A stretch of DNA of 44,634 nucleotides from an uncultured Clostridia bacterium (GTDB lineage: Bacteria; Bacillota; Clostridia; Lachnospirales; Lachnospiraceae): positions 1 through 44,634 of the forward strand of contig CAMVIN010000005.1 in NCBI GenBank assembly GCA_947167565.1, given 5' to 3'. Every line of letters begins with the position of its first letter. The stretch's first letter is position 1. Under the pieces are notes generated by a model, which was not told the DNA's origin, ran no database searches, and saw only the letters and a list, made by a program, of their open reading frames with translations. Below are positions 1-44,634 of this stretch, one piece after another. The translations under genes were made by a program, and so were the position numbers.

Positions 1-75
1 ATGATTTTAGGGTGGATAGATCAAAGTTGATTCCCGAATTTTTAGCTTATAATATTATAGAGGGAAGTGATTTTT

Positions 76-264
76 GTGGAAGTTAAATTTACTCAGGATA
101 ATATAAATTTTTATCTTTATGAATTAGCAAAAGAAATAAAAAAGACTATGGGAAGAAAAGCGGACATTAAATTGATTGTTGAAAGTAAGATAAAGGCAGA
201 TCAAGATACATGGTCATCTTATGACCGGATGAATGAGTATATTATTAATAAAGTGAATGAATAA
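76..264 (+). CDS. small hypothetical protein upstream of coaBC
   Basis: Open frame of about 62 codons with GTG starts possible at 67 and 76. I prefer 76 because the purine-rich GAGGGA at about 60-65 is too close to 67. A TATAAT-like hexamer lies at 48-53. The protein is charged and hydrophilic, with no signal peptide or membrane segment and no motif I recognise. It ends 22 bp before coaBC, so co-transcription is likely. Its position recalls rpoZ, which often precedes coaBC in Clostridia, but the sequence does not match RpoZ. Function unknown. Confidence 0.5.
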   Translation: MEVKFTQDNINFYLYELAKEIKKTMGRKADIKLIVESKIKADQDTWSSYDRMNEYIINKVNE

Positions 265-286
265 TTGTGATACGAGGAGACTACCC

Positions 287-1474
287 ATGTTAAAAGGAAA
301 AACGATTGTTCTCGGAGTGACGGGAAGTATAGCGGCTTACAAAATCGCGAATCTCGCCAGCATGCTGACAAAACTACATGCGGATGTTCATGTGCTGATG
401 ACGCAGAATGCGACTAATTTTATCAACCCGATTACCTTCGAGACATTGACGAATCACAAGACGCTTGTGGACACATTTGACAGAAATTTCAACTACAATA
501 TTGAGCATGTGGCGTTGGGGGAGCGCGCGGACGTTGTTCTGGTTGCGCCGGCCTCTGCCAATGTTGTCGGGAAAATGGCAAATGGAATTGCGGATGATAT
601 GTTGACGACAACAGTTCTCGCCTGCAAATGCAAAAAGATTGTTGCGCCGGCGATGAATACAAATATGTATGAAAATGCGATTGTGCAGGACAACCTTGAC
701 AAACTGCGCAGATTTGGTATAGAGGTGATTGAGCCGGATTCCGGGCTGCTCGCCTGCAAATCCGTTGGCAAAGGAAAAATGCCGTCGGAGGAGACGTTGC
801 TCTCTTATATATTGAAAGAAGTTCAGTATGAGCATGACATGGTGGGGAAAAAAGTTCTTGTGACAGCAGGCCCGACAAGAGAGGCGATTGATCCGGTGCG
901 TTTTATCACAAATCACTCCAGCGGGAAGATGGGGTATGCCATCGCTACGGTTGCGATGCGGCGAGGAGCCGAGGTTACGCTTGTGACCGGACCGACGAAT
1001 CTCGAGCCGCCATTGGGAGTCCGGGTGATTCCGATTCAGAGTGCGGGGGATATGTTTGAGGCGGTGAAGGAAAATGCGCCACAACAGGATATTATTATAA
1101 AATCTGCTGCAGTGGCGGATTACACGCCTGTCACAGTGAGTGATCAGAAGATTAAGAAAATGGAAGGGGATTCCAGTATTCCATTACAGAGGACGACGGA
1201 TATTCTGGCCTGGCTTGGACAGAATCGGACGGCGAACCAGTTCATCTGCGGCTTTTCGATGGAGACGGAGAATATGTTGGAGAATTCTAAGGCGAAATTA
1301 AAAAAGAAAAAGGTCGATATGATTGTTGCCAACAGCCTTCGGACAGAAGGCGCCGGCTTTGGCACAGATACCAATGTTGTGACGCTGATTACAGAAGATT
1401 CCGCAAAAGAACTTCCCATGCTCACAAAAGAAGAGGTGGCTGTGCAGATATTTGATAAAATCCTCAATAAATAA
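287..1474 (+). CDS. coaBC: bifunctional phosphopantothenoylcysteine decarboxylase / phosphopantothenate-cysteine ligase
   Basis: Catalyses two steps of coenzyme A synthesis in the cytoplasm: CTP-dependent joining of cysteine to 4'-phosphopantothenate, then FMN-dependent decarboxylation to 4'-phosphopantetheine. About 395 residues, normal for the fusion. The N-terminal CoaC domain shows the FMN-binding GVTGSIAAYK start, the catalytic His near residue 74 (NIEHV), the substrate motif PAMNTNMYEN (about 121-130) and the ACKSVGKGKMPS loop with its Cys near 157. The C-terminal CoaB domain starts near 190 with LVTAGPTREAIDP and carries the KIKK motif near 288-291. ATG 287 was chosen because GAGGAG lies about 10 bases upstream; an in-frame ATG at 257 would overlap the previous gene and lacks a site. 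Confidence 0.97.
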   Translation: MLKGKTIVLGVTGSIAAYKIANLASMLTKLHADVHVLMTQNATNFINPITFETLTNHKTLVDTFDRNFNYNIEHVALGERADVVLVAPASANVVGKMANGIADDMLTTTVLACKCKKIVAPAMNTNMYENAIVQDNLDKLRRFGIEVIEPDSGLLACKSVGKGKMPSEETLLSYILKEVQYEHDMVGKKVLVTAGPTREAIDPVRFITNHSSGKMGYAIATVAMRRGAEVTLVTGPTNLEPPLGVRVIPIQSAGDMFEAVKENAPQQDIIIKSAAVADYTPVTVSDQKIKKMEGDSSIPLQRTTDILAWLGQNRTANQFICGFSMETENMLENSKAKLKKKKVDMIVANSLRTEGAGFGTDTNVVTLITEDSAKELPMLTKEEVAVQIFDKILNK

Positions 1475-1494
1475 AAGTTTTGGTTTCTGCTTCT

Positions 1495-2376
1495 CTATAA
1501 ACGATCAGGCTGGGAAAGAAGTTCTCGGATAAGAGCGATTTCTTCTTTGTACGGAGGGTACGATTTCTTTGTATTCTCCGTATCTTTATAGTAAGGAGTT
1601 TCCAATATTTTTGGAATATTTTCAAATCGCACATCGCGGATGAACTGCATCAAGGCATCCGCTCCAATCGAGCCCTTGCCGAAATTCTCATGGCGGTCTT
1701 TGTGGGCACCACGCGGGTTTTTGCTATCATTGATGTGAAAGGCGGCAATCTGCGAGAGACCGAGAATCCGGTCAAATTCGTCCAGAACACCCTCGTAATT
1801 TGCGACAATATCATAGCCGGCATCGTTTGTATGACAAGTATCAAAGCAGACGCGGAGCTTTTCCGGATAGCGGCAGCCCTCGTAAATGGCGTAGAGTTCT
1901 TCGAAGGAACGCCCGAGTTCACTTCCCTTTCCCGCCATTGTTTCAAGTGCGATGGATACCGGCGTGTCTTTCGTCAGAACTTCGTTCAGTCCTTCTATAA
2001 TTTTATTCAGTCCTGCCTCTTCGCCGGCGTTGACATGAGAGCCGGGATGGAGCACGAGAACTTCAGCACCCATGGCCGCAGTGCGCTCAATCTCCTTGGC
2101 AAGAAACTCCACAGCAAGTTCGAAAGTCTCCGGTTTTACCGTGTTTGCAAGATTGATAATGTATGGAGCGTGTACAATAAAATTGTGCATGTGATACTCT
2201 TCCATGAGCGCCCGGGCAGCCGGAATATTCAACTCGCTTATTTCCTTGCGTCGCGTGTTCTGAGGTGCGCCGGTGTATACCATAAAGGTATTGGCATCGT
2301 AGGAAAGTGCCTCTTTTACAGAGCCAAGCAGCATGTCTTTTCCACTCATTCCTACATGAGAACCGATAATCAGCAT
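1495..2376 (-). CDS. nfo: endonuclease IV (AP endonuclease)
   Basis: Zinc-dependent apurinic/apyrimidinic endonuclease of base-excision repair, 293 residues, full length. Metal-site signatures of the AP2Ec TIM barrel are present in order: [39 protein letters not shown], the HxD loop [21 protein letters not shown] and KILETP. The start ATG at 2376 follows AGGAGGT at normal spacing. It is convergent with coaBC (20 bp apart) and is transcribed after the small membrane protein on the same strand, with 11 bp between them, so the two probably share a transcript. Confidence 0.97.
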
Positions 2377-2387
2377 TTGATTACCTC

Positions 2388-2765
2388 CTATTTAATCAAA
2401 TTGAAGTTCCCGATAAACGGAAGTCTCTTTGGCTCGCCGGAGCAGGCGTTTACAATTCCTAAAATCGTGAAAACAAGGACGCCGATGCCGACAGCTCCGG
2501 AGAGAAGATTGGAAATCAATATGACCATTGTAGGTAATTGTCCAAATGTCACAAGGGTGAGTACGGCAGAGAGTACTCTGGTAATCGCAATCAGTATCAG
2601 ATTTGCAATAAAGAGAACAAGTCCCTGATTCGCATGAAACTTTGCGTACAGAGATTCTTTTGCAGCGAGTAGGGGAACAATAAATAGTATACCTATGTAG
2701 GCGAGTATCCCAAAAATCTTGTTGTTGTCTACATCTGATTTGTCAAAAAATATTTGTTCTTCCAT
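2388..2765 (-). CDS. small integral membrane protein, DUF4870/Tic20-like
   Basis: About 125 residues. A short acidic N-terminus ([15 protein letters not shown]) is followed by hydrophobic segments around residues 18-35, 50-70 and 80-110. The pattern [18 protein letters not shown] plus a middle [11 protein letters not shown] block is typical of DUF4870/Tic20-type proteins. Start ATG at 2765 was chosen because AGGAGGT-like GGAGGT lies just upstream; the longer frame would begin upstream of that site. It sits directly ahead of nfo on the minus strand. Molecular function is unknown for the family. Confidence 0.75.
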
Positions 2766-2864
2766 TTTAATAACCTCCATTTTGCACTGAGATATCACGA
2801 ATATCCCATATATAGAATTGAATTCATCTTACAATAGTTTTTTTGTTTTTGCAAGGGAAATTAC

Positions 2865-2893
2865 TTGTATCGAATCAAAAAATGTGATATGAT
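2865..2893 (+). promoter_or_regulatory. sigma-A promoter for the small acidic ORF
   Basis: TTGTAT (2865-2870), 17-bp spacer, TATGAT (2888-2893), placing transcription start near 2900. It is divergent from the membrane protein/nfo unit. Confidence 0.6.
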
Positions 2894-2919
2894 AGAACAA
2901 AAGATTGTAGGAGGTATGT

Positions 2920-3066
2920 ATGGAACAACTTATCTCAGATGATGATCTTTTTGATCTGTTAGATGAACTGGATTCTCAGGAGCTGGCGGAGGAGCCGCTC
3001 GATGAGGAGATGGAAGCATCTAATCGGCGCTATCAGGAGATTATCAAAAAGTACAAGATGGAATAG
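2920..3066 (+). CDS. small acidic hypothetical protein (48 aa)
   Basis: A 48-codon frame with a perfect AGGAGGT at 2909-2915 directly before the ATG, its own promoter and a hairpin overlapping the stop codon, so it is a complete monocistronic gene. The first 30 residues are very acidic (DDDLFDLLDELD and further Glu/Asp); the last 15 are basic (NRRYQEIIKKYK). The periodic leucines suggest an amphipathic helix. No family recognised. It may be a small binding protein or adaptor; that is inference only. Confidence 0.65.
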   Translation: MEQLISDDDLFDLLDELDSQELAEEPLDEEMEASNRRYQEIIKKYKME

Positions 3067-3093
3067 GGACTTCTTTTTCAAGGAGTCCCTATT
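3062..3093 (+). terminator. hairpin at the end of the small acidic gene
   Basis: Arms AATAGGGACT (3062-3071) and AGTCCCTATT (3084-3093) are perfectly complementary. The left arm overlaps the stop codon. The T-tract after it is short, so termination may be partial. Confidence 0.6.
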
Positions 3094-3162
3094 TCCATGC
3101 ATAAAATGCTAAAAAATCCATATACTGTTAATAGAGTGGGGAAATCATGATTTTGGAACTGT

Positions 3163-3206
3163 TTGACAAAAGTAACAGGATATGGTATACTGGACACTAT
3201 ATAGTG
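3163..3206 (+). promoter_or_regulatory. strong promoter of veg with adjacent palindrome
   Basis: TTGACA (3163-3168), 17-bp spacer, TATACT (3186-3191) is near consensus for the vegetative sigma factor. The 12-bp perfect palindrome CACTATATAGTG (3195-3206) covers the expected transcription start and could be a repressor operator; that role is inferred from position only. Confidence 0.75.
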
Positions 3207-3245
3207 ACAAGATATCGTGGTTTTGACGAAACGGAGGTAAGCAGA

Positions 3246-3485
3246 ATGTTGAGTGCAAATGTAGGCAATGTCCGTCGCGCCGTAGCGAAGCATGTGGGAA
3301 GCAGAGTTCAAGTAAGAAGCAATCTGGGACGTCATAAGTACGACGTGACAGAGGGCGTGATTACTCAGACGTATCCATGTATTTTTCTTGTTGAAGTGAA
3401 GAACGAGGAAGAAGACATCAGTCAGACATATTCGTATAGTTACACGGATGTGATTACGAAAGATGTGCAATTGAGATTATGTTAG
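3246..3485 (+). CDS. veg: Veg protein (DUF1021)
   Basis: 79 residues, matching the Veg family length. The block VGSRVQVRSNLGRHKYDVTEGVITQTYPCIFLV is the family core, an Sm-like small beta barrel. ATG 3246 follows ACGGAGGTAA at good spacing; a longer in-frame start at 3147 would lie upstream of the promoter. In Bacillus subtilis Veg is very highly expressed and promotes biofilm matrix expression by opposing SinR; whether this holds here is unknown. The strong promoter fits high expression. Confidence 0.93.
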   Translation: MLSANVGNVRRAVAKHVGSRVQVRSNLGRHKYDVTEGVITQTYPCIFLVEVKNEEEDISQTYSYSYTDVITKDVQLRLC

Positions 3486-3635
3486 ATGACGCATTATATG
3501 ATGTAGAATATGACATCTCATTGATGATTTGGAGGACGAATCTACAGTTTGTTTAAAAACTTGCTTGGATTCGTTCTTTTTTTGTGTCTCGCTGAATATA
3601 CTCTATTGTACAAATTTAGACGGGAGGCAACTAAA

Positions 3636-5198
3636 TTGAGACTGATTACGCAGAGAGTTCACATGAATAGATGCAACTGCCGCGACACCAGACAGATCAC
3701 ATTGGATCGGGATTTCAATGTGCCGGACGTGAGACCGGATGCGCTGTCGGTAATGAAAGAGCAGGGAAATGTACAGATTGAAGAGGCGCGTATGGTGGAG
3801 GGCAGGGCAAATATAAAAGGGGAATTAGTGTTTCAGATTTTATATGCAGTAGATGGTGAAATGCCGGTCAGTGAGATGCAGGGGAGTATTCCTTTTGAAG
3901 AGTCCATTCCCCTGCCATGTGCCGGACGGGACGATGAATTGACGGTTTGCGCCACAATAGAGGACTTGCGAAGTGAATTGATTAATTCGAGGAAAATCGG
4001 GCTGAAAGCAGCAATTTGTCTGGAGGTTTCGGCAGATACCGTCTGTGACGGCGAGGGTGCGGTGGACATAGAAGAGGCGGACCATGTGCTCTGTCGCAAG
4101 AAAACACTGGATATTTCCCGGCTTGTCTTTACCGGAAAGGATACGCTGCGCGTCCGCGACGAGTGGAAATTGGCGGGAACAAAGGATGCTGTCGGAGAGA
4201 TTCTATATGCCGATTATAGTCTCGGCGAAATGAACACACGCGTCAACGAAAATGAATTGCAGGTGGACGGTCAGGCGCATGTATTTCTCATTTATCTCAG
4301 TGACGGAGAAGAACCGGAGATGAATTTTGAGGAAAATACGATTCCGATTGAGGGGAAAATTGACTGTAGTGGGTGCGATGCCGGTATGGTGGCTCAAGTT
4401 ACCTCAGAAATTCACAGCCGGGATATTGAGATTAAAGAGGACGAGGACGGAGAGAGCCGCATTCTTGATGTGGAACTTGTTATCGGAATGGGAATCAAGG
4501 TATATGGACAGGATCAGTTAGAGTTGTTGACGGACTTCTATTCGACGAAAGAGAAGTGCCAGCCGGTTTTTGAGGATTCCTACTTTGAAAATCTCATTGT
4601 TCAAAACAAAAACAGGACTCGGATTAGCGGAAAACTTTCTGCAGACAGTGACAGAGTGCCCCTTCAGATATGGAATGTCAGCGGGGACCTGCGCATTGAC
4701 AGAAAGATTCCGAAGGACAATGGGATGCAGGTCGAGGGCGCATTAGATGTCAGCGTTCTTTATCTCACAGAAGATGAGCGGATTCCGCTTGTTTCAGTGA
4801 AAGGCGCTCTGCCGTTTGAACAATTCATTGAGGCCGACGGAATGACGGAGGACAGCAACGCCTGGGTGAGGGGCTCCTTAGAGCAGATTAGTGGCAGTGT
4901 GACCGGAGATAAAGAAATTGAGATTAAGGCGGTAGCGGCAATTGAACTGATTGCTTTTGAAAGAATCGAAGAGCCGATCATAGCTGATTTTACCAGTGAG
5001 GAAATTGATTGGAAGGCGCGGAGCCGTGAGCCCGGCATGATTGGTTATGTGGTGCAGGCGGGGGAAGAACTCTGGGATATCGCCAAAAGATTTTTCACGA
5101 CAGTCGAGTCGCTCATGTCTATGAATGAAATCGAGAGCGGAGATGTTCATGAAGGGGATATTTTACTTATTATGAAAGAAATGTCGCCGGAAGGGTAA
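3636..5198 (+). CDS. sipL: SipL-like spore morphogenesis protein (SPOCS/DUF3794 repeats plus LysM)
   Basis: About 520 residues. The N-terminus reads NCRDTRQITLDRDFNVPDVRPDA, typical of SipL-like proteins. Three repeated SPOCS/DUF3794 modules follow (roughly residues 30-150, 180-300, 315-440), each with an ITLD/FNVPD or SGxL-like beta pattern. A C-terminal LysM domain begins at GYVVQAGEELWDIAKRF. In Clostridioides difficile SipL binds SpoIVA through LysM and is needed for coat and cortex assembly around the forespore. I chose the TTG at 3636 because GGGAGG lies 10 bases upstream; the longer frame from 3549 adds a hydrophobic stretch absent from the family and has no ribosome site. Confidence 0.88.
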   Translation: MRLITQRVHMNRCNCRDTRQITLDRDFNVPDVRPDALSVMKEQGNVQIEEARMVEGRANIKGELVFQILYAVDGEMPVSEMQGSIPFEESIPLPCAGRDDELTVCATIEDLRSELINSRKIGLKAAICLEVSADTVCDGEGAVDIEEADHVLCRKKTLDISRLVFTGKDTLRVRDEWKLAGTKDAVGEILYADYSLGEMNTRVNENELQVDGQAHVFLIYLSDGEEPEMNFEENTIPIEGKIDCSGCDAGMVAQVTSEIHSRDIEIKEDEDGESRILDVELVIGMGIKVYGQDQLELLTDFYSTKEKCQPVFEDSYFENLIVQNKNRTRISGKLSADSDRVPLQIWNVSGDLRIDRKIPKDNGMQVEGALDVSVLYLTEDERIPLVSVKGALPFEQFIEADGMTEDSNAWVRGSLEQISGSVTGDKEIEIKAVAAIELIAFERIEEPIIADFTSEEIDWKARSREPGMIGYVVQAGEELWDIAKRFFTTVESLMSMNEIESGDVHEGDILLIMKEMSPEG

Positions 5199-5269
5199 AG
5201 TCTTCCATGAATTTTCCGATATAATAGATATACTATTAGTGTCTACCGGCACGGAAAAGGAGGATTCAT

Positions 5270-5863
5270 ATGGGCGTAAATGGAATTACAAGTGGAATGG
5301 CTGCAGATTATGTTGCATCGGCAAAGACAGCTCTGAACACAAAGGCGGACAGCGCAGAGAAATCAAGCGCTTCTGCGAATCAGGGTGTTGTTTATGAGCC
5401 ATCACAGCAAGCTAAGGAAAGCGACACAAGCAAGACTTCCGACTATTCCGCGGCAATTAAGAAAATGAAACTCGAGCAGGCAAGCAAGAACCAGCAGCTT
5501 GAGCAGCTGGTTACACAGATGCTCGGCAAGCAGGCGGGTAAGTTCACCACTCTTGCTGACATGTTCAAGAACATGGAAGTGGATGAGGAGACCAGAGCGC
5601 AGGCGGAGAAAGACATCAGCGAGGACGGATACTGGGGTGTAGAGCAGACAAGTGACCGTCTTGTGGATATGGCGAAAGCGCTTAGTGGTGGAGACCCGAC
5701 AAAGGCAGATGAATTGATGTCTGCGATTCAGAAGGGCTATGATCAGGCGACGAAGGCGTGGGGCGACAAGCTTCCGGACATCTGCCAGAAGACCATTGAT
5801 GCGGCTAATGACAAATTGACTAAGTGGCGTGATGGACTTGATGTAGCAGCCGTAGAGGCATAA
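5270..5863 (+). CDS. DUF5610-like protein of unknown function
   Basis: 197 residues starting at an ATG preceded by AAAGGAGG. The N-terminal third is low complexity (Ala, Ser, Lys rich) and likely disordered. The middle is a charged helix (IKKMKLEQASKNQQLEQLVTQML). The C-terminal half carries the block EDGYWGVEQTSDRLVDMAKALSGGDP then a helix pair ending DICQKTIDAANDKLTKW, which resembles DUF5610. No signal peptide. It is a single-gene unit followed by a strong terminator. The function is not established; some relatives sit near motility genes, but none are visible here. Confidence 0.7.
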   Translation: MGVNGITSGMAADYVASAKTALNTKADSAEKSSASANQGVVYEPSQQAKESDTSKTSDYSAAIKKMKLEQASKNQQLEQLVTQMLGKQAGKFTTLADMFKNMEVDEETRAQAEKDISEDGYWGVEQTSDRLVDMAKALSGGDPTKADELMSAIQKGYDQATKAWGDKLPDICQKTIDAANDKLTKWRDGLDVAAVEA

Positions 5864-5910
5864 AGGTGATGCTTTGTTGTGACAGAAAAAGGGCGTAGGA
5901 GATGTAATAG

Positions 5911-5940
5911 AAAAGCCACGAGGAAAACTCGTGGCTTTTT
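5911..5940. terminator. bidirectional terminator between the DUF5610-like gene and ispE
   Basis: AAAAGCCACGAG, loop GAAAA, CTCGTGGCTTTTT: a 12-bp stem with an A-tract on one side and a T-tract on the other, placed between two convergent genes, so it can serve both strands. Confidence 0.92.
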
Positions 5941-6804
5941 CTAACGATAGAGGTCTGTCGTAAACACAAAGCATTTGAACGGAAGTTCCCGGCATTTTTC
6001 TTTTGCCGCCTTTGCTTTGTCAAGGTCATCATAAATACCAAAGACGGTCGGACCGCTTCCGCTCATCAGTGAGCCGAGCGCATCATTTTCCATCATGCAT
6101 TTCTTGATTTTTTCGATTTCCGGGTGAGCCGGAATGGTCACGGTCTCTAAAATATTACCGATGTGGTCACACAAATCTCTGAGATTTTTGTTTTTAATTG
6201 CCTGAATCATGCGGTCGATATCCGGATGAGGGGAGTTCTCATCGAGCACAAGGTCTGTGTAAATCTGTCTTGTGGACACGTAGATAGATGGCTTGGCGAT
6301 CAAAATATAGCAGTCCGGCATCTGGGGAATAGTAGAGAGTTTCTCACCAATGCCCTCGGATAGTGCGGTACCTTTAAGAACACAGTAGGGAATGTCCGCG
6401 CCAAGTTTTACCCCGCGTTTCATCAAATCACTCTTGCTGAGGCCCAGACCGTAGAGGTCATTCATGGCGAGCATGCAGGAAGCGGCGTCTGTGCTTCCAC
6501 CGGCCATGCCGGCGGCTACAGGAATGCGCTTGTCCAGATGAATATCCAGCCCTTCTTCGATTCCGAATTCTTCCCGGAGCATCTTGGCGCTGCGGTATAC
6601 GAGGTTGTTCTCATCGGTGGGAAGAAAGTGTAAATTTGATGTCAGGTGAATTCCCGGCGTATCTGATTTGGTCAGAGTGAGCCGGTCAAACAGCCGGACG
6701 CTCTGCATAATCATTTTTACTTCATGATATCCGTCTTCCCTCCGGCGGAGAACGTCCAGTCCGATATTTATTTTTGCAGGTGCATTAATCCAAATTGAAT
6801 CCAT
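5941..6804 (-). CDS. ispE: 4-diphosphocytidyl-2-C-methyl-D-erythritol kinase
   Basis: GHMP-family kinase that phosphorylates CDP-methylerythritol in the MEP isoprenoid pathway. About 287 residues, full length. It begins SIWINAPAKINIGLDVL, carries the glycine-rich ATP motif PVAAGMAGGSTDAAS near residues 90-104 and the C-terminal LMSGSGPTVFGIY motif. The ATG at 6804 was chosen because GGGAGGA lies 7 bases before it and the family starts here; the open frame extends upstream to 6867 without a site. It is divergent from spoIIR with about 160 bp between. Confidence 0.97.
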   Translation of the reverse strand: MDSIWINAPAKINIGLDVLRRREDGYHEVKMIMQSVRLFDRLTLTKSDTPGIHLTSNLHFLPTDENNLVYRSAKMLREEFGIEEGLDIHLDKRIPVAAGMAGGSTDAASCMLAMNDLYGLGLSKSDLMKRGVKLGADIPYCVLKGTALSEGIGEKLSTIPQMPDCYILIAKPSIYVSTRQIYTDLVLDENSPHPDIDRMIQAIKNKNLRDLCDHIGNILETVTIPAHPEIEKIKKCMMENDALGSLMSGSGPTVFGIYDDLDKAKAAKEKCRELPFKCFVFTTDLYR

Positions 6805-6968
6805 GTAGGTATCCTCCCGTTTTCTGTCTCCGATTGCTTTGGAGAGCAGTGACTTTGTTATCATCATACCATAAATTTTTCGCTGTGAAAATATTCTTGA
6901 ATAAATTTTTTTATTTGGTAAAGGATATTAGTAGACAATATGAGAAGTTGCCGAAGGGAGAAATTGAG

Positions 6969-7631
6969 ATGATAGCACATAGATTGAAAATAGTAGGAAT
7001 TGTACTTACACTTTTTGTGACGGGAGTACTGATGCAGTTTTATGGGGATGCGGAGAAGAAAAATGAGCAGCAGAGGGCGATTGCAAAAGAGGTTATTCGG
7101 CTGCATGTCATAGCGAACAGTGACAGCGATGCAGACCAGAACTTAAAAATGAAGGTAAAAGAGACCGTTGTCACATACCTCAGAGGCGCCATGAGCGAGG
7201 CGGAAAATGTTGAGCAGGCGAGAGAAATCATTCAGACGCATCTGCGGGAGGTAGAGGAGATTGCCTCAGAAAAAATCAGGGAGGAGGGATACGATTACCG
7301 TGTGAGTACAGAACTGGGTGAAAGTTATTTTCCAATAAAAGAGTATGGTGATCTCACATTCCCGGCGGGCAATTATCAGGCTCTTCGGGTTCAGATTGGT
7401 GAGAGCGCCGGACATAACTGGTGGTGCGTAATGTATCCGAGTCTTTGCTTTGTGGACTCGACGTATCAGGTGGTGCCGGAGAATTCAAAAGAAAAATTAA
7501 AGACAGCTCTGACAGAGGAAGAATATAATTCACTCTTGGAAGGGGGAAAAAATGTCACATATTCCAGTAAAATATGGGAATGGGCAAAGAAAATTGTGCA
7601 CATTGCACAGTATCAAATGGATACTTTTTGA
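6969..7631 (+). CDS. spoIIR: stage II sporulation protein R
   Basis: About 220 residues. One N-terminal hydrophobic segment (residues about 7-22) exports it, followed by the conserved RLHVIANSDSDADQNLKMKVKE block and the C-terminal WWCVMYPSLCFVD block. In sporulating Firmicutes SpoIIR is made in the forespore under sigma-F and signals across the septum to the protease SpoIIGA, which activates sigma-E in the mother cell. ATG 6969 follows AAGGGAG; the open frame extends upstream to 6795 but has no site and overlaps ispE. I could not identify a convincing sigma-F promoter by eye. Confidence 0.95.
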   Translation: MIAHRLKIVGIVLTLFVTGVLMQFYGDAEKKNEQQRAIAKEVIRLHVIANSDSDADQNLKMKVKETVVTYLRGAMSEAENVEQAREIIQTHLREVEEIASEKIREEGYDYRVSTELGESYFPIKEYGDLTFPAGNYQALRVQIGESAGHNWWCVMYPSLCFVDSTYQVVPENSKEKLKTALTEEEYNSLLEGGKNVTYSSKIWEWAKKIVHIAQYQMDTF

Positions 7632-7758
7632 AAAAAGCCGGAAAAGACAGGTAGACATTGGTTTGCGGGCGTGATAAAATAAAATGGATGTGAAATTGTT
7701 AATCGTTTACTCACGATTCATATGTATTAATATAATATTTTCCAGGAGGAGATTTTTC

Positions 7759-8805
7759 ATGAAAAAGCAACTCGCTGTCATATTTGGTGGACAGTCATCG
7801 GAACATGATGTTTCCTGTGTGTCAGCTGCCAATATTATAGAAGGAATTGATAAAGAAAAATACGAGATACATAAAATAGGGATTACCAAAGAAGGAAACT
7901 GGCTCTATGTGGAGGAGGTTGACAGCATACGCGATGGGAGCTGGAGAGAGGGGACGGTCACAGCGATTATTTCTCCGGATCATAAGTTTCAGGGAATATG
8001 GAAGACAGACGGAACGTCGGTTGAGTTGATTTCGATCGATGTGATTTTTCCTGTGCTTCACGGATTGTACGGAGAAGACGGTACAATTCAGGGGTTGTTT
8101 GAGATGTCCGGAATTCCATATGTGGGCTGTGGTGTGTTGGCTTCCGCCGCAAGTATGGATAAGATTTCTACCAAAGTTTTTGCCGACCGGATTGGGATTC
8201 ATCAGGCGAACTACGTTGTGGATATAGCGAAGGATTGCAGCGAGATTAATCACACGATGAAGATAGCAGAGGCAAAACTGAGTTATCCCATGTTTGTCAA
8301 ACCGTCCAATGCCGGTTCTTCACAGGGAGTGAGCAAGGCACATAACCGCGAAGAATTGAAGAAAGCCATTGAACTTGCGAAAGAACACGACCACAGAGTT
8401 CTCATTGAGGAAAATATTAACGGTCGGGAGATTGAGTGTGCGGTACTTGGCGGCGAGCAGGTGAAGGCATCGAAAGTGGGAGAAGTAGTATCTTCCGGAG
8501 AATTTTATGATTTTGATTCTAAGTACAACGATGAAAACTCCAAGACAATTGTTGATCCGGACTTGCCGGAGGCAGTGAAAGAAAAGGTTCGCTCAAATGC
8601 TGTTGCTATTTTTAAGGCAGTGAGTGGTTTTGGACTGGCGAGAGTTGACTTCTTTGTAGAGGAGTCCGGTGAAGTAGTGTTCAATGAAATCAATACATTG
8701 CCGGGATTCACAAGCATCAGTATGTACCCGATGCTGTGGGAAGCGATGGGAATCGATCAGAAGGAATTGTTGAGTCGCCTGATTGAACTGGCGTATGAGA
8801 GATAA
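7759..8805 (+). CDS. ddl: D-alanine--D-alanine ligase
   Basis: ATP-grasp enzyme that makes the D-Ala-D-Ala dipeptide for peptidoglycan. 348 residues. The N-terminal domain reads LAVIFGGQSSEHDVS; the central domain has MFVKPSNAGSSQGVSK and the omega-loop FYDFDSKY, whose Tyr/Lys pattern fits D-Ala-D-Ala rather than D-Ala-D-Lac (vancomycin-resistance) ligases. The C-terminal metal-binding block FNEINTLPGFTSISMYP is intact. ATG 7759 follows AGGAGGAG; the longer frame from 7684 has no ribosome site. Confidence 0.97.
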   Translation: MKKQLAVIFGGQSSEHDVSCVSAANIIEGIDKEKYEIHKIGITKEGNWLYVEEVDSIRDGSWREGTVTAIISPDHKFQGIWKTDGTSVELISIDVIFPVLHGLYGEDGTIQGLFEMSGIPYVGCGVLASAASMDKISTKVFADRIGIHQANYVVDIAKDCSEINHTMKIAEAKLSYPMFVKPSNAGSSQGVSKAHNREELKKAIELAKEHDHRVLIEENINGREIECAVLGGEQVKASKVGEVVSSGEFYDFDSKYNDENSKTIVDPDLPEAVKEKVRSNAVAIFKAVSGFGLARVDFFVEESGEVVFNEINTLPGFTSISMYPMLWEAMGIDQKELLSRLIELAYER

Positions 8806-8847
8806 AAACAGGGATATAGAGCAGCCTGTTATGAGACGGAGGAAAAA

Positions 8848-9276
8848 ATGCAGCAAGTGCAGGAAGTAAAGTTAAGAATTAAAGGGTTTCACGATCAGGG
8901 AAGAGAGCAGGAGGAACCGATTGAAATTGTGACAATCGGTCAGATGATCCAACAAAAAGATTTTTTGTGTGTCAAATATGACGAGGTCATAGATGAGGAT
9001 GAGAATGGGATTGTTCAGACTCAGAAAAATACATTGAAGATAAAAGAGAATCACGTTGAGATTCTAAGACAGGGAACAAATTTGGTTTTTATGCCAAATC
9101 AGACGACGTTTAATTACTATACTACGCCGTTTGGAGAACTTGAGATAACGATACACACAACATGTGTGGAGAAGAATGATTATGACGGGGGATTCCGAAT
9201 CAATATTCAATACGAGATGGAGATGAACCAGACATTTATTTCCAGTTGTAATGTGAGTGTTGCAGTGGAATTTTGA
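8848..9276 (+). CDS. DUF1934 (YwiB-like) beta-barrel protein
   Basis: 142 residues. It contains repeated beta strands and the family features LRIKGFHD, KYDEVID...TLKIKENHVEILRQG and the C-terminal ISSCNVSVAVEF. It is a cytoplasmic lipocalin-like barrel with no known substrate. The ATG lies after GGAGGAAAAA. It sits between ddl and dapF, the same neighbourhood of cell-wall precursor genes, and its end is only 25 bp from dapF, suggesting co-transcription. Confidence 0.85.
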   Translation: MQQVQEVKLRIKGFHDQGREQEEPIEIVTIGQMIQQKDFLCVKYDEVIDEDENGIVQTQKNTLKIKENHVEILRQGTNLVFMPNQTTFNYYTTPFGELEITIHTTCVEKNDYDGGFRINIQYEMEMNQTFISSCNVSVAVEF

Positions 9277-9301
9277 TAAAAGAAGAAGGGGGCTGGATAT
9301 A

Positions 9302-10183
9302 ATGCATTTTACGAAAATGCATGGAACAGGCAATGATTACGTGTATGTCAATCTTTTTGAAGAGAGAGATCTGTTTGTGGATGGCGGGGTCAAGCCGGAG
9401 GAACTGGCAATACTGGTCAGCGACAGGCATTTTGGAATTGGCTCGGATGGACTGATTCTTGTTGCGCCATCCGAAGTGGCGGACTGCCGGATGATTATGT
9501 ACAACGCCGATGGTTCAGAAGGTTCGATGTGCGGCAATGGAATCCGATGCGTGGCAAAATATGCATATGATCATGGCATTGTTAAAGATACCGAAATTAC
9601 AATAGAAACAAAGAGTGGAATAAAAAAACTTTCGTTGACGGTAGAAGACGGCAAAGTAACTTACGTTCAAGTGAACATGGGGCAGGCAATTCTGACACCG
9701 GCTCAGATACCGGTGAAGGCAGAGGGAGAACAGTTTGTTGACCGACCGATTGAAGTGGCGGGCAAAACTTATCAGGCAACCTGTGTCTCTATGGGGAATC
9801 CTCACTGTGTTATTTTTACAGAGGGAATTGATGAACTTGACCTGGAGAAAATCGGGCCGGATTTTGAAAATCATGCGTGGTTTCCGGATCGGATAAACAC
9901 AGAATTTGTTGAGGTCATAGATGAGCATACGATTAAGATGCGAGTCTGGGAACGCGGCTCCGGAGAGACTATTTCCTGTGGAACCGGCACATGCGCGTCT
10001 GTTGTGGCGGCTGTGCTGAACGGTCATTGTAAAAGAGGAGAGGAAGTTGAAGTGCGGATTCGCGGCGGCAAGCTCTATGACACTTATCTTGACAGCGGCG
10101 AGGTGTTGATGAAGGGACCGGCTACAGAGGTCTTTGAGGGAACTTACGATACAGAGAATGTACAGCACTCTGATATTTCATGA
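9302..10183 (+). CDS. dapF: diaminopimelate epimerase
   Basis: PLP-independent racemase converting LL- to meso-diaminopimelate for lysine and peptidoglycan synthesis. 293 residues. It begins with the family hallmark FTKMHGTGNDYV. Both catalytic cysteines are present, in MCGNGIRCVAKYA (near residue 80) and SCGTGTCASVVAA (near 229). ATG 9302 was chosen over an upstream in-frame start at 9257, because AAGGGGG lies close before it and the family starts here. Confidence 0.97.
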   Translation: MHFTKMHGTGNDYVYVNLFEERDLFVDGGVKPEELAILVSDRHFGIGSDGLILVAPSEVADCRMIMYNADGSEGSMCGNGIRCVAKYAYDHGIVKDTEITIETKSGIKKLSLTVEDGKVTYVQVNMGQAILTPAQIPVKAEGEQFVDRPIEVAGKTYQATCVSMGNPHCVIFTEGIDELDLEKIGPDFENHAWFPDRINTEFVEVIDEHTIKMRVWERGSGETISCGTGTCASVVAAVLNGHCKRGEEVEVRIRGGKLYDTYLDSGEVLMKGPATEVFEGTYDTENVQHSDIS

Positions 10184-10226
10184 GAATGCTGAATATATAT
10201 AAAATAAAAAGCAAAGGAGAATGATT

Positions 10227-11501
10227 ATGGGACTTATCAAAGCAGCACTAGGTGCGGCAGGAGGAACTCTTGCTGATCAGTGGAAGGAGTTTTTCTACTG
10301 TGAAGCGATGGACAAAGATGTTATGATGCAGAAAGGTGTGAAACGTGTAAGCGGACGATCCTCTAACACAAAGGGAAATGACAACATTATTTCCAATGGT
10401 TCCGGTATTGCAGTGGCAGATGGCCAGTGTATGATTATCGTGGAACAGGGGAAAATTGTTGAAGTGTGCGCAGAGCCGGGTGAATTTACATATGATACTT
10501 CGACAGAGCCGAGTATTTTCAGCGGTTCTCTGGGACAGAGTATTTTAGAAACCTTCAAGACAATCGGCAAGCGTTTTACATATGGTGGTGACACCGGCAA
10601 AGATCAGAGAGTGTACTACTTTAATACAAAAGAGTTAATTGACAACAAATTTGGTACACCAAATCCGATTCCGTTCCGTGTTGTGGATTCTAAAATTAAT
10701 CTTGATATTGATGTGTCCCTTCGCTGTTCCGGTGTGTATTCTTATAAGATTGCAGATCCGCTTTTGTTCTACACCAATGTCTGCGGAAATGTTTCCGATG
10801 AGTACAGAAGAGATGAACTGGAAGGTCAGTTGAAAGCAGAATTTATTGATGCCTTACAGCCGGCATTTGCCAGACTGTCCGATTTGGAGATTCGTCCGAA
10901 TCAGATTATTTCCCACAATAAAGAAATTAAGGACGCATTAAATGAAGAATTGTCATCCGATTGGGGACAGAAGAGAGGTCTGCAGGTTGTATCGATTGCC
11001 CTTGGTTCAGTAACTCTTCCGGAAGAGGATCAGGAACTTATCAAGACCGCTCAGAGAAATGCTATGTACAAAGATCCGACAATGGGTGCAGCAGCGATTG
11101 TCGGTGCGCAGGCAGAGGCCATGACGGCAGCTGCCAACAATCCGAACGGAGCAATGAACGGATTTGTCGGTATGGGCATGGCTATGAATGCAGGCGGCAT
11201 GAATGCGCAGAATTTGTATGCAATGGGAGCGCAGCAACAGGCTCAGCAGCCGCAGATGCAGCAACCGCAGATGCAGCCACAGATGCAGCAGCCTCAGCAG
11301 GCGGCTCCGGCAGCAGGTGGCTGGCAATGCTCGTGTGGTGCGACGAATACCGGAAAATTCTGTCAGAACTGTGGTTCTCCGAAACCGGAAGGCGGCGGTG
11401 CGCTTTTGAAACATTGTGGTAACTGTGGATGGGAAGTTCCGGATCCTGCAAATCCACCGAAGTTCTGTCAGAATTGTGGCTCTCCACTGGCACAGGCATA
11501 A
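10227..11501 (+). CDS. SPFH-domain (virion core-like) protein with two C-terminal zinc ribbons
   Basis: 424 residues. Residues about 20-275 are the SPFH/band-7 fold of the YdjI/virion-core type, with FFYCEAMDKDVMMQKG near the start and LNEELSSDWGQKRGLQVVSIALGSVTLP near its end. A Met/Gln-rich low-complexity linker (about 330-360) joins two zinc ribbons, CSCGATN..FCQNCG and CGNCGWEV..FCQNCG. SPFH proteins scaffold membranes. GGAG at 10216 favours ATG 10227 over the ATG at 10221. The next two genes form a conserved-looking cluster with it: a zinc-ribbon membrane protein and a TPM protein. Confidence 0.88.
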   Translation: MGLIKAALGAAGGTLADQWKEFFYCEAMDKDVMMQKGVKRVSGRSSNTKGNDNIISNGSGIAVADGQCMIIVEQGKIVEVCAEPGEFTYDTSTEPSIFSGSLGQSILETFKTIGKRFTYGGDTGKDQRVYYFNTKELIDNKFGTPNPIPFRVVDSKINLDIDVSLRCSGVYSYKIADPLLFYTNVCGNVSDEYRRDELEGQLKAEFIDALQPAFARLSDLEIRPNQIISHNKEIKDALNEELSSDWGQKRGLQVVSIALGSVTLPEEDQELIKTAQRNAMYKDPTMGAAAIVGAQAEAMTAAANNPNGAMNGFVGMGMAMNAGGMNAQNLYAMGAQQQAQQPQMQQPQMQPQMQQPQQAAPAAGGWQCSCGATNTGKFCQNCGSPKPEGGGALLKHCGNCGWEVPDPANPPKFCQNCGSPLAQA

Positions 11502-11537
11502 AGACAGTTTGATGCCATTGTGCAGAAAGGAGAACGC

Positions 11538-12635
11538 ATGTCAGATTTGATGGAATATAAATGCCCTTGTTGTGGCGGTGCTGTAGAGTTTAACACGGCA
11601 GTACAAAAAGTGAAATGTCCATATTGTGATACAGAATTTGAGATGGACGTTTTGAAAAGTTATGATGAAGATTTGAAAAATGAACAGCCGGACGATATGA
11701 CCTGGGAGACACAGGCCGGCTCGGAGTGGGCAGAGGGCGAGGCCGATGGCCTCCGCTCCTATGTCTGCAAATCATGCGGTGGTGAGATTGTCGGTGATGA
11801 GACGATGGCGGCAACCTCCTGTCCGTACTGCGACAATCCGATTGTCCTCAAAGGCCAGTTCTCCGGTTCGTTGAAACCGGATTATGTCATTCCGTTCAAG
11901 CTGGATAAAAAGGCGGCGAAGGCAGGACTGCTCAAACATTATGAGGGTAAACGTCTTCTTCCGAAGATATTTAAAGACCAGAATCACATTGATGAGATAA
12001 AAGGTGTCTATGTTCCGTTCTGGTTGTTTGATACAGATACCGATGCGGACATCCGCTATCGTGCGACCAAAATCAGAACGTGGAGTGATAGTGATTACAA
12101 CTATACAGAGACCAGTTTCTTCTCCGTTAATCGTGCCGGAAGTGTAGGATTTGAACATGTGCCGGTGGATGGCTCCGAGAAAATGCCGAATGACCTTATG
12201 GAATCCATTGAGCCGTATGAATTCAAGGATGCTGTTGATTTTCAGACGGCGTACCTTGCCGGCTATCTCGCAGATAAATATGATGTTACGGCAGAGCAAA
12301 GTATTGAGCGCGCCAATGAGCGAGTGAAGAAAAGTACGGAACAGGTATTTGCGGATACAGTAACCGGATATTCATCCGTAACGCCGGAATATTCCAGCAT
12401 TCAACTGAAAAACGGCAAGGCAAAATATGCTCTGTATCCGGTTTGGCTGTTGAATACGACATGGGAAGGCAAGAAATATACCTTCGCCATGAATGGACAG
12501 ACAGGTAAATTTGTCGGAGACCTGCCGGTTGACAAGAGTGCAGCGACAAGATGGACACTTGGGCTTACCGGTATTTGGACCGCAGTAACATTAGGTATCT
12601 CATTTTTGCTGTTTTTGGCAGGAATTATTAAATAA
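11538..12635 (+). CDS. TFIIB-type zinc-ribbon membrane protein
   Basis: About 365 residues. It has two N-terminal zinc ribbons, CPCCGGAVEF..CPYCDTEF (residues about 9-35) and CKSCGGEIV..CPYCDNPI (about 76-98), and a long beta-rich domain with the block IKGVYVPFWLFDTDTDADIRY. A predicted transmembrane segment lies at the extreme C-terminus (LTGIWTAVTLGISFLLFLAGII). The start at 11538 follows AAAGGAG. Proteins like this commonly travel with SPFH and TPM genes, as here, so a joint role in envelope homeostasis is plausible but unproven. Confidence 0.85.
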   Translation: MSDLMEYKCPCCGGAVEFNTAVQKVKCPYCDTEFEMDVLKSYDEDLKNEQPDDMTWETQAGSEWAEGEADGLRSYVCKSCGGEIVGDETMAATSCPYCDNPIVLKGQFSGSLKPDYVIPFKLDKKAAKAGLLKHYEGKRLLPKIFKDQNHIDEIKGVYVPFWLFDTDTDADIRYRATKIRTWSDSDYNYTETSFFSVNRAGSVGFEHVPVDGSEKMPNDLMESIEPYEFKDAVDFQTAYLAGYLADKYDVTAEQSIERANERVKKSTEQVFADTVTGYSSVTPEYSSIQLKNGKAKYALYPVWLLNTTWEGKKYTFAMNGQTGKFVGDLPVDKSAATRWTLGLTGIWTAVTLGISFLLFLAGIIK

Positions 12636-12649
12636 AGGAGGGGAAGACA

Positions 12650-13468
12650 ATGAAAAACAGATTAATGGTACTTTTATTTACAGCACTCCTCTCTCTTATG
12701 ATGATAGTTCCGGTCAATGTGAGAGCGGAGAGTGAGGCAGCGACAGACCATAGGGCAGAAAAGGGCCCGCTTCTGGTAGACGATGCGGAACTTCTGTCTT
12801 CGAGCGAAGAGGAAAAGGTTCTCACAGAGTTAAAGAAAGTCAGTGATAAGTACTCAATGGATGTTGTCGTTTTGACGGTTAACAGCCTGGAAGGAAAATC
12901 AACGGTTGAATATGCAGATGATTATTATGACTACAATGGATATGCCAATGATGGTCTGCTTCTTTTAGTCAGCATGGAGGATAGAGATTGGTACATATCT
13001 ACATCCGGATACGGAATTACAGCATTTACCGATGCCGGAATTCAGTACATCGGAGAGCAGATAAAGGGAGCTCTCGGTGATGGTGACTACGAAGAGGCAT
13101 TTATCAAATACGCGCAGCTTTCCGATGATTTTATTCAACAGGCAAAGAGTGGAAAGCCGTACGATACCGGCAGTCTGCCAAGAGGTAAATTCCCGGTTAA
13201 ATGGATTTTGATTTCTTTTGTTGTGGGACTTGTCATAGCGCTGATTACCGTAAGTGGAATGAAAGCGAAAATGAAGAGTGTCCGCTATCAGGCGGCGGCA
13301 GGCAGTTATGTGCGTTCCGGAAGCATGAAAGTGACAAACAGCAGCGACATGTTCTTGTACAGGAAGGTTGACCGCACAGCAAGGCCAAAAGACAACGGCG
13401 GTGGCGGCAGCAGTACGCACACCAGCTCGTCCGGTTCCAGCCATGGCGGTGGCGGTGGAAAATTCTAG
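12650..13468 (+). CDS. TPM-domain (TLP18.3/Psb32/MOLO-1) membrane protein
   Basis: 272 residues. A signal peptide or anchor ends near VNVRAESE (about 27). The extracytoplasmic TPM domain follows (about 35-165; LLVDDAELLSSSEEE, YNGYANDGLLLLVSMEDRDWYISTSGYG), then one transmembrane helix (WILISFVVGLVIALITV, about 184-200) and a short cytoplasmic tail rich in Gly, Ser and His ending GGGGGKF. Start has AAGGAGGGG upstream, only 14 bp after the previous gene. TPM proteins have varied roles including phosphatase-like activity and quality control; the role here is inferred only from the neighbours. Confidence 0.87.
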   Translation: MKNRLMVLLFTALLSLMMIVPVNVRAESEAATDHRAEKGPLLVDDAELLSSSEEEKVLTELKKVSDKYSMDVVVLTVNSLEGKSTVEYADDYYDYNGYANDGLLLLVSMEDRDWYISTSGYGITAFTDAGIQYIGEQIKGALGDGDYEEAFIKYAQLSDDFIQQAKSGKPYDTGSLPRGKFPVKWILISFVVGLVIALITVSGMKAKMKSVRYQAAAGSYVRSGSMKVTNSSDMFLYRKVDRTARPKDNGGGGSSTHTSSSGSSHGGGGGKF

Positions 13469-13513
13469 AGATTGTTCGAGAAGATTTTTCGTGTGAGAAG
13501 AACCGTAAATAAA

Positions 13514-13543
13514 AATAGCGGATACCAAAAGGTATCCGCTATT
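13514..13543. terminator. terminator hairpin between TPM gene and ferredoxin gene
   Basis: AATAGCGGATACC, loop AAAA, GGTATCCGCTATT: a perfect 13-bp stem lying between convergent genes. The flanking A/T tracts are short but a T-rich stretch follows on the plus side. Confidence 0.8.
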
Positions 13544-13582
13544 ATATTGCCTTTTTGTGCCAAAAGCACAGATAAATCAAAA

Positions 13583-13753
13583 TTATTCAGCTTCGATAGC
13601 TCCTGTCGGACAGGTGGAAGCACATGTACCACAATCCAAGCATGCAGATGCATCGATTTCGTAATGAGCATCTCCTTCAGAAATAGCTCCAACCGGACAA
13701 TCTGCTGCGCAAGAACCACAACTAATGCAAGCGTCAGAAATCTTGTATGCCAT
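13583..13753 (-). CDS. 2[4Fe-4S] ferredoxin (56 aa)
   Basis: Short electron carrier of the clostridial type. Two CxxCxxCxxxCP motifs are visible: CISCGSCAADCP near the start and CLDCGTCASTCP near the end, each binding one cubane cluster with the last Cys of the opposite motif. AAAGGAGGA lies 7 bases before the ATG at 13753. It stands alone between a terminator hairpin and mecA on the same strand. A low-potential donor such as this could supply electrons to the NifH-like protein further on, but the gene lies far away and many other ferredoxin users exist. Confidence 0.95.
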   Translation of the reverse strand: MAYKISDACISCGSCAADCPVGAISEGDAHYEIDASACLDCGTCASTCPTGAIEAE

Positions 13754-13853
13754 AATCATATCCTCCTTTATTGATAAAAATTATTAATAACTATAAATAT
13801 AATAATACATTTTTATCAATAAGGCAAGTTATTTTTGCATAAAATGTTGGTAT

Positions 13854-14693
13854 TTATAGTTTTGCCAACTGTGCTAATGCCTTGTCTTTGACAATCAGCG
13901 TGTAATGCTCATTAAAATAATCCTGAGTCGCATACGTAACAGGCTCTTCCTTTCCAAACTCCGATACCAGTGAGCAGGTAGACTGAAAACGCGACTTCGC
14001 ACCGCTTCGATTCAACAGAAGGTAGTAGCGGCTGGCCTTTTCGTCTTTCCATACAGAATTCTTACCTGAGTAAGAGGGACTTACCATATGGGCTACGCGA
14101 ATAATCGGATTGAGAGAAACAAAGGAGAATACCTTCATCCGCTCATTAATATTTTCAACTTTCTGCTTTTTCTTATCTTTTTTCTTGTTCTTAGCACCCT
14201 GAAGAGATTCACTCAATGGAACAAATTCGTGAGAATCCTCGTTCTGGAACTTGGCACCTGCTTCTTCAATCAGGTCATGTAACTGCTCAAAGCAATCGGA
14301 AATCTCCGGTGAGTTCAAGATGCTGCCGCTCTCCTCTCCGGCGCCTGAATCAAAGATGGTATCATCCTCTTCATCCTCATCATAATAGTCATTTTCGCTA
14401 TTCGAATGCAATCCAAAACGTGAAAACTTCTCGTCAAATTCGTCCGGATCGTCAACCTTGGTAATCACAAGGACAATCGAATCGCGGGATGTCGGAATTG
14501 CCTCAATCATCAGAGGAATATCATCTGCTTCAAATCCTAAATTTATGTTCGCTTGTTCCATCATGTCACGAAATAGTTCTTTGGCTTTTTCTGAACCATA
14601 CGCTAACTCGCTGATTTTAAGATGACGTTCCATGAGGTCATGTTTGCTCAGGGTACAGCGAATCTGATTTTCGCTAATTCGTTCAATCTTCAC
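13854..14693 (-). CDS. mecA: adaptor protein MecA
   Basis: About 279 residues. The N-terminus VKIERISENQIRCTLSKHDLMER matches the substrate-binding domain of MecA. A long acidic linker (about 110-150, with DEDEEDD) follows, then the ClpC-binding C-terminal domain (VFSFVSLNPIIRVAH, YYLLLNRSGAKSRFQSTCSLVSEFG). MecA targets proteins to the ClpCP protease and controls competence and stress factors in Bacilli. I chose GTG 14693 because GGGAG lies 7 bases before it; a GTG two codons earlier is too close to the site. Confidence 0.88.
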   Translation of the reverse strand: MKIERISENQIRCTLSKHDLMERHLKISELAYGSEKAKELFRDMMEQANINLGFEADDIPLMIEAIPTSRDSIVLVITKVDDPDEFDEKFSRFGLHSNSENDYYDEDEEDDTIFDSGAGEESGSILNSPEISDCFEQLHDLIEEAGAKFQNEDSHEFVPLSESLQGAKNKKKDKKKQKVENINERMKVFSFVSLNPIIRVAHMVSPSYSGKNSVWKDEKASRYYLLLNRSGAKSRFQSTCSLVSEFGKEEPVTYATQDYFNEHYTLIVKDKALAQLAKL

Positions 14694-14802
14694 AAGCACA
14701 CTCCCTTTCTAAAGTTATATGTAACAAAAGTATAAGTTATCTTTACACTAAAGTCAACTGAAATATGCAAAAAAAATAAAAAAATGAAATGTTAACTTTT
14801 AC

Positions 14803-14867
14803 CGTCTGAACGGCACGTATACACGTCTGAACAACACTTGAAATCTGCAGTTTTTCTGCGGTATAAT
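14803..14867 (+). promoter_or_regulatory. promoter with two phased direct repeats
   Basis: TTGAAA (14838-14843), 18-bp spacer, TATAAT (14862-14867). The 9-bp direct repeat CGTCTGAAC occurs at 14803-14811 and again at 14824-14832, exactly 21 bp apart (two helical turns), and ends just upstream of the -35. This arrangement is typical of an activator or response-regulator site. Which regulator binds is unknown. Confidence 0.6.
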
Positions 14868-14873
14868 AGAGGT

Positions 14874-15055
14874 ACGACAAGACTGATGCGTGCGGAAAGG
14901 AGGAAGCACCTGCGCGCAGATTAGCGCATAGATAGAGAAACAAAAGAACCCCATTTTTTCTGTAATGACTATCGAAATAAACGACAGTCAGTTTTGTCCG
15001 GAAAACGCGGAAGGCTACATCACGGAACGCACCTTCGCGAGCGTTTTTCTTCTAT
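14874..15055 (+). ncRNA. candidate structured leader or small RNA ending in a terminator-like hairpin
   Basis: This is the transcribed stretch after the promoter at 14838-14867, with no convincing gene. It contains several potential stems: GTGC/GCAC around 14887-14909, TGCGC/GCGCA around 14911-14928 and an enclosing ATGCG/CGCAT. It ends with a bulged hairpin built from AACGCGGAAGG (about 15005) and CCTTCGCGAGCG followed by five Ts near 15050. The next start codon is 25 bases on, so it could be a cis-acting attenuator for the gene at 15080, or an independent RNA of about 180 nt (the size of 6S RNA). I do not recognise a known Rfam core in it. Confidence 0.45.
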
Positions 15056-15079
15056 ATAAAACAGAAAGAGTGAAAAATT

Positions 15080-15298
15080 ATGCAAAAAAAATGGCTGATG
15101 GATGAATGGCGCAATGCAAAGGAGAATGGAATTTCTCTGGATGTTGGCGGTGTGTCCTACGATGACCGGACACCACAGGAACTCTGGCAGGTTATGCAGA
15201 GAGGAAACTACATGCTGGATTATGAAGCCGATCCGGCAGGAAAGATTGTCGCCTTGCATTTTGACAGGGTTGAGCCATCAAAAAACCGACGAAAATAA
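15080..15298 (+). CDS. small hypothetical protein (72 aa)
   Basis: 72 residues, soluble and mixed-charge, beginning MQKKWLMDEWRNAKENG. It has a Trp-rich N-terminal helix and a basic tail (PSKNRRK). The upstream site is weak (AAGAG), so translation may depend on the structured leader. It ends 42 bp before a terminator, giving a complete unit from promoter to terminator. No family recognised. Confidence 0.55.
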   Translation: MQKKWLMDEWRNAKENGISLDVGGVSYDDRTPQELWQVMQRGNYMLDYEADPAGKIVALHFDRVEPSKNRRK

Positions 15299-15340
15299 TT
15301 GCGATGTAAATAATTATTAAAAAAGGTCGGAAAAGAAAAG

Positions 15341-15383
15341 ACAGTATCCGGGGATTCGGGAAGAATTGCGGGTACTGTTTTTT
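15341..15383 (+). terminator. rho-independent terminator after the 72-aa gene
   Basis: ACAGTA-CCG on the left pairs with CGG-TACTGT on the right, followed by a run of six Ts ending at 15383. Confidence 0.75.
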
Positions 15384-15403
15384 GGGAAAAAGCATATGAC
15401 AAT

Positions 15404-15432
15404 TTGTAATGGTTGTTAAAGTATGGTATAAT
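15404..15432 (+). promoter_or_regulatory. promoter of the phosphodiester glycosidase gene
   Basis: TTGTAA (15404-15409), 17-bp spacer, TATAAT (15427-15432). The gene start is 38 bp beyond. Confidence 0.7.
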
Positions 15433-15469
15433 GGGTATACTTTATGTGAAAGAAACTGGAGGTTGCACA

Positions 15470-16600
15470 ATGTTTATAAAAAGGCATCTTTGGGCAGTTG
15501 GTTATGGTTTTGTACTGGCCGCTTTTACATTATATATTACGCTGGATACGTTTGTTCTGAGAAGTCCATATCAGGAAAATGCAACTGAGATGAATACATC
15601 TATGTTTGAAAATATTTCCATTGCGACAGGAGGAAGCATCCGCGGGAATGCCACGGGCAGTTCCGTGTCGGAGGAAGCTGCATCTGACCGGGATGTGACC
15701 GATGATTACGATGAGCTGGATAGAAGAGAGGATTCATCCTCCCACGGACCGGGGCGCAGTTCAGGAAGAGGACGGGGAGAACATTCCCGATCGAAAGGCG
15801 GCTGGGGGGCATGGGATGATTTCGATGAAGGAGAAGAACTGCCGGCAGATGACAGTTCACAGCAGAATGGAACATCATCGGAAATTGATACCTATCAGGA
15901 TGATAATGTGACCATCAAACTCACGGAATATTACGAAAATGACACGAGAATCTATGTGGCGGATGTGACGGTGACTTCTGCTCAGTATATCAAGACGGCA
16001 TTTGCCGATGATATCTATGGGAAAAATGTGACAGCCCATACTTCAGAGATTGCCAAGGCACACAATGCAATACTTGCCATCAATGGGGATTTTTACGGAG
16101 CACAGGAAAGAGGTTATGTAATAAGGAATGGTGTTCTGTATAGAGAATCGGCAAATGACAGGGATGTGATGTGTATGTACGCAGATGGCTCAATTGAAGT
16201 ATACCGTTCCAATGAATATACAGCAAAGGAATTAGTAGAGAAGGGTGTATGGCAGGCATTCAATTTTGGTCCGGGACTTGTGAGTGATGGAAAAATTTCT
16301 GTTTCAGAAAATCAGGAAGTTGACAGGGAGATGTCAAGCAATCCGAGAACAGCGATCGGCACGATTGATAACAATCACTATGTCTTTCTTGTAGCAGACG
16401 GCCGGTCATCTGTCAGCGATGGATTGTCTCTTTTTCAACTGGCAGAATTTATGAAAAATTTAGGAGTCGATACGGCATATAATCTGGACGGTGGCGGTTC
16501 GTCTACGCTGTACTACAATGGAGAGGTCGTCAATCATCCAACAACGAATGGCAGAAACATAAGAGAGAGAGGAGTGAGTGATATTGTCTACGTCGGATAA
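15470..16600 (+). CDS. membrane-anchored phosphodiester glycosidase (NAGPA family)
   Basis: 376 residues. An N-terminal signal anchor (WAVGYGFVLAAFTLYITLDTF, about 8-28) is followed by a low-complexity region rich in Ser, Asp, Glu, Arg and Gly (about 60-145). The NAGPA/DUF2233 domain then spans the C-terminal 220 residues, with the signatures AHNAILAINGDFYG, FNFGPGLV, NPRTAIGTI and NLDGGGSSTLYYNGEVVNHP. The family removes glycosyl groups from phosphodiester-linked sugars, probably on cell-surface polymers. ATG 15470 has GGAGG in front; the in-frame start at 15413 precedes the promoter -10. Confidence 0.9.
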   Translation: MFIKRHLWAVGYGFVLAAFTLYITLDTFVLRSPYQENATEMNTSMFENISIATGGSIRGNATGSSVSEEAASDRDVTDDYDELDRREDSSSHGPGRSSGRGRGEHSRSKGGWGAWDDFDEGEELPADDSSQQNGTSSEIDTYQDDNVTIKLTEYYENDTRIYVADVTVTSAQYIKTAFADDIYGKNVTAHTSEIAKAHNAILAINGDFYGAQERGYVIRNGVLYRESANDRDVMCMYADGSIEVYRSNEYTAKELVEKGVWQAFNFGPGLVSDGKISVSENQEVDREMSSNPRTAIGTIDNNHYVFLVADGRSSVSDGLSLFQLAEFMKNLGVDTAYNLDGGGSSTLYYNGEVVNHPTTNGRNIRERGVSDIVYVG

Positions 16601-16970
16601 TAAAAAATATCAGGTGCAGGTTGTTATTCACCTTTCCGTGGCAATTTTTTGCGCGCTGTTTGGCGTTATTTATGAAAAATTCAGCCATAACATTTATTCG
16701 TATTATATGATTTACGCATTTGCGGTTCCGCTCGTATGTGGGGCGTTTCCTTATGCCATTCTGGCACTTCGCGGCACGCGTGTTCCAAATGAAAGGGCAA
16801 TACGGTTTTGGAATTCGGCGATTGCGACATTTACCGTAGGGAGTGTTTTTCGGGGAGTACTTGATTTGTATGGCTCAACGAATAAATTATCCGTTGTGTA
16901 TCCAATCGCAGGTGCCGTTCTGGTTGTTCTCACAATTGTGAGTCTGATAAGAGGGAGGAAAAGGGACTGA
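16584..16970 (+). CDS. small four-helix membrane protein
   Basis: About 128 residues with hydrophobic segments at roughly 10-26, 37-60, 78-95 and 102-122 and a basic tail (RGRKRD). The TTG at 16584 is preferred because AGGAG lies 9 bases upstream; a GTG at 16578 is very close to it. The start overlaps the last codons of the glycosidase gene, so the two are translationally coupled and probably work together at the membrane. No family recognised with confidence. Confidence 0.65.
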   Translation: MSTSDNKKYQVQVVIHLSVAIFCALFGVIYEKFSHNIYSYYMIYAFAVPLVCGAFPYAILALRGTRVPNERAIRFWNSAIATFTVGSVFRGVLDLYGSTNKLSVVYPIAGAVLVVLTIVSLIRGRKRD

Positions 16971-16980
16971 GCCCTCTTCC

Positions 16981-17532
16981 TTATATAACAAGTGTACTAA
17001 AATCAATAGAGAGGTCGTCGTAAATGCCGACCTCTATTTTGTCGTCAAACGTATAGGGTCTGGCATTAAATTTTTCTTTTTCAAAATGGTAGACAAAAAT
17101 GTTCTTCGTGTCAGGATCAACAATCCAGTATTCGCGCACTCCGGCATCAGAATACAAATTCAACTTTGTGATATAATCATGACTGGAATTGCTGGGAGAG
17201 ACAATCTCGATAATCCAGTCCGGAGCGCCGGTACAGCCACGGTCGGTCAGTTTGTTCTTATCGCAGATGACACTGATATCCGGCTCAACAATCGTGTTCC
17301 TGTCGTCACGGAGTTTGACCGCAAAAGGAGCAGGGTAGACCTGACAGGGACCGTTCTTGGAGCGGATGTAATTGTTTATCACTGTGTATAATTCGCCTAA
17401 GATTCGCTGATGAATCCGGGCCGGTGCTGCCTGATTATAAATGATGTGTCCATTAATCAGTTCCGCCCGTGTGTTTTCCGGAATATTATAATAATCCTGT
17501 TCGGTATAAAGAGTTTCCTGTGCTAATGCCAT
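16981..17532 (-). CDS. Uma2 family (DUF820) PD-(D/E)XK nuclease-like protein
   Basis: 183 residues. Typical Uma2 blocks are visible: YNIPENTRAELINGHIIY near the start, IVEPDISVICD, GAPDWIIEIVSPSNSSHDYITKLNLYSDAGVREYWIVDP and a C-terminal beta stretch. The Asp and Glu residues of the restriction-nuclease-like active site appear intact. The biological role of the family is not known; it is common in cyanobacteria and Firmicutes, often scattered. GGGAGGTG precedes the ATG at 17532. It is divergent from the GGDEF gene. Confidence 0.87.
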   Translation of the reverse strand: MALAQETLYTEQDYYNIPENTRAELINGHIIYNQAAPARIHQRILGELYTVINNYIRSKNGPCQVYPAPFAVKLRDDRNTIVEPDISVICDKNKLTDRGCTGAPDWIIEIVSPSNSSHDYITKLNLYSDAGVREYWIVDPDTKNIFVYHFEKEKFNARPYTFDDKIEVGIYDDLSIDFSTLVI

Positions 17533-17693
17533 GATAAGCACCTCCCTTTTGTCTTTGAAAATAATAACTGATAACCATAGTATAGATGAAAAAAAAGAGA
17601 AAAGCAAGTTGAACTATTGCGTCAACAGCTTTTTGTGATAATCTCAAAAAAAGTGCCACCGTTTACTTGACACAAACAATATTACTTCCTACC

Positions 17694-17722
17694 TTTCCAA
17701 ATTTCTGAAAATGTGGTATACT
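17694..17722 (+). promoter_or_regulatory. promoter of the GGDEF gene
   Basis: TTTCCA (17694-17699), 17-bp spacer, TATACT (17717-17722). The 232 bp between the two divergent starts hold nothing else that I can identify. Confidence 0.5.
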
Positions 17723-17764
17723 AAAAGTTAAATAACAAGGTAAAACCACAGGAGATTTTTCGCG

Positions 17765-18919
17765 ATGAATACAGAGATTTCTTACGCAATCATGTATCTT
17801 GAGATTAATATAATAGCAGTCCTGGTTGTCGGTATCATTCGGTACAAGACCATGGGCTTATCTCGCATGGTTGCGCAGAGAAATTTTGCGATGGCTCTGG
17901 ATTCTATGAATTTATTTTTCTTATCGGATACTTTTTATGTCATGATGAAATGTGGTGTTCTCCCGTATTTTCGGGGGGCTGCTTTGGCGTGTAAAGAACT
18001 GTATTTCTTAATGACTGCAGTGATGTGTTTTTTCTGGTTTGTATATTTTGAATACATGCAGGACTCTCCGTTTGTGAAGAACAGACGGAGGGTGCTGTTG
18101 TCATCTCTGCTGGTATGGATTATGGCCATACTGCTCGTGGTAAACATATTTACCGGCATTTTGTTCTATATAGATGAAGAGGGAATTTATCACAGAGGTT
18201 CCCTGTTTGTGGTGCAGTATCTTTTATCTTATATCTATGTGTTTGTTTCGTGTACAAGGGCACTGATTGGTGTTTTTCAGAAAAGTAAGTTTATGAAGCG
18301 GAGGATGCTTGTTACACTGGCTTTGTTTCCGGTACCTCCGGCGATAGCAGGTCTGATTCAGTTTTTCCATCCGGAGCTGCCTCTTGCCTGTGTGGCTCTT
18401 TCCATTGATGTTTTGATTATGTACTTGAATTGGCTGGATCAGATGATATCGATTGATCCGCTTACCCGCTTGAACAATCGCAAGCAGTTGGTTTATTTAT
18501 ATGAGGCATGGCAGGAAGATTTGCAGGAAGAATCTTATCTGTATCTGATGATTATTGATGCGAATAAATTTAAGGGAATTAATGATACCTACGGTCATAT
18601 AGAGGGGGACGCGGCGCTTGTCAGAATTGCGGATGCGCTTGTCTTGAGCTGCAAAAATTTTCATGGGAGAACGAATATTGCAAGGTATGGGGGAGACGAG
18701 TTTGTCATTCTTGCCGATGTGGAATCGCCGGAACTGGTGGATGCTCTCCAGGTAAAAATAAAGAAAACACTTGGAGAAATGAATCGTGCGGCACAGTCTC
18801 CTTATGAGTTGACAGTCAGCATCGGTATGGCAAGGGCAGAAAAGGGGATTGCTTTGAAAGAATTGATGGAAAAAGCAGACGAGGAAATGTATCAACAAAA
18901 AAAATTGACACAAAAATGA
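17765..18919 (+). CDS. membrane diguanylate cyclase (GGDEF)
   Basis: 384 residues. The N-terminal 220 residues contain about six or seven hydrophobic segments with short loops (7TM-like sensor). The GGDEF domain follows: IDPLTRLNNRK, DANKFKGINDTYGHIEGD and the intact active site ARYGGDEFVILAD, then VSIGMA. The product would be c-di-GMP made from two GTP. No EAL domain and no other signal module is fused. No RxxD inhibitory site is obvious in the usual place. The ligand of the sensor is unknown. Confidence 0.92.
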   Translation: MNTEISYAIMYLEINIIAVLVVGIIRYKTMGLSRMVAQRNFAMALDSMNLFFLSDTFYVMMKCGVLPYFRGAALACKELYFLMTAVMCFFWFVYFEYMQDSPFVKNRRRVLLSSLLVWIMAILLVVNIFTGILFYIDEEGIYHRGSLFVVQYLLSYIYVFVSCTRALIGVFQKSKFMKRRMLVTLALFPVPPAIAGLIQFFHPELPLACVALSIDVLIMYLNWLDQMISIDPLTRLNNRKQLVYLYEAWQEDLQEESYLYLMIIDANKFKGINDTYGHIEGDAALVRIADALVLSCKNFHGRTNIARYGGDEFVILADVESPELVDALQVKIKKTLGEMNRAAQSPYELTVSIGMARAEKGIALKELMEKADEEMYQQKKLTQK

Positions 18920-18920
18920 C

Positions 18921-18948
18921 TTGACTTTATAAATTGATGTGCGATAAT
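18921..18948 (+). promoter_or_regulatory. promoter of the cotH-like gene with a leader inverted repeat
   Basis: TTGACT (18921-18926), 16-bp spacer, GATAAT (18943-18948). Just downstream, CCGCT (about 18957) pairs with AGCGG (about 18975), forming a small hairpin in the 5' leader ahead of GGGAGG and the ATG at 19017. Confidence 0.5.
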
Positions 18949-19016
18949 ACAAATAACCGCTAGGTAAGGAGGTAAGCGGATTATATAACAAAAAATATTT
19001 TTATGGGAGGTTTTAT

Positions 19017-22000
19017 ATGAAAAAATTGAGAAATGCAGTTGCGTTGATTATGACGTTCACGATGGCACTTAGCGTTACTCCGATAGGAGCAATCACACCG
19101 TTGGGAGTAAAAGAAGTGCGCGCAGAGGGGACAGTTGACCCGACAGTGCCTGTGTCACAGGCGGCGGTATCTGGGGAGCAGGGCTCAGAGATGGATACTG
19201 AGGTGACCGAGGTTGCAGATCATCAGCAGGAGATTCTTGATGAGGCAGTGTCATTGGGAGTGCCGGATGCGTTTATGCGACGGAATTTTGCGGACAAATA
19301 TGACGCTTCAGAATTGGAAAGTCCTGTGACGGAACTCGGCGAGGAAGAGGAAGATCCGGAAATCAGCACGAAGAATATGAAGGTTGTTACTGCGACATCC
19401 GGAAATACAGGTCTTCAGGTTAAAGGGGTTGATACCGGAATTCTTGCGAGAACTAAATTTGACCTCGGAGAGTTTGATTTCGGGGATTTGAAGCCGGGCA
19501 ATTTAGTTTATAATATGCTGGCTAAGAGAAATCTCAAAGGGAAGGCATATCTTTATTTTGGTGACAGTGAGAAAGAATTTGCCACAATTTCCATTAAAAG
19601 ATGTGCCGATGATGACTGGGAGGCCACTAAAAATAAAGTAGTTGATGTGAGAGGCGCAGGACTCACAGGAAAAGGACACATTTACCTGAAGTTTGTGGCA
19701 GATAGTGCATTGGATGAGGAAGGAATTGTTATTCCGACTTCCGGTGTAAAAGGAAATCTGTATTTTGAGAGTATGTTTTTTACCGAGGGAAGTACACCGG
19801 TATTGGACTTTGATCTCGACAACGAAGTGAATACGATTGAGAACATTAACGGCTCTGAGAAGCATACGATTATGAGATATGGAAATATGAATGTAAAGAT
19901 TCCGGATGGTTATGTGGCAGAGTATACGGATAAAACATTGAAAGACGAAACCTACGAACTTGAGTACATCAGAGGTAGAGGAAATTCTACCTGGCTGGTT
20001 GACAAAAAGCCGTATAAGATTAAACTTGATAAATCTTCGGATTTATTTGGTATGGGTAAAAACAAGCACTGGGTGCTGCTTGCCAATTACTACGATTACT
20101 CTCTTCTGAGAAATAAAATGACTTTTTATCTGGCAGATAAATTAGGCATGGAATTTACGCCAAAGAGCGTGAGTGTCGATGTGATTATTTCCGGAGAATA
20201 TTATGGCAGTTATCAGCTTAGCCAGCAGGTCAGAGTGGGAAAGGCTAATGTCAATATTGATGACCTTGAGGACGATCAGGCAACGGAAGAGCCGAATATT
20301 ACCGGTGGTTATATCCTTGCGATGGGCAGTTCGTGGCTCAAAGAAGAGGAAGAGAGCGGAGAACAGTGTTTTGACTCGGCTGCCGGAACGTTCAAGATTG
20401 AGAGACCGGAGTATGATTCGGATTATTCTGAGTCGGCGAAGGAAGCTCAGAAAGCTTATCTGACGAATTATTTTAATGAATTAGAAGCACTGGTGAGAGC
20501 AACGGATGAGGAATATGACCCACTGGATGACACGGGGCTTGATTCTGAATATACACTGATTCCACCGGAAGGAAAGACCTGGCGAGATTATTTGGATGAG
20601 AAGTCCTTTATTGACCATTATCTGCTTCAGGAGTTTTCTAAGAACGGTGATTTTGGCTCGGGAAGTACGTACTTGTATAAAAAGCGTAACGGCAAATTGT
20701 ACTGGGGACCGGTATGGGATTTTGACTTTGTTGCGTGGGGAGCATATGCAACCAATTATACAGTAGATGGAGCATTGGAGAAATTTTCACTGGTAGATAC
20801 TTGTCCGTGGTTTGGCACTTTGATTCGCAATGATGCGGCATTTAAGGAAAAAGTTATCGAGCGCTGGAAGGTTCTCTCAGATATTTTGAAAGGCGTTGCA
20901 GAGGAGGGTGGTTACCTGGATCAGTGTAAAGAGAAACTGTATTATTCAGCACTGGCAAATTATCAGGTAAGAGGTAGTTATCTGATGCAGAGCGATGGCT
21001 ACTGGGGTGACGATATTGAATTGGTCGATGATGAGGGCAATCCTTATACACTGAATTATGGCAATGAGGTTGAGAGGTTGAAAAATTACATCAAAATCGG
21101 CGCCCTGTGGATGGATGAAAATATATCAAAAATTGATGAGTTCTCTAGTTTTGATGATTATCCGGCTGTTCCATTCCTGGTTGATGGAGAGGTGGTCGCT
21201 GAGGTAAGTTTTGATGGAAGAAAAGGATGCTTAAAAGTAGACGAGATACCGGAACCGCCTGAGAAAGAGGGCTATATTCTGAAGGGCTGGTATTATGTGG
21301 ATGAGGATGGAGTTGAGTGTAAATTACATGATTACAGTTATCCATATTATTATGACATGGAGAAAGATGAGACGCTGTCATGTGATGTATATGCAAAATA
21401 TATTCCGATTGAAGAGTATCAGACTGTGAAAACCCTCACATTTGCCCGGGATACAGTATATGTTCCGATGTATACAGAATATGACGAGTACGATGATAGC
21501 GAGTATACATCGAGCCAGTCAGTTGATATGCGAAAGTTTTTAAATTATACTCCATTTGGGGCTGATGTCGATGACCTTGAATGGTCTTTGGATGCAGATG
21601 TAGAATTGCTAACGTATATAGATGTCAGTGATACGGGGGAATTGTCGGTTAATACGTGCGGAGAGTTTTATGTAGTCTGCAAGAACAGTGAGCAGGAAGC
21701 ACGGGTTAAAGTGGTAGCTTTTGATGGTGCCATGGTGGCAGATCCGATGGATACAAATATTGGGGAAACATTGACGTTAAAGAAGGGTGAATACGGAGAT
21801 ATTAATTTTAGTTTTGATGTATCAGAAAATGTATCTTTTGAATCATACAATAATGTATATATCAAATCTTCCAACGAAGATGTCGTTCAGGTTAATGGAA
21901 ACGGATTGGTCTATGCCAAAGGTGCAGGTACAGCAGATATTTATGTAGTCTGGACAGGTGACAGCGGTGTAGATATCAAGGCGACAAAAGTGACTGTGAC

Positions 22001-22448
22001 AGGTGATGATAAGAAAACAGATGCTTCCACTGATAAAACAAAGACCAATACGCAAAATACAGGCACAGTTGCGAATACTGGAACAAAAGCAGCTACCGGA
22101 ACGAAGTCTGGCGGGACAACGACTTCTGAGACTCCTAAAAAACCGGTCAAAGCAGTTATCAGTAAAATTTACACGAAAAAGAAATCTGCGAAGAAATTAA
22201 AATTAAAGCTGAAAAAACTGGCAGATGCAAAAGGGTATCAGATTGCCGTTTACAGGACAAAGAAGAATGCTCAAAAAACGAAAAAGGCCATTGTGAGCAA
22301 GAATGTGAAAAAAGTGACGGCGACCATTTCTTCTAAGAAGCTTAAGAACAAAAAGACTTTGTATGTGAGAGTCAGGGCTTATAATACAAACGGAAAGCAG
22401 AAGATATATGGTGCTTGGTCAAAGGTAAAAGAAGTTACAATTAAATAA
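19017..22448 (+). CDS. secreted CotH-type kinase with repeat and Fn3-like C-terminus
   Basis: 1143 residues. A signal peptide (about 1-38) ends before RAEGTV. The CotH domain spans about 270-690: RGRGNSTWLVDKKPYKIKL (glycine/ATP loop and Lys), HWVLLANYYDYSLLRNK, and WGPVWDFDFVAWG, which carries the catalytic-type Asp pair. An InlB/Listeria-Bacteroides-type repeat (EKEGYILKGWYYVDEDG) lies around 745-800 and an Ig-like domain around 860-1000. A Thr/Gly/Lys linker follows, then a lysine-rich Fn3-like domain ending AWSKVKEVTIK. CotH in Bacillus phosphorylates spore coat proteins; here it is exported, so it probably acts at the cell surface. No sortase motif seen. Confidence 0.87.
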   Translation: MKKLRNAVALIMTFTMALSVTPIGAITPLGVKEVRAEGTVDPTVPVSQAAVSGEQGSEMDTEVTEVADHQQEILDEAVSLGVPDAFMRRNFADKYDASELESPVTELGEEEEDPEISTKNMKVVTATSGNTGLQVKGVDTGILARTKFDLGEFDFGDLKPGNLVYNMLAKRNLKGKAYLYFGDSEKEFATISIKRCADDDWEATKNKVVDVRGAGLTGKGHIYLKFVADSALDEEGIVIPTSGVKGNLYFESMFFTEGSTPVLDFDLDNEVNTIENINGSEKHTIMRYGNMNVKIPDGYVAEYTDKTLKDETYELEYIRGRGNSTWLVDKKPYKIKLDKSSDLFGMGKNKHWVLLANYYDYSLLRNKMTFYLADKLGMEFTPKSVSVDVIISGEYYGSYQLSQQVRVGKANVNIDDLEDDQATEEPNITGGYILAMGSSWLKEEEESGEQCFDSAAGTFKIERPEYDSDYSESAKEAQKAYLTNYFNELEALVRATDEEYDPLDDTGLDSEYTLIPPEGKTWRDYLDEKSFIDHYLLQEFSKNGDFGSGSTYLYKKRNGKLYWGPVWDFDFVAWGAYATNYTVDGALEKFSLVDTCPWFGTLIRNDAAFKEKVIERWKVLSDILKGVAEEGGYLDQCKEKLYYSALANYQVRGSYLMQSDGYWGDDIELVDDEGNPYTLNYGNEVERLKNYIKIGALWMDENISKIDEFSSFDDYPAVPFLVDGEVVAEVSFDGRKGCLKVDEIPEPPEKEGYILKGWYYVDEDGVECKLHDYSYPYYYDMEKDETLSCDVYAKYIPIEEYQTVKTLTFARDTVYVPMYTEYDEYDDSEYTSSQSVDMRKFLNYTPFGADVDDLEWSLDADVELLTYIDVSDTGELSVNTCGEFYVVCKNSEQEARVKVVAFDGAMVADPMDTNIGETLTLKKGEYGDINFSFDVSENVSFESYNNVYIKSSNEDVVQVNGNGLVYAKGAGTADIYVVWTGDSGVDIKATKVTVTGDDKKTDASTDKTKTNTQNTGTVANTGTKAATGTKSGGTTTSETPKKPVKAVISKIYTKKKSAKKLKLKLKKLADAKGYQIAVYRTKKNAQKTKKAIVSKNVKKVTATISSKKLKNKKTLYVRVRAYNTNGKQKIYGAWSKVKEVTIK

Positions 22449-22473
22449 TCGTGATATTTACAGTAAAAGAAAG

Positions 22474-22513
22474 AACAGCGGGACATCTGCCTACGGGAAG
22501 ATGTCCCGCTGTT
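22474..22513 (+). terminator. terminator of the cotH-like gene
   Basis: AACAGCGGGACATCT pairs perfectly with AGATGTCCCGCTGTT (15 bp) around a 10-nt loop and is followed by TTATATTT. Confidence 0.9.
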
Positions 22514-22565
22514 TTATATTTATAGGGAATTTTGGCTTATGCGGAGCGAAGAATGGAATTGTGGT

Positions 22566-22635
22566 GTTATAGATTTAGTCTATAACAATAAATAGAATTT
22601 ACATATTTTACAAATAATCCGCTGTCGTGTATTCT
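22566..22635 (+). promoter_or_regulatory. MET-box-like LysR operator and promoter of the peptidase/importer operon
   Basis: The primary operator is GTTATAG-N7-CTATAAC at 22566-22586, containing the LysR T-N11-A core. A second half-conserved site ATAG-N7-ATAT starts 23 bp further on (22592-22606) and abuts the -35. The promoter is TTTACA (22607-22612), 17-bp spacer, TATTCT (22630-22635). No T-run follows the inverted repeat, so it is not a terminator. The same layout occurs at 32371, 37815 and (without the second left half) 42446. Confidence 0.78.
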
Positions 22636-22681
22636 ATTTTTTGTCAGGCAAAGAGAAAGAAAAAGAAAGGAAGTGTTAAGA

Positions 22682-24451
22682 ATGGGACTTTTTGATGAAT
22701 CGGCAGCGTACTTTGACGCGTTATTGAAAAAGGATACATACACAGAGGAGGAGAAAGCATATTTTAAGGATTTCAGTGAAAAGAATCCGGTATTTGTTCA
22801 GAAGTTAGATGATGAGTGGAAGAAAATTTCCGCAGGACACAATCTTGATAAAGTTTCTTCTGGAGAAGAGAAGCTGGATGATGGTGAGTACCAGAAATTA
22901 TATCAGATTATAAAAGAGAGCGGTTTGGGAGATATTGCGGACTACAAGACAATTAAGGGTGCAATTGACAGGGATATTGACCAGAGCATTGTGACCAGGG
23001 AGGACCTTGACCGCTGGGGAAAGGAATTGGATGTATTTGCTCCGAGAGTTCCGGGTACAAAAGCGATGGATGATGCCAACGATTATCTGGCAGAGGAATT
23101 TGCGAAACTGGGAATTGAGACATGGAAAGAGCCAATTGATTTTCGCGGTGTATTTTTTCATGAGTGGTCACTGGATATTGAGTCACCGGAGAAAAAAACG
23201 ATAACGGCATTCCCGGAAAATAATGTAGGATTTGGCGATGTGACGGCAGAGGTTGTCTACATAGGAAAAGGCGAGGAAGAGGATTACGCCGGGAAAGACG
23301 TAAAGGGAAAAATTGTCCTCACCAACTGGGGCGAACTCTGGGACCACGAGGGACCTTGCGCACTGAGAGAGAGGTATACGATTCTGCATTTATACGATTT
23401 GGCTTACGCACATGGTGTGGCGGGTATTATCGGATATTTTGAGGATACGCCGGGTAATACGATTAAACTGTTGGAACCGGGAATCAAGCCGACAGGCGGA
23501 AGCAATATCTGGGGGCCGGGAGAGACAGGAAAAGAGAGACAGTTCACAGTGCCGGCTCTCAACATAGGAAGAGAGGATGCGCTCCTCTTGAAAGAGCAGA
23601 TTGAGAAAGGACCGGTTACGGCACACCTAAAGATTGACGGCGTGAGAAAAGTTTCGACAACAAATATTGTTGTCGGCGTGCTCCCGGGTAAATCTGCGGA
23701 GACGGTAGCAGTAGCTGCTCACTCCTGTACCGCGTTCGAGGGAGCGGTGTGCGACACGATTGGTCTTGTGGGAGCACTTGCCATCGCGAAGTATTATGCG
23801 GCGCAGCCGGTAGAGAAGAGAGAGAAAACTCTCCTGTTTTTCTTCGACAGTTTCCACGTTTGGGGAAACTGTAACCAGACTTCTCTCACGCTGCTTGACC
23901 GCCATCGCGAGCTGACCGGGAGAGTGCAGACACTTCTCTGGTTAGACCACTTGAGCGATGGACGTCCGGACACACCGAGAGCGGCTACGGTTTCCAACCA
24001 TCCGATTGTCTGGCCTGTTTTAACACTCCTTCAGGCAAAATTCGGAATTACGCCGAATGCATCGCCGATTTCAAGACTTTGGTCGGTATGTGTGTCCGGT
24101 GCGTTTGAGAGAATTGGTGTTCCGATTTCGACGGTGCAGGCACTCAATGAAGAGACACTGACTCCGGAAGACAATTGGAGCAAGTTCGATCTTGATACGG
24201 TATTTAAAGATATTCAGTATCACATCAATCTGGCAGAGTCGCTGGCTTCTCTGGACATTGAGAGAAATGAGCCGGGTGAGCCGGTCGGTGGCTGCGGTTG
24301 CCTGTTCACGAATCCGGAAAATCCGGAATATCCGGAAGGCGAGAGTTATGTTCCGGAGCCGGAATACCCGTTGTATGTGGGCGGTGCGAAGGAGCCGATT
24401 CGCATCTTGAAGACAAGAGCGGAGAAGCGTAAATTTATTTTTGGAGAATAA
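22682..24451 (+). CDS. M28-like cytoplasmic peptidase-family protein with PA-like insert and altered active site
   Basis: About 589 residues, no signal peptide. The N-terminal 110 residues are helical and charged. A PA-like domain follows (about 185-330). The M28-type zinc core starts at TTNIVVGVLPGKSAETVAVAAHS, with H347 and D358 in place of the first two metal ligands. At the position of the usual Glu-Glu pair (catalytic base and ligand) the protein reads FDSFHVWG, so both glutamates appear absent. The tail contains GGCGC and Pro/Glu repeats. It leads the importer operon under the LysR operator. It may hydrolyse or bind an imported conjugate, or be non-catalytic. GTG at 22673 is an alternative start. 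Confidence 0.75.
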   Translation: MGLFDESAAYFDALLKKDTYTEEEKAYFKDFSEKNPVFVQKLDDEWKKISAGHNLDKVSSGEEKLDDGEYQKLYQIIKESGLGDIADYKTIKGAIDRDIDQSIVTREDLDRWGKELDVFAPRVPGTKAMDDANDYLAEEFAKLGIETWKEPIDFRGVFFHEWSLDIESPEKKTITAFPENNVGFGDVTAEVVYIGKGEEEDYAGKDVKGKIVLTNWGELWDHEGPCALRERYTILHLYDLAYAHGVAGIIGYFEDTPGNTIKLLEPGIKPTGGSNIWGPGETGKERQFTVPALNIGREDALLLKEQIEKGPVTAHLKIDGVRKVSTTNIVVGVLPGKSAETVAVAAHSCTAFEGAVCDTIGLVGALAIAKYYAAQPVEKREKTLLFFFDSFHVWGNCNQTSLTLLDRHRELTGRVQTLLWLDHLSDGRPDTPRAATVSNHPIVWPVLTLLQAKFGITPNASPISRLWSVCVSGAFERIGVPISTVQALNEETLTPEDNWSKFDLDTVFKDIQYHINLAESLASLDIERNEPGEPVGGCGCLFTNPENPEYPEGESYVPEPEYPLYVGGAKEPIRILKTRAEKRKFIFGE

Positions 24452-24480
24452 AAATCGATATAGAGGAGGCTGATTGAATT

Positions 24481-26121
24481 ATGAGAAGAAAGAATCAATT
24501 GAAAAAAATTGTACTTGGCGGACTTTTGAGCCTGACACTGGCGACAGGACTTGTCGGATGCGGGGCATCCGGTTCTGCGGGAACATCCAGTGTTTCGGGG
24601 GGCGCAGCCGGCAAAAGCGAAGATGAACTTGTGATTGCGGTGGCAGATGAATTGTCCAATATTGATATTCTGCATGCTTACTCCACAGAGGTTGACCTGG
24701 TGTTGAATCAGGTACTGGAAGGCCTGTATTATTATGACAACAATTCAGAAATTCAGCCGAAACTGGCAGAGAGTGTAGAGCAGCCGGACGACACAACTTA
24801 TGTATATAAGATTAAAGATAATGTGGACTTTTCGGACGGTACACATCTGACAGCAGAGGATGTCGTATTTTCTCTGGAGAGGCATAAAAATCCGGACAAC
24901 AGCTCGGAACTGGGCTGGATGTTTGAAAATGTCAAATCTATTGAGCAGACCGGTGATTATGAGGTGACGGTAAAATTAAAACAGCCGGATGCCCTTTGGC
25001 AGGATACGCTGGCAACGACGGCAAGTCTTGTAATTAGCAAGAAATATTTTGAAGAGAACAAAGATGATTTTGGAACAGCAAAGGGCGGAATCATCGGGAG
25101 TGGTCCGTACAAAATCAGTGAATGGGATCAGGGTGTTCAACTGGAACTTGAAGTAAACAACAACTGGTGGGATAAGGATACGGATCTGGCATTTAAGAAA
25201 CTGACCTACAAGACAATTCCGGATGCGGCGGTAGTAAAGAGCGCGTTAGAGTCCGGTGAGGTCGATGTGACGCAGAATATCTCCGCAGAGACGGCAAATG
25301 AGTTAGAGAGCTCCGGGAAAGCGCAGATTTCTGCAACGGATTATTACGGAACAACATTTTTGTCCTTTAACAACAGCAAGAAGCCATTCGATGATGCCAA
25401 TGTGAGAAAGGCGATTGCGAGTGCGATTGACAGAGAGCAGATTGTGGATACGCTCTATTATGGGAAATATGCCCAAAAGGGCGGGGACACTCCGGTAAAT
25501 GAAAACTTCATCCGCGAGGAAAAAGAGGTGTGGTCGGATTTCTTTGCCGGTGCAGACAACTACAGTTATGATGTGGAAAAGGCGAAAGAGTATCTGGCAA
25601 AATCTTCTGTGCCGGACGGGTTTGAGGCTAAGTTTGTGTATGAGACATCGGAGCCGGTTCATGAGTCCATTGGTCTTGTAATCCAGCAGAATCTTGCAGA
25701 AATTGGAATCAAACTGGAACTTGAGGGACTTACCAGGGCTGAGATTATGAACTTCCGCTATGGGGGTACGGAGGAGAGAGATTATGATATTATGGTGACG
25801 GCATGGGGTTCTGATTACCCGGATCCAATCGGTGTACTGCTTCCGATGTTTGCATCAAAGAATACGGCAGCCGGCGGCTCAAACTGGGCAGAGTACAGAA
25901 ATGATGAGTTTGACAAATTATTAGAGAAGTCCTCTAAGGAACTGGATAAGAAAAAACGTGCGGAAATTCTCAAAGATGCACTCAATGTCTACATTGAAGA
26001 TGAGCCGTCTGTGAATTTGTATCATCACTACAAACTTTTTGCGACGAGCAATCGTGTGGATTATGAATTTTCACCATCACTGATGTTCGGAACTTATATT
26101 AAGGATTTCAAAAAGAAGTGA
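24481..26121 (+). CDS. family 5 ABC transporter substrate-binding lipoprotein
   Basis: 546 residues. The lipoprotein signal peptide ends at LVGCGAS (lipobox Cys near 22). The mature protein is an SBP_bac_5 (OppA/DppA/NikA type) with ASEDELVIAVADELSNID at the start, YKIKDNVDFSDGTHLTAEDVVFSLER, GIIGSGPYKISEW and GSDYPDPIG near the end. It captures a ligand outside the membrane for the downstream permeases. The family takes peptides, glutathione, nickel chelates and other small molecules; the ligand here cannot be read from the sequence. A close paralogue lies at 30289. RBS GGAGG at normal spacing. Confidence 0.93.
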   Translation: MRRKNQLKKIVLGGLLSLTLATGLVGCGASGSAGTSSVSGGAAGKSEDELVIAVADELSNIDILHAYSTEVDLVLNQVLEGLYYYDNNSEIQPKLAESVEQPDDTTYVYKIKDNVDFSDGTHLTAEDVVFSLERHKNPDNSSELGWMFENVKSIEQTGDYEVTVKLKQPDALWQDTLATTASLVISKKYFEENKDDFGTAKGGIIGSGPYKISEWDQGVQLELEVNNNWWDKDTDLAFKKLTYKTIPDAAVVKSALESGEVDVTQNISAETANELESSGKAQISATDYYGTTFLSFNNSKKPFDDANVRKAIASAIDREQIVDTLYYGKYAQKGGDTPVNENFIREEKEVWSDFFAGADNYSYDVEKAKEYLAKSSVPDGFEAKFVYETSEPVHESIGLVIQQNLAEIGIKLELEGLTRAEIMNFRYGGTEERDYDIMVTAWGSDYPDPIGVLLPMFASKNTAAGGSNWAEYRNDEFDKLLEKSSKELDKKKRAEILKDALNVYIEDEPSVNLYHHYKLFATSNRVDYEFSPSLMFGTYIKDFKKK

Positions 26122-26176
26122 AAATCGTATGAGTATGCGCCGGGAGCGGCGTGTATAAAAGAAAGGAGTGGTCGGT

Positions 26177-27133
26177 TTGGCTAAGTATGTCGGAAAGAAA
26201 ACATTACACGCAGTCTTGATTCTGATTGTAGCAACTGTCTGTATTTTCGCAATGGTAAAAGCGTCCGGTCTTGATCCCGTGCTGGCAACCCAGCAGGGAG
26301 GACGGATTTCCGAGGAGGTCTTACAGGCAAAGATGGAGAGATACGGGCTGAACCGCCCTCTTCCTCTCCAATACGCGTACTGGTTGAAAAATGTGGTAGT
26401 CGGGAATTTTGGAGAGAGCGTAAAATATAAGGTGCCAGTAGCGTCGCTGCTCAGCGAAAGTCTTCCGGTGACACTGGGGCTCGTACTTGTCAGTTTTCTG
26501 GTATCACAGTTGATTGCGATTTCGCTTGGTGTGGTCGCAGCGGTATATAAGGGAAAAATTGCGGACCGGCTGATTTCGGTACTGACAGTTTTGTTCTTCT
26601 CTGTACCGGTATTTTTCCTCGGTCTTCTCTCCATTGTGGTTATTTCAAAATATTTTCCGGGATATTCGTATACCGGAACGACAGATGGGCTGGGGCAGTA
26701 TTTACAGAGAATTGCCGTGCCGGTCGCTGTCATTGCAACACATGAGATTGCGCTGGTGACCAAAATCACGCGCTCGGCCATGATTAAGCAGCTCTCATCA
26801 GATTATGTTCTGGCGCTGAAAGCAAGGGGCGTTCCCAAGAGAGTTATCATTCTCAGGCACGCTTTGAAAAATTCCCTGATACCGATTATAACAATTGCCG
26901 GCATTCAGTTCGGTGCGTTGATTGTAGGTGGTGTCATGGTAGAAAATCTGTTCTCGTTGAATGGTATCGGGCGACTGATGGTTCAGTGTGTAACAGTAGG
27001 AGATGTAGCGGTGGTGCAGGGAATTGCGCTGATTATTATTATCGCATTTCTCCTTGCAAATCTTGCAGTTGACACGTTGTATGCAGTGATTGATCCTCGT
27101 GTAAGGATTCAGGAAGGAGCGGCAAATGCGTAA
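26177..27133 (+). CDS. ABC transporter permease, OppB/DppB type
   Basis: About 318 residues. It begins YVGKKTLHAVLILIVATVCIF, a typical first transmembrane helix, and has about six helices in total. The EAA loop is visible as YVLALKARGVPKRVIILRHALKNSLIPIIT. TTG 26177 is chosen because AAAGGAG ends 9 bases upstream; the GTG at 26168 overlaps that site. It overlaps the next gene by 8 bases, so the two permeases are translationally coupled. Confidence 0.93.
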   Translation: MAKYVGKKTLHAVLILIVATVCIFAMVKASGLDPVLATQQGGRISEEVLQAKMERYGLNRPLPLQYAYWLKNVVVGNFGESVKYKVPVASLLSESLPVTLGLVLVSFLVSQLIAISLGVVAAVYKGKIADRLISVLTVLFFSVPVFFLGLLSIVVISKYFPGYSYTGTTDGLGQYLQRIAVPVAVIATHEIALVTKITRSAMIKQLSSDYVLALKARGVPKRVIILRHALKNSLIPIITIAGIQFGALIVGGVMVENLFSLNGIGRLMVQCVTVGDVAVVQGIALIIIIAFLLANLAVDTLYAVIDPRVRIQEGAANA

Positions 27134-28052
27134 AAGATATATAACTCCACTCATGATTATCTCGGCAATTTTTTTACTGGTCATTGTACTGGCAACTCTT
27201 TTTGCAGGGAGAGTTGCCCCACATGATCCGGATGCGCTGGATTTGGTAAATAAGTTATCCGGCTCAAGCGGTGCGCATATTTTTGGGACTGACAAGGTCG
27301 GAAGGGATATTTTTTCAAGGGTTTTGTATGGCGGAAGAACAACGATGCTCAGCGCATTCGCGGTAGTTATTATATCGGTTGTCATCGGTGTGCCACTGGG
27401 ACTTATCACGGGATATTACGGTGGGATTTTTGATAAAATTATTACAAGTGTCTGGAATGTCATTCTCTCGTTTCCATCGATTCTTCTTGCCTTTACTCTT
27501 ATGACTGTTGTGGGAAAGGGGGTTACTGCGGGAATAATAGCACTCGGTGTTGTCTACACGCCGATGATTTCCAGACTCACAAGGTCGCTCACGCTGGTTG
27601 AGAAAAACAAAACTTATGTAGAGGCGGAGAGGGTGCTTGGCGCCAGTGATACAAGAATTCTGTATTTTCATATTTTGCCGAATTGTATTGTGACTATTGT
27701 GGCAGAACTTACCTTGGACCTTGCTTATGCGATTCTTGACCTTGCGGGTTTGAGTTTCCTGGGTCTTGGGGTTCAGCCACCACAGTCAGACTGGGGCTTT
27801 ATGTTGTCTGACGCGCAGCAGTTTATTACGACAGCGCCGCTGCAGGCAATTGTACCGGGCATTCTCATTGTTGTATCTGTGGTGTCTCTCAATGTGCTGA
27901 GCACGGAAATTACGGATGCCATTGAGTCGAGAGGAAAGGTGTCAAATGCAGCTACGTCCTCGACCGAAAAGAACGAGAAAAAAGGTATTGGTAATTTTGT
28001 GACACGGTATATTTTACATAGCGTTGTTCCGCAACGCATTTCTAATCGTTAA
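27126..28052 (+). CDS. ABC transporter permease, OppC/DppC type
   Basis: 308 residues. The N-terminal helix (LMIISAIFLLVIVLATLFAG) is followed by the OppC N-loop with HIFGTDKVGRDIFSRVLYGGR, five further helices and the EAA loop TYVEAERVLGASDTRILYFHILPN. It partners the preceding permease. The C-terminal 40 residues are unusually long and basic or polar (TSSTEKNEKKG...) for the family, but no frameshift is visible. Confidence 0.93.
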   Translation: MRKRYITPLMIISAIFLLVIVLATLFAGRVAPHDPDALDLVNKLSGSSGAHIFGTDKVGRDIFSRVLYGGRTTMLSAFAVVIISVVIGVPLGLITGYYGGIFDKIITSVWNVILSFPSILLAFTLMTVVGKGVTAGIIALGVVYTPMISRLTRSLTLVEKNKTYVEAERVLGASDTRILYFHILPNCIVTIVAELTLDLAYAILDLAGLSFLGLGVQPPQSDWGFMLSDAQQFITTAPLQAIVPGILIVVSVVSLNVLSTEITDAIESRGKVSNAATSSTEKNEKKGIGNFVTRYILHSVVPQRISNR

Positions 28053-28076
28053 AATGATTCAGGGGAAGGTGATGGA

Positions 28077-28865
28077 ATGGAACCTGTCTTGGAAATAAAA
28101 AATTTGAAAACTGCGATACGAACGCCTGACGGTAAGCGGGAAATCGTGAAAGGAATAAATTTGGAACTGGAAAAGGGTGAGATTCACGGGATTGTCGGAG
28201 AGAGTGGGAGTGGTAAGACATTTACAGCAAAATCCATTCTGCGGCTTCACGATGAGTCCGAGGTTGAGTATGAAGGCGGCATCCTGTATGAGGGAGTCAA
28301 TCTTTTGGAACTTCCGGAAAAAGAGATGGAAAAATACCGGGAAAAGGAAATTTCTTATGTATTTCAAAATCCGGCAACTTCCTTTGACAGTCTGTATACC
28401 ATCGGGGCACAGATAGAAGAGACTCTGCGTTACGTGGCGGGACTCGGGAAAAAAGAGGCAAAAAATAGAACGATTGAATTGCTTGAAAGTGTGGGGGTGA
28501 CACCGGCGTCAGAAAAGGTGAAACAGTATCCTCATGAGTTCAGTGGCGGTATGCTTCAGAGAAGCATGATTGCGCTTGCCATCGCCTGCAATCCAAAGAT
28601 TCTGATTGCGGATGAGGCGACGACGGCACTGGATGTCACCATGCAGGCAAAGGTACTTCACCTCTTTAAAGAACTTCGTGACGAGAGAGAATTGTCTGTC
28701 CTCTGCATTACCCATGATATGGGAGTGGTAGCGGAAATCTGTGATACTGTGACGGTCATGTATGACGGCGAGGTGGTGGAGAGCGGTAATGTGCGCGATA
28801 TTTTTGACCGCCCGAAACACCCGTACACGAAAAAACTGTTGGAGAGTTTTCGCGAACTGTCATGA
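28077..28865 (+). CDS. ABC transporter ATP-binding protein, OppD/DppD type
   Basis: 262 residues. Walker A is GESGSGKTFTAKS, the signature motif FSGGMLQRS, Walker B ILIADEATTALD, and the H-loop CITHDMG. It is shorter than typical OppD (about 320), lacking the usual C-terminal oligopeptide domain, including the cysteines found in some members. RBS GGGGAAGGTG precedes the ATG. It acts with the following ATPase gene as a heterodimer. Confidence 0.92.
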   Translation: MEPVLEIKNLKTAIRTPDGKREIVKGINLELEKGEIHGIVGESGSGKTFTAKSILRLHDESEVEYEGGILYEGVNLLELPEKEMEKYREKEISYVFQNPATSFDSLYTIGAQIEETLRYVAGLGKKEAKNRTIELLESVGVTPASEKVKQYPHEFSGGMLQRSMIALAIACNPKILIADEATTALDVTMQAKVLHLFKELRDERELSVLCITHDMGVVAEICDTVTVMYDGEVVESGNVRDIFDRPKHPYTKKLLESFRELS

Positions 28866-28904
28866 TTTTTTTGACCGAAAACCATAAAAAGGAGTGATGT
28901 GGTC

Positions 28905-29663
28905 ATGTCATTATTGGAAGTAAAAGATTTTTCTGTATCGTATAAGCCGAAGAAAAAAGTTGTACATCATGTTTCATTGACAGTGGAGGACTCGGATATA
29001 TTAGGTGTTGTCGGAGAGAGCGGGAGTGGCAAGACTACGTTGACAAAGGGAATTCTCTCGCAACTCCGCTTTACCGAGGGGGAAGTGAAAATTGAGGGTA
29101 AACCGACAAAGTCTCTCTCCAGAAAAGAGTTGTCAAAAAATATACAGATGATATTTCAGAATCCTGCCGGCTCTTTTAACGCCCAGTATAAAATAGAGAC
29201 CTCTCTGCGGGAGGTTGCAAAAATTCACAAGATAAATCGTGAGGATTACGAGAAAAGACTGGCGGCTTTGTTGGAAAAGACGGCTCTTGATTCGGAACTT
29301 CTTGAGCGGTATCCTTCTCAGCTCAGCGGTGGTCAGCTGCAGCGCTTTGCCATTTGCCGGGCGCTTCTTATCCAGCCCAAATTACTGATTGCCGATGAGG
29401 CAGTCTCGGCTCTCGATGTTTCGATTCGCGGGGAGATTCTGAAACTGCTTTTGAAACTGCACGAAGAACTGGGCATTGGAATTATTTTTATTTCCCATGA
29501 CTTAAATGTCGTCCACCGCATTTGTAACAAGGTGGTCGTGTTGTATCACGGGGAAATTGTAGAGGCGGGGGACACGAAAAAAATCTATCAGAATCCGCAG
29601 CATGAGTACACAAAAATTCTGTTAAATTCTAAGACAAAGACGCACCCGGATGAGGTGAGGTAA
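28905..29663 (+). CDS. ABC transporter ATP-binding protein, OppF/DppF type
   Basis: About 252 residues. It shows Walker A GESGSGKTTLTKG, Q-loop IQMIFQNPAGSF, signature LSGGQLQRF, Walker B LLIADEAVSALD and H-loop FISHDLN. ATG 28905 has AAGGAG upstream; GTG 28899 is an alternative two codons longer. The usual C-terminal extension of DppF is absent. This is the last gene of the importer operon; a terminator follows about 50 bp later. Confidence 0.92.
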   Translation: MSLLEVKDFSVSYKPKKKVVHHVSLTVEDSDILGVVGESGSGKTTLTKGILSQLRFTEGEVKIEGKPTKSLSRKELSKNIQMIFQNPAGSFNAQYKIETSLREVAKIHKINREDYEKRLAALLEKTALDSELLERYPSQLSGGQLQRFAICRALLIQPKLLIADEAVSALDVSIRGEILKLLLKLHEELGIGIIFISHDLNVVHRICNKVVVLYHGEIVEAGDTKKIYQNPQHEYTKILLNSKTKTHPDEVR

Positions 29664-29713
29664 AATTTGCAGCAGCATAAGAGTTATATTAGTTATAACC
29701 GTATGTAGTAAAA

Positions 29714-29755
29714 ACGGACAGAAGTTTAAATTTATTAAGTTCTGTCTGTTTTTTT
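29714..29755 (+). terminator. terminator of the importer operon
   Basis: ACGGACAGAA (29714-29723) pairs with TTCTGTCTGT (29740-29749), with one G-U pair, followed by TTTTTTT. Confidence 0.9.
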
Positions 29756-29854
29756 CATTAATATGTACTGGGGATTTTTATTGTGGCGAAATTTGTCGCC
29801 TTATGTTATAATCAGTTTGCTGCCGACTCTTTCCAGCAGGAAGGAGGTGAAGTC

Positions 29855-29944
29855 TTGGAAGTAGTACACACACTTTTTATCTCCATCGTGGCATCTGTAA
29901 TTGCTTATTACATATGCAAATGGCTGGATGGCGATGATAAATAG
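29855..29944 (+). CDS. Fst/par-like type I toxin (29 aa)
   Basis: A TTG start follows a perfect AAGGAGGTGA at good spacing. The product has one hydrophobic helix (FISIVASVIAYYI, about 8-20) and the charged end CKWLDGDDK, which closely resembles the membrane toxins of the Fst/par family (those end in WLD plus Asp/Lys residues). An extended -10 (TGTTATAAT, about 29804-29812) is upstream and a hairpin terminator at 29988-30019 lies downstream. On the opposite strand a convergent RNA starts near 30054 and ends in the same hairpin, as in pAD1 par. Overexpression would be expected to damage the membrane; that is inferred from the family. Confidence 0.75.
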   Translation: MEVVHTLFISIVASVIAYYICKWLDGDDK

Positions 29945-29987
29945 GTAGCAGCAGCCTAAAGCGGAGAAGCTCACCGTAACGAGCAAG

Positions 29988-30019
29988 AAAACCCCCAGAG
30001 TTCCAGCTCTGAGGGTTTT
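29988..30019. terminator. shared bidirectional terminator of the Fst-like toxin and its antisense RNA
   Basis: AAAACCCCCAGAG, loop TTCCAG, CTCTGAGGGTTTT: A-tract on one side and T-tract on the other, between two convergent promoters. Confidence 0.88.
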
Positions 30020-30054
30020 CGTTATTGCCTTGAAAGCAATACACACTTTTAACA
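29988..30054 (-). ncRNA. antitoxin RNA of the Fst-like locus
   Basis: Predicted minus-strand RNA of about 65 nt running from the promoter at 30061-30089 to the bidirectional hairpin, about the length of pAD1 RNA II. The block ACACACTTTT at 30041-30050 (plus-strand reading) also occurs at 29868-29877 within the toxin's first codons, giving a second region of complementarity, as with the direct repeats of par. Its 3' end is complementary to the toxin mRNA terminator. Confidence 0.65.
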
Positions 30055-30060
30055 TCTTTA

Positions 30061-30089
30061 ATTCTAAACTCTTTCAGAACTTTTGTCAA
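30061..30089 (-). promoter_or_regulatory. antitoxin RNA promoter
   Basis: Minus-strand TTGACA (30084-30089), 17-bp spacer, TAGAAT (30061-30066). Strong and constitutive in appearance, as expected for an antitoxin RNA. Confidence 0.8.
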
Positions 30090-30143
30090 CAGTCAATTGA
30101 AGCCATTCAACAATATATAAGATGTAATATAAAAATTATATAT

Positions 30144-30183
30144 AATTCAAAAAAACTATGCCGGTGCATAGTTTTTTTGAATT
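30144..30183. terminator. 40-bp palindromic terminator upstream of the second binding protein
   Basis: Arms of 18 bp (AATTC, seven As, CTATGC and its complement) around the loop CGGT, with T-tracts on both strands. It separates the toxin locus from the promoter of the next gene (TGGACA 30183-30188, 18-bp spacer, TATAAT 30207-30212). Confidence 0.9.
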
Positions 30184-30288
30184 GGACAAATAAAATGTGC
30201 CTGCCTTATAATGTCGTTGAATCGATTCGGAAAACATATTGCAAACATGCCGGCACAGTTCATGCCGGAAACGGAGGTAGAAATTGAT

Positions 30289-31938
30289 ATGAGAAAGAGA
30301 ACAGGAAAAAGAGTAAAGTCAATTATTGCAGGGATATTAACACTGTCGCTTGTGTTTTTGGGTGGATGTGGAGAAAATAATGTGGCAAAAGAGAGTTCGG
30401 CAAGTCAGGGTGGAGTGGTTGCAAATGATGATACACTGAAAAGTGCGGTGGGGGCTATGACGGATTTATCCGTTGTTGACCCGATTATCGGATATAATGA
30501 TGAGACGGATATGATACTAAACAGTATTGTTGAAGGGTTGTTTTATTATGATACAGAGGGGAATGTCAAGCCTCGTCTGGTAAAGGATTATGAGCAGAAG
30601 GATCAGACGACGTATGTTTATCAGATTCGCGATGATGTGAAATTTTCAGACGGTACGGAACTCACCGCGGACGATGTTGTGTTTTCATTGGAGCGGCATC
30701 GTGATTCTTCAAATGCCTCTCTGCTTGCCTGGATGTTTGACAGCGTGGATACGATTGAAAAGACCGGGGATTATGAAGTGACCGTAAAATTAAAACAACC
30801 GGCTCCAATGTGGCAGAATTCGCTGTGTACGCCGGCAGGAAATGTCATCAGCAAAAAATACTATGAAGAGCATAAAGATGGTTTTGGTACAGCGAAAGGC
30901 GGGATTCTCGGTTCGGGTCCATACACGATTACCAAGTGGGAGACAAACTCGGAAATTGACATGGAATACAATGAGGACTACTGGGATAAGGACAGTGCTC
31001 CGGAATTCAAAAAGTTAGTGTACAAGGTGATTCCGGACTCATCGGTGGTGAAACTGGCATTGGAGTCAGGTGAGATTGATTATACCGAAAATATTTCTAT
31101 TGAGGGAGCAAAGGAACTGGAGAACAATGATAAGGTCGATGTACATCCGATTGATACGTTGTGGGATTTGTTCCTATCCTTTAACAATGCAAAAGAACCA
31201 TTTGGAGACAAAAATGTGAGAAAGGCTGTTGCGTATGCTATTGACAAAACGGCAATACGTGATTCGGTATGGGGTGAAAAATATGCTGAGGTTGCCAAGA
31301 GTCTTCAATTCAGTGATGAGATTGTAGTGACACAAAAGGAATTGTGGGGAGATTATTTTGATACGATTGAACCTTATGAGCATGATTTGGAAAAGGCAAA
31401 AAAATATCTGGCAGAGTCGTCTGCTCCGGATGGGTTTGACGCGACTCTTGCCTACGATTCCGGCAATGCGCAGTATGAGGCGGTAGCGCTGGCGATTCAG
31501 CAGAATCTGGCGGAAATCGGCATCAATATCACGCTGCAGGCTTCGACGTCATCGGAAATCAATAATTACCGCTACGGCGGACCGGAAGAACACGCCAAGT
31601 ATGATTTAATGCTGACATTGTGGGGCTCGGATTATCCGGATCCGGTGGGAACGGTTGTGCCGATGTTTTACTCAACCGCAAATATTGAGGGCGGTTCCAA
31701 CTGGACGGAATATGTAAGTCAGGATTATGATAAATTTATTGATGCGGCAGCTGTGGCAAAGACGCCGGAGGACAGGGTAGAACAACTGAAAAAGGCGCTG
31801 GATGTACTGGCAGATGACATCCCTTCTATCCCGATTGTCAATAACTATAATACGATAGCGACAAGTAGCAGGATTGAGTATCCGGTATCTTCGCTGGGAT
31901 TGTATAATACGGATTTCAGAAAAGCCAAAAAGAAATAA
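30289..31938 (+). CDS. orphan family 5 substrate-binding lipoprotein
   Basis: About 549 residues. The lipobox is FLGGCGE (Cys near 25). Long blocks are shared with the binding protein at 24481, for example VKLKQP, DGTELTADDVVFSLERH and WGSDYPDPVG; by eye roughly half the residues agree. It has its own promoter (30183-30212) and no permease or ATPase genes attached, so it probably feeds the same importer with a different ligand range. ATG 30289 has GGAGG in front; an upstream in-frame ATG at 30211 overlaps the promoter -10. No MET-box-like site was found upstream. Confidence 0.92.
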   Translation: MRKRTGKRVKSIIAGILTLSLVFLGGCGENNVAKESSASQGGVVANDDTLKSAVGAMTDLSVVDPIIGYNDETDMILNSIVEGLFYYDTEGNVKPRLVKDYEQKDQTTYVYQIRDDVKFSDGTELTADDVVFSLERHRDSSNASLLAWMFDSVDTIEKTGDYEVTVKLKQPAPMWQNSLCTPAGNVISKKYYEEHKDGFGTAKGGILGSGPYTITKWETNSEIDMEYNEDYWDKDSAPEFKKLVYKVIPDSSVVKLALESGEIDYTENISIEGAKELENNDKVDVHPIDTLWDLFLSFNNAKEPFGDKNVRKAVAYAIDKTAIRDSVWGEKYAEVAKSLQFSDEIVVTQKELWGDYFDTIEPYEHDLEKAKKYLAESSAPDGFDATLAYDSGNAQYEAVALAIQQNLAEIGINITLQASTSSEINNYRYGGPEEHAKYDLMLTLWGSDYPDPVGTVVPMFYSTANIEGGSNWTEYVSQDYDKFIDAAAVAKTPEDRVEQLKKALDVLADDIPSIPIVNNYNTIATSSRIEYPVSSLGLYNTDFRKAKKK

Positions 31939-31947
31939 AATAATCTA

Positions 31948-31976
31948 TTGCATTATGTCCTATAAGGTGGTAATCT
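31948..31976 (+). promoter_or_regulatory. promoter of the Hol_Tox-like toxin
   Basis: TTGCAT (31948-31953), 17-bp spacer, TAATCT (31971-31976). The mRNA has a leader of about 90 nt with several short stems before AGGAGGGAGGTGA and the ATG at 32076. Confidence 0.6.
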
Positions 31977-32075
31977 ATAAGTGTGTGAACACCACGCACT
32001 GAGCGCCTATGACGGGTGGTAGCCTCCCCAACCTGATACCGGCTTGCCGGAATACATAGGAGGGAGGTGACGTTT

Positions 32076-32189
32076 ATGACAGTTTATGAGACTATTATGG
32101 TTGTGTTGAGAGTAATCGGATTATTGATATCGCTCGGCTCACTGTTCATTGCGTTGCTTTCTTTTTTTTACGAGAAGAAGCGAAAATAA
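32076..32189 (+). CDS. Hol_Tox/TxpA-like type I toxin (37 aa)
   Basis: 37 residues: a short start (MTVYETIMVV), one long hydrophobic helix (about 8-31) and a basic end (FFYEKKRK). This pattern is that of small holin-like toxins annotated Hol_Tox and of TxpA. The ribosome site AGGAGGGAGGTGA is very strong, while the leader is structured, consistent with delayed translation. A convergent antisense RNA lies over its 3' region. Toxicity is inferred from the family. Confidence 0.77.
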   Translation: MTVYETIMVVLRVIGLLISLGSLFIALLSFFYEKKRK

Positions 32190-32285
32190 AAATGCCTATC
32201 CTGTCTGAACCCCAGGATAGGCGGTGTCCGTAAGGACAATAAACCACTTGGGGAGCATCCACTTTGGAGTAGGTGCTCTTTATTA
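32190..32285 (-). ncRNA. antisense antitoxin RNA of the Hol_Tox-like locus
   Basis: Predicted minus-strand RNA of about 95 nt starting near 32284 and ending at the hairpin GCCTATCCTG (32194-32203) / CAGGATAGGC (32213-32222). That hairpin is followed on the minus strand by ATTTTTATTTT. It covers the toxin mRNA's 3' untranslated region, the layout of TxpA/RatA and BsrG/SR4. Confidence 0.65.
32253..32282 (+). terminator. plus-strand terminator of the Hol_Tox-like mRNA
   Basis: GAGCA (32253-32257) pairs with TGCTC (32274-32278), with inner CCA/TGG pairing, followed by a T-rich run. Confidence 0.6.
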
Positions 32286-32290
32286 AATAG

Positions 32291-32319
32291 AATATAACAT
32301 TATTTGCACTAAAAATCAA
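32291..32319 (-). promoter_or_regulatory. promoter of the Hol_Tox-like antitoxin RNA
   Basis: Minus-strand TTGATT (32314-32319), 17-bp spacer, TATATT (32291-32296). Confidence 0.7.
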
Positions 32320-32340
32320 TATAATTATTTATTTTTTTAA

Positions 32341-32368
32341 GGTAGAGTTAGAGTCTCTATCTTTTTTT
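32341..32368 (+). terminator. small terminator-like hairpin before the nitrogenase-like promoter
   Basis: GGTAGAG, 7-nt loop, CTCTATC followed by seven Ts. It isolates the nitrogenase-like unit from the toxin locus. Confidence 0.5.
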
Positions 32369-32370
32369 AT

Positions 32371-32440
32371 GTCATAAATTTTTTTTATGACGGTTGATAA
32401 ATTTTATGTATTTTTCAAAAGAAAAGAATTGAGATATAGT
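32371..32440 (+). promoter_or_regulatory. MET-box-like LysR operator and promoter of the nitrogenase-like operon
   Basis: The primary operator is GTCATAA-N7-TTATGAC (32371-32391), a perfect 7+7+7 inverted repeat of the same size as those at 22566 and 37815. The secondary site ATAA-N7-GTAT (32397-32411) starts 26 bp after the operator start, so ATAR cores are 23 bp apart, and it ends at the -35. Promoter TTTTCA (32412-32417), 17-bp spacer, TATAGT (32435-32440). The -35 is weak, as expected if an activator is needed. Confidence 0.72.
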
Positions 32441-32472
32441 ATTATACAGGTTTTGAAAAGGAGATGATACAT

Positions 32473-32802
32473 ATGAGCTATGTAGCGGTAGCGACTCGGG
32501 ATGGAGAAACGGTAAATGCCCATTTTGGAAGGACTCCTTTTTTCTATATCTACGATGTCAGCCAAAAAGAGATACGGTTAGTGGATAGGCGAGATGCTGT
32601 AGAGGCAAGGCAGCAGCAATTCAGTCATAATGAAACGGTTATGAAAAAAATACTGGAATTACTAAAGGATTGTAAAAGTGTCGTTGCAGAGCAAATTGGA
32701 GCAGGTGCAGCAAGAAGCTTGTTGGAAAACGGTCTTAGGGTTTATGAGGCACAAGGATTCATTGATACGGTATTGCGCAGGATGGCATCCGAAACGGATT
32801 GA
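32473..32802 (+). CDS. NifX-like Fe-Mo cofactor-binding domain protein (first copy)
   Basis: 109 residues. YVAVATRDGETVNAHFGRTPFFYIYDV is the start of the NifX/NafY/NifB-C domain (dinitrogenase iron-molybdenum cofactor biosynthesis family). The VxxHFG motif carries the cofactor-contact His. Such domains bind and carry NifB-derived iron-sulfur-carbide clusters in the cytoplasm. ATG 32473 is used because GGAG lies 9 bases upstream; an ATG at 32464 is too close. It is the first gene of the operon and directly precedes the NifB-like gene. Confidence 0.85.
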   Translation: MSYVAVATRDGETVNAHFGRTPFFYIYDVSQKEIRLVDRRDAVEARQQQFSHNETVMKKILELLKDCKSVVAEQIGAGAARSLLENGLRVYEAQGFIDTVLRRMASETD

Positions 32803-32825
32803 TTGCAAGAGTGAGGTGATTGGGA

Positions 32826-33695
32826 TTGAATATAGAAGAACTTTCCCTTTTGCATCCGTGCTTTGCCAGAGGTGAGAAAAACGCCAAAGGAAGAATTCAT
32901 CTTCCGGTCTCACCCGGCTGCAATATCGAGTGCCGGTTTTGCAAGAGGGATTTTAATGATACGGAGCAGGTGCCGGGAGTCGCGTCTTCCCTGCTGACAC
33001 CAAAAGAAGCTGTGGAAGCGGTGGGAAGAGCAAAAGAGGCGTGTCCGGATATTACAGTGGCGGGAATCGCCGGTCCGGGAGATACACTGGCGACAGATTT
33101 TGCTTTGGATACTTTTGAATTAATAAAGAGAGAGCATCCAACGATGGTAAAGTGCATGAGTACGAACGGTCTCATGCTGCCGGACAGAGCAGAGCGTATC
33201 CTGGAAGTGGGAATTGACTCACTGACAGTGACGGTCAACGCTGTGGACCCGGAGATTGAGGCAAAAATAAACGCCGGTATCAACTATCACGGAAAACACT
33301 ATGAAGGGGTAGAGGCTGCCGAAATTTTGATACGAAATCAGTTGGAGGGGATACGACTGATCTCCGAGGGAGGCATAACCGTAAAAGTAAACACGGTATT
33401 AATTCCGGATATCAACGGGGAGCATATTGAGACCGTAGCAAAGACCGTCAGTGAGGCGGGAGCAAAACTCTACAATATCATTCCGCTGATTCCGAGACAT
33501 GAACTGGCGACATATCCGCCGCCAACCTGCGAGCAGATTGACGGTGCCAGACAAAAGGCAGAAAAATATATTGAGGTATTCCGACACTGTATGCACTGCC
33601 GGGCGGATGCTGTCGGAATTCTCGGAGGAGAAGACATTGGAGAGCAGATTTACCTGAAGAGAATACAGGGGGAAACGCCTTTTTCTCACGGTTAA
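32826..33695 (+). CDS. NifB-like radical SAM protein with a missing cluster cysteine
   Basis: 289 residues. NifB builds the Fe8S9C core of nitrogenase cofactors. HPCF (H10), GRIHLPVSPGCN, the radical SAM CxxxCxxC (C32, C36, C39), IAGPGDTLA, KCMSTNGL (C110), VNAVDPEI, VKVNTVLIP and CMHCRADAVG (C255, C258) are all typical. Standard NifB reads CNRKxDCxNExRPGV after the radical SAM site; here it reads CKRDFNDTEQVPGV, so the Cys of DCxNE is absent. No NifX domain is fused at the end; separate copies flank the gene. TTG 32826 has GAGGTG 7 bases upstream. Confidence 0.9.
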   Translation: MNIEELSLLHPCFARGEKNAKGRIHLPVSPGCNIECRFCKRDFNDTEQVPGVASSLLTPKEAVEAVGRAKEACPDITVAGIAGPGDTLATDFALDTFELIKREHPTMVKCMSTNGLMLPDRAERILEVGIDSLTVTVNAVDPEIEAKINAGINYHGKHYEGVEAAEILIRNQLEGIRLISEGGITVKVNTVLIPDINGEHIETVAKTVSEAGAKLYNIIPLIPRHELATYPPPTCEQIDGARQKAEKYIEVFRHCMHCRADAVGILGGEDIGEQIYLKRIQGETPFSHG

Positions 33696-33729
33696 AGTGC
33701 GAAGAGAATTCAGGAAACGGGGGATGACA

Positions 33730-34089
33730 ATGACAAAGAGGTTTGCGGTGGCGACAAAAACCGGTTATCTGGTTGATGAGCATTTGGGACATGCGGGCGT
33801 GTTTGAAATCTATGAGACAGATGGGGTAAAGAGCAGAGAAGTTGCAAAAAGAGAGGTGTTACCCTTCTGTGGAGGGCCGGAGGATTGTCTGGAATTTGAA
33901 AAAAAGATAGAGAGAATTTCTTGTGTGCTGGAAGATTGTGATGGCATTGTTGCACTTATGGCGGGAATGCCGCCGGCGAGAGAACTTTACCGCAGAGGTC
34001 TTCCGGTGTACACAGTCAGTGAAAGTATAGGGGATGCATTGACAATGATATGGCGGGGAGAAGTCGCTCCCTGTTATCAAAATGAATAA
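33730..34089 (+). CDS. NifX-like cofactor-binding domain protein (second copy)
   Basis: 119 residues starting RFAVATKTGYLVDEHLGHAGVFEIYE, the NifX fold with VDEHLGHA at the VxxHFGxA site. It adds cysteines the first copy lacks, including FCGGPEDC near 50. It is diverged from the first copy and may bind a different cluster intermediate or act as a delivery protein to NifDK. The start at 33730 follows GGGGG; a start at 33724 is also possible. Confidence 0.8.
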   Translation: MTKRFAVATKTGYLVDEHLGHAGVFEIYETDGVKSREVAKREVLPFCGGPEDCLEFEKKIERISCVLEDCDGIVALMAGMPPARELYRRGLPVYTVSESIGDALTMIWRGEVAPCYQNE

Positions 34090-34099
34090 AGCAGCATAA

Positions 34100-34978
<879 letters not shown>

Positions 34979-35001
34979 AGTTGAGAAAGGAGGAGCAGAT
35001 C

Positions 35002-36489
35002 ATGAAACCAATTGATATTAATCAGTCAGAGGTAGCAATCAGAGAAATCCGATTGAATTCCATTACCAACTATTATGGTTCGGCCAAGGAACTGGTGAGG
35101 CAGTCACAGGAGGGCTGTTTAAAGGATAAAAAGAGATGTTTCAGCCAGTGTATTGGATGTAGCTCCGGCAATGCATTCTGCCAGTTGTCCGGTATTCGTG
35201 ATGTAGCAGTGATTAACCACGCCCCGGCAGGCTGTAGTAATGATTTCTTTCAATTTGAATTTATTAACCGCGTCGGTTTTGAGGATCTGGGAATTACGGA
35301 TTACCGCTCACATTTTTATAATACCAATTTTAAAGAAAAAAATACCGTCTTTGGGGGGACGGAAAAGTTAAAGAAAATTGCGAGAGAAATTTATGAGAGG
35401 GAACACCCGAAGGCAATTTTTATCACGACTTCCTGTGCGTCGGGAATAATCGGAGATGACGTGGACTCGGCGGCGGGAGAGTTAGAGGAAGAGCTGGGAA
35501 TTCCAGTGACACCTTGTTACTGTGAAGGATTTCGCTCAAAGTTGTGGACGAGTGGTTTTGATGCAGCCTATCACTCTGTCTTAAAGGGCGTAATCAAGCC
35601 ACCGAGGAAAAAGACAAATAAAGTCAATATTATTAATTTCTGGGGAAGCCATATTTTTGATGATTTGCTAAATGAACTGGGATATGAGGCGCAGTACATT
35701 GTGCCGTATTCCTCCTATGAAGAATTGGAGTATGTCTCGGAGGCGGCCGCGACCATTCAGATTTGCTCCACGCTTGGTTCCTATCTGGGCGCAGCACTGG
35801 AACAGCTCTACGGTGTGCCGGAAATCCGATTTGCTCCCGCATATGGAATTGAGGGAACGGATCGATGGATGCGTGAGGTCGGTCGGGTCCTTCACCGCGA
35901 GGAACAGATAGAGGAAATTATCAGCCGGCGCCACCGGGAGATTGAAGAACCGCTGAGAGAGTACAGGGAAAAATTAAAGGGAAAGAGGGCGTATCTGACA
36001 GCGGGGGCAGCGTATGGACATTCTCTCTCTGCGCTGCTCAAAGATTTGGGAATGATTCTGCTTGGCGCGTCGATTTATCACCACGATGCACATTATGATA
36101 ATGGCGATATCAAGGCAGATGCCCTTGCTAATGTCATCGATATGTATGGTGACATTCCGAAATATCATGTCTGTAATAAGCAGACCTATGAGGTTGTCAA
36201 TATTTTGAGTAAAATTGATGCGGACATTTTGATTTCACGTCATCCGGGAATTGTTGTCTGGGGAGCGAAGCTTGGTTTCCCGACCTTTATTGAAGATGAC
36301 GAGCAATTGGCGTTTGGATATCAGGGAATTTTAAACTATGCGGAAAAAATTCTGGACACCCTTGAAACGATAGAATTCACAAAAAATATCCAGAAACACG
36401 CGAGAATACCATACACAAAATGGTGGTTAAAACAGAATCCGTTTACCGTATGGGACGAGGACGAAGGAGGTAGAGCAGCCAATGAGTGA
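35002..36489 (+). CDS. NifD-like catalytic subunit lacking key N2-reduction residues
   Basis: About 495 residues (NifD is about 490). P-cluster cysteines are present: C53 (IGCSSG), C78 (APAGCS) and C145 (TTSCASGIIGDD). C255 (IQICSTLGSYLGAAL) aligns with the cofactor ligand alpha-Cys275. CEGFR (174-178) is conserved but is followed by SKLWTSGFD, where alpha-Gln191 and alpha-His195 would be. The position of alpha-His442 reads Asp432 (FIEDDEQL). So a NifB-type cluster could be held by the Cys alone. ATG 35002 has AAAGGAGG upstream. The stop overlaps the next gene by 8 bases. Confidence 0.9.
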   Translation: MKPIDINQSEVAIREIRLNSITNYYGSAKELVRQSQEGCLKDKKRCFSQCIGCSSGNAFCQLSGIRDVAVINHAPAGCSNDFFQFEFINRVGFEDLGITDYRSHFYNTNFKEKNTVFGGTEKLKKIAREIYEREHPKAIFITTSCASGIIGDDVDSAAGELEEELGIPVTPCYCEGFRSKLWTSGFDAAYHSVLKGVIKPPRKKTNKVNIINFWGSHIFDDLLNELGYEAQYIVPYSSYEELEYVSEAAATIQICSTLGSYLGAALEQLYGVPEIRFAPAYGIEGTDRWMREVGRVLHREEQIEEIISRRHREIEEPLREYREKLKGKRAYLTAGAAYGHSLSALLKDLGMILLGASIYHHDAHYDNGDIKADALANVIDMYGDIPKYHVCNKQTYEVVNILSKIDADILISRHPGIVVWGAKLGFPTFIEDDEQLAFGYQGILNYAEKILDTLETIEFTKNIQKHARIPYTKWWLKQNPFTVWDEDEGGRAANE

Positions 36490-37798
36490 TTTTATTTCTT
36501 ACCCTAAATTCAGTTGTGCACTGGGAGCACAGCAGACTGTTGTTGCTATCCCAAAGAGCGTTCCGATTCTACATTCGGGTCCGGGATGCAGCGGTAAAAT
36601 ATCCCAGCTTCTCGGACAGGGACAGGGGTATGCCGGGGGAAATACAATTCCCTGCACAAATGCAGATGCTAACGATGTCATTTTTGGAGGCGTTAAGGCA
36701 CTGGATGAATTGATAAAAAATTCTTTCCGGATTATCGATGCGGAGTTGTATGTGGTGATGACCGGTTGTACTTCAGATATTATTGGAGATGATGTGCCGA
36801 GTGTGGTAAAACCGTATCAGGCACAGGATAAACCGATTGTCTATGTGGAGACAGGTGGTTTTAAGAGCAATAATTATGTCAGCCACAGTGTTGTGGTCAA
36901 CGCAATTATCGACCAGTATGTAGATAAATACAAAGACAATAAAGGTGTGGAAAAAGGTCTGGTTAATGTCTTTGCATCAGTTCCGGATCAGGATCCGTAC
37001 TGGGAGGGGAATCTGGAGGAAATCAAGCGCGTGCTGGAGGGAATCGGGCTCAAAGTAAATATTCTGTTCGGGATAAATTCAGCGGGTGTCAGCGAGTGGA
37101 AGAGGATTCCGAATGCGGAGTTTAATATTGTTGCCAGCGCGTGGGCAGGAATTGATATTGCCAAACATTTAGAGAAGAAATATGGGACACCGTATATACA
37201 TTTTCCTTATTTCCCGGTTGGTGCGATTCAGACTTCCGATTTTTTGCGTCGGGTTGCACAGTACGCTCATCTGGACAATGAGGTGGTGGAGAGTTTTATA
37301 AAAAAGGAAGAAGACCGCTTTTATGTGTTTTTGGAACGTATGGCAGATTTTATTCTCGAATTTAAATATAATCTTCCAAGGCGTTTTTACAGTACGATTG
37401 ATGCTAATTATTCCATCGGACTTTCCAAGTTTTTTGTCAATGAATTAGGGATTTTGCCGGGGGCTGTCTACATCGTGGATGACACACCGGAGGAATACCG
37501 GCAGAGGGTTTGTGATGAGTTGGAGCATGTGTCAGGTTATCGGAGCATACAGCCAGAATTTGAAATAGATGGGGAAAAGATTTTCCATGAGATATCTGAC
37601 AGGGAAAAGCGTGAGCCTTATATCGTGGTGGGCTCTGCATGGGAGTCGATTCTCACGAAAGAAGATAACGCCGGATTTTTGGAAATCAGTGTGCCGACGC
37701 AGTACAAACTGAATTTGAACCGAACCTATGTCGGATACAACGGAGGGCTTCGAATTATTGAAGATGTTTACTCGGATGCCTTGTCAAAATACCGTTAG
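36482..37798 (+). CDS. NifK-like subunit
   Basis: 438 residues, shorter than NifK (about 520) because the N-terminal extension is absent. P-cluster cysteines match: C12 (SCALGA), C36 (HSGPGCSGK) and C96 (MTGCTSDIIGDD). NADANDVIFGG is conserved. It forms the partner of the NifD-like protein as an alpha2-beta2 tetramer by analogy. The start overlaps the end of the previous gene, so translation is coupled. The operon ends here; no clear terminator follows before the lysR operator. Confidence 0.9.
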   Translation: MSDFISYPKFSCALGAQQTVVAIPKSVPILHSGPGCSGKISQLLGQGQGYAGGNTIPCTNADANDVIFGGVKALDELIKNSFRIIDAELYVVMTGCTSDIIGDDVPSVVKPYQAQDKPIVYVETGGFKSNNYVSHSVVVNAIIDQYVDKYKDNKGVEKGLVNVFASVPDQDPYWEGNLEEIKRVLEGIGLKVNILFGINSAGVSEWKRIPNAEFNIVASAWAGIDIAKHLEKKYGTPYIHFPYFPVGAIQTSDFLRRVAQYAHLDNEVVESFIKKEEDRFYVFLERMADFILEFKYNLPRRFYSTIDANYSIGLSKFFVNELGILPGAVYIVDDTPEEYRQRVCDELEHVSGYRSIQPEFEIDGEKIFHEISDREKREPYIVVGSAWESILTKEDNAGFLEISVPTQYKLNLNRTYVGYNGGLRIIEDVYSDALSKYR

Positions 37799-37814
37799 AG
37801 CATAAAAGAAAACG

Positions 37815-37884
37815 GTTATAGATTTATCCTATAACCAGCGATAGTTATATTCAATAAGATAATATGCATGATTGATGTTATAAT
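37815..37884 (+). promoter_or_regulatory. MET-box-like LysR operator and promoter of lysR
   Basis: The primary operator is GTTATAG-N7-CTATAAC at 37815-37835; the arms extend to 8 bp if the flanking G/C is counted (37814-37836). The secondary site ATAG-N7-CAAT is at 37841-37855. -35 AAGATA (37856-37861) is poor, with a 17-bp spacer and -10 TATAAT (37879-37884). No T-run follows the inverted repeat, so it is an operator, not a terminator. It implies autoregulation. Confidence 0.75.
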
Positions 37885-37932
37885 GTAGGGAGTGGCATTT
37901 GAAATTGTGCAAGGAAGGGATATGGTACATAT

Positions 37933-38868
37933 ATGACAATACAACAAATCAATTATGTTCTGACAATATCCGATGAAGGTTCGATTAATAAGGCTGCCGA
38001 GAAACTATTTCTGACGCAGCCTTCTCTTACCAGTGCGGTGAAAGAACTGGAGGAGGAACTGGGAATTATTATATTTGAGAGAAGTAGAAAGGGTGTTGTC
38101 CCGACCAACGAAGGGCGGGATTTTCTCGCCAGTGTCAGACAGCTTTACCAGCAGTACGAGCTGATTAATGACAAATATAAAAATAAAGATATGTTGAAAA
38201 GGAAGTTCGGGGTGACGACGCAGCACTACTCCTTTGTGGTGCGCTCTTTTGTGGAGACAGTGAAAAAGTTTGACACATCGCTCTTTGAATTTTCTATTTT
38301 TGAGAGCAGAACAAAAGAAGTTATTCAGGATGTATATGAGTCACGGAGTGAAATCGGGATTCTTTTCCTTAACGATTATAATAAGAAAATAATCGGAAAA
38401 TTTTTAAAAAATATGAATTTATCTTTCACGGAACTGATAAAATGTAATGCCTATGTCTATTTGTGGAACGGACATCCGCTTGCCAAAAAAAAGTCTATTT
38501 CCATAGATAATCTCGAAAAATATCCCTGTCTCTCCTTTGATCAGGGAAACGAGAGTTCGATTTATTTTGCGGAGGAAATCCTCAGTGATAATGAGTATCC
38601 GAGGAGTATCAAGACAAATGATCGGGCTACCATGCTCAATCTGATGAAAGGGTTGAATGCGTATACACTCTGCTCGGGAATTATTTCGGACGAACTCAAT
38701 GGGGATGAGTATGTGGCAGTTCCCTTCGAAGAGGATTCAGAAAACAAAAACGGCGTGATGACAATCGGCTATATTGAGCGCAAACAGAGTATTCGCAGTG
38801 ATGTGGGAGAAACCTTTATCGAAGAATTGAAAAATTATCTAAAAACCTGTGTCGGTGTGACAGAATAA
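37933..38868 (+). CDS. LysR-type regulator, probable MtaR/MetR-like activator
   Basis: 311 residues. The N-terminal winged helix-turn-helix (residues about 1-60; SINKAAEKLFLTQPSLTSAVKELEEELG) is followed by an alpha/beta effector-binding domain. The motif GHPLAKKKSISIDNLEKYPCLSFDQG is common in regulators of sulfur and amino-acid genes in Clostridia. The ligand is not known. Four operators of the same form in this window, including its own promoter, suggest it is their regulator. Its promoter sits directly downstream of the nitrogenase-like operon. Confidence 0.85.
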   Translation: MTIQQINYVLTISDEGSINKAAEKLFLTQPSLTSAVKELEEELGIIIFERSRKGVVPTNEGRDFLASVRQLYQQYELINDKYKNKDMLKRKFGVTTQHYSFVVRSFVETVKKFDTSLFEFSIFESRTKEVIQDVYESRSEIGILFLNDYNKKIIGKFLKNMNLSFTELIKCNAYVYLWNGHPLAKKKSISIDNLEKYPCLSFDQGNESSIYFAEEILSDNEYPRSIKTNDRATMLNLMKGLNAYTLCSGIISDELNGDEYVAVPFEEDSENKNGVMTIGYIERKQSIRSDVGETFIEELKNYLKTCVGVTE

Positions 38869-38907
38869 TAGTCGGAAAATCGATGCTTTTAATTCCTACT
38901 AAATCGA

Positions 38908-38936
38908 TTGACATTATAGACAAATGGTGCTAAGAT
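38908..38936 (+). promoter_or_regulatory. promoter of the glutamate-cysteine ligase operon
   Basis: TTGACA (38908-38913), 17-bp spacer, TAAGAT (38931-38936). No operator of the MET-box type stands at the corresponding distance, so this unit may be expressed independently of LysR. Confidence 0.7.
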
Positions 38937-39015
38937 GTAACTATTCGTATGTGGGAATGATAATTTTTGTGGAGCGAAGGTTATTTCGAATCCATTAAAG
39001 AAATGAGGTGGCTTC

Positions 39016-40401
39016 ATGACTGCTGAGACAATCAATGAGGCAATATATGAGAGATACATAAGACCGACAAAGAGAAAAAAGACTGAAAGTGTCGGCTTAG
39101 AATTTGAGTTCCCAATTATAAATACCAAGGGCAATCCGGTTGATTTTCAGGCTGTTCACAGCGTAACGGATGAATTTATTAAAGAATTTTCATTCCGGAG
39201 TGTGCTGCGTGATGATGATGGCTATATTTACTGGGCGGGAAGCGATGAAAATAATGACAGCCTTTCCTACGACTGTAGTTACAACACGCTGGAGTTTTCT
39301 TTTGGTACAGAGTCGGATATCGCCGTGCTTCAGGAACGTTTTGCGAACTACTATCGTTCAATTCAAAAGGCACTTCAGAGCCATGACCACATGATTACCG
39401 GCATGGGGATTAATCCGGGTTATGGTGTTAATCACAATGTGCCGGTTGTCAATGAGAGATACCGCATGCTGTTTCACCATTTGTGTTCCTATGAAAATTA
39501 CGGCAAAGAGATTTTGTTTCACGACCATCCGAATTTTGGACTCTTTTCCTGTGCCAGTCAGGTGCAGCTGGATGTAGAAGAGGAAAATTTGGTGGAGGTA
39601 CTCAACACCTTTACGAAACTGGAACCGTTGAAGGCGCTGCTGCTCGCTAACTCCATCTGGGCGGAGGATGCGAACGAATTTTTGTGCAGCCGGGACTATT
39701 TTTGGAGAAACAGTCTTCATGGTCTGAACCGCCACAATGTGGATATGTATGAGTTGAGTTTTGAATCAATTGAAGAGATTATTTTATATATAAGAAGTAT
39801 GAGTTTATACTGTGTTCAGCGGGATGGACGGTACATCAATTTTTCTCCGATGGCATTGACAGACTATTTTACAGCTGATAGTATTGAAGGTGATATTTTT
39901 GAAAATGGAGCTTACAAGCGGGTAAAATTTCAGCCGGAAATATCGGATTTGGAACATCTTCGATCCTTTAAGTTTGAGGATCTGACTTTCCGTGGCACCG
40001 TAGAATTCCGGAGTGTGTGTGAGCAGCCGGTGAGTGAGATTATGGCTTCGGGGGCGCTGCATACGGGGCTGATGGAAAATTTGCATTCGTTGACTTATAC
40101 ATTAGAAAACGATCATGTGATTTATCATAAAGGATACAATGCGTCCGAGTTGAGAAGGCAGTTTGTCATGACAGATCTGCCAGACATTTATGACAAAAAA
40201 GAGTTGTCAGAGCTGTTGATTAAGATTCTGGATCTGGCGTCGGATGGGCTTAAGATTCGGGCAAAGGGGGAAGAAAAATTCCTCGCTCCGCTCTATGAGA
40301 GAGCGGAACAGTTGATGAGTCCTGCAAGGCAGATGAAACAGGCGCTTCAAAGCGGGGAATCCATGCAGGATTATATCTATAAATATGGAGAGTGTGTATG
40401 A
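39016..40401 (+). CDS. glutamate-cysteine ligase, GCS2/EgtA type
   Basis: 461 residues. The start VGLEFEFPIINTKG carries the glutamate/metal-binding Glu residues, and later blocks GINPGYGVNHNVPV, RYRMLFHHL and FRGTVEFRSVCEQPVSE follow the plant/actinobacterial-type GCL (GCS2) pattern. It ligates the gamma-carboxyl of glutamate to cysteine or a similar amine with ATP. It overlaps the next gene by ATGA, so coupled. Having two ligases of different families side by side is unusual. GAGGTGG lies before the ATG at 39016. Confidence 0.87.
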   Translation: MTAETINEAIYERYIRPTKRKKTESVGLEFEFPIINTKGNPVDFQAVHSVTDEFIKEFSFRSVLRDDDGYIYWAGSDENNDSLSYDCSYNTLEFSFGTESDIAVLQERFANYYRSIQKALQSHDHMITGMGINPGYGVNHNVPVVNERYRMLFHHLCSYENYGKEILFHDHPNFGLFSCASQVQLDVEEENLVEVLNTFTKLEPLKALLLANSIWAEDANEFLCSRDYFWRNSLHGLNRHNVDMYELSFESIEEIILYIRSMSLYCVQRDGRYINFSPMALTDYFTADSIEGDIFENGAYKRVKFQPEISDLEHLRSFKFEDLTFRGTVEFRSVCEQPVSEIMASGALHTGLMENLHSLTYTLENDHVIYHKGYNASELRRQFVMTDLPDIYDKKELSELLIKILDLASDGLKIRAKGEEKFLAPLYERAEQLMSPARQMKQALQSGESMQDYIYKYGECV

Positions 40402-41657
40402 TACATATTGAAAATCAATCTGTCAGAGAACATATTTTAGATGGCAATTTTGGCCTTGAGAGGGAGAGCCTCCGCGTGTTGGGGGATGGCAGTTTTTCTC
40501 ATACCGCCCACCCGTTTCCGGAAGATGAGCACATTGTCCGGGATTTTTGTGAGAATCAGGTAGAGATTAACACCGGTGTTCATAAGAGCGTGCAGGGGGC
40601 GATGGAGGAATTAAAGAGACATCACCGTCGTCTGGTTGAGAAACTGGATGCGCTCCCGGAGAGGGAATTTCTCTGGCCGTTTTCTAATCCGTCGTATATT
40701 AAAGATGAGAAGGATATTCCGGTAGCTGAATTTGAGGGCGCTCTCCGGAACAAAACGATTTACCGGGATTATTTGTCGGGGAAATATGGGCGATATAAGA
40801 TGACCTTTTCCGGAATTCATTTTAATTTTTCCTTTTCTGATGAAATGCTGCGAAAGGATTTCGAATTGAGTGGCGGGGAAGATTTTTCGGCTTATCGGGA
40901 TTCCTTGTATTTGAATCTCGCCAAGGGGCTTGCCGAGTACGGCTGGATTCTCGTGGCGGTGACGGCGGCGAGTCCTGTCTTTGACATGTCTTTTGTGGAG
41001 AGCGGAAAAATGGGCGAAACTATTTTTTCCGGGCTGGCGTCAATTCGCTGTAGTGAACTCGGGTATTGGAATGATTTTGTGCCGATATTTGATTATACAA
41101 ACTTATATTCCTATGTGGAGAGCATCCAGAAATGTGTGGAGGAAGGCTGGCTCAATGCGCCGTCGGAACTCTATTATCCGATTCGCTTAAAATCAGAGGG
41201 GGAGAATAATCTGGACGTTCTCCTGCAAAAAGGTGTGAACCATATTGAACTTCGCATGATTGATTTGAATCCACTCACAGAGTGTTATCTGGATGCGCGG
41301 GACATTGAATTTGCTCATCTGCTGATGGTCTGGATTTGTGCGGGTACCCCGAAGGAAATGAACGGAAAAGAGCAGATTCGCGCCACACAGAATTTTAAGA
41401 GAGCGGCACACTATGATTTGCGAACGGTGAATTATGTGGCGAGAGATGGATTTGCAGTAACGATGCAGGAGGCCGGCAAACTGCTGATTGAGCAGATGAA
41501 GCGATTTTTTGCAGATTATCCGGCTTCTGTGACAGAAGTGCTGGATTATGAATATGATAAATTTATCGACGGCTCTAAGCGGTACGCATGGCAGGTCCGC
41601 ACGGAGTACGGTGAGAATTTTGTAGAAAAAGGAATGGAAATGATACAGGGGAGGTGA
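40398..41657 (+). CDS. glutamate-cysteine ligase, GshA type without GshB domain
   Basis: About 419 residues. NFGLERESLRVLGDGSFSHTAHPFP and DFCENQVEINTGVHKSVQ match the proteobacterial/GshF ligase domain. There is no C-terminal ATP-grasp domain, so it would make gamma-glutamylcysteine (or a relative) but not glutathione. The start ATG 40398 overlaps the stop codon of the preceding gene. Alternative start GTG at 40392. The two ligases may act on different acceptors. Confidence 0.87.
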   Translation: MIHIENQSVREHILDGNFGLERESLRVLGDGSFSHTAHPFPEDEHIVRDFCENQVEINTGVHKSVQGAMEELKRHHRRLVEKLDALPEREFLWPFSNPSYIKDEKDIPVAEFEGALRNKTIYRDYLSGKYGRYKMTFSGIHFNFSFSDEMLRKDFELSGGEDFSAYRDSLYLNLAKGLAEYGWILVAVTAASPVFDMSFVESGKMGETIFSGLASIRCSELGYWNDFVPIFDYTNLYSYVESIQKCVEEGWLNAPSELYYPIRLKSEGENNLDVLLQKGVNHIELRMIDLNPLTECYLDARDIEFAHLLMVWICAGTPKEMNGKEQIRATQNFKRAAHYDLRTVNYVARDGFAVTMQEAGKLLIEQMKRFFADYPASVTEVLDYEYDKFIDGSKRYAWQVRTEYGENFVEKGMEMIQGR

Positions 41658-41663
41658 CAGACT

Positions 41664-42437
41664 ATGTGTGAATTGTTTGGAGTGAGCGGTGTGAAAAAAA
41701 GTGACTGCCGCCGGTTTCTTCGGGAATTCTATTCACATGGCCGGGAACATCCGCACGGCTGGGGAATTGCGCTTATTGAGGGCAATAGTGTGAGAATGCG
41801 CAAAGAACCGGTCTGCTCTCTGGAGAGCACATTTTTGAAAAAACGGTTGTCATCACCGATACGATCAAACTTATTGTTGGCGCATATCCGGCTTGCTACC
41901 AAAGGAAGTATTGAGTACAAAAACACGCATCCATTTATATTAGCGGACAATTCAGGAAGAACATGGACATTAGAGCACAACGGAACCATATTTGAGAGCG
42001 GAGTATTGTCGGGGTATGTACGCAGACAGGACGGGAGTACAGACAGTGAGCGAATTTTGTGCTATCTGGTTGACCGGATGAACCGGGCAATACAGAAAAA
42101 AAAGAGGAGGCTGACAGATGAGGAGAGAGCACAGGTTGTGGAAGATGTTATTTTTACGGTGACGCCGGAGAATAAAGTGAACCTTATTGTCAGCGATGGT
42201 GAACTTCTCTATGTACACACGAATTACAAGGGAAGCCTGCACAGGCACGAGGATGAGGAGCGGGTTGTCTTCTCTACAAAGCCATTGACGGAGAATCATT
42301 GGGAAGAACTTGCGCTGAATACACTTTATGTGTACCGGAAAAACGTACTGATATATGAGGGAATTCCCCACACCAACGAATTCTTTGACAGCGAGGAAAA
42401 AATGAGGTTTTTGTTTCTTGACTTCGCAGAAATGTAA
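41664..42437 (+). CDS. class II glutamine amidotransferase-type hydrolase (EgtC/YafJ-like)
   Basis: 257 residues. The nucleophile is Cys2 (MCELFGVSG), and SHGREHPHGWGIALIEG, LLAHIRLATKGS, NTHPF and EHNGTIF are the Ntn-hydrolase motifs. EgtC of ergothioneine synthesis belongs to this group and removes a gamma-glutamyl group from an intermediate. With two gamma-glutamyl ligases directly upstream (6-bp gap), a role in removing a gamma-glutamyl protecting group is a reasonable hypothesis. GGGGAGGTGA precedes the ATG. Confidence 0.87.
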   Translation: MCELFGVSGVKKSDCRRFLREFYSHGREHPHGWGIALIEGNSVRMRKEPVCSLESTFLKKRLSSPIRSNLLLAHIRLATKGSIEYKNTHPFILADNSGRTWTLEHNGTIFESGVLSGYVRRQDGSTDSERILCYLVDRMNRAIQKKKRRLTDEERAQVVEDVIFTVTPENKVNLIVSDGELLYVHTNYKGSLHRHEDEERVVFSTKPLTENHWEELALNTLYVYRKNVLIYEGIPHTNEFFDSEEKMRFLFLDFAEM

Positions 42438-42515
42438 GAGAATCGGCTATAGGCTCAGGCTATAACCGGTTCTCTTTATTTTTTATTGTACAAACGGGTA
42501 AAAACCATATATAAT
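42438..42515 (+). promoter_or_regulatory. hairpin/operator and promoter region of metF
   Basis: Arms of 15 nt (42438-42452 and 42460-42474) around GCTCAGG form a strong hairpin followed by a T-rich run, so it can terminate the upstream operon. Its core GCTATAG-N7-CTATAAC (42446-42466) is also the MET-box form and starts exactly 64 bp before the -10. Promoter TGTACA (42487-42492), 17-bp spacer, TATAAT (42510-42515). The second left half-site is missing. Confidence 0.7.
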
Positions 42516-42558
42516 GGAAGTTAAGACGTCAAATGATGAGAAAGAATGGGGGATTTAT

Positions 42559-43419
42559 ATGAAAATATCAGAAATTCAAGAAAAAAAGAAAAAGAGTTTA
42601 TCGTTTGAAATCTTTCCACCAAAGAAAGATAAAGAATTAGAGAATATAGATGAGACACTGTCGGTTTTGTGTGAACTCAAACCGGATTTTATCAGTGTTA
42701 CATTCGGTGCGGGCGGGAGCGCCAATTGCAACCGGACGATTGAACTTGCCAAAAAGATAAAGAATGAATACCATGTCGAGCCGGTGGTACATTTGACCTG
42801 TCTGCATTATGGCAAAAAAGAAATAGACGAATTTGCCAGAATTCTCACAGAAGAAGGACTTGAGAACGTACTTGCTCTCCGCGGAGACAGAAATCCGAAT
42901 ATTCCGGAGAAGGATGACTTTAAACACGCCTCAGATTTGATTTCCTATTTAGAGACTAAAGGAGATTTTTGTTGTCTGGGTGCCTGCTATCCGGAGGTGC
43001 ACCCGGAATCCGAGGATAGGGTAAGTGAGATCAGAAATCTCAAGACCAAAGTAGATGCCGGAGCAGAACTCCTTTTGTCACAGTTGTTTTTCGACAATGA
43101 AATATTCTTCCGTTTTCGTGATGAGTGTAGAATGGCAGACATCAATGTACCACTGATTCCGGGGATTATGCCAGTCATCAATGCATCTCAGATCAAGCGG
43201 ATGGTGACAATGTGCGGAGCCAGCTTTCCGGAACGCTTCGAGAAAATTATACATAAGTATGAAGATAATAAAAAAGCACTTTTTGATGCCGGCATGTCAT
43301 ACGCAATTAGCCAGATCATTGACCTGCTCGTCAGCGACATCGAAGGCATTCACCTCTACACCATGAACAATCCTCTCGTCGCACGGAAAATCTGTGCAGG
43401 GATTCGAAATATTATTTAG
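42559..43419 (+). CDS. metF: methylenetetrahydrofolate reductase
   Basis: 286 residues. FAD-dependent reduction of 5,10-methylene-THF to 5-methyl-THF, the methyl source for methionine synthase. SFEIFPPK holds the catalytic Glu, FISVTFGAGGS, LALRGD (Asp) and LLLSQLFFDNEIFFRF are conserved family blocks. ATG 42559 is used because GGGGGA lies 6-7 bases before it; an upstream in-frame ATG at 42514 falls inside the -10 region. No MetV-like partner is present. Confidence 0.96.
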   Translation: MKISEIQEKKKKSLSFEIFPPKKDKELENIDETLSVLCELKPDFISVTFGAGGSANCNRTIELAKKIKNEYHVEPVVHLTCLHYGKKEIDEFARILTEEGLENVLALRGDRNPNIPEKDDFKHASDLISYLETKGDFCCLGACYPEVHPESEDRVSEIRNLKTKVDAGAELLLSQLFFDNEIFFRFRDECRMADINVPLIPGIMPVINASQIKRMVTMCGASFPERFEKIIHKYEDNKKALFDAGMSYAISQIIDLLVSDIEGIHLYTMNNPLVARKICAGIRNII

Positions 43420-43573
43420 AACCAGCACCCCACAGAAAAAAATAAACCGGCAGGAAACAAGCTTGCTTGCTTCCTGCCGGTTTATTTTTTTCTGTGGGGC
43501 GGACAAGACGCGAAGCGTCTCTGTTCGCCTTAATGAGAACTCGCGGAGCGAGTGCGAATTAAGGTGCTGGTTC
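43419..43573. repeat. multi-hairpin palindromic element at the metF stop codon
   Basis: The outer arms are GAACCAGCACC (43419-43429) and GGTGCTGGTTC (43563-43573), perfect over 11 bp. Inside are three hairpins. The first has 29-bp arms (43428-43456 and 43471-43499) with seven-A/seven-T tracts and a 14-nt loop. The second (43498-43529) has GACGC-GAA-GCGTC at its tip. The third (43529-43563) has ACTCGC-GGA-GCGAGT and CTTAAT/ATTAAG. The first hairpin alone would terminate metF. The whole could fold as a junction; it resembles a palindromic repeat or miniature element rather than a plain terminator. Confidence 0.7.
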
Positions 43574-44014
43574 GAGAAGGGGATTGCGGTATAATTGTGA
43601 CAGGTCGAACAAATCCAGTAAAATCAAGGGTTTGCGAGGCTTAGTCCCATGACGGTTTTGTGATGGACCGTAGATTGTGATTGAGTAAATTTGTAAAACT
43701 GAATACCACTCCACAACATACCGTCTGGAGAAAGTATCTGATGAAACATTACGGATGATTTTCAGACGGTCTGACAGGAGTGGCGGGCGATAAGCCTGTG
43801 GGATTGATTAGGATAGGACTGTATCAATCTGCTATGAGAAGTTATCAGCGAAAGCGGATACTTTGATGGTGGAGTGTGCAGTCCTTTTTCTTTTTGCAAT
43901 ATCCGGACGGCTACCGGGCAGGTCAGTCCCATATTCGGGGAAAGGAGTTGATGGGGAGCAATATTAGAGATGTCAGGAGAAAAATAACGGAAGATGAAAG
44001 AGAGGGATTCACAC
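43574..44014. other. gene-poor region with nested inverted repeats
   Basis: No convincing gene. A TATAAT stands at 43590-43595 with a weak -35. CCACTCC (43706-43712) pairs with GGAGTGG (43777-43783) and inside it ACCGTCTG (43720-43727) pairs with CAGACGGT (43763-43770), so a long hairpin with a large loop is likely. An open frame of about 48 codons from a GTG at 43876 (or 23 codons from ATG 43951 after AAAGGAG) runs to 44022, overlapping the next gene; I regard it as doubtful. The section may be a structured RNA or the decayed edge of a mobile element. Confidence 0.4.
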
Positions 44015-44179
44015 ATGGATAATTTACAAAGGATTTATGAGAAGTTTGACGAGCTGGGTGTGGATGGCAACCTGATGGATCTGATCAATGCGTTCCAGAG
44101 TGATTCCACCGGGGCGGCATATCTTGACGGTGTGAGGTTCGGCATGAGGTTCTTTCTGGAGTGCGTGATGAATGATTGA
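44015..44179 (+). CDS. small hypothetical protein (54 aa)
   Basis: 54 residues beginning MDNLQRIYEKFDELG, with a hydrophobic C-terminal helix (LDGVRFGMRFFLECVM). AGAGGG precedes the ATG at 44015; a longer in-frame start is at 43994. Small proteins with a similar DGVRFGMRFFLE-type end are found on Firmicute mobile elements, but I cannot assign the family confidently. It is the last gene before the repeats. Confidence 0.5.
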   Translation: MDNLQRIYEKFDELGVDGNLMDLINAFQSDSTGAAYLDGVRFGMRFFLECVMND

Positions 44180-44280
44180 AAAGAGCATGAAAAACGGCAG
44201 AAGATAAGATGGAATAAGGCAACCTATATCACTTGAGGACAGATCCGATACGGACGAGGTACAGATTTCGTGTTTCCACC

Positions 44281-44343
44281 CATAGAGGAGTGAAGTCAAG
44301 GTCATAGAGGTTTTTTGTGATTCCCATAGAGGTGTCATAGAGG
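44281..44343. repeat. four copies of CATAGAGG
   Basis: CATAGAGG occurs at 44281-44288, 44303-44310, 44325-44332 and 44336-44343, with starts 22, 22 and 11 bp apart. That is regular phasing on about one helical turn. It is the opening of a longer repeat-rich stretch. Confidence 0.75.
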
Positions 44344-44436
44344 ATTTCTAATTTCCCATGTAGGACGTGCCTGTGTCTGGTGGTAAAGGAGATTCCTCAT
44401 ATTTACTGATACAACTGCTCAGGAAAAGGCGAAAGA

Positions 44437-44634
44437 CCTATGTAAGTCTAATACAAACCTATGAGGATGATGGAAAAATCCTGTGCAAGCCTAATACAAA
44501 CCTAAGAGGAAAATGGGGAAATCCTATGCAAGCCTCATAAATCCTCATAGGAAAAAAGCGGGATTCCTATAACATTCCTATGCCACTCCTATAACATTCC
44601 TATATCACTCCTATAACAGAATGGGCAGATTCCT
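44437..44634. repeat. tandem repeats of 43 bp and 22 bp at the window edge
   Basis: Two full 43-bp units (44437-44479 and 44480-44522) share the start CCTRTGYAAGYCTAATACAA and AACCTA-GAGGA; a diverged third begins at 44523. From 44565 a 22-bp unit repeats (44565-44586, 44587-44608, partial from 44609), each beginning TCCTATAACA. All units contain CCTAT. No ORF of note spans the region. The array may continue beyond the window. Iterons, a transfer origin or a protein-binding array are possible; nothing here decides. Confidence 0.7.

Follow-up and report, generated by a model that had tools for sequence, protein, structure and literature searches.

An operon of an uncultured Clostridia bacterium (Lachnospiraceae) encodes NifB-, NifH-, NifD-, and NifK-like proteins and no NifEN, which raises the question of what its reductase acts on. 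The operon was examined in the window, that is, the whole analyzed stretch of 44,634 nucleotides (contig CAMVIN010000005.1 of assembly GCA_947167565.1). Judging from sequence comparisons, the enzyme most likely strips sulfur from organic molecules instead of fixing N2.

Operon structure and host genome

The operon is real: the six genes proposed in the first-pass annotation were confirmed in the same order on the forward strand (32473-37798). The first gene encodes a NifX-like protein (32473..32802; PF02579, E = 8e-23), which starts at ATG 32473 behind an AAGGAG site, with ATG 32464 open as well, and is probably a carrier of the NifB-made cluster. It is followed by a NifB-like radical SAM protein (32820..33695) that has no NifX domain fused to it and matched TIGR01290 nifB over profile positions 10-292 of 441 (E = 1.3e-83) with 281 bits, below a cut-off of 344 that is set for the full two-domain protein. 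Its core motifs (HPC, CxxxCxxC, AGPG, and CxxCRxDAxG) are retained. The second NifX-like protein (33697..34089; PF02579, E = 4e-9) likely starts at 33724 or 33730. The NifH-like reductase (34127..34978) scored 460 bits with TIGR01287 nifH, exceeding the cut-off of 394, and retains the ATPase loop and the two [4Fe-4S] cysteines. The D subunit (34981..36489; PF00148, E = 5e-77) likely starts at ATG 35002, giving 495 aa, and its residues are numbered from this ATG. The K subunit (36482..37798; PF00148, E = 2e-60) completes the set.

No intergenic gap exceeds about 40 nt and the D and K genes overlap, and thus a single transcript is plausible. The one promoter claimed for it was not borne out, as promoter-like matches in 29600-39100 numbered 31 versus 20.7 ± 4.2 in shuffled sequence. 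A sulfur riboswitch upstream of the operon was rejected, as Rfam gave no riboswitch in window positions 20000-44634 or in seven of the 80 named relatives. Only one Rfam match, SpF66, passed its gathering score; it lies at a small locus resembling a type-I toxin, and the weaker matches have the look of chance hits.

The host is a gut-type bacterium. Operon D and K are the only two PF00148 matches in its genome (95% complete) and hence the sole nitrogenase-type pair found there. As the first-pass annotation had noted for the window, nifEN was not found in this genome and no nifV scored above the cut-off (best 88.8 bits against 462.9). Two MetY genes scored above the cut-off, both away from the operon.

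Phylogenetic placement

The first-pass annotation held that the clade could not be fixed by eye and proposed a phylogeny, which was run on D (63 rows) and now fixes it. Window D fell in clade A (28 rows, support 100/99), the neighbor of the methylthio-alkane reductase (Mar) clade (6 rows, 100/100), and did not group with the Mar, nif, or Isr-like rows. Clade A also contained the D of Endomicrobium proavitum, which is 51% identical to window D. Since this is the D of the sole PF00148 D/K pair of E. proavitum, published as a "group IV nitrogenase", clade A corresponds to group IV-A (Nfa). Other named strains in the clade are Ruminococcus albus 8, Clostridium akagii DSM 12554, Acetobacterium tundrae DSM 9173, and Paenibacillus sinensis. 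The group is indeed little studied, as had been supposed, but "new" was an overstatement: it is already named, and the available text of a 2023 preprint tied IV-A genes to sulfur metabolism (PMC10418091).

The best PDB matches were MarD for D (437 bits) and MarK for K (417 bits), while the best nitrogenase reached 133 and 66 bits, respectively. Against curated models, D scored 144 bits for NifD (cut-off 654), 169 for NifE (505), 80 for VnfD (823), and 71 for AnfD (874), and K was below the cut-off of every Nif/Vnf/Anf model; nitrogenase membership was rejected on these scores.

Cluster ligands and pocket residues

The P-cluster cysteines (C53, C78, and C145 of D; C12, C36, and C96 of K) and cofactor Cys255 are retained, as first read, together with His414. 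The three K cysteines were kept in all 122 K rows, among them those of Mar and of other group-IV proteins. The P-cluster cysteines of D, Cys270, Trp195, Phe199, His375, and Arg428-His429 (MarD numbers) occurred in 98 of 98 relative rows, and window D carries the Mar ligands of the P-cluster and of the Fe8S9C cluster, Arg428-His429 among them. The Arg-His pair is present in several other group-IV clades too.

The pocket residues of window D are C60-Q61, L181, W182, F186, H360, and R413. In the columns of NifD Val70, Gln191, and His195, the residues Val, Gln, and His were found in all six NifD rows and in none of the 98 relatives. The pocket residues of window D agree with Mar and not with NifD, except at the position of Mar His194, a neighbor of the S2B site. 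Here, His occurred in 6/6 Mar-clade rows and 0/98 relatives; the residue is Leu in window D and aliphatic throughout the relatives.

Gene neighborhoods

Sulfur markers (genes for sulfur amino acids or for binding proteins of the MetQ/SsuA type) were found near 78 of the 96 clade-A loci versus 0 of 23 nif loci, and the counts were unchanged with looser score limits. Sulfur enzymes alone were near 67 of the 96. The E. proavitum genes are ordered MetY-SsuA-SsuC-SsuB-D-K-NifX-MccB-CysK-NifB-NifX-NifH, with a binding protein that is SsuA-like and under the cut-off, and SsuC-like permeases were near 26 of 96 loci, including that of E. proavitum. The nearest relative of the window operon (locus L105) has the order D-K-Opp importer-MetY, with an importer of the window's type. 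The 18 loci without sulfur markers include the window operon, and some are on short contigs.

The first-pass annotation had described the neighbors as sulfur and methyl genes. This holds for the GCS2-like and GshA-type ligases, MetF, and LysR downstream, but MetY, CysK, MccB, MetA, and MetQ were absent beside the operon (27000-43500), and its sulfur link runs through its relatives. Upstream lies an Opp/Gsi-type ABC importer (24481..29663, forward) with a binding protein, two permeases, and two ATPases, 51-66% identical to those of L105. A near relative of this importer stands directly behind D-K and ahead of MetY in Ruminococcus sp. YE71, and we infer that the importer is linked to the reductase. 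A second SBP_bac_5 binding protein, 49% identical to the first, is encoded upstream of the operon (30211..31938, forward). By eye, a 592-aa ORF that precedes the importer on its upstream side resembled a peptidase, but neither NCBIfam (E up to 1e-30) nor Pfam matched it.

Downstream, the LysR regulator (37933..38868, forward; PF00126/PF03466) belongs to a family common to group-IV loci elsewhere (relatives in 22 loci, best 60%). The GCS2-like and GshA-type ligases are accompanied by a class-II amidotransferase (39016..42437, forward); GshA and the amidotransferase recur in the group-IV loci L115, L127, and L067, and the GCS2-like gene in L115 only. These genes, too, are presumably linked to the reductase.

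Nitrogen fixation and other possible reactions

The case for N2 as the substrate comes from E. proavitum. The available text of PMC9147875 reports its uptake of 15N2 with clade-A genes as the sole nif-like set, N2 fixation is also stated in the available portions of PMC8399215 and PMC11257099, and a search of the open-licence literature found no dispute of the claim. With its P-cluster and cofactor ligands retained, group IV-A could be a nitrogenase that fixes N2 with a NifB cluster and without NifEN, Mo, or homocitrate. The first-pass annotation had counted a place among N2 fixers as evidence against its reading, and a reported fixer does share clade A; yet the D and K of E. proavitum sit in a sulfur amino-acid gene cluster. 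The marker counts argue against N2 fixation, as does the replacement of NifD Val70, Gln191, and His195, which is likewise seen in Mar, a non-reducer of N2 (PMC12552129). In the E. proavitum genome, as in that of the window, nifEN was not found and no nifV was above the cut-off, and two clade-A genomes (G369 and G425) hold a separate nifD above the cut-off. We consider N2 fixation by these enzymes improbable.

An ordinary Mar with the known substrates (methylthioethanol, dimethyl sulfide, and ethyl methyl sulfide) would fit the closest solved structure and a pocket in which, among the compared residues, only position 194 differs. The Mar-clade sequences are, however, 55-81% identical to MarD, whereas window D is about 41% identical and outside their fully supported clade, and two genomes (G385 and G508) carry the clade-A and Mar types together. 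Orthology to Mar was rejected on the tree and this co-occurrence, and with His194 found in the Mar-clade rows and in none of the relatives, activity on the Mar substrates is unlikely.

An Isr-like sulfonate reductase releasing sulfite would suit the SsuC-like permeases and the SsuA-like protein of E. proavitum, but is very unlikely. According to the available text of PMC11423573, IsrD is missing two of the P-cluster cysteines and the equivalents of Cys275/His442, and IsrB is a radical SAM partner that is not NifB-like; here these ligands and a NifB-like protein are all kept, and Isr was rejected on the ligands. Moreover, 10 of 13 clade-A genomes examined, those of the window and E. proavitum among the 10, yielded no sulfite reductase, so that sulfite would be a poor product. 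A tetrapyrrole reductase like BchNB/BchYZ or CfbCD was rejected as well and is hardly conceivable, as the homology is only distant, D scored 62-71 bits for BchN (cut-offs 324-420) and 37 for CfbD (268), and a NifB gene and full ligand sets for both clusters are present.

Proposed role in sulfur salvage

The window operon probably encodes a group IV-A (Nfa) nitrogenase-like reductase of sulfur salvage, an ATP-driven C-S reductase with a NifB cofactor that gives thiol or sulfide. The first-pass suggestion of a Mar-like enzyme that cuts C-S bonds reductively as part of a sulfur regulon gains support from the clade's gene neighborhoods and the pocket residues. An organosulfur compound would be taken up, in the window lineage probably via the Opp-type importer. 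The NifB-like enzyme would assemble an Fe8S9C-type cluster, and the NifX-like carriers would hand it directly to D without a Mo/homocitrate step, so that NifEN and NifV would not be needed. NifH would hydrolyze ATP, and electrons would pass through the P-cluster to the cluster bound by Cys255/His414, at which the C-S bond may be reductively cut. The thiol or sulfide product could be caught by O-acetylhomoserine sulfhydrylase, of which two copies are encoded elsewhere in the genome.

More tentatively, group IV-A may not be a nitrogenase family at all: its members would be C-S reductases with a NifB cofactor, forming a second family of their own whose pocket differs from that of Mar at 194. The E. 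proavitum enzyme, on which the notion of an N2-fixing group IV nitrogenase is founded, would then serve sulfur salvage, and the window subclade would act on a bulkier thioether, which may resemble a peptide or glutathione and would enter via the Opp-type importer. If true, nitrogenase-type cofactors serve sulfur salvage across anaerobes with records from sources such as rumens, termite guts, and soils, and one published case of N2 fixation without NifEN calls for re-testing. As the reconstruction of nitrogenase ancestors has employed group IV-A sequences as a nested outgroup (available text of PMC9641968), their real function bears on nitrogenase origin.

Comparison with known systems

Mo-nitrogenase NifHDK shares the fold, NifH, NifB, and P-cluster cysteines with the window system, and differs in its NifEN and NifV and in the three NifD pocket residues. 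IsrBHDK of Rhodobacter capsulatus is likewise nitrogenase-like and involved in sulfur assimilation, but is without P- and L-cluster ligands and without NifB. MarBHDK of Rhodospirillum rubrum (PDB 9FMG and 9D9U) has the same NifB-H-D-K set, six P-cluster cysteines, and MarD-numbered ligands and pocket residues, and probably shares its sulfur role with the window system; it forms a separate clade with His194 in place of Leu, and Opp-, MetNIQ-, or SsuABC-type importers are found near clade-A loci. The Nfa systems of E. proavitum and Paenibacillus share clade A, the cluster ligands, and the NifB-H-D-K content, a placement that covers E. proavitum and P. sinensis and not the P. riograndensis of the literature. 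The E. proavitum enzyme belongs to subclade A2, in which Gln is replaced by Thr, and has the SsuABC-like importer, MetY, MccB, and CysK in its cluster, whereas the window enzyme belongs to subclade A1, keeps Cys-Gln, and has an Opp importer, LysR, and its own gene order.

Operon Genes and Phylogeny

Open reading frames, Pfam, and NCBIfam agreed with the first-pass annotation on the order and strand of the operon (32473–37798), which was a tandem set of NifX-like, NifB-like, NifX-like, NifH, D, and K genes on the + strand. NifH scored above the curated NCBIfam nifH cut-off (460 vs. 394 bits), and the NifB-like protein kept the NifB core motifs and lacked a fused NifX domain; the NifX-like proteins are presumably carriers of NifB-co. 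D and K were strong PF00148 matches in Pfam. Membership of a nitrogenase, NifEN, chlorophyllide, or F430 family was rejected, as both proteins were far under the cut-off of every such NCBIfam model matched. No further PF00148 gene was found in the 3.08-Mb assembly of the host (95% complete), and neither was nifD at E 1e-100 or nifV over the cut-off; the lack of nifEN noted for the window extended to this assembly. K has a further cysteine, C58 (36653–36655), which is shared by 114 of the 122 K rows, while MarK has serine there.

The nearest solved structures in a PDB search were MarD (437 bits) and MarK (417 bits) of methylthio-alkane reductase (Mar), and the best nitrogenase scores were 133 and 66 bits. 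Identity to MarD was 55–81% for Mar-clade sequences and 41% for the window. The first-pass annotation had left the clade open and proposed a phylogeny; our tree, resting on the D subunit (63 rows; ultrafast bootstrap/SH-aLRT), placed the window in clade A (28 rows, 100/99), apart from the Mar clade (6 rows, 100/100). Within clade A were subclades A1, including the window (12 rows, 100/99), and A2 (14 rows, 100/100); clade A was joined to the Mar side at 95/85. A first, quick tree of 92 rows gave the same clades, with the clade A and Mar side joined more weakly at 84; 29 of its rows were dropped for the careful tree, namely seven long or odd ones, 16 that belong to other group-IV clades, four of clade A, and two nif rows. 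The nearest relative was Ruminococcus sp. YE71 (75% on tree columns, 77% by tblastn). The only PF00148 pair of Endomicrobium proavitum also fell in clade A, its D being 51% identical to that of the window, which links clade A to group IV-A (Nfa).

Gene Neighborhoods and the Nitrogenase Reading

Protein clustering around 89 clade-A loci retrieved PLP transsulfuration enzymes (56 loci), CysK/MccA (37), MetQ/SsuA-type binding proteins (44), ABC ATPases (59), MetI (26), SsuC-like permeases (27), LysR (18), Rrf2 (12), and MetA (9). NCBIfam names for ten group representatives agreed, eight of them under the curated cut-off. HMMs from these groups were run over 96 clade-A and 23 nif loci (median lengths 17.4 and 18 kb); nifD was over the cut-off in 21 of the latter, and L222 and L047 were just under it (640 and 637 vs. 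654 bits). At least one marker (MetY, MccB, CysK, MetA, or MetQ/SsuA) was found in 78 of the 96 clade-A loci and none of the nif loci, and a marker enzyme in 67 and none, although models built from clade-A neighbors may favor clade A, and Fisher p-values for these counts are too optimistic, as the loci are interrelated with a few near-duplicates. Loosening or tightening the score limits shifted the marker counts by at most one locus, and nif loci matched the ABC ATPase models only (4/23). L242, L243, and L247 were omitted as repeats of listed loci. Markers were also present in 22 of 39 other group-IV loci, counting the marker-bearing L249 (genome G508), which carries both clade A and Mar. A marker enzyme lay no more than 4 kb from D/K, and on the same strand, in 57 of the 96 clade-A loci. 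NifB and NifH were each matched in 61 of the 96 loci, so many D/K pairs are separate from them. On a further quick tree covering all rows, MetI and SsuC occurred in 20 and 9 of 37 A1 loci, and in 6 and 18 of 51 A2 loci.

This marker distribution argues against reading clade A as nitrogenases. A true nitrogenase has nevertheless been reported for E. proavitum: PMC9147875 joins its NfaDK with that of P. riograndensis as subgroup IV-A and describes 15N2 uptake with NfaDK as its sole nif-like genes, and N2 fixation is also stated in PMC8399215 and PMC11257099. Against this, its D and K are part of a cluster of sulfur genes, in the one-strand order MetY, SsuA-like, SsuC-like, SsuB-like, D, K, NlpA-like fragment, NifX-like, MccB, CysK, NifB, NifX-like, and NifH, a setting for which our searches of open-licence papers showed no earlier report. 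NifV was over the cut-off in seven of 18 genomes, namely the five nif controls and clade-A G369 and G385, of which G369 also had nifD over the cut-off; the best match in E. proavitum reached 319 bits against a cut-off of 463.

Sulfur Economy

Siroheme sulfite/nitrite reductase (PF01077) was not found in the host genome, nor in 10 of the 13 clade-A genomes tested of 22 then known, the host and E. proavitum among the ten; it was also absent from two of five nif control genomes. Cleavage of a sulfonate, as by isethionate reductase (Isr), fits less well, because cells without this enzyme would gain little from sulfite, and a thiol or sulfide captured by MetY fits better as the product. Substrate and product of the window reductase are inferred. 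The D proteins of L042 (6474–7880), L043 (6365–7768), and L046 (6459–7964) lacked the cofactor cysteine as well as the first and third of the P-cluster, with H adjoining D and no NifB match within the locus; they fit the published Isr description.

The claim of sulfur and methyl neighbors held in part: GCS2-like and GshA-type ligases and MetF lie downstream of the operon, with LysR and an amidotransferase, but the window is one of 18 clade-A loci without a marker. Relatives of its LysR occurred at 22 loci, and the host genome carried two MetY over the cut-off on other contigs. Upstream are an Opp/Gsi-type importer (24481–29663) and a second substrate-binding protein. The YE71 locus encodes, on one strand, D, K, SBP_bac_5, OppB, OppC, two ATPases, and MetY (truncated by the locus end), and its importer was 51–66% identical to that of the window. 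The GshA and class-II amidotransferase pair recurs in group-IV loci L067, L115, and L127, which hints that gamma-glutamyl-thiol chemistry is tied to these reductases.

Short membrane-peptide ORFs resembling type I toxin–antitoxin systems (29819–30030 and 32076–32189) flank the binding-protein gene (30211–31938), the former overlapping an Rfam SpF66 match (45.2 bits; gathering 42). A 592-aa ORF upstream of the importer (22673–24451) was peptidase-like by eye and had no Pfam or NCBIfam match.

Distribution

Of 596 stretches from a scan of genome contigs, at least 592 were relatives; the 80 best of these were kept, each with an identity of 49% or more, and were by title from Bacillota groups, Endomicrobium, Treponema and other spirochaetes, Coriobacteriales, and Synergistaceae. 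D relatives were found in 52 of 299 genomes evenly sampled from the family (E 1e-20), including the window and ten others at 49–55%, and in 12 of 398 from the phylum (E 1e-40), six besides the window belonging to clade A. Only four of 39 genomes of the genus had any D relative; the other three were just 35–41% identical, and the two placed on the quick tree fell in other clades. This patchy spread suggests horizontal transfer. Some genomes (G508, G385, G699, and G278; loci L249, L251, L254, L255, and L034) carried at least three group-IV D genes of different clades, which suggests several substrates.

Comparison with Known Systems

The pocket was compared in MarD numbering over 98 rows, with the window excluded, E. 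proavitum present twice, and L251_7962 included, which is outside clade A on the 63-row tree. Cys66, Cys91, Cys158, Cys270, Trp195, Phe199, His375, Arg428, and His429 were present in every row and Cys73 in 96. Position 194 was His in all six Mar-clade rows, whereas the relatives had Ile (47), Val (30), Met (20), or Leu (1) and never His. A1 keeps Cys73-Gln74 as Mar does; in A2, E. proavitum included, position 74 is Thr, Met, Val, or Ala. The NifD controls had Val, Gln, and His at the Val70, Gln191, and His195 columns in 6/6 rows. Arg428-His429, put forward in PMC12552129 as a possible Mar hallmark, was absent from all 13 nif rows and present in several other group-IV clades, so the pair marks a set wider than Mar.

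A 2023 preprint (PMC10418091) places MarHDK-like group IV-A genes in or near methyltransferase clusters and proposes methionine salvage or sulfur recovery for them. To this, our analysis adds a placement by phylogeny, the use of nif loci as a control for neighborhoods, the signature at position 194, the sulfite-reductase argument, and the Opp–MetY link in the lineage of the window, as well as the location of E. proavitum's own genes within a sulfur gene cluster.
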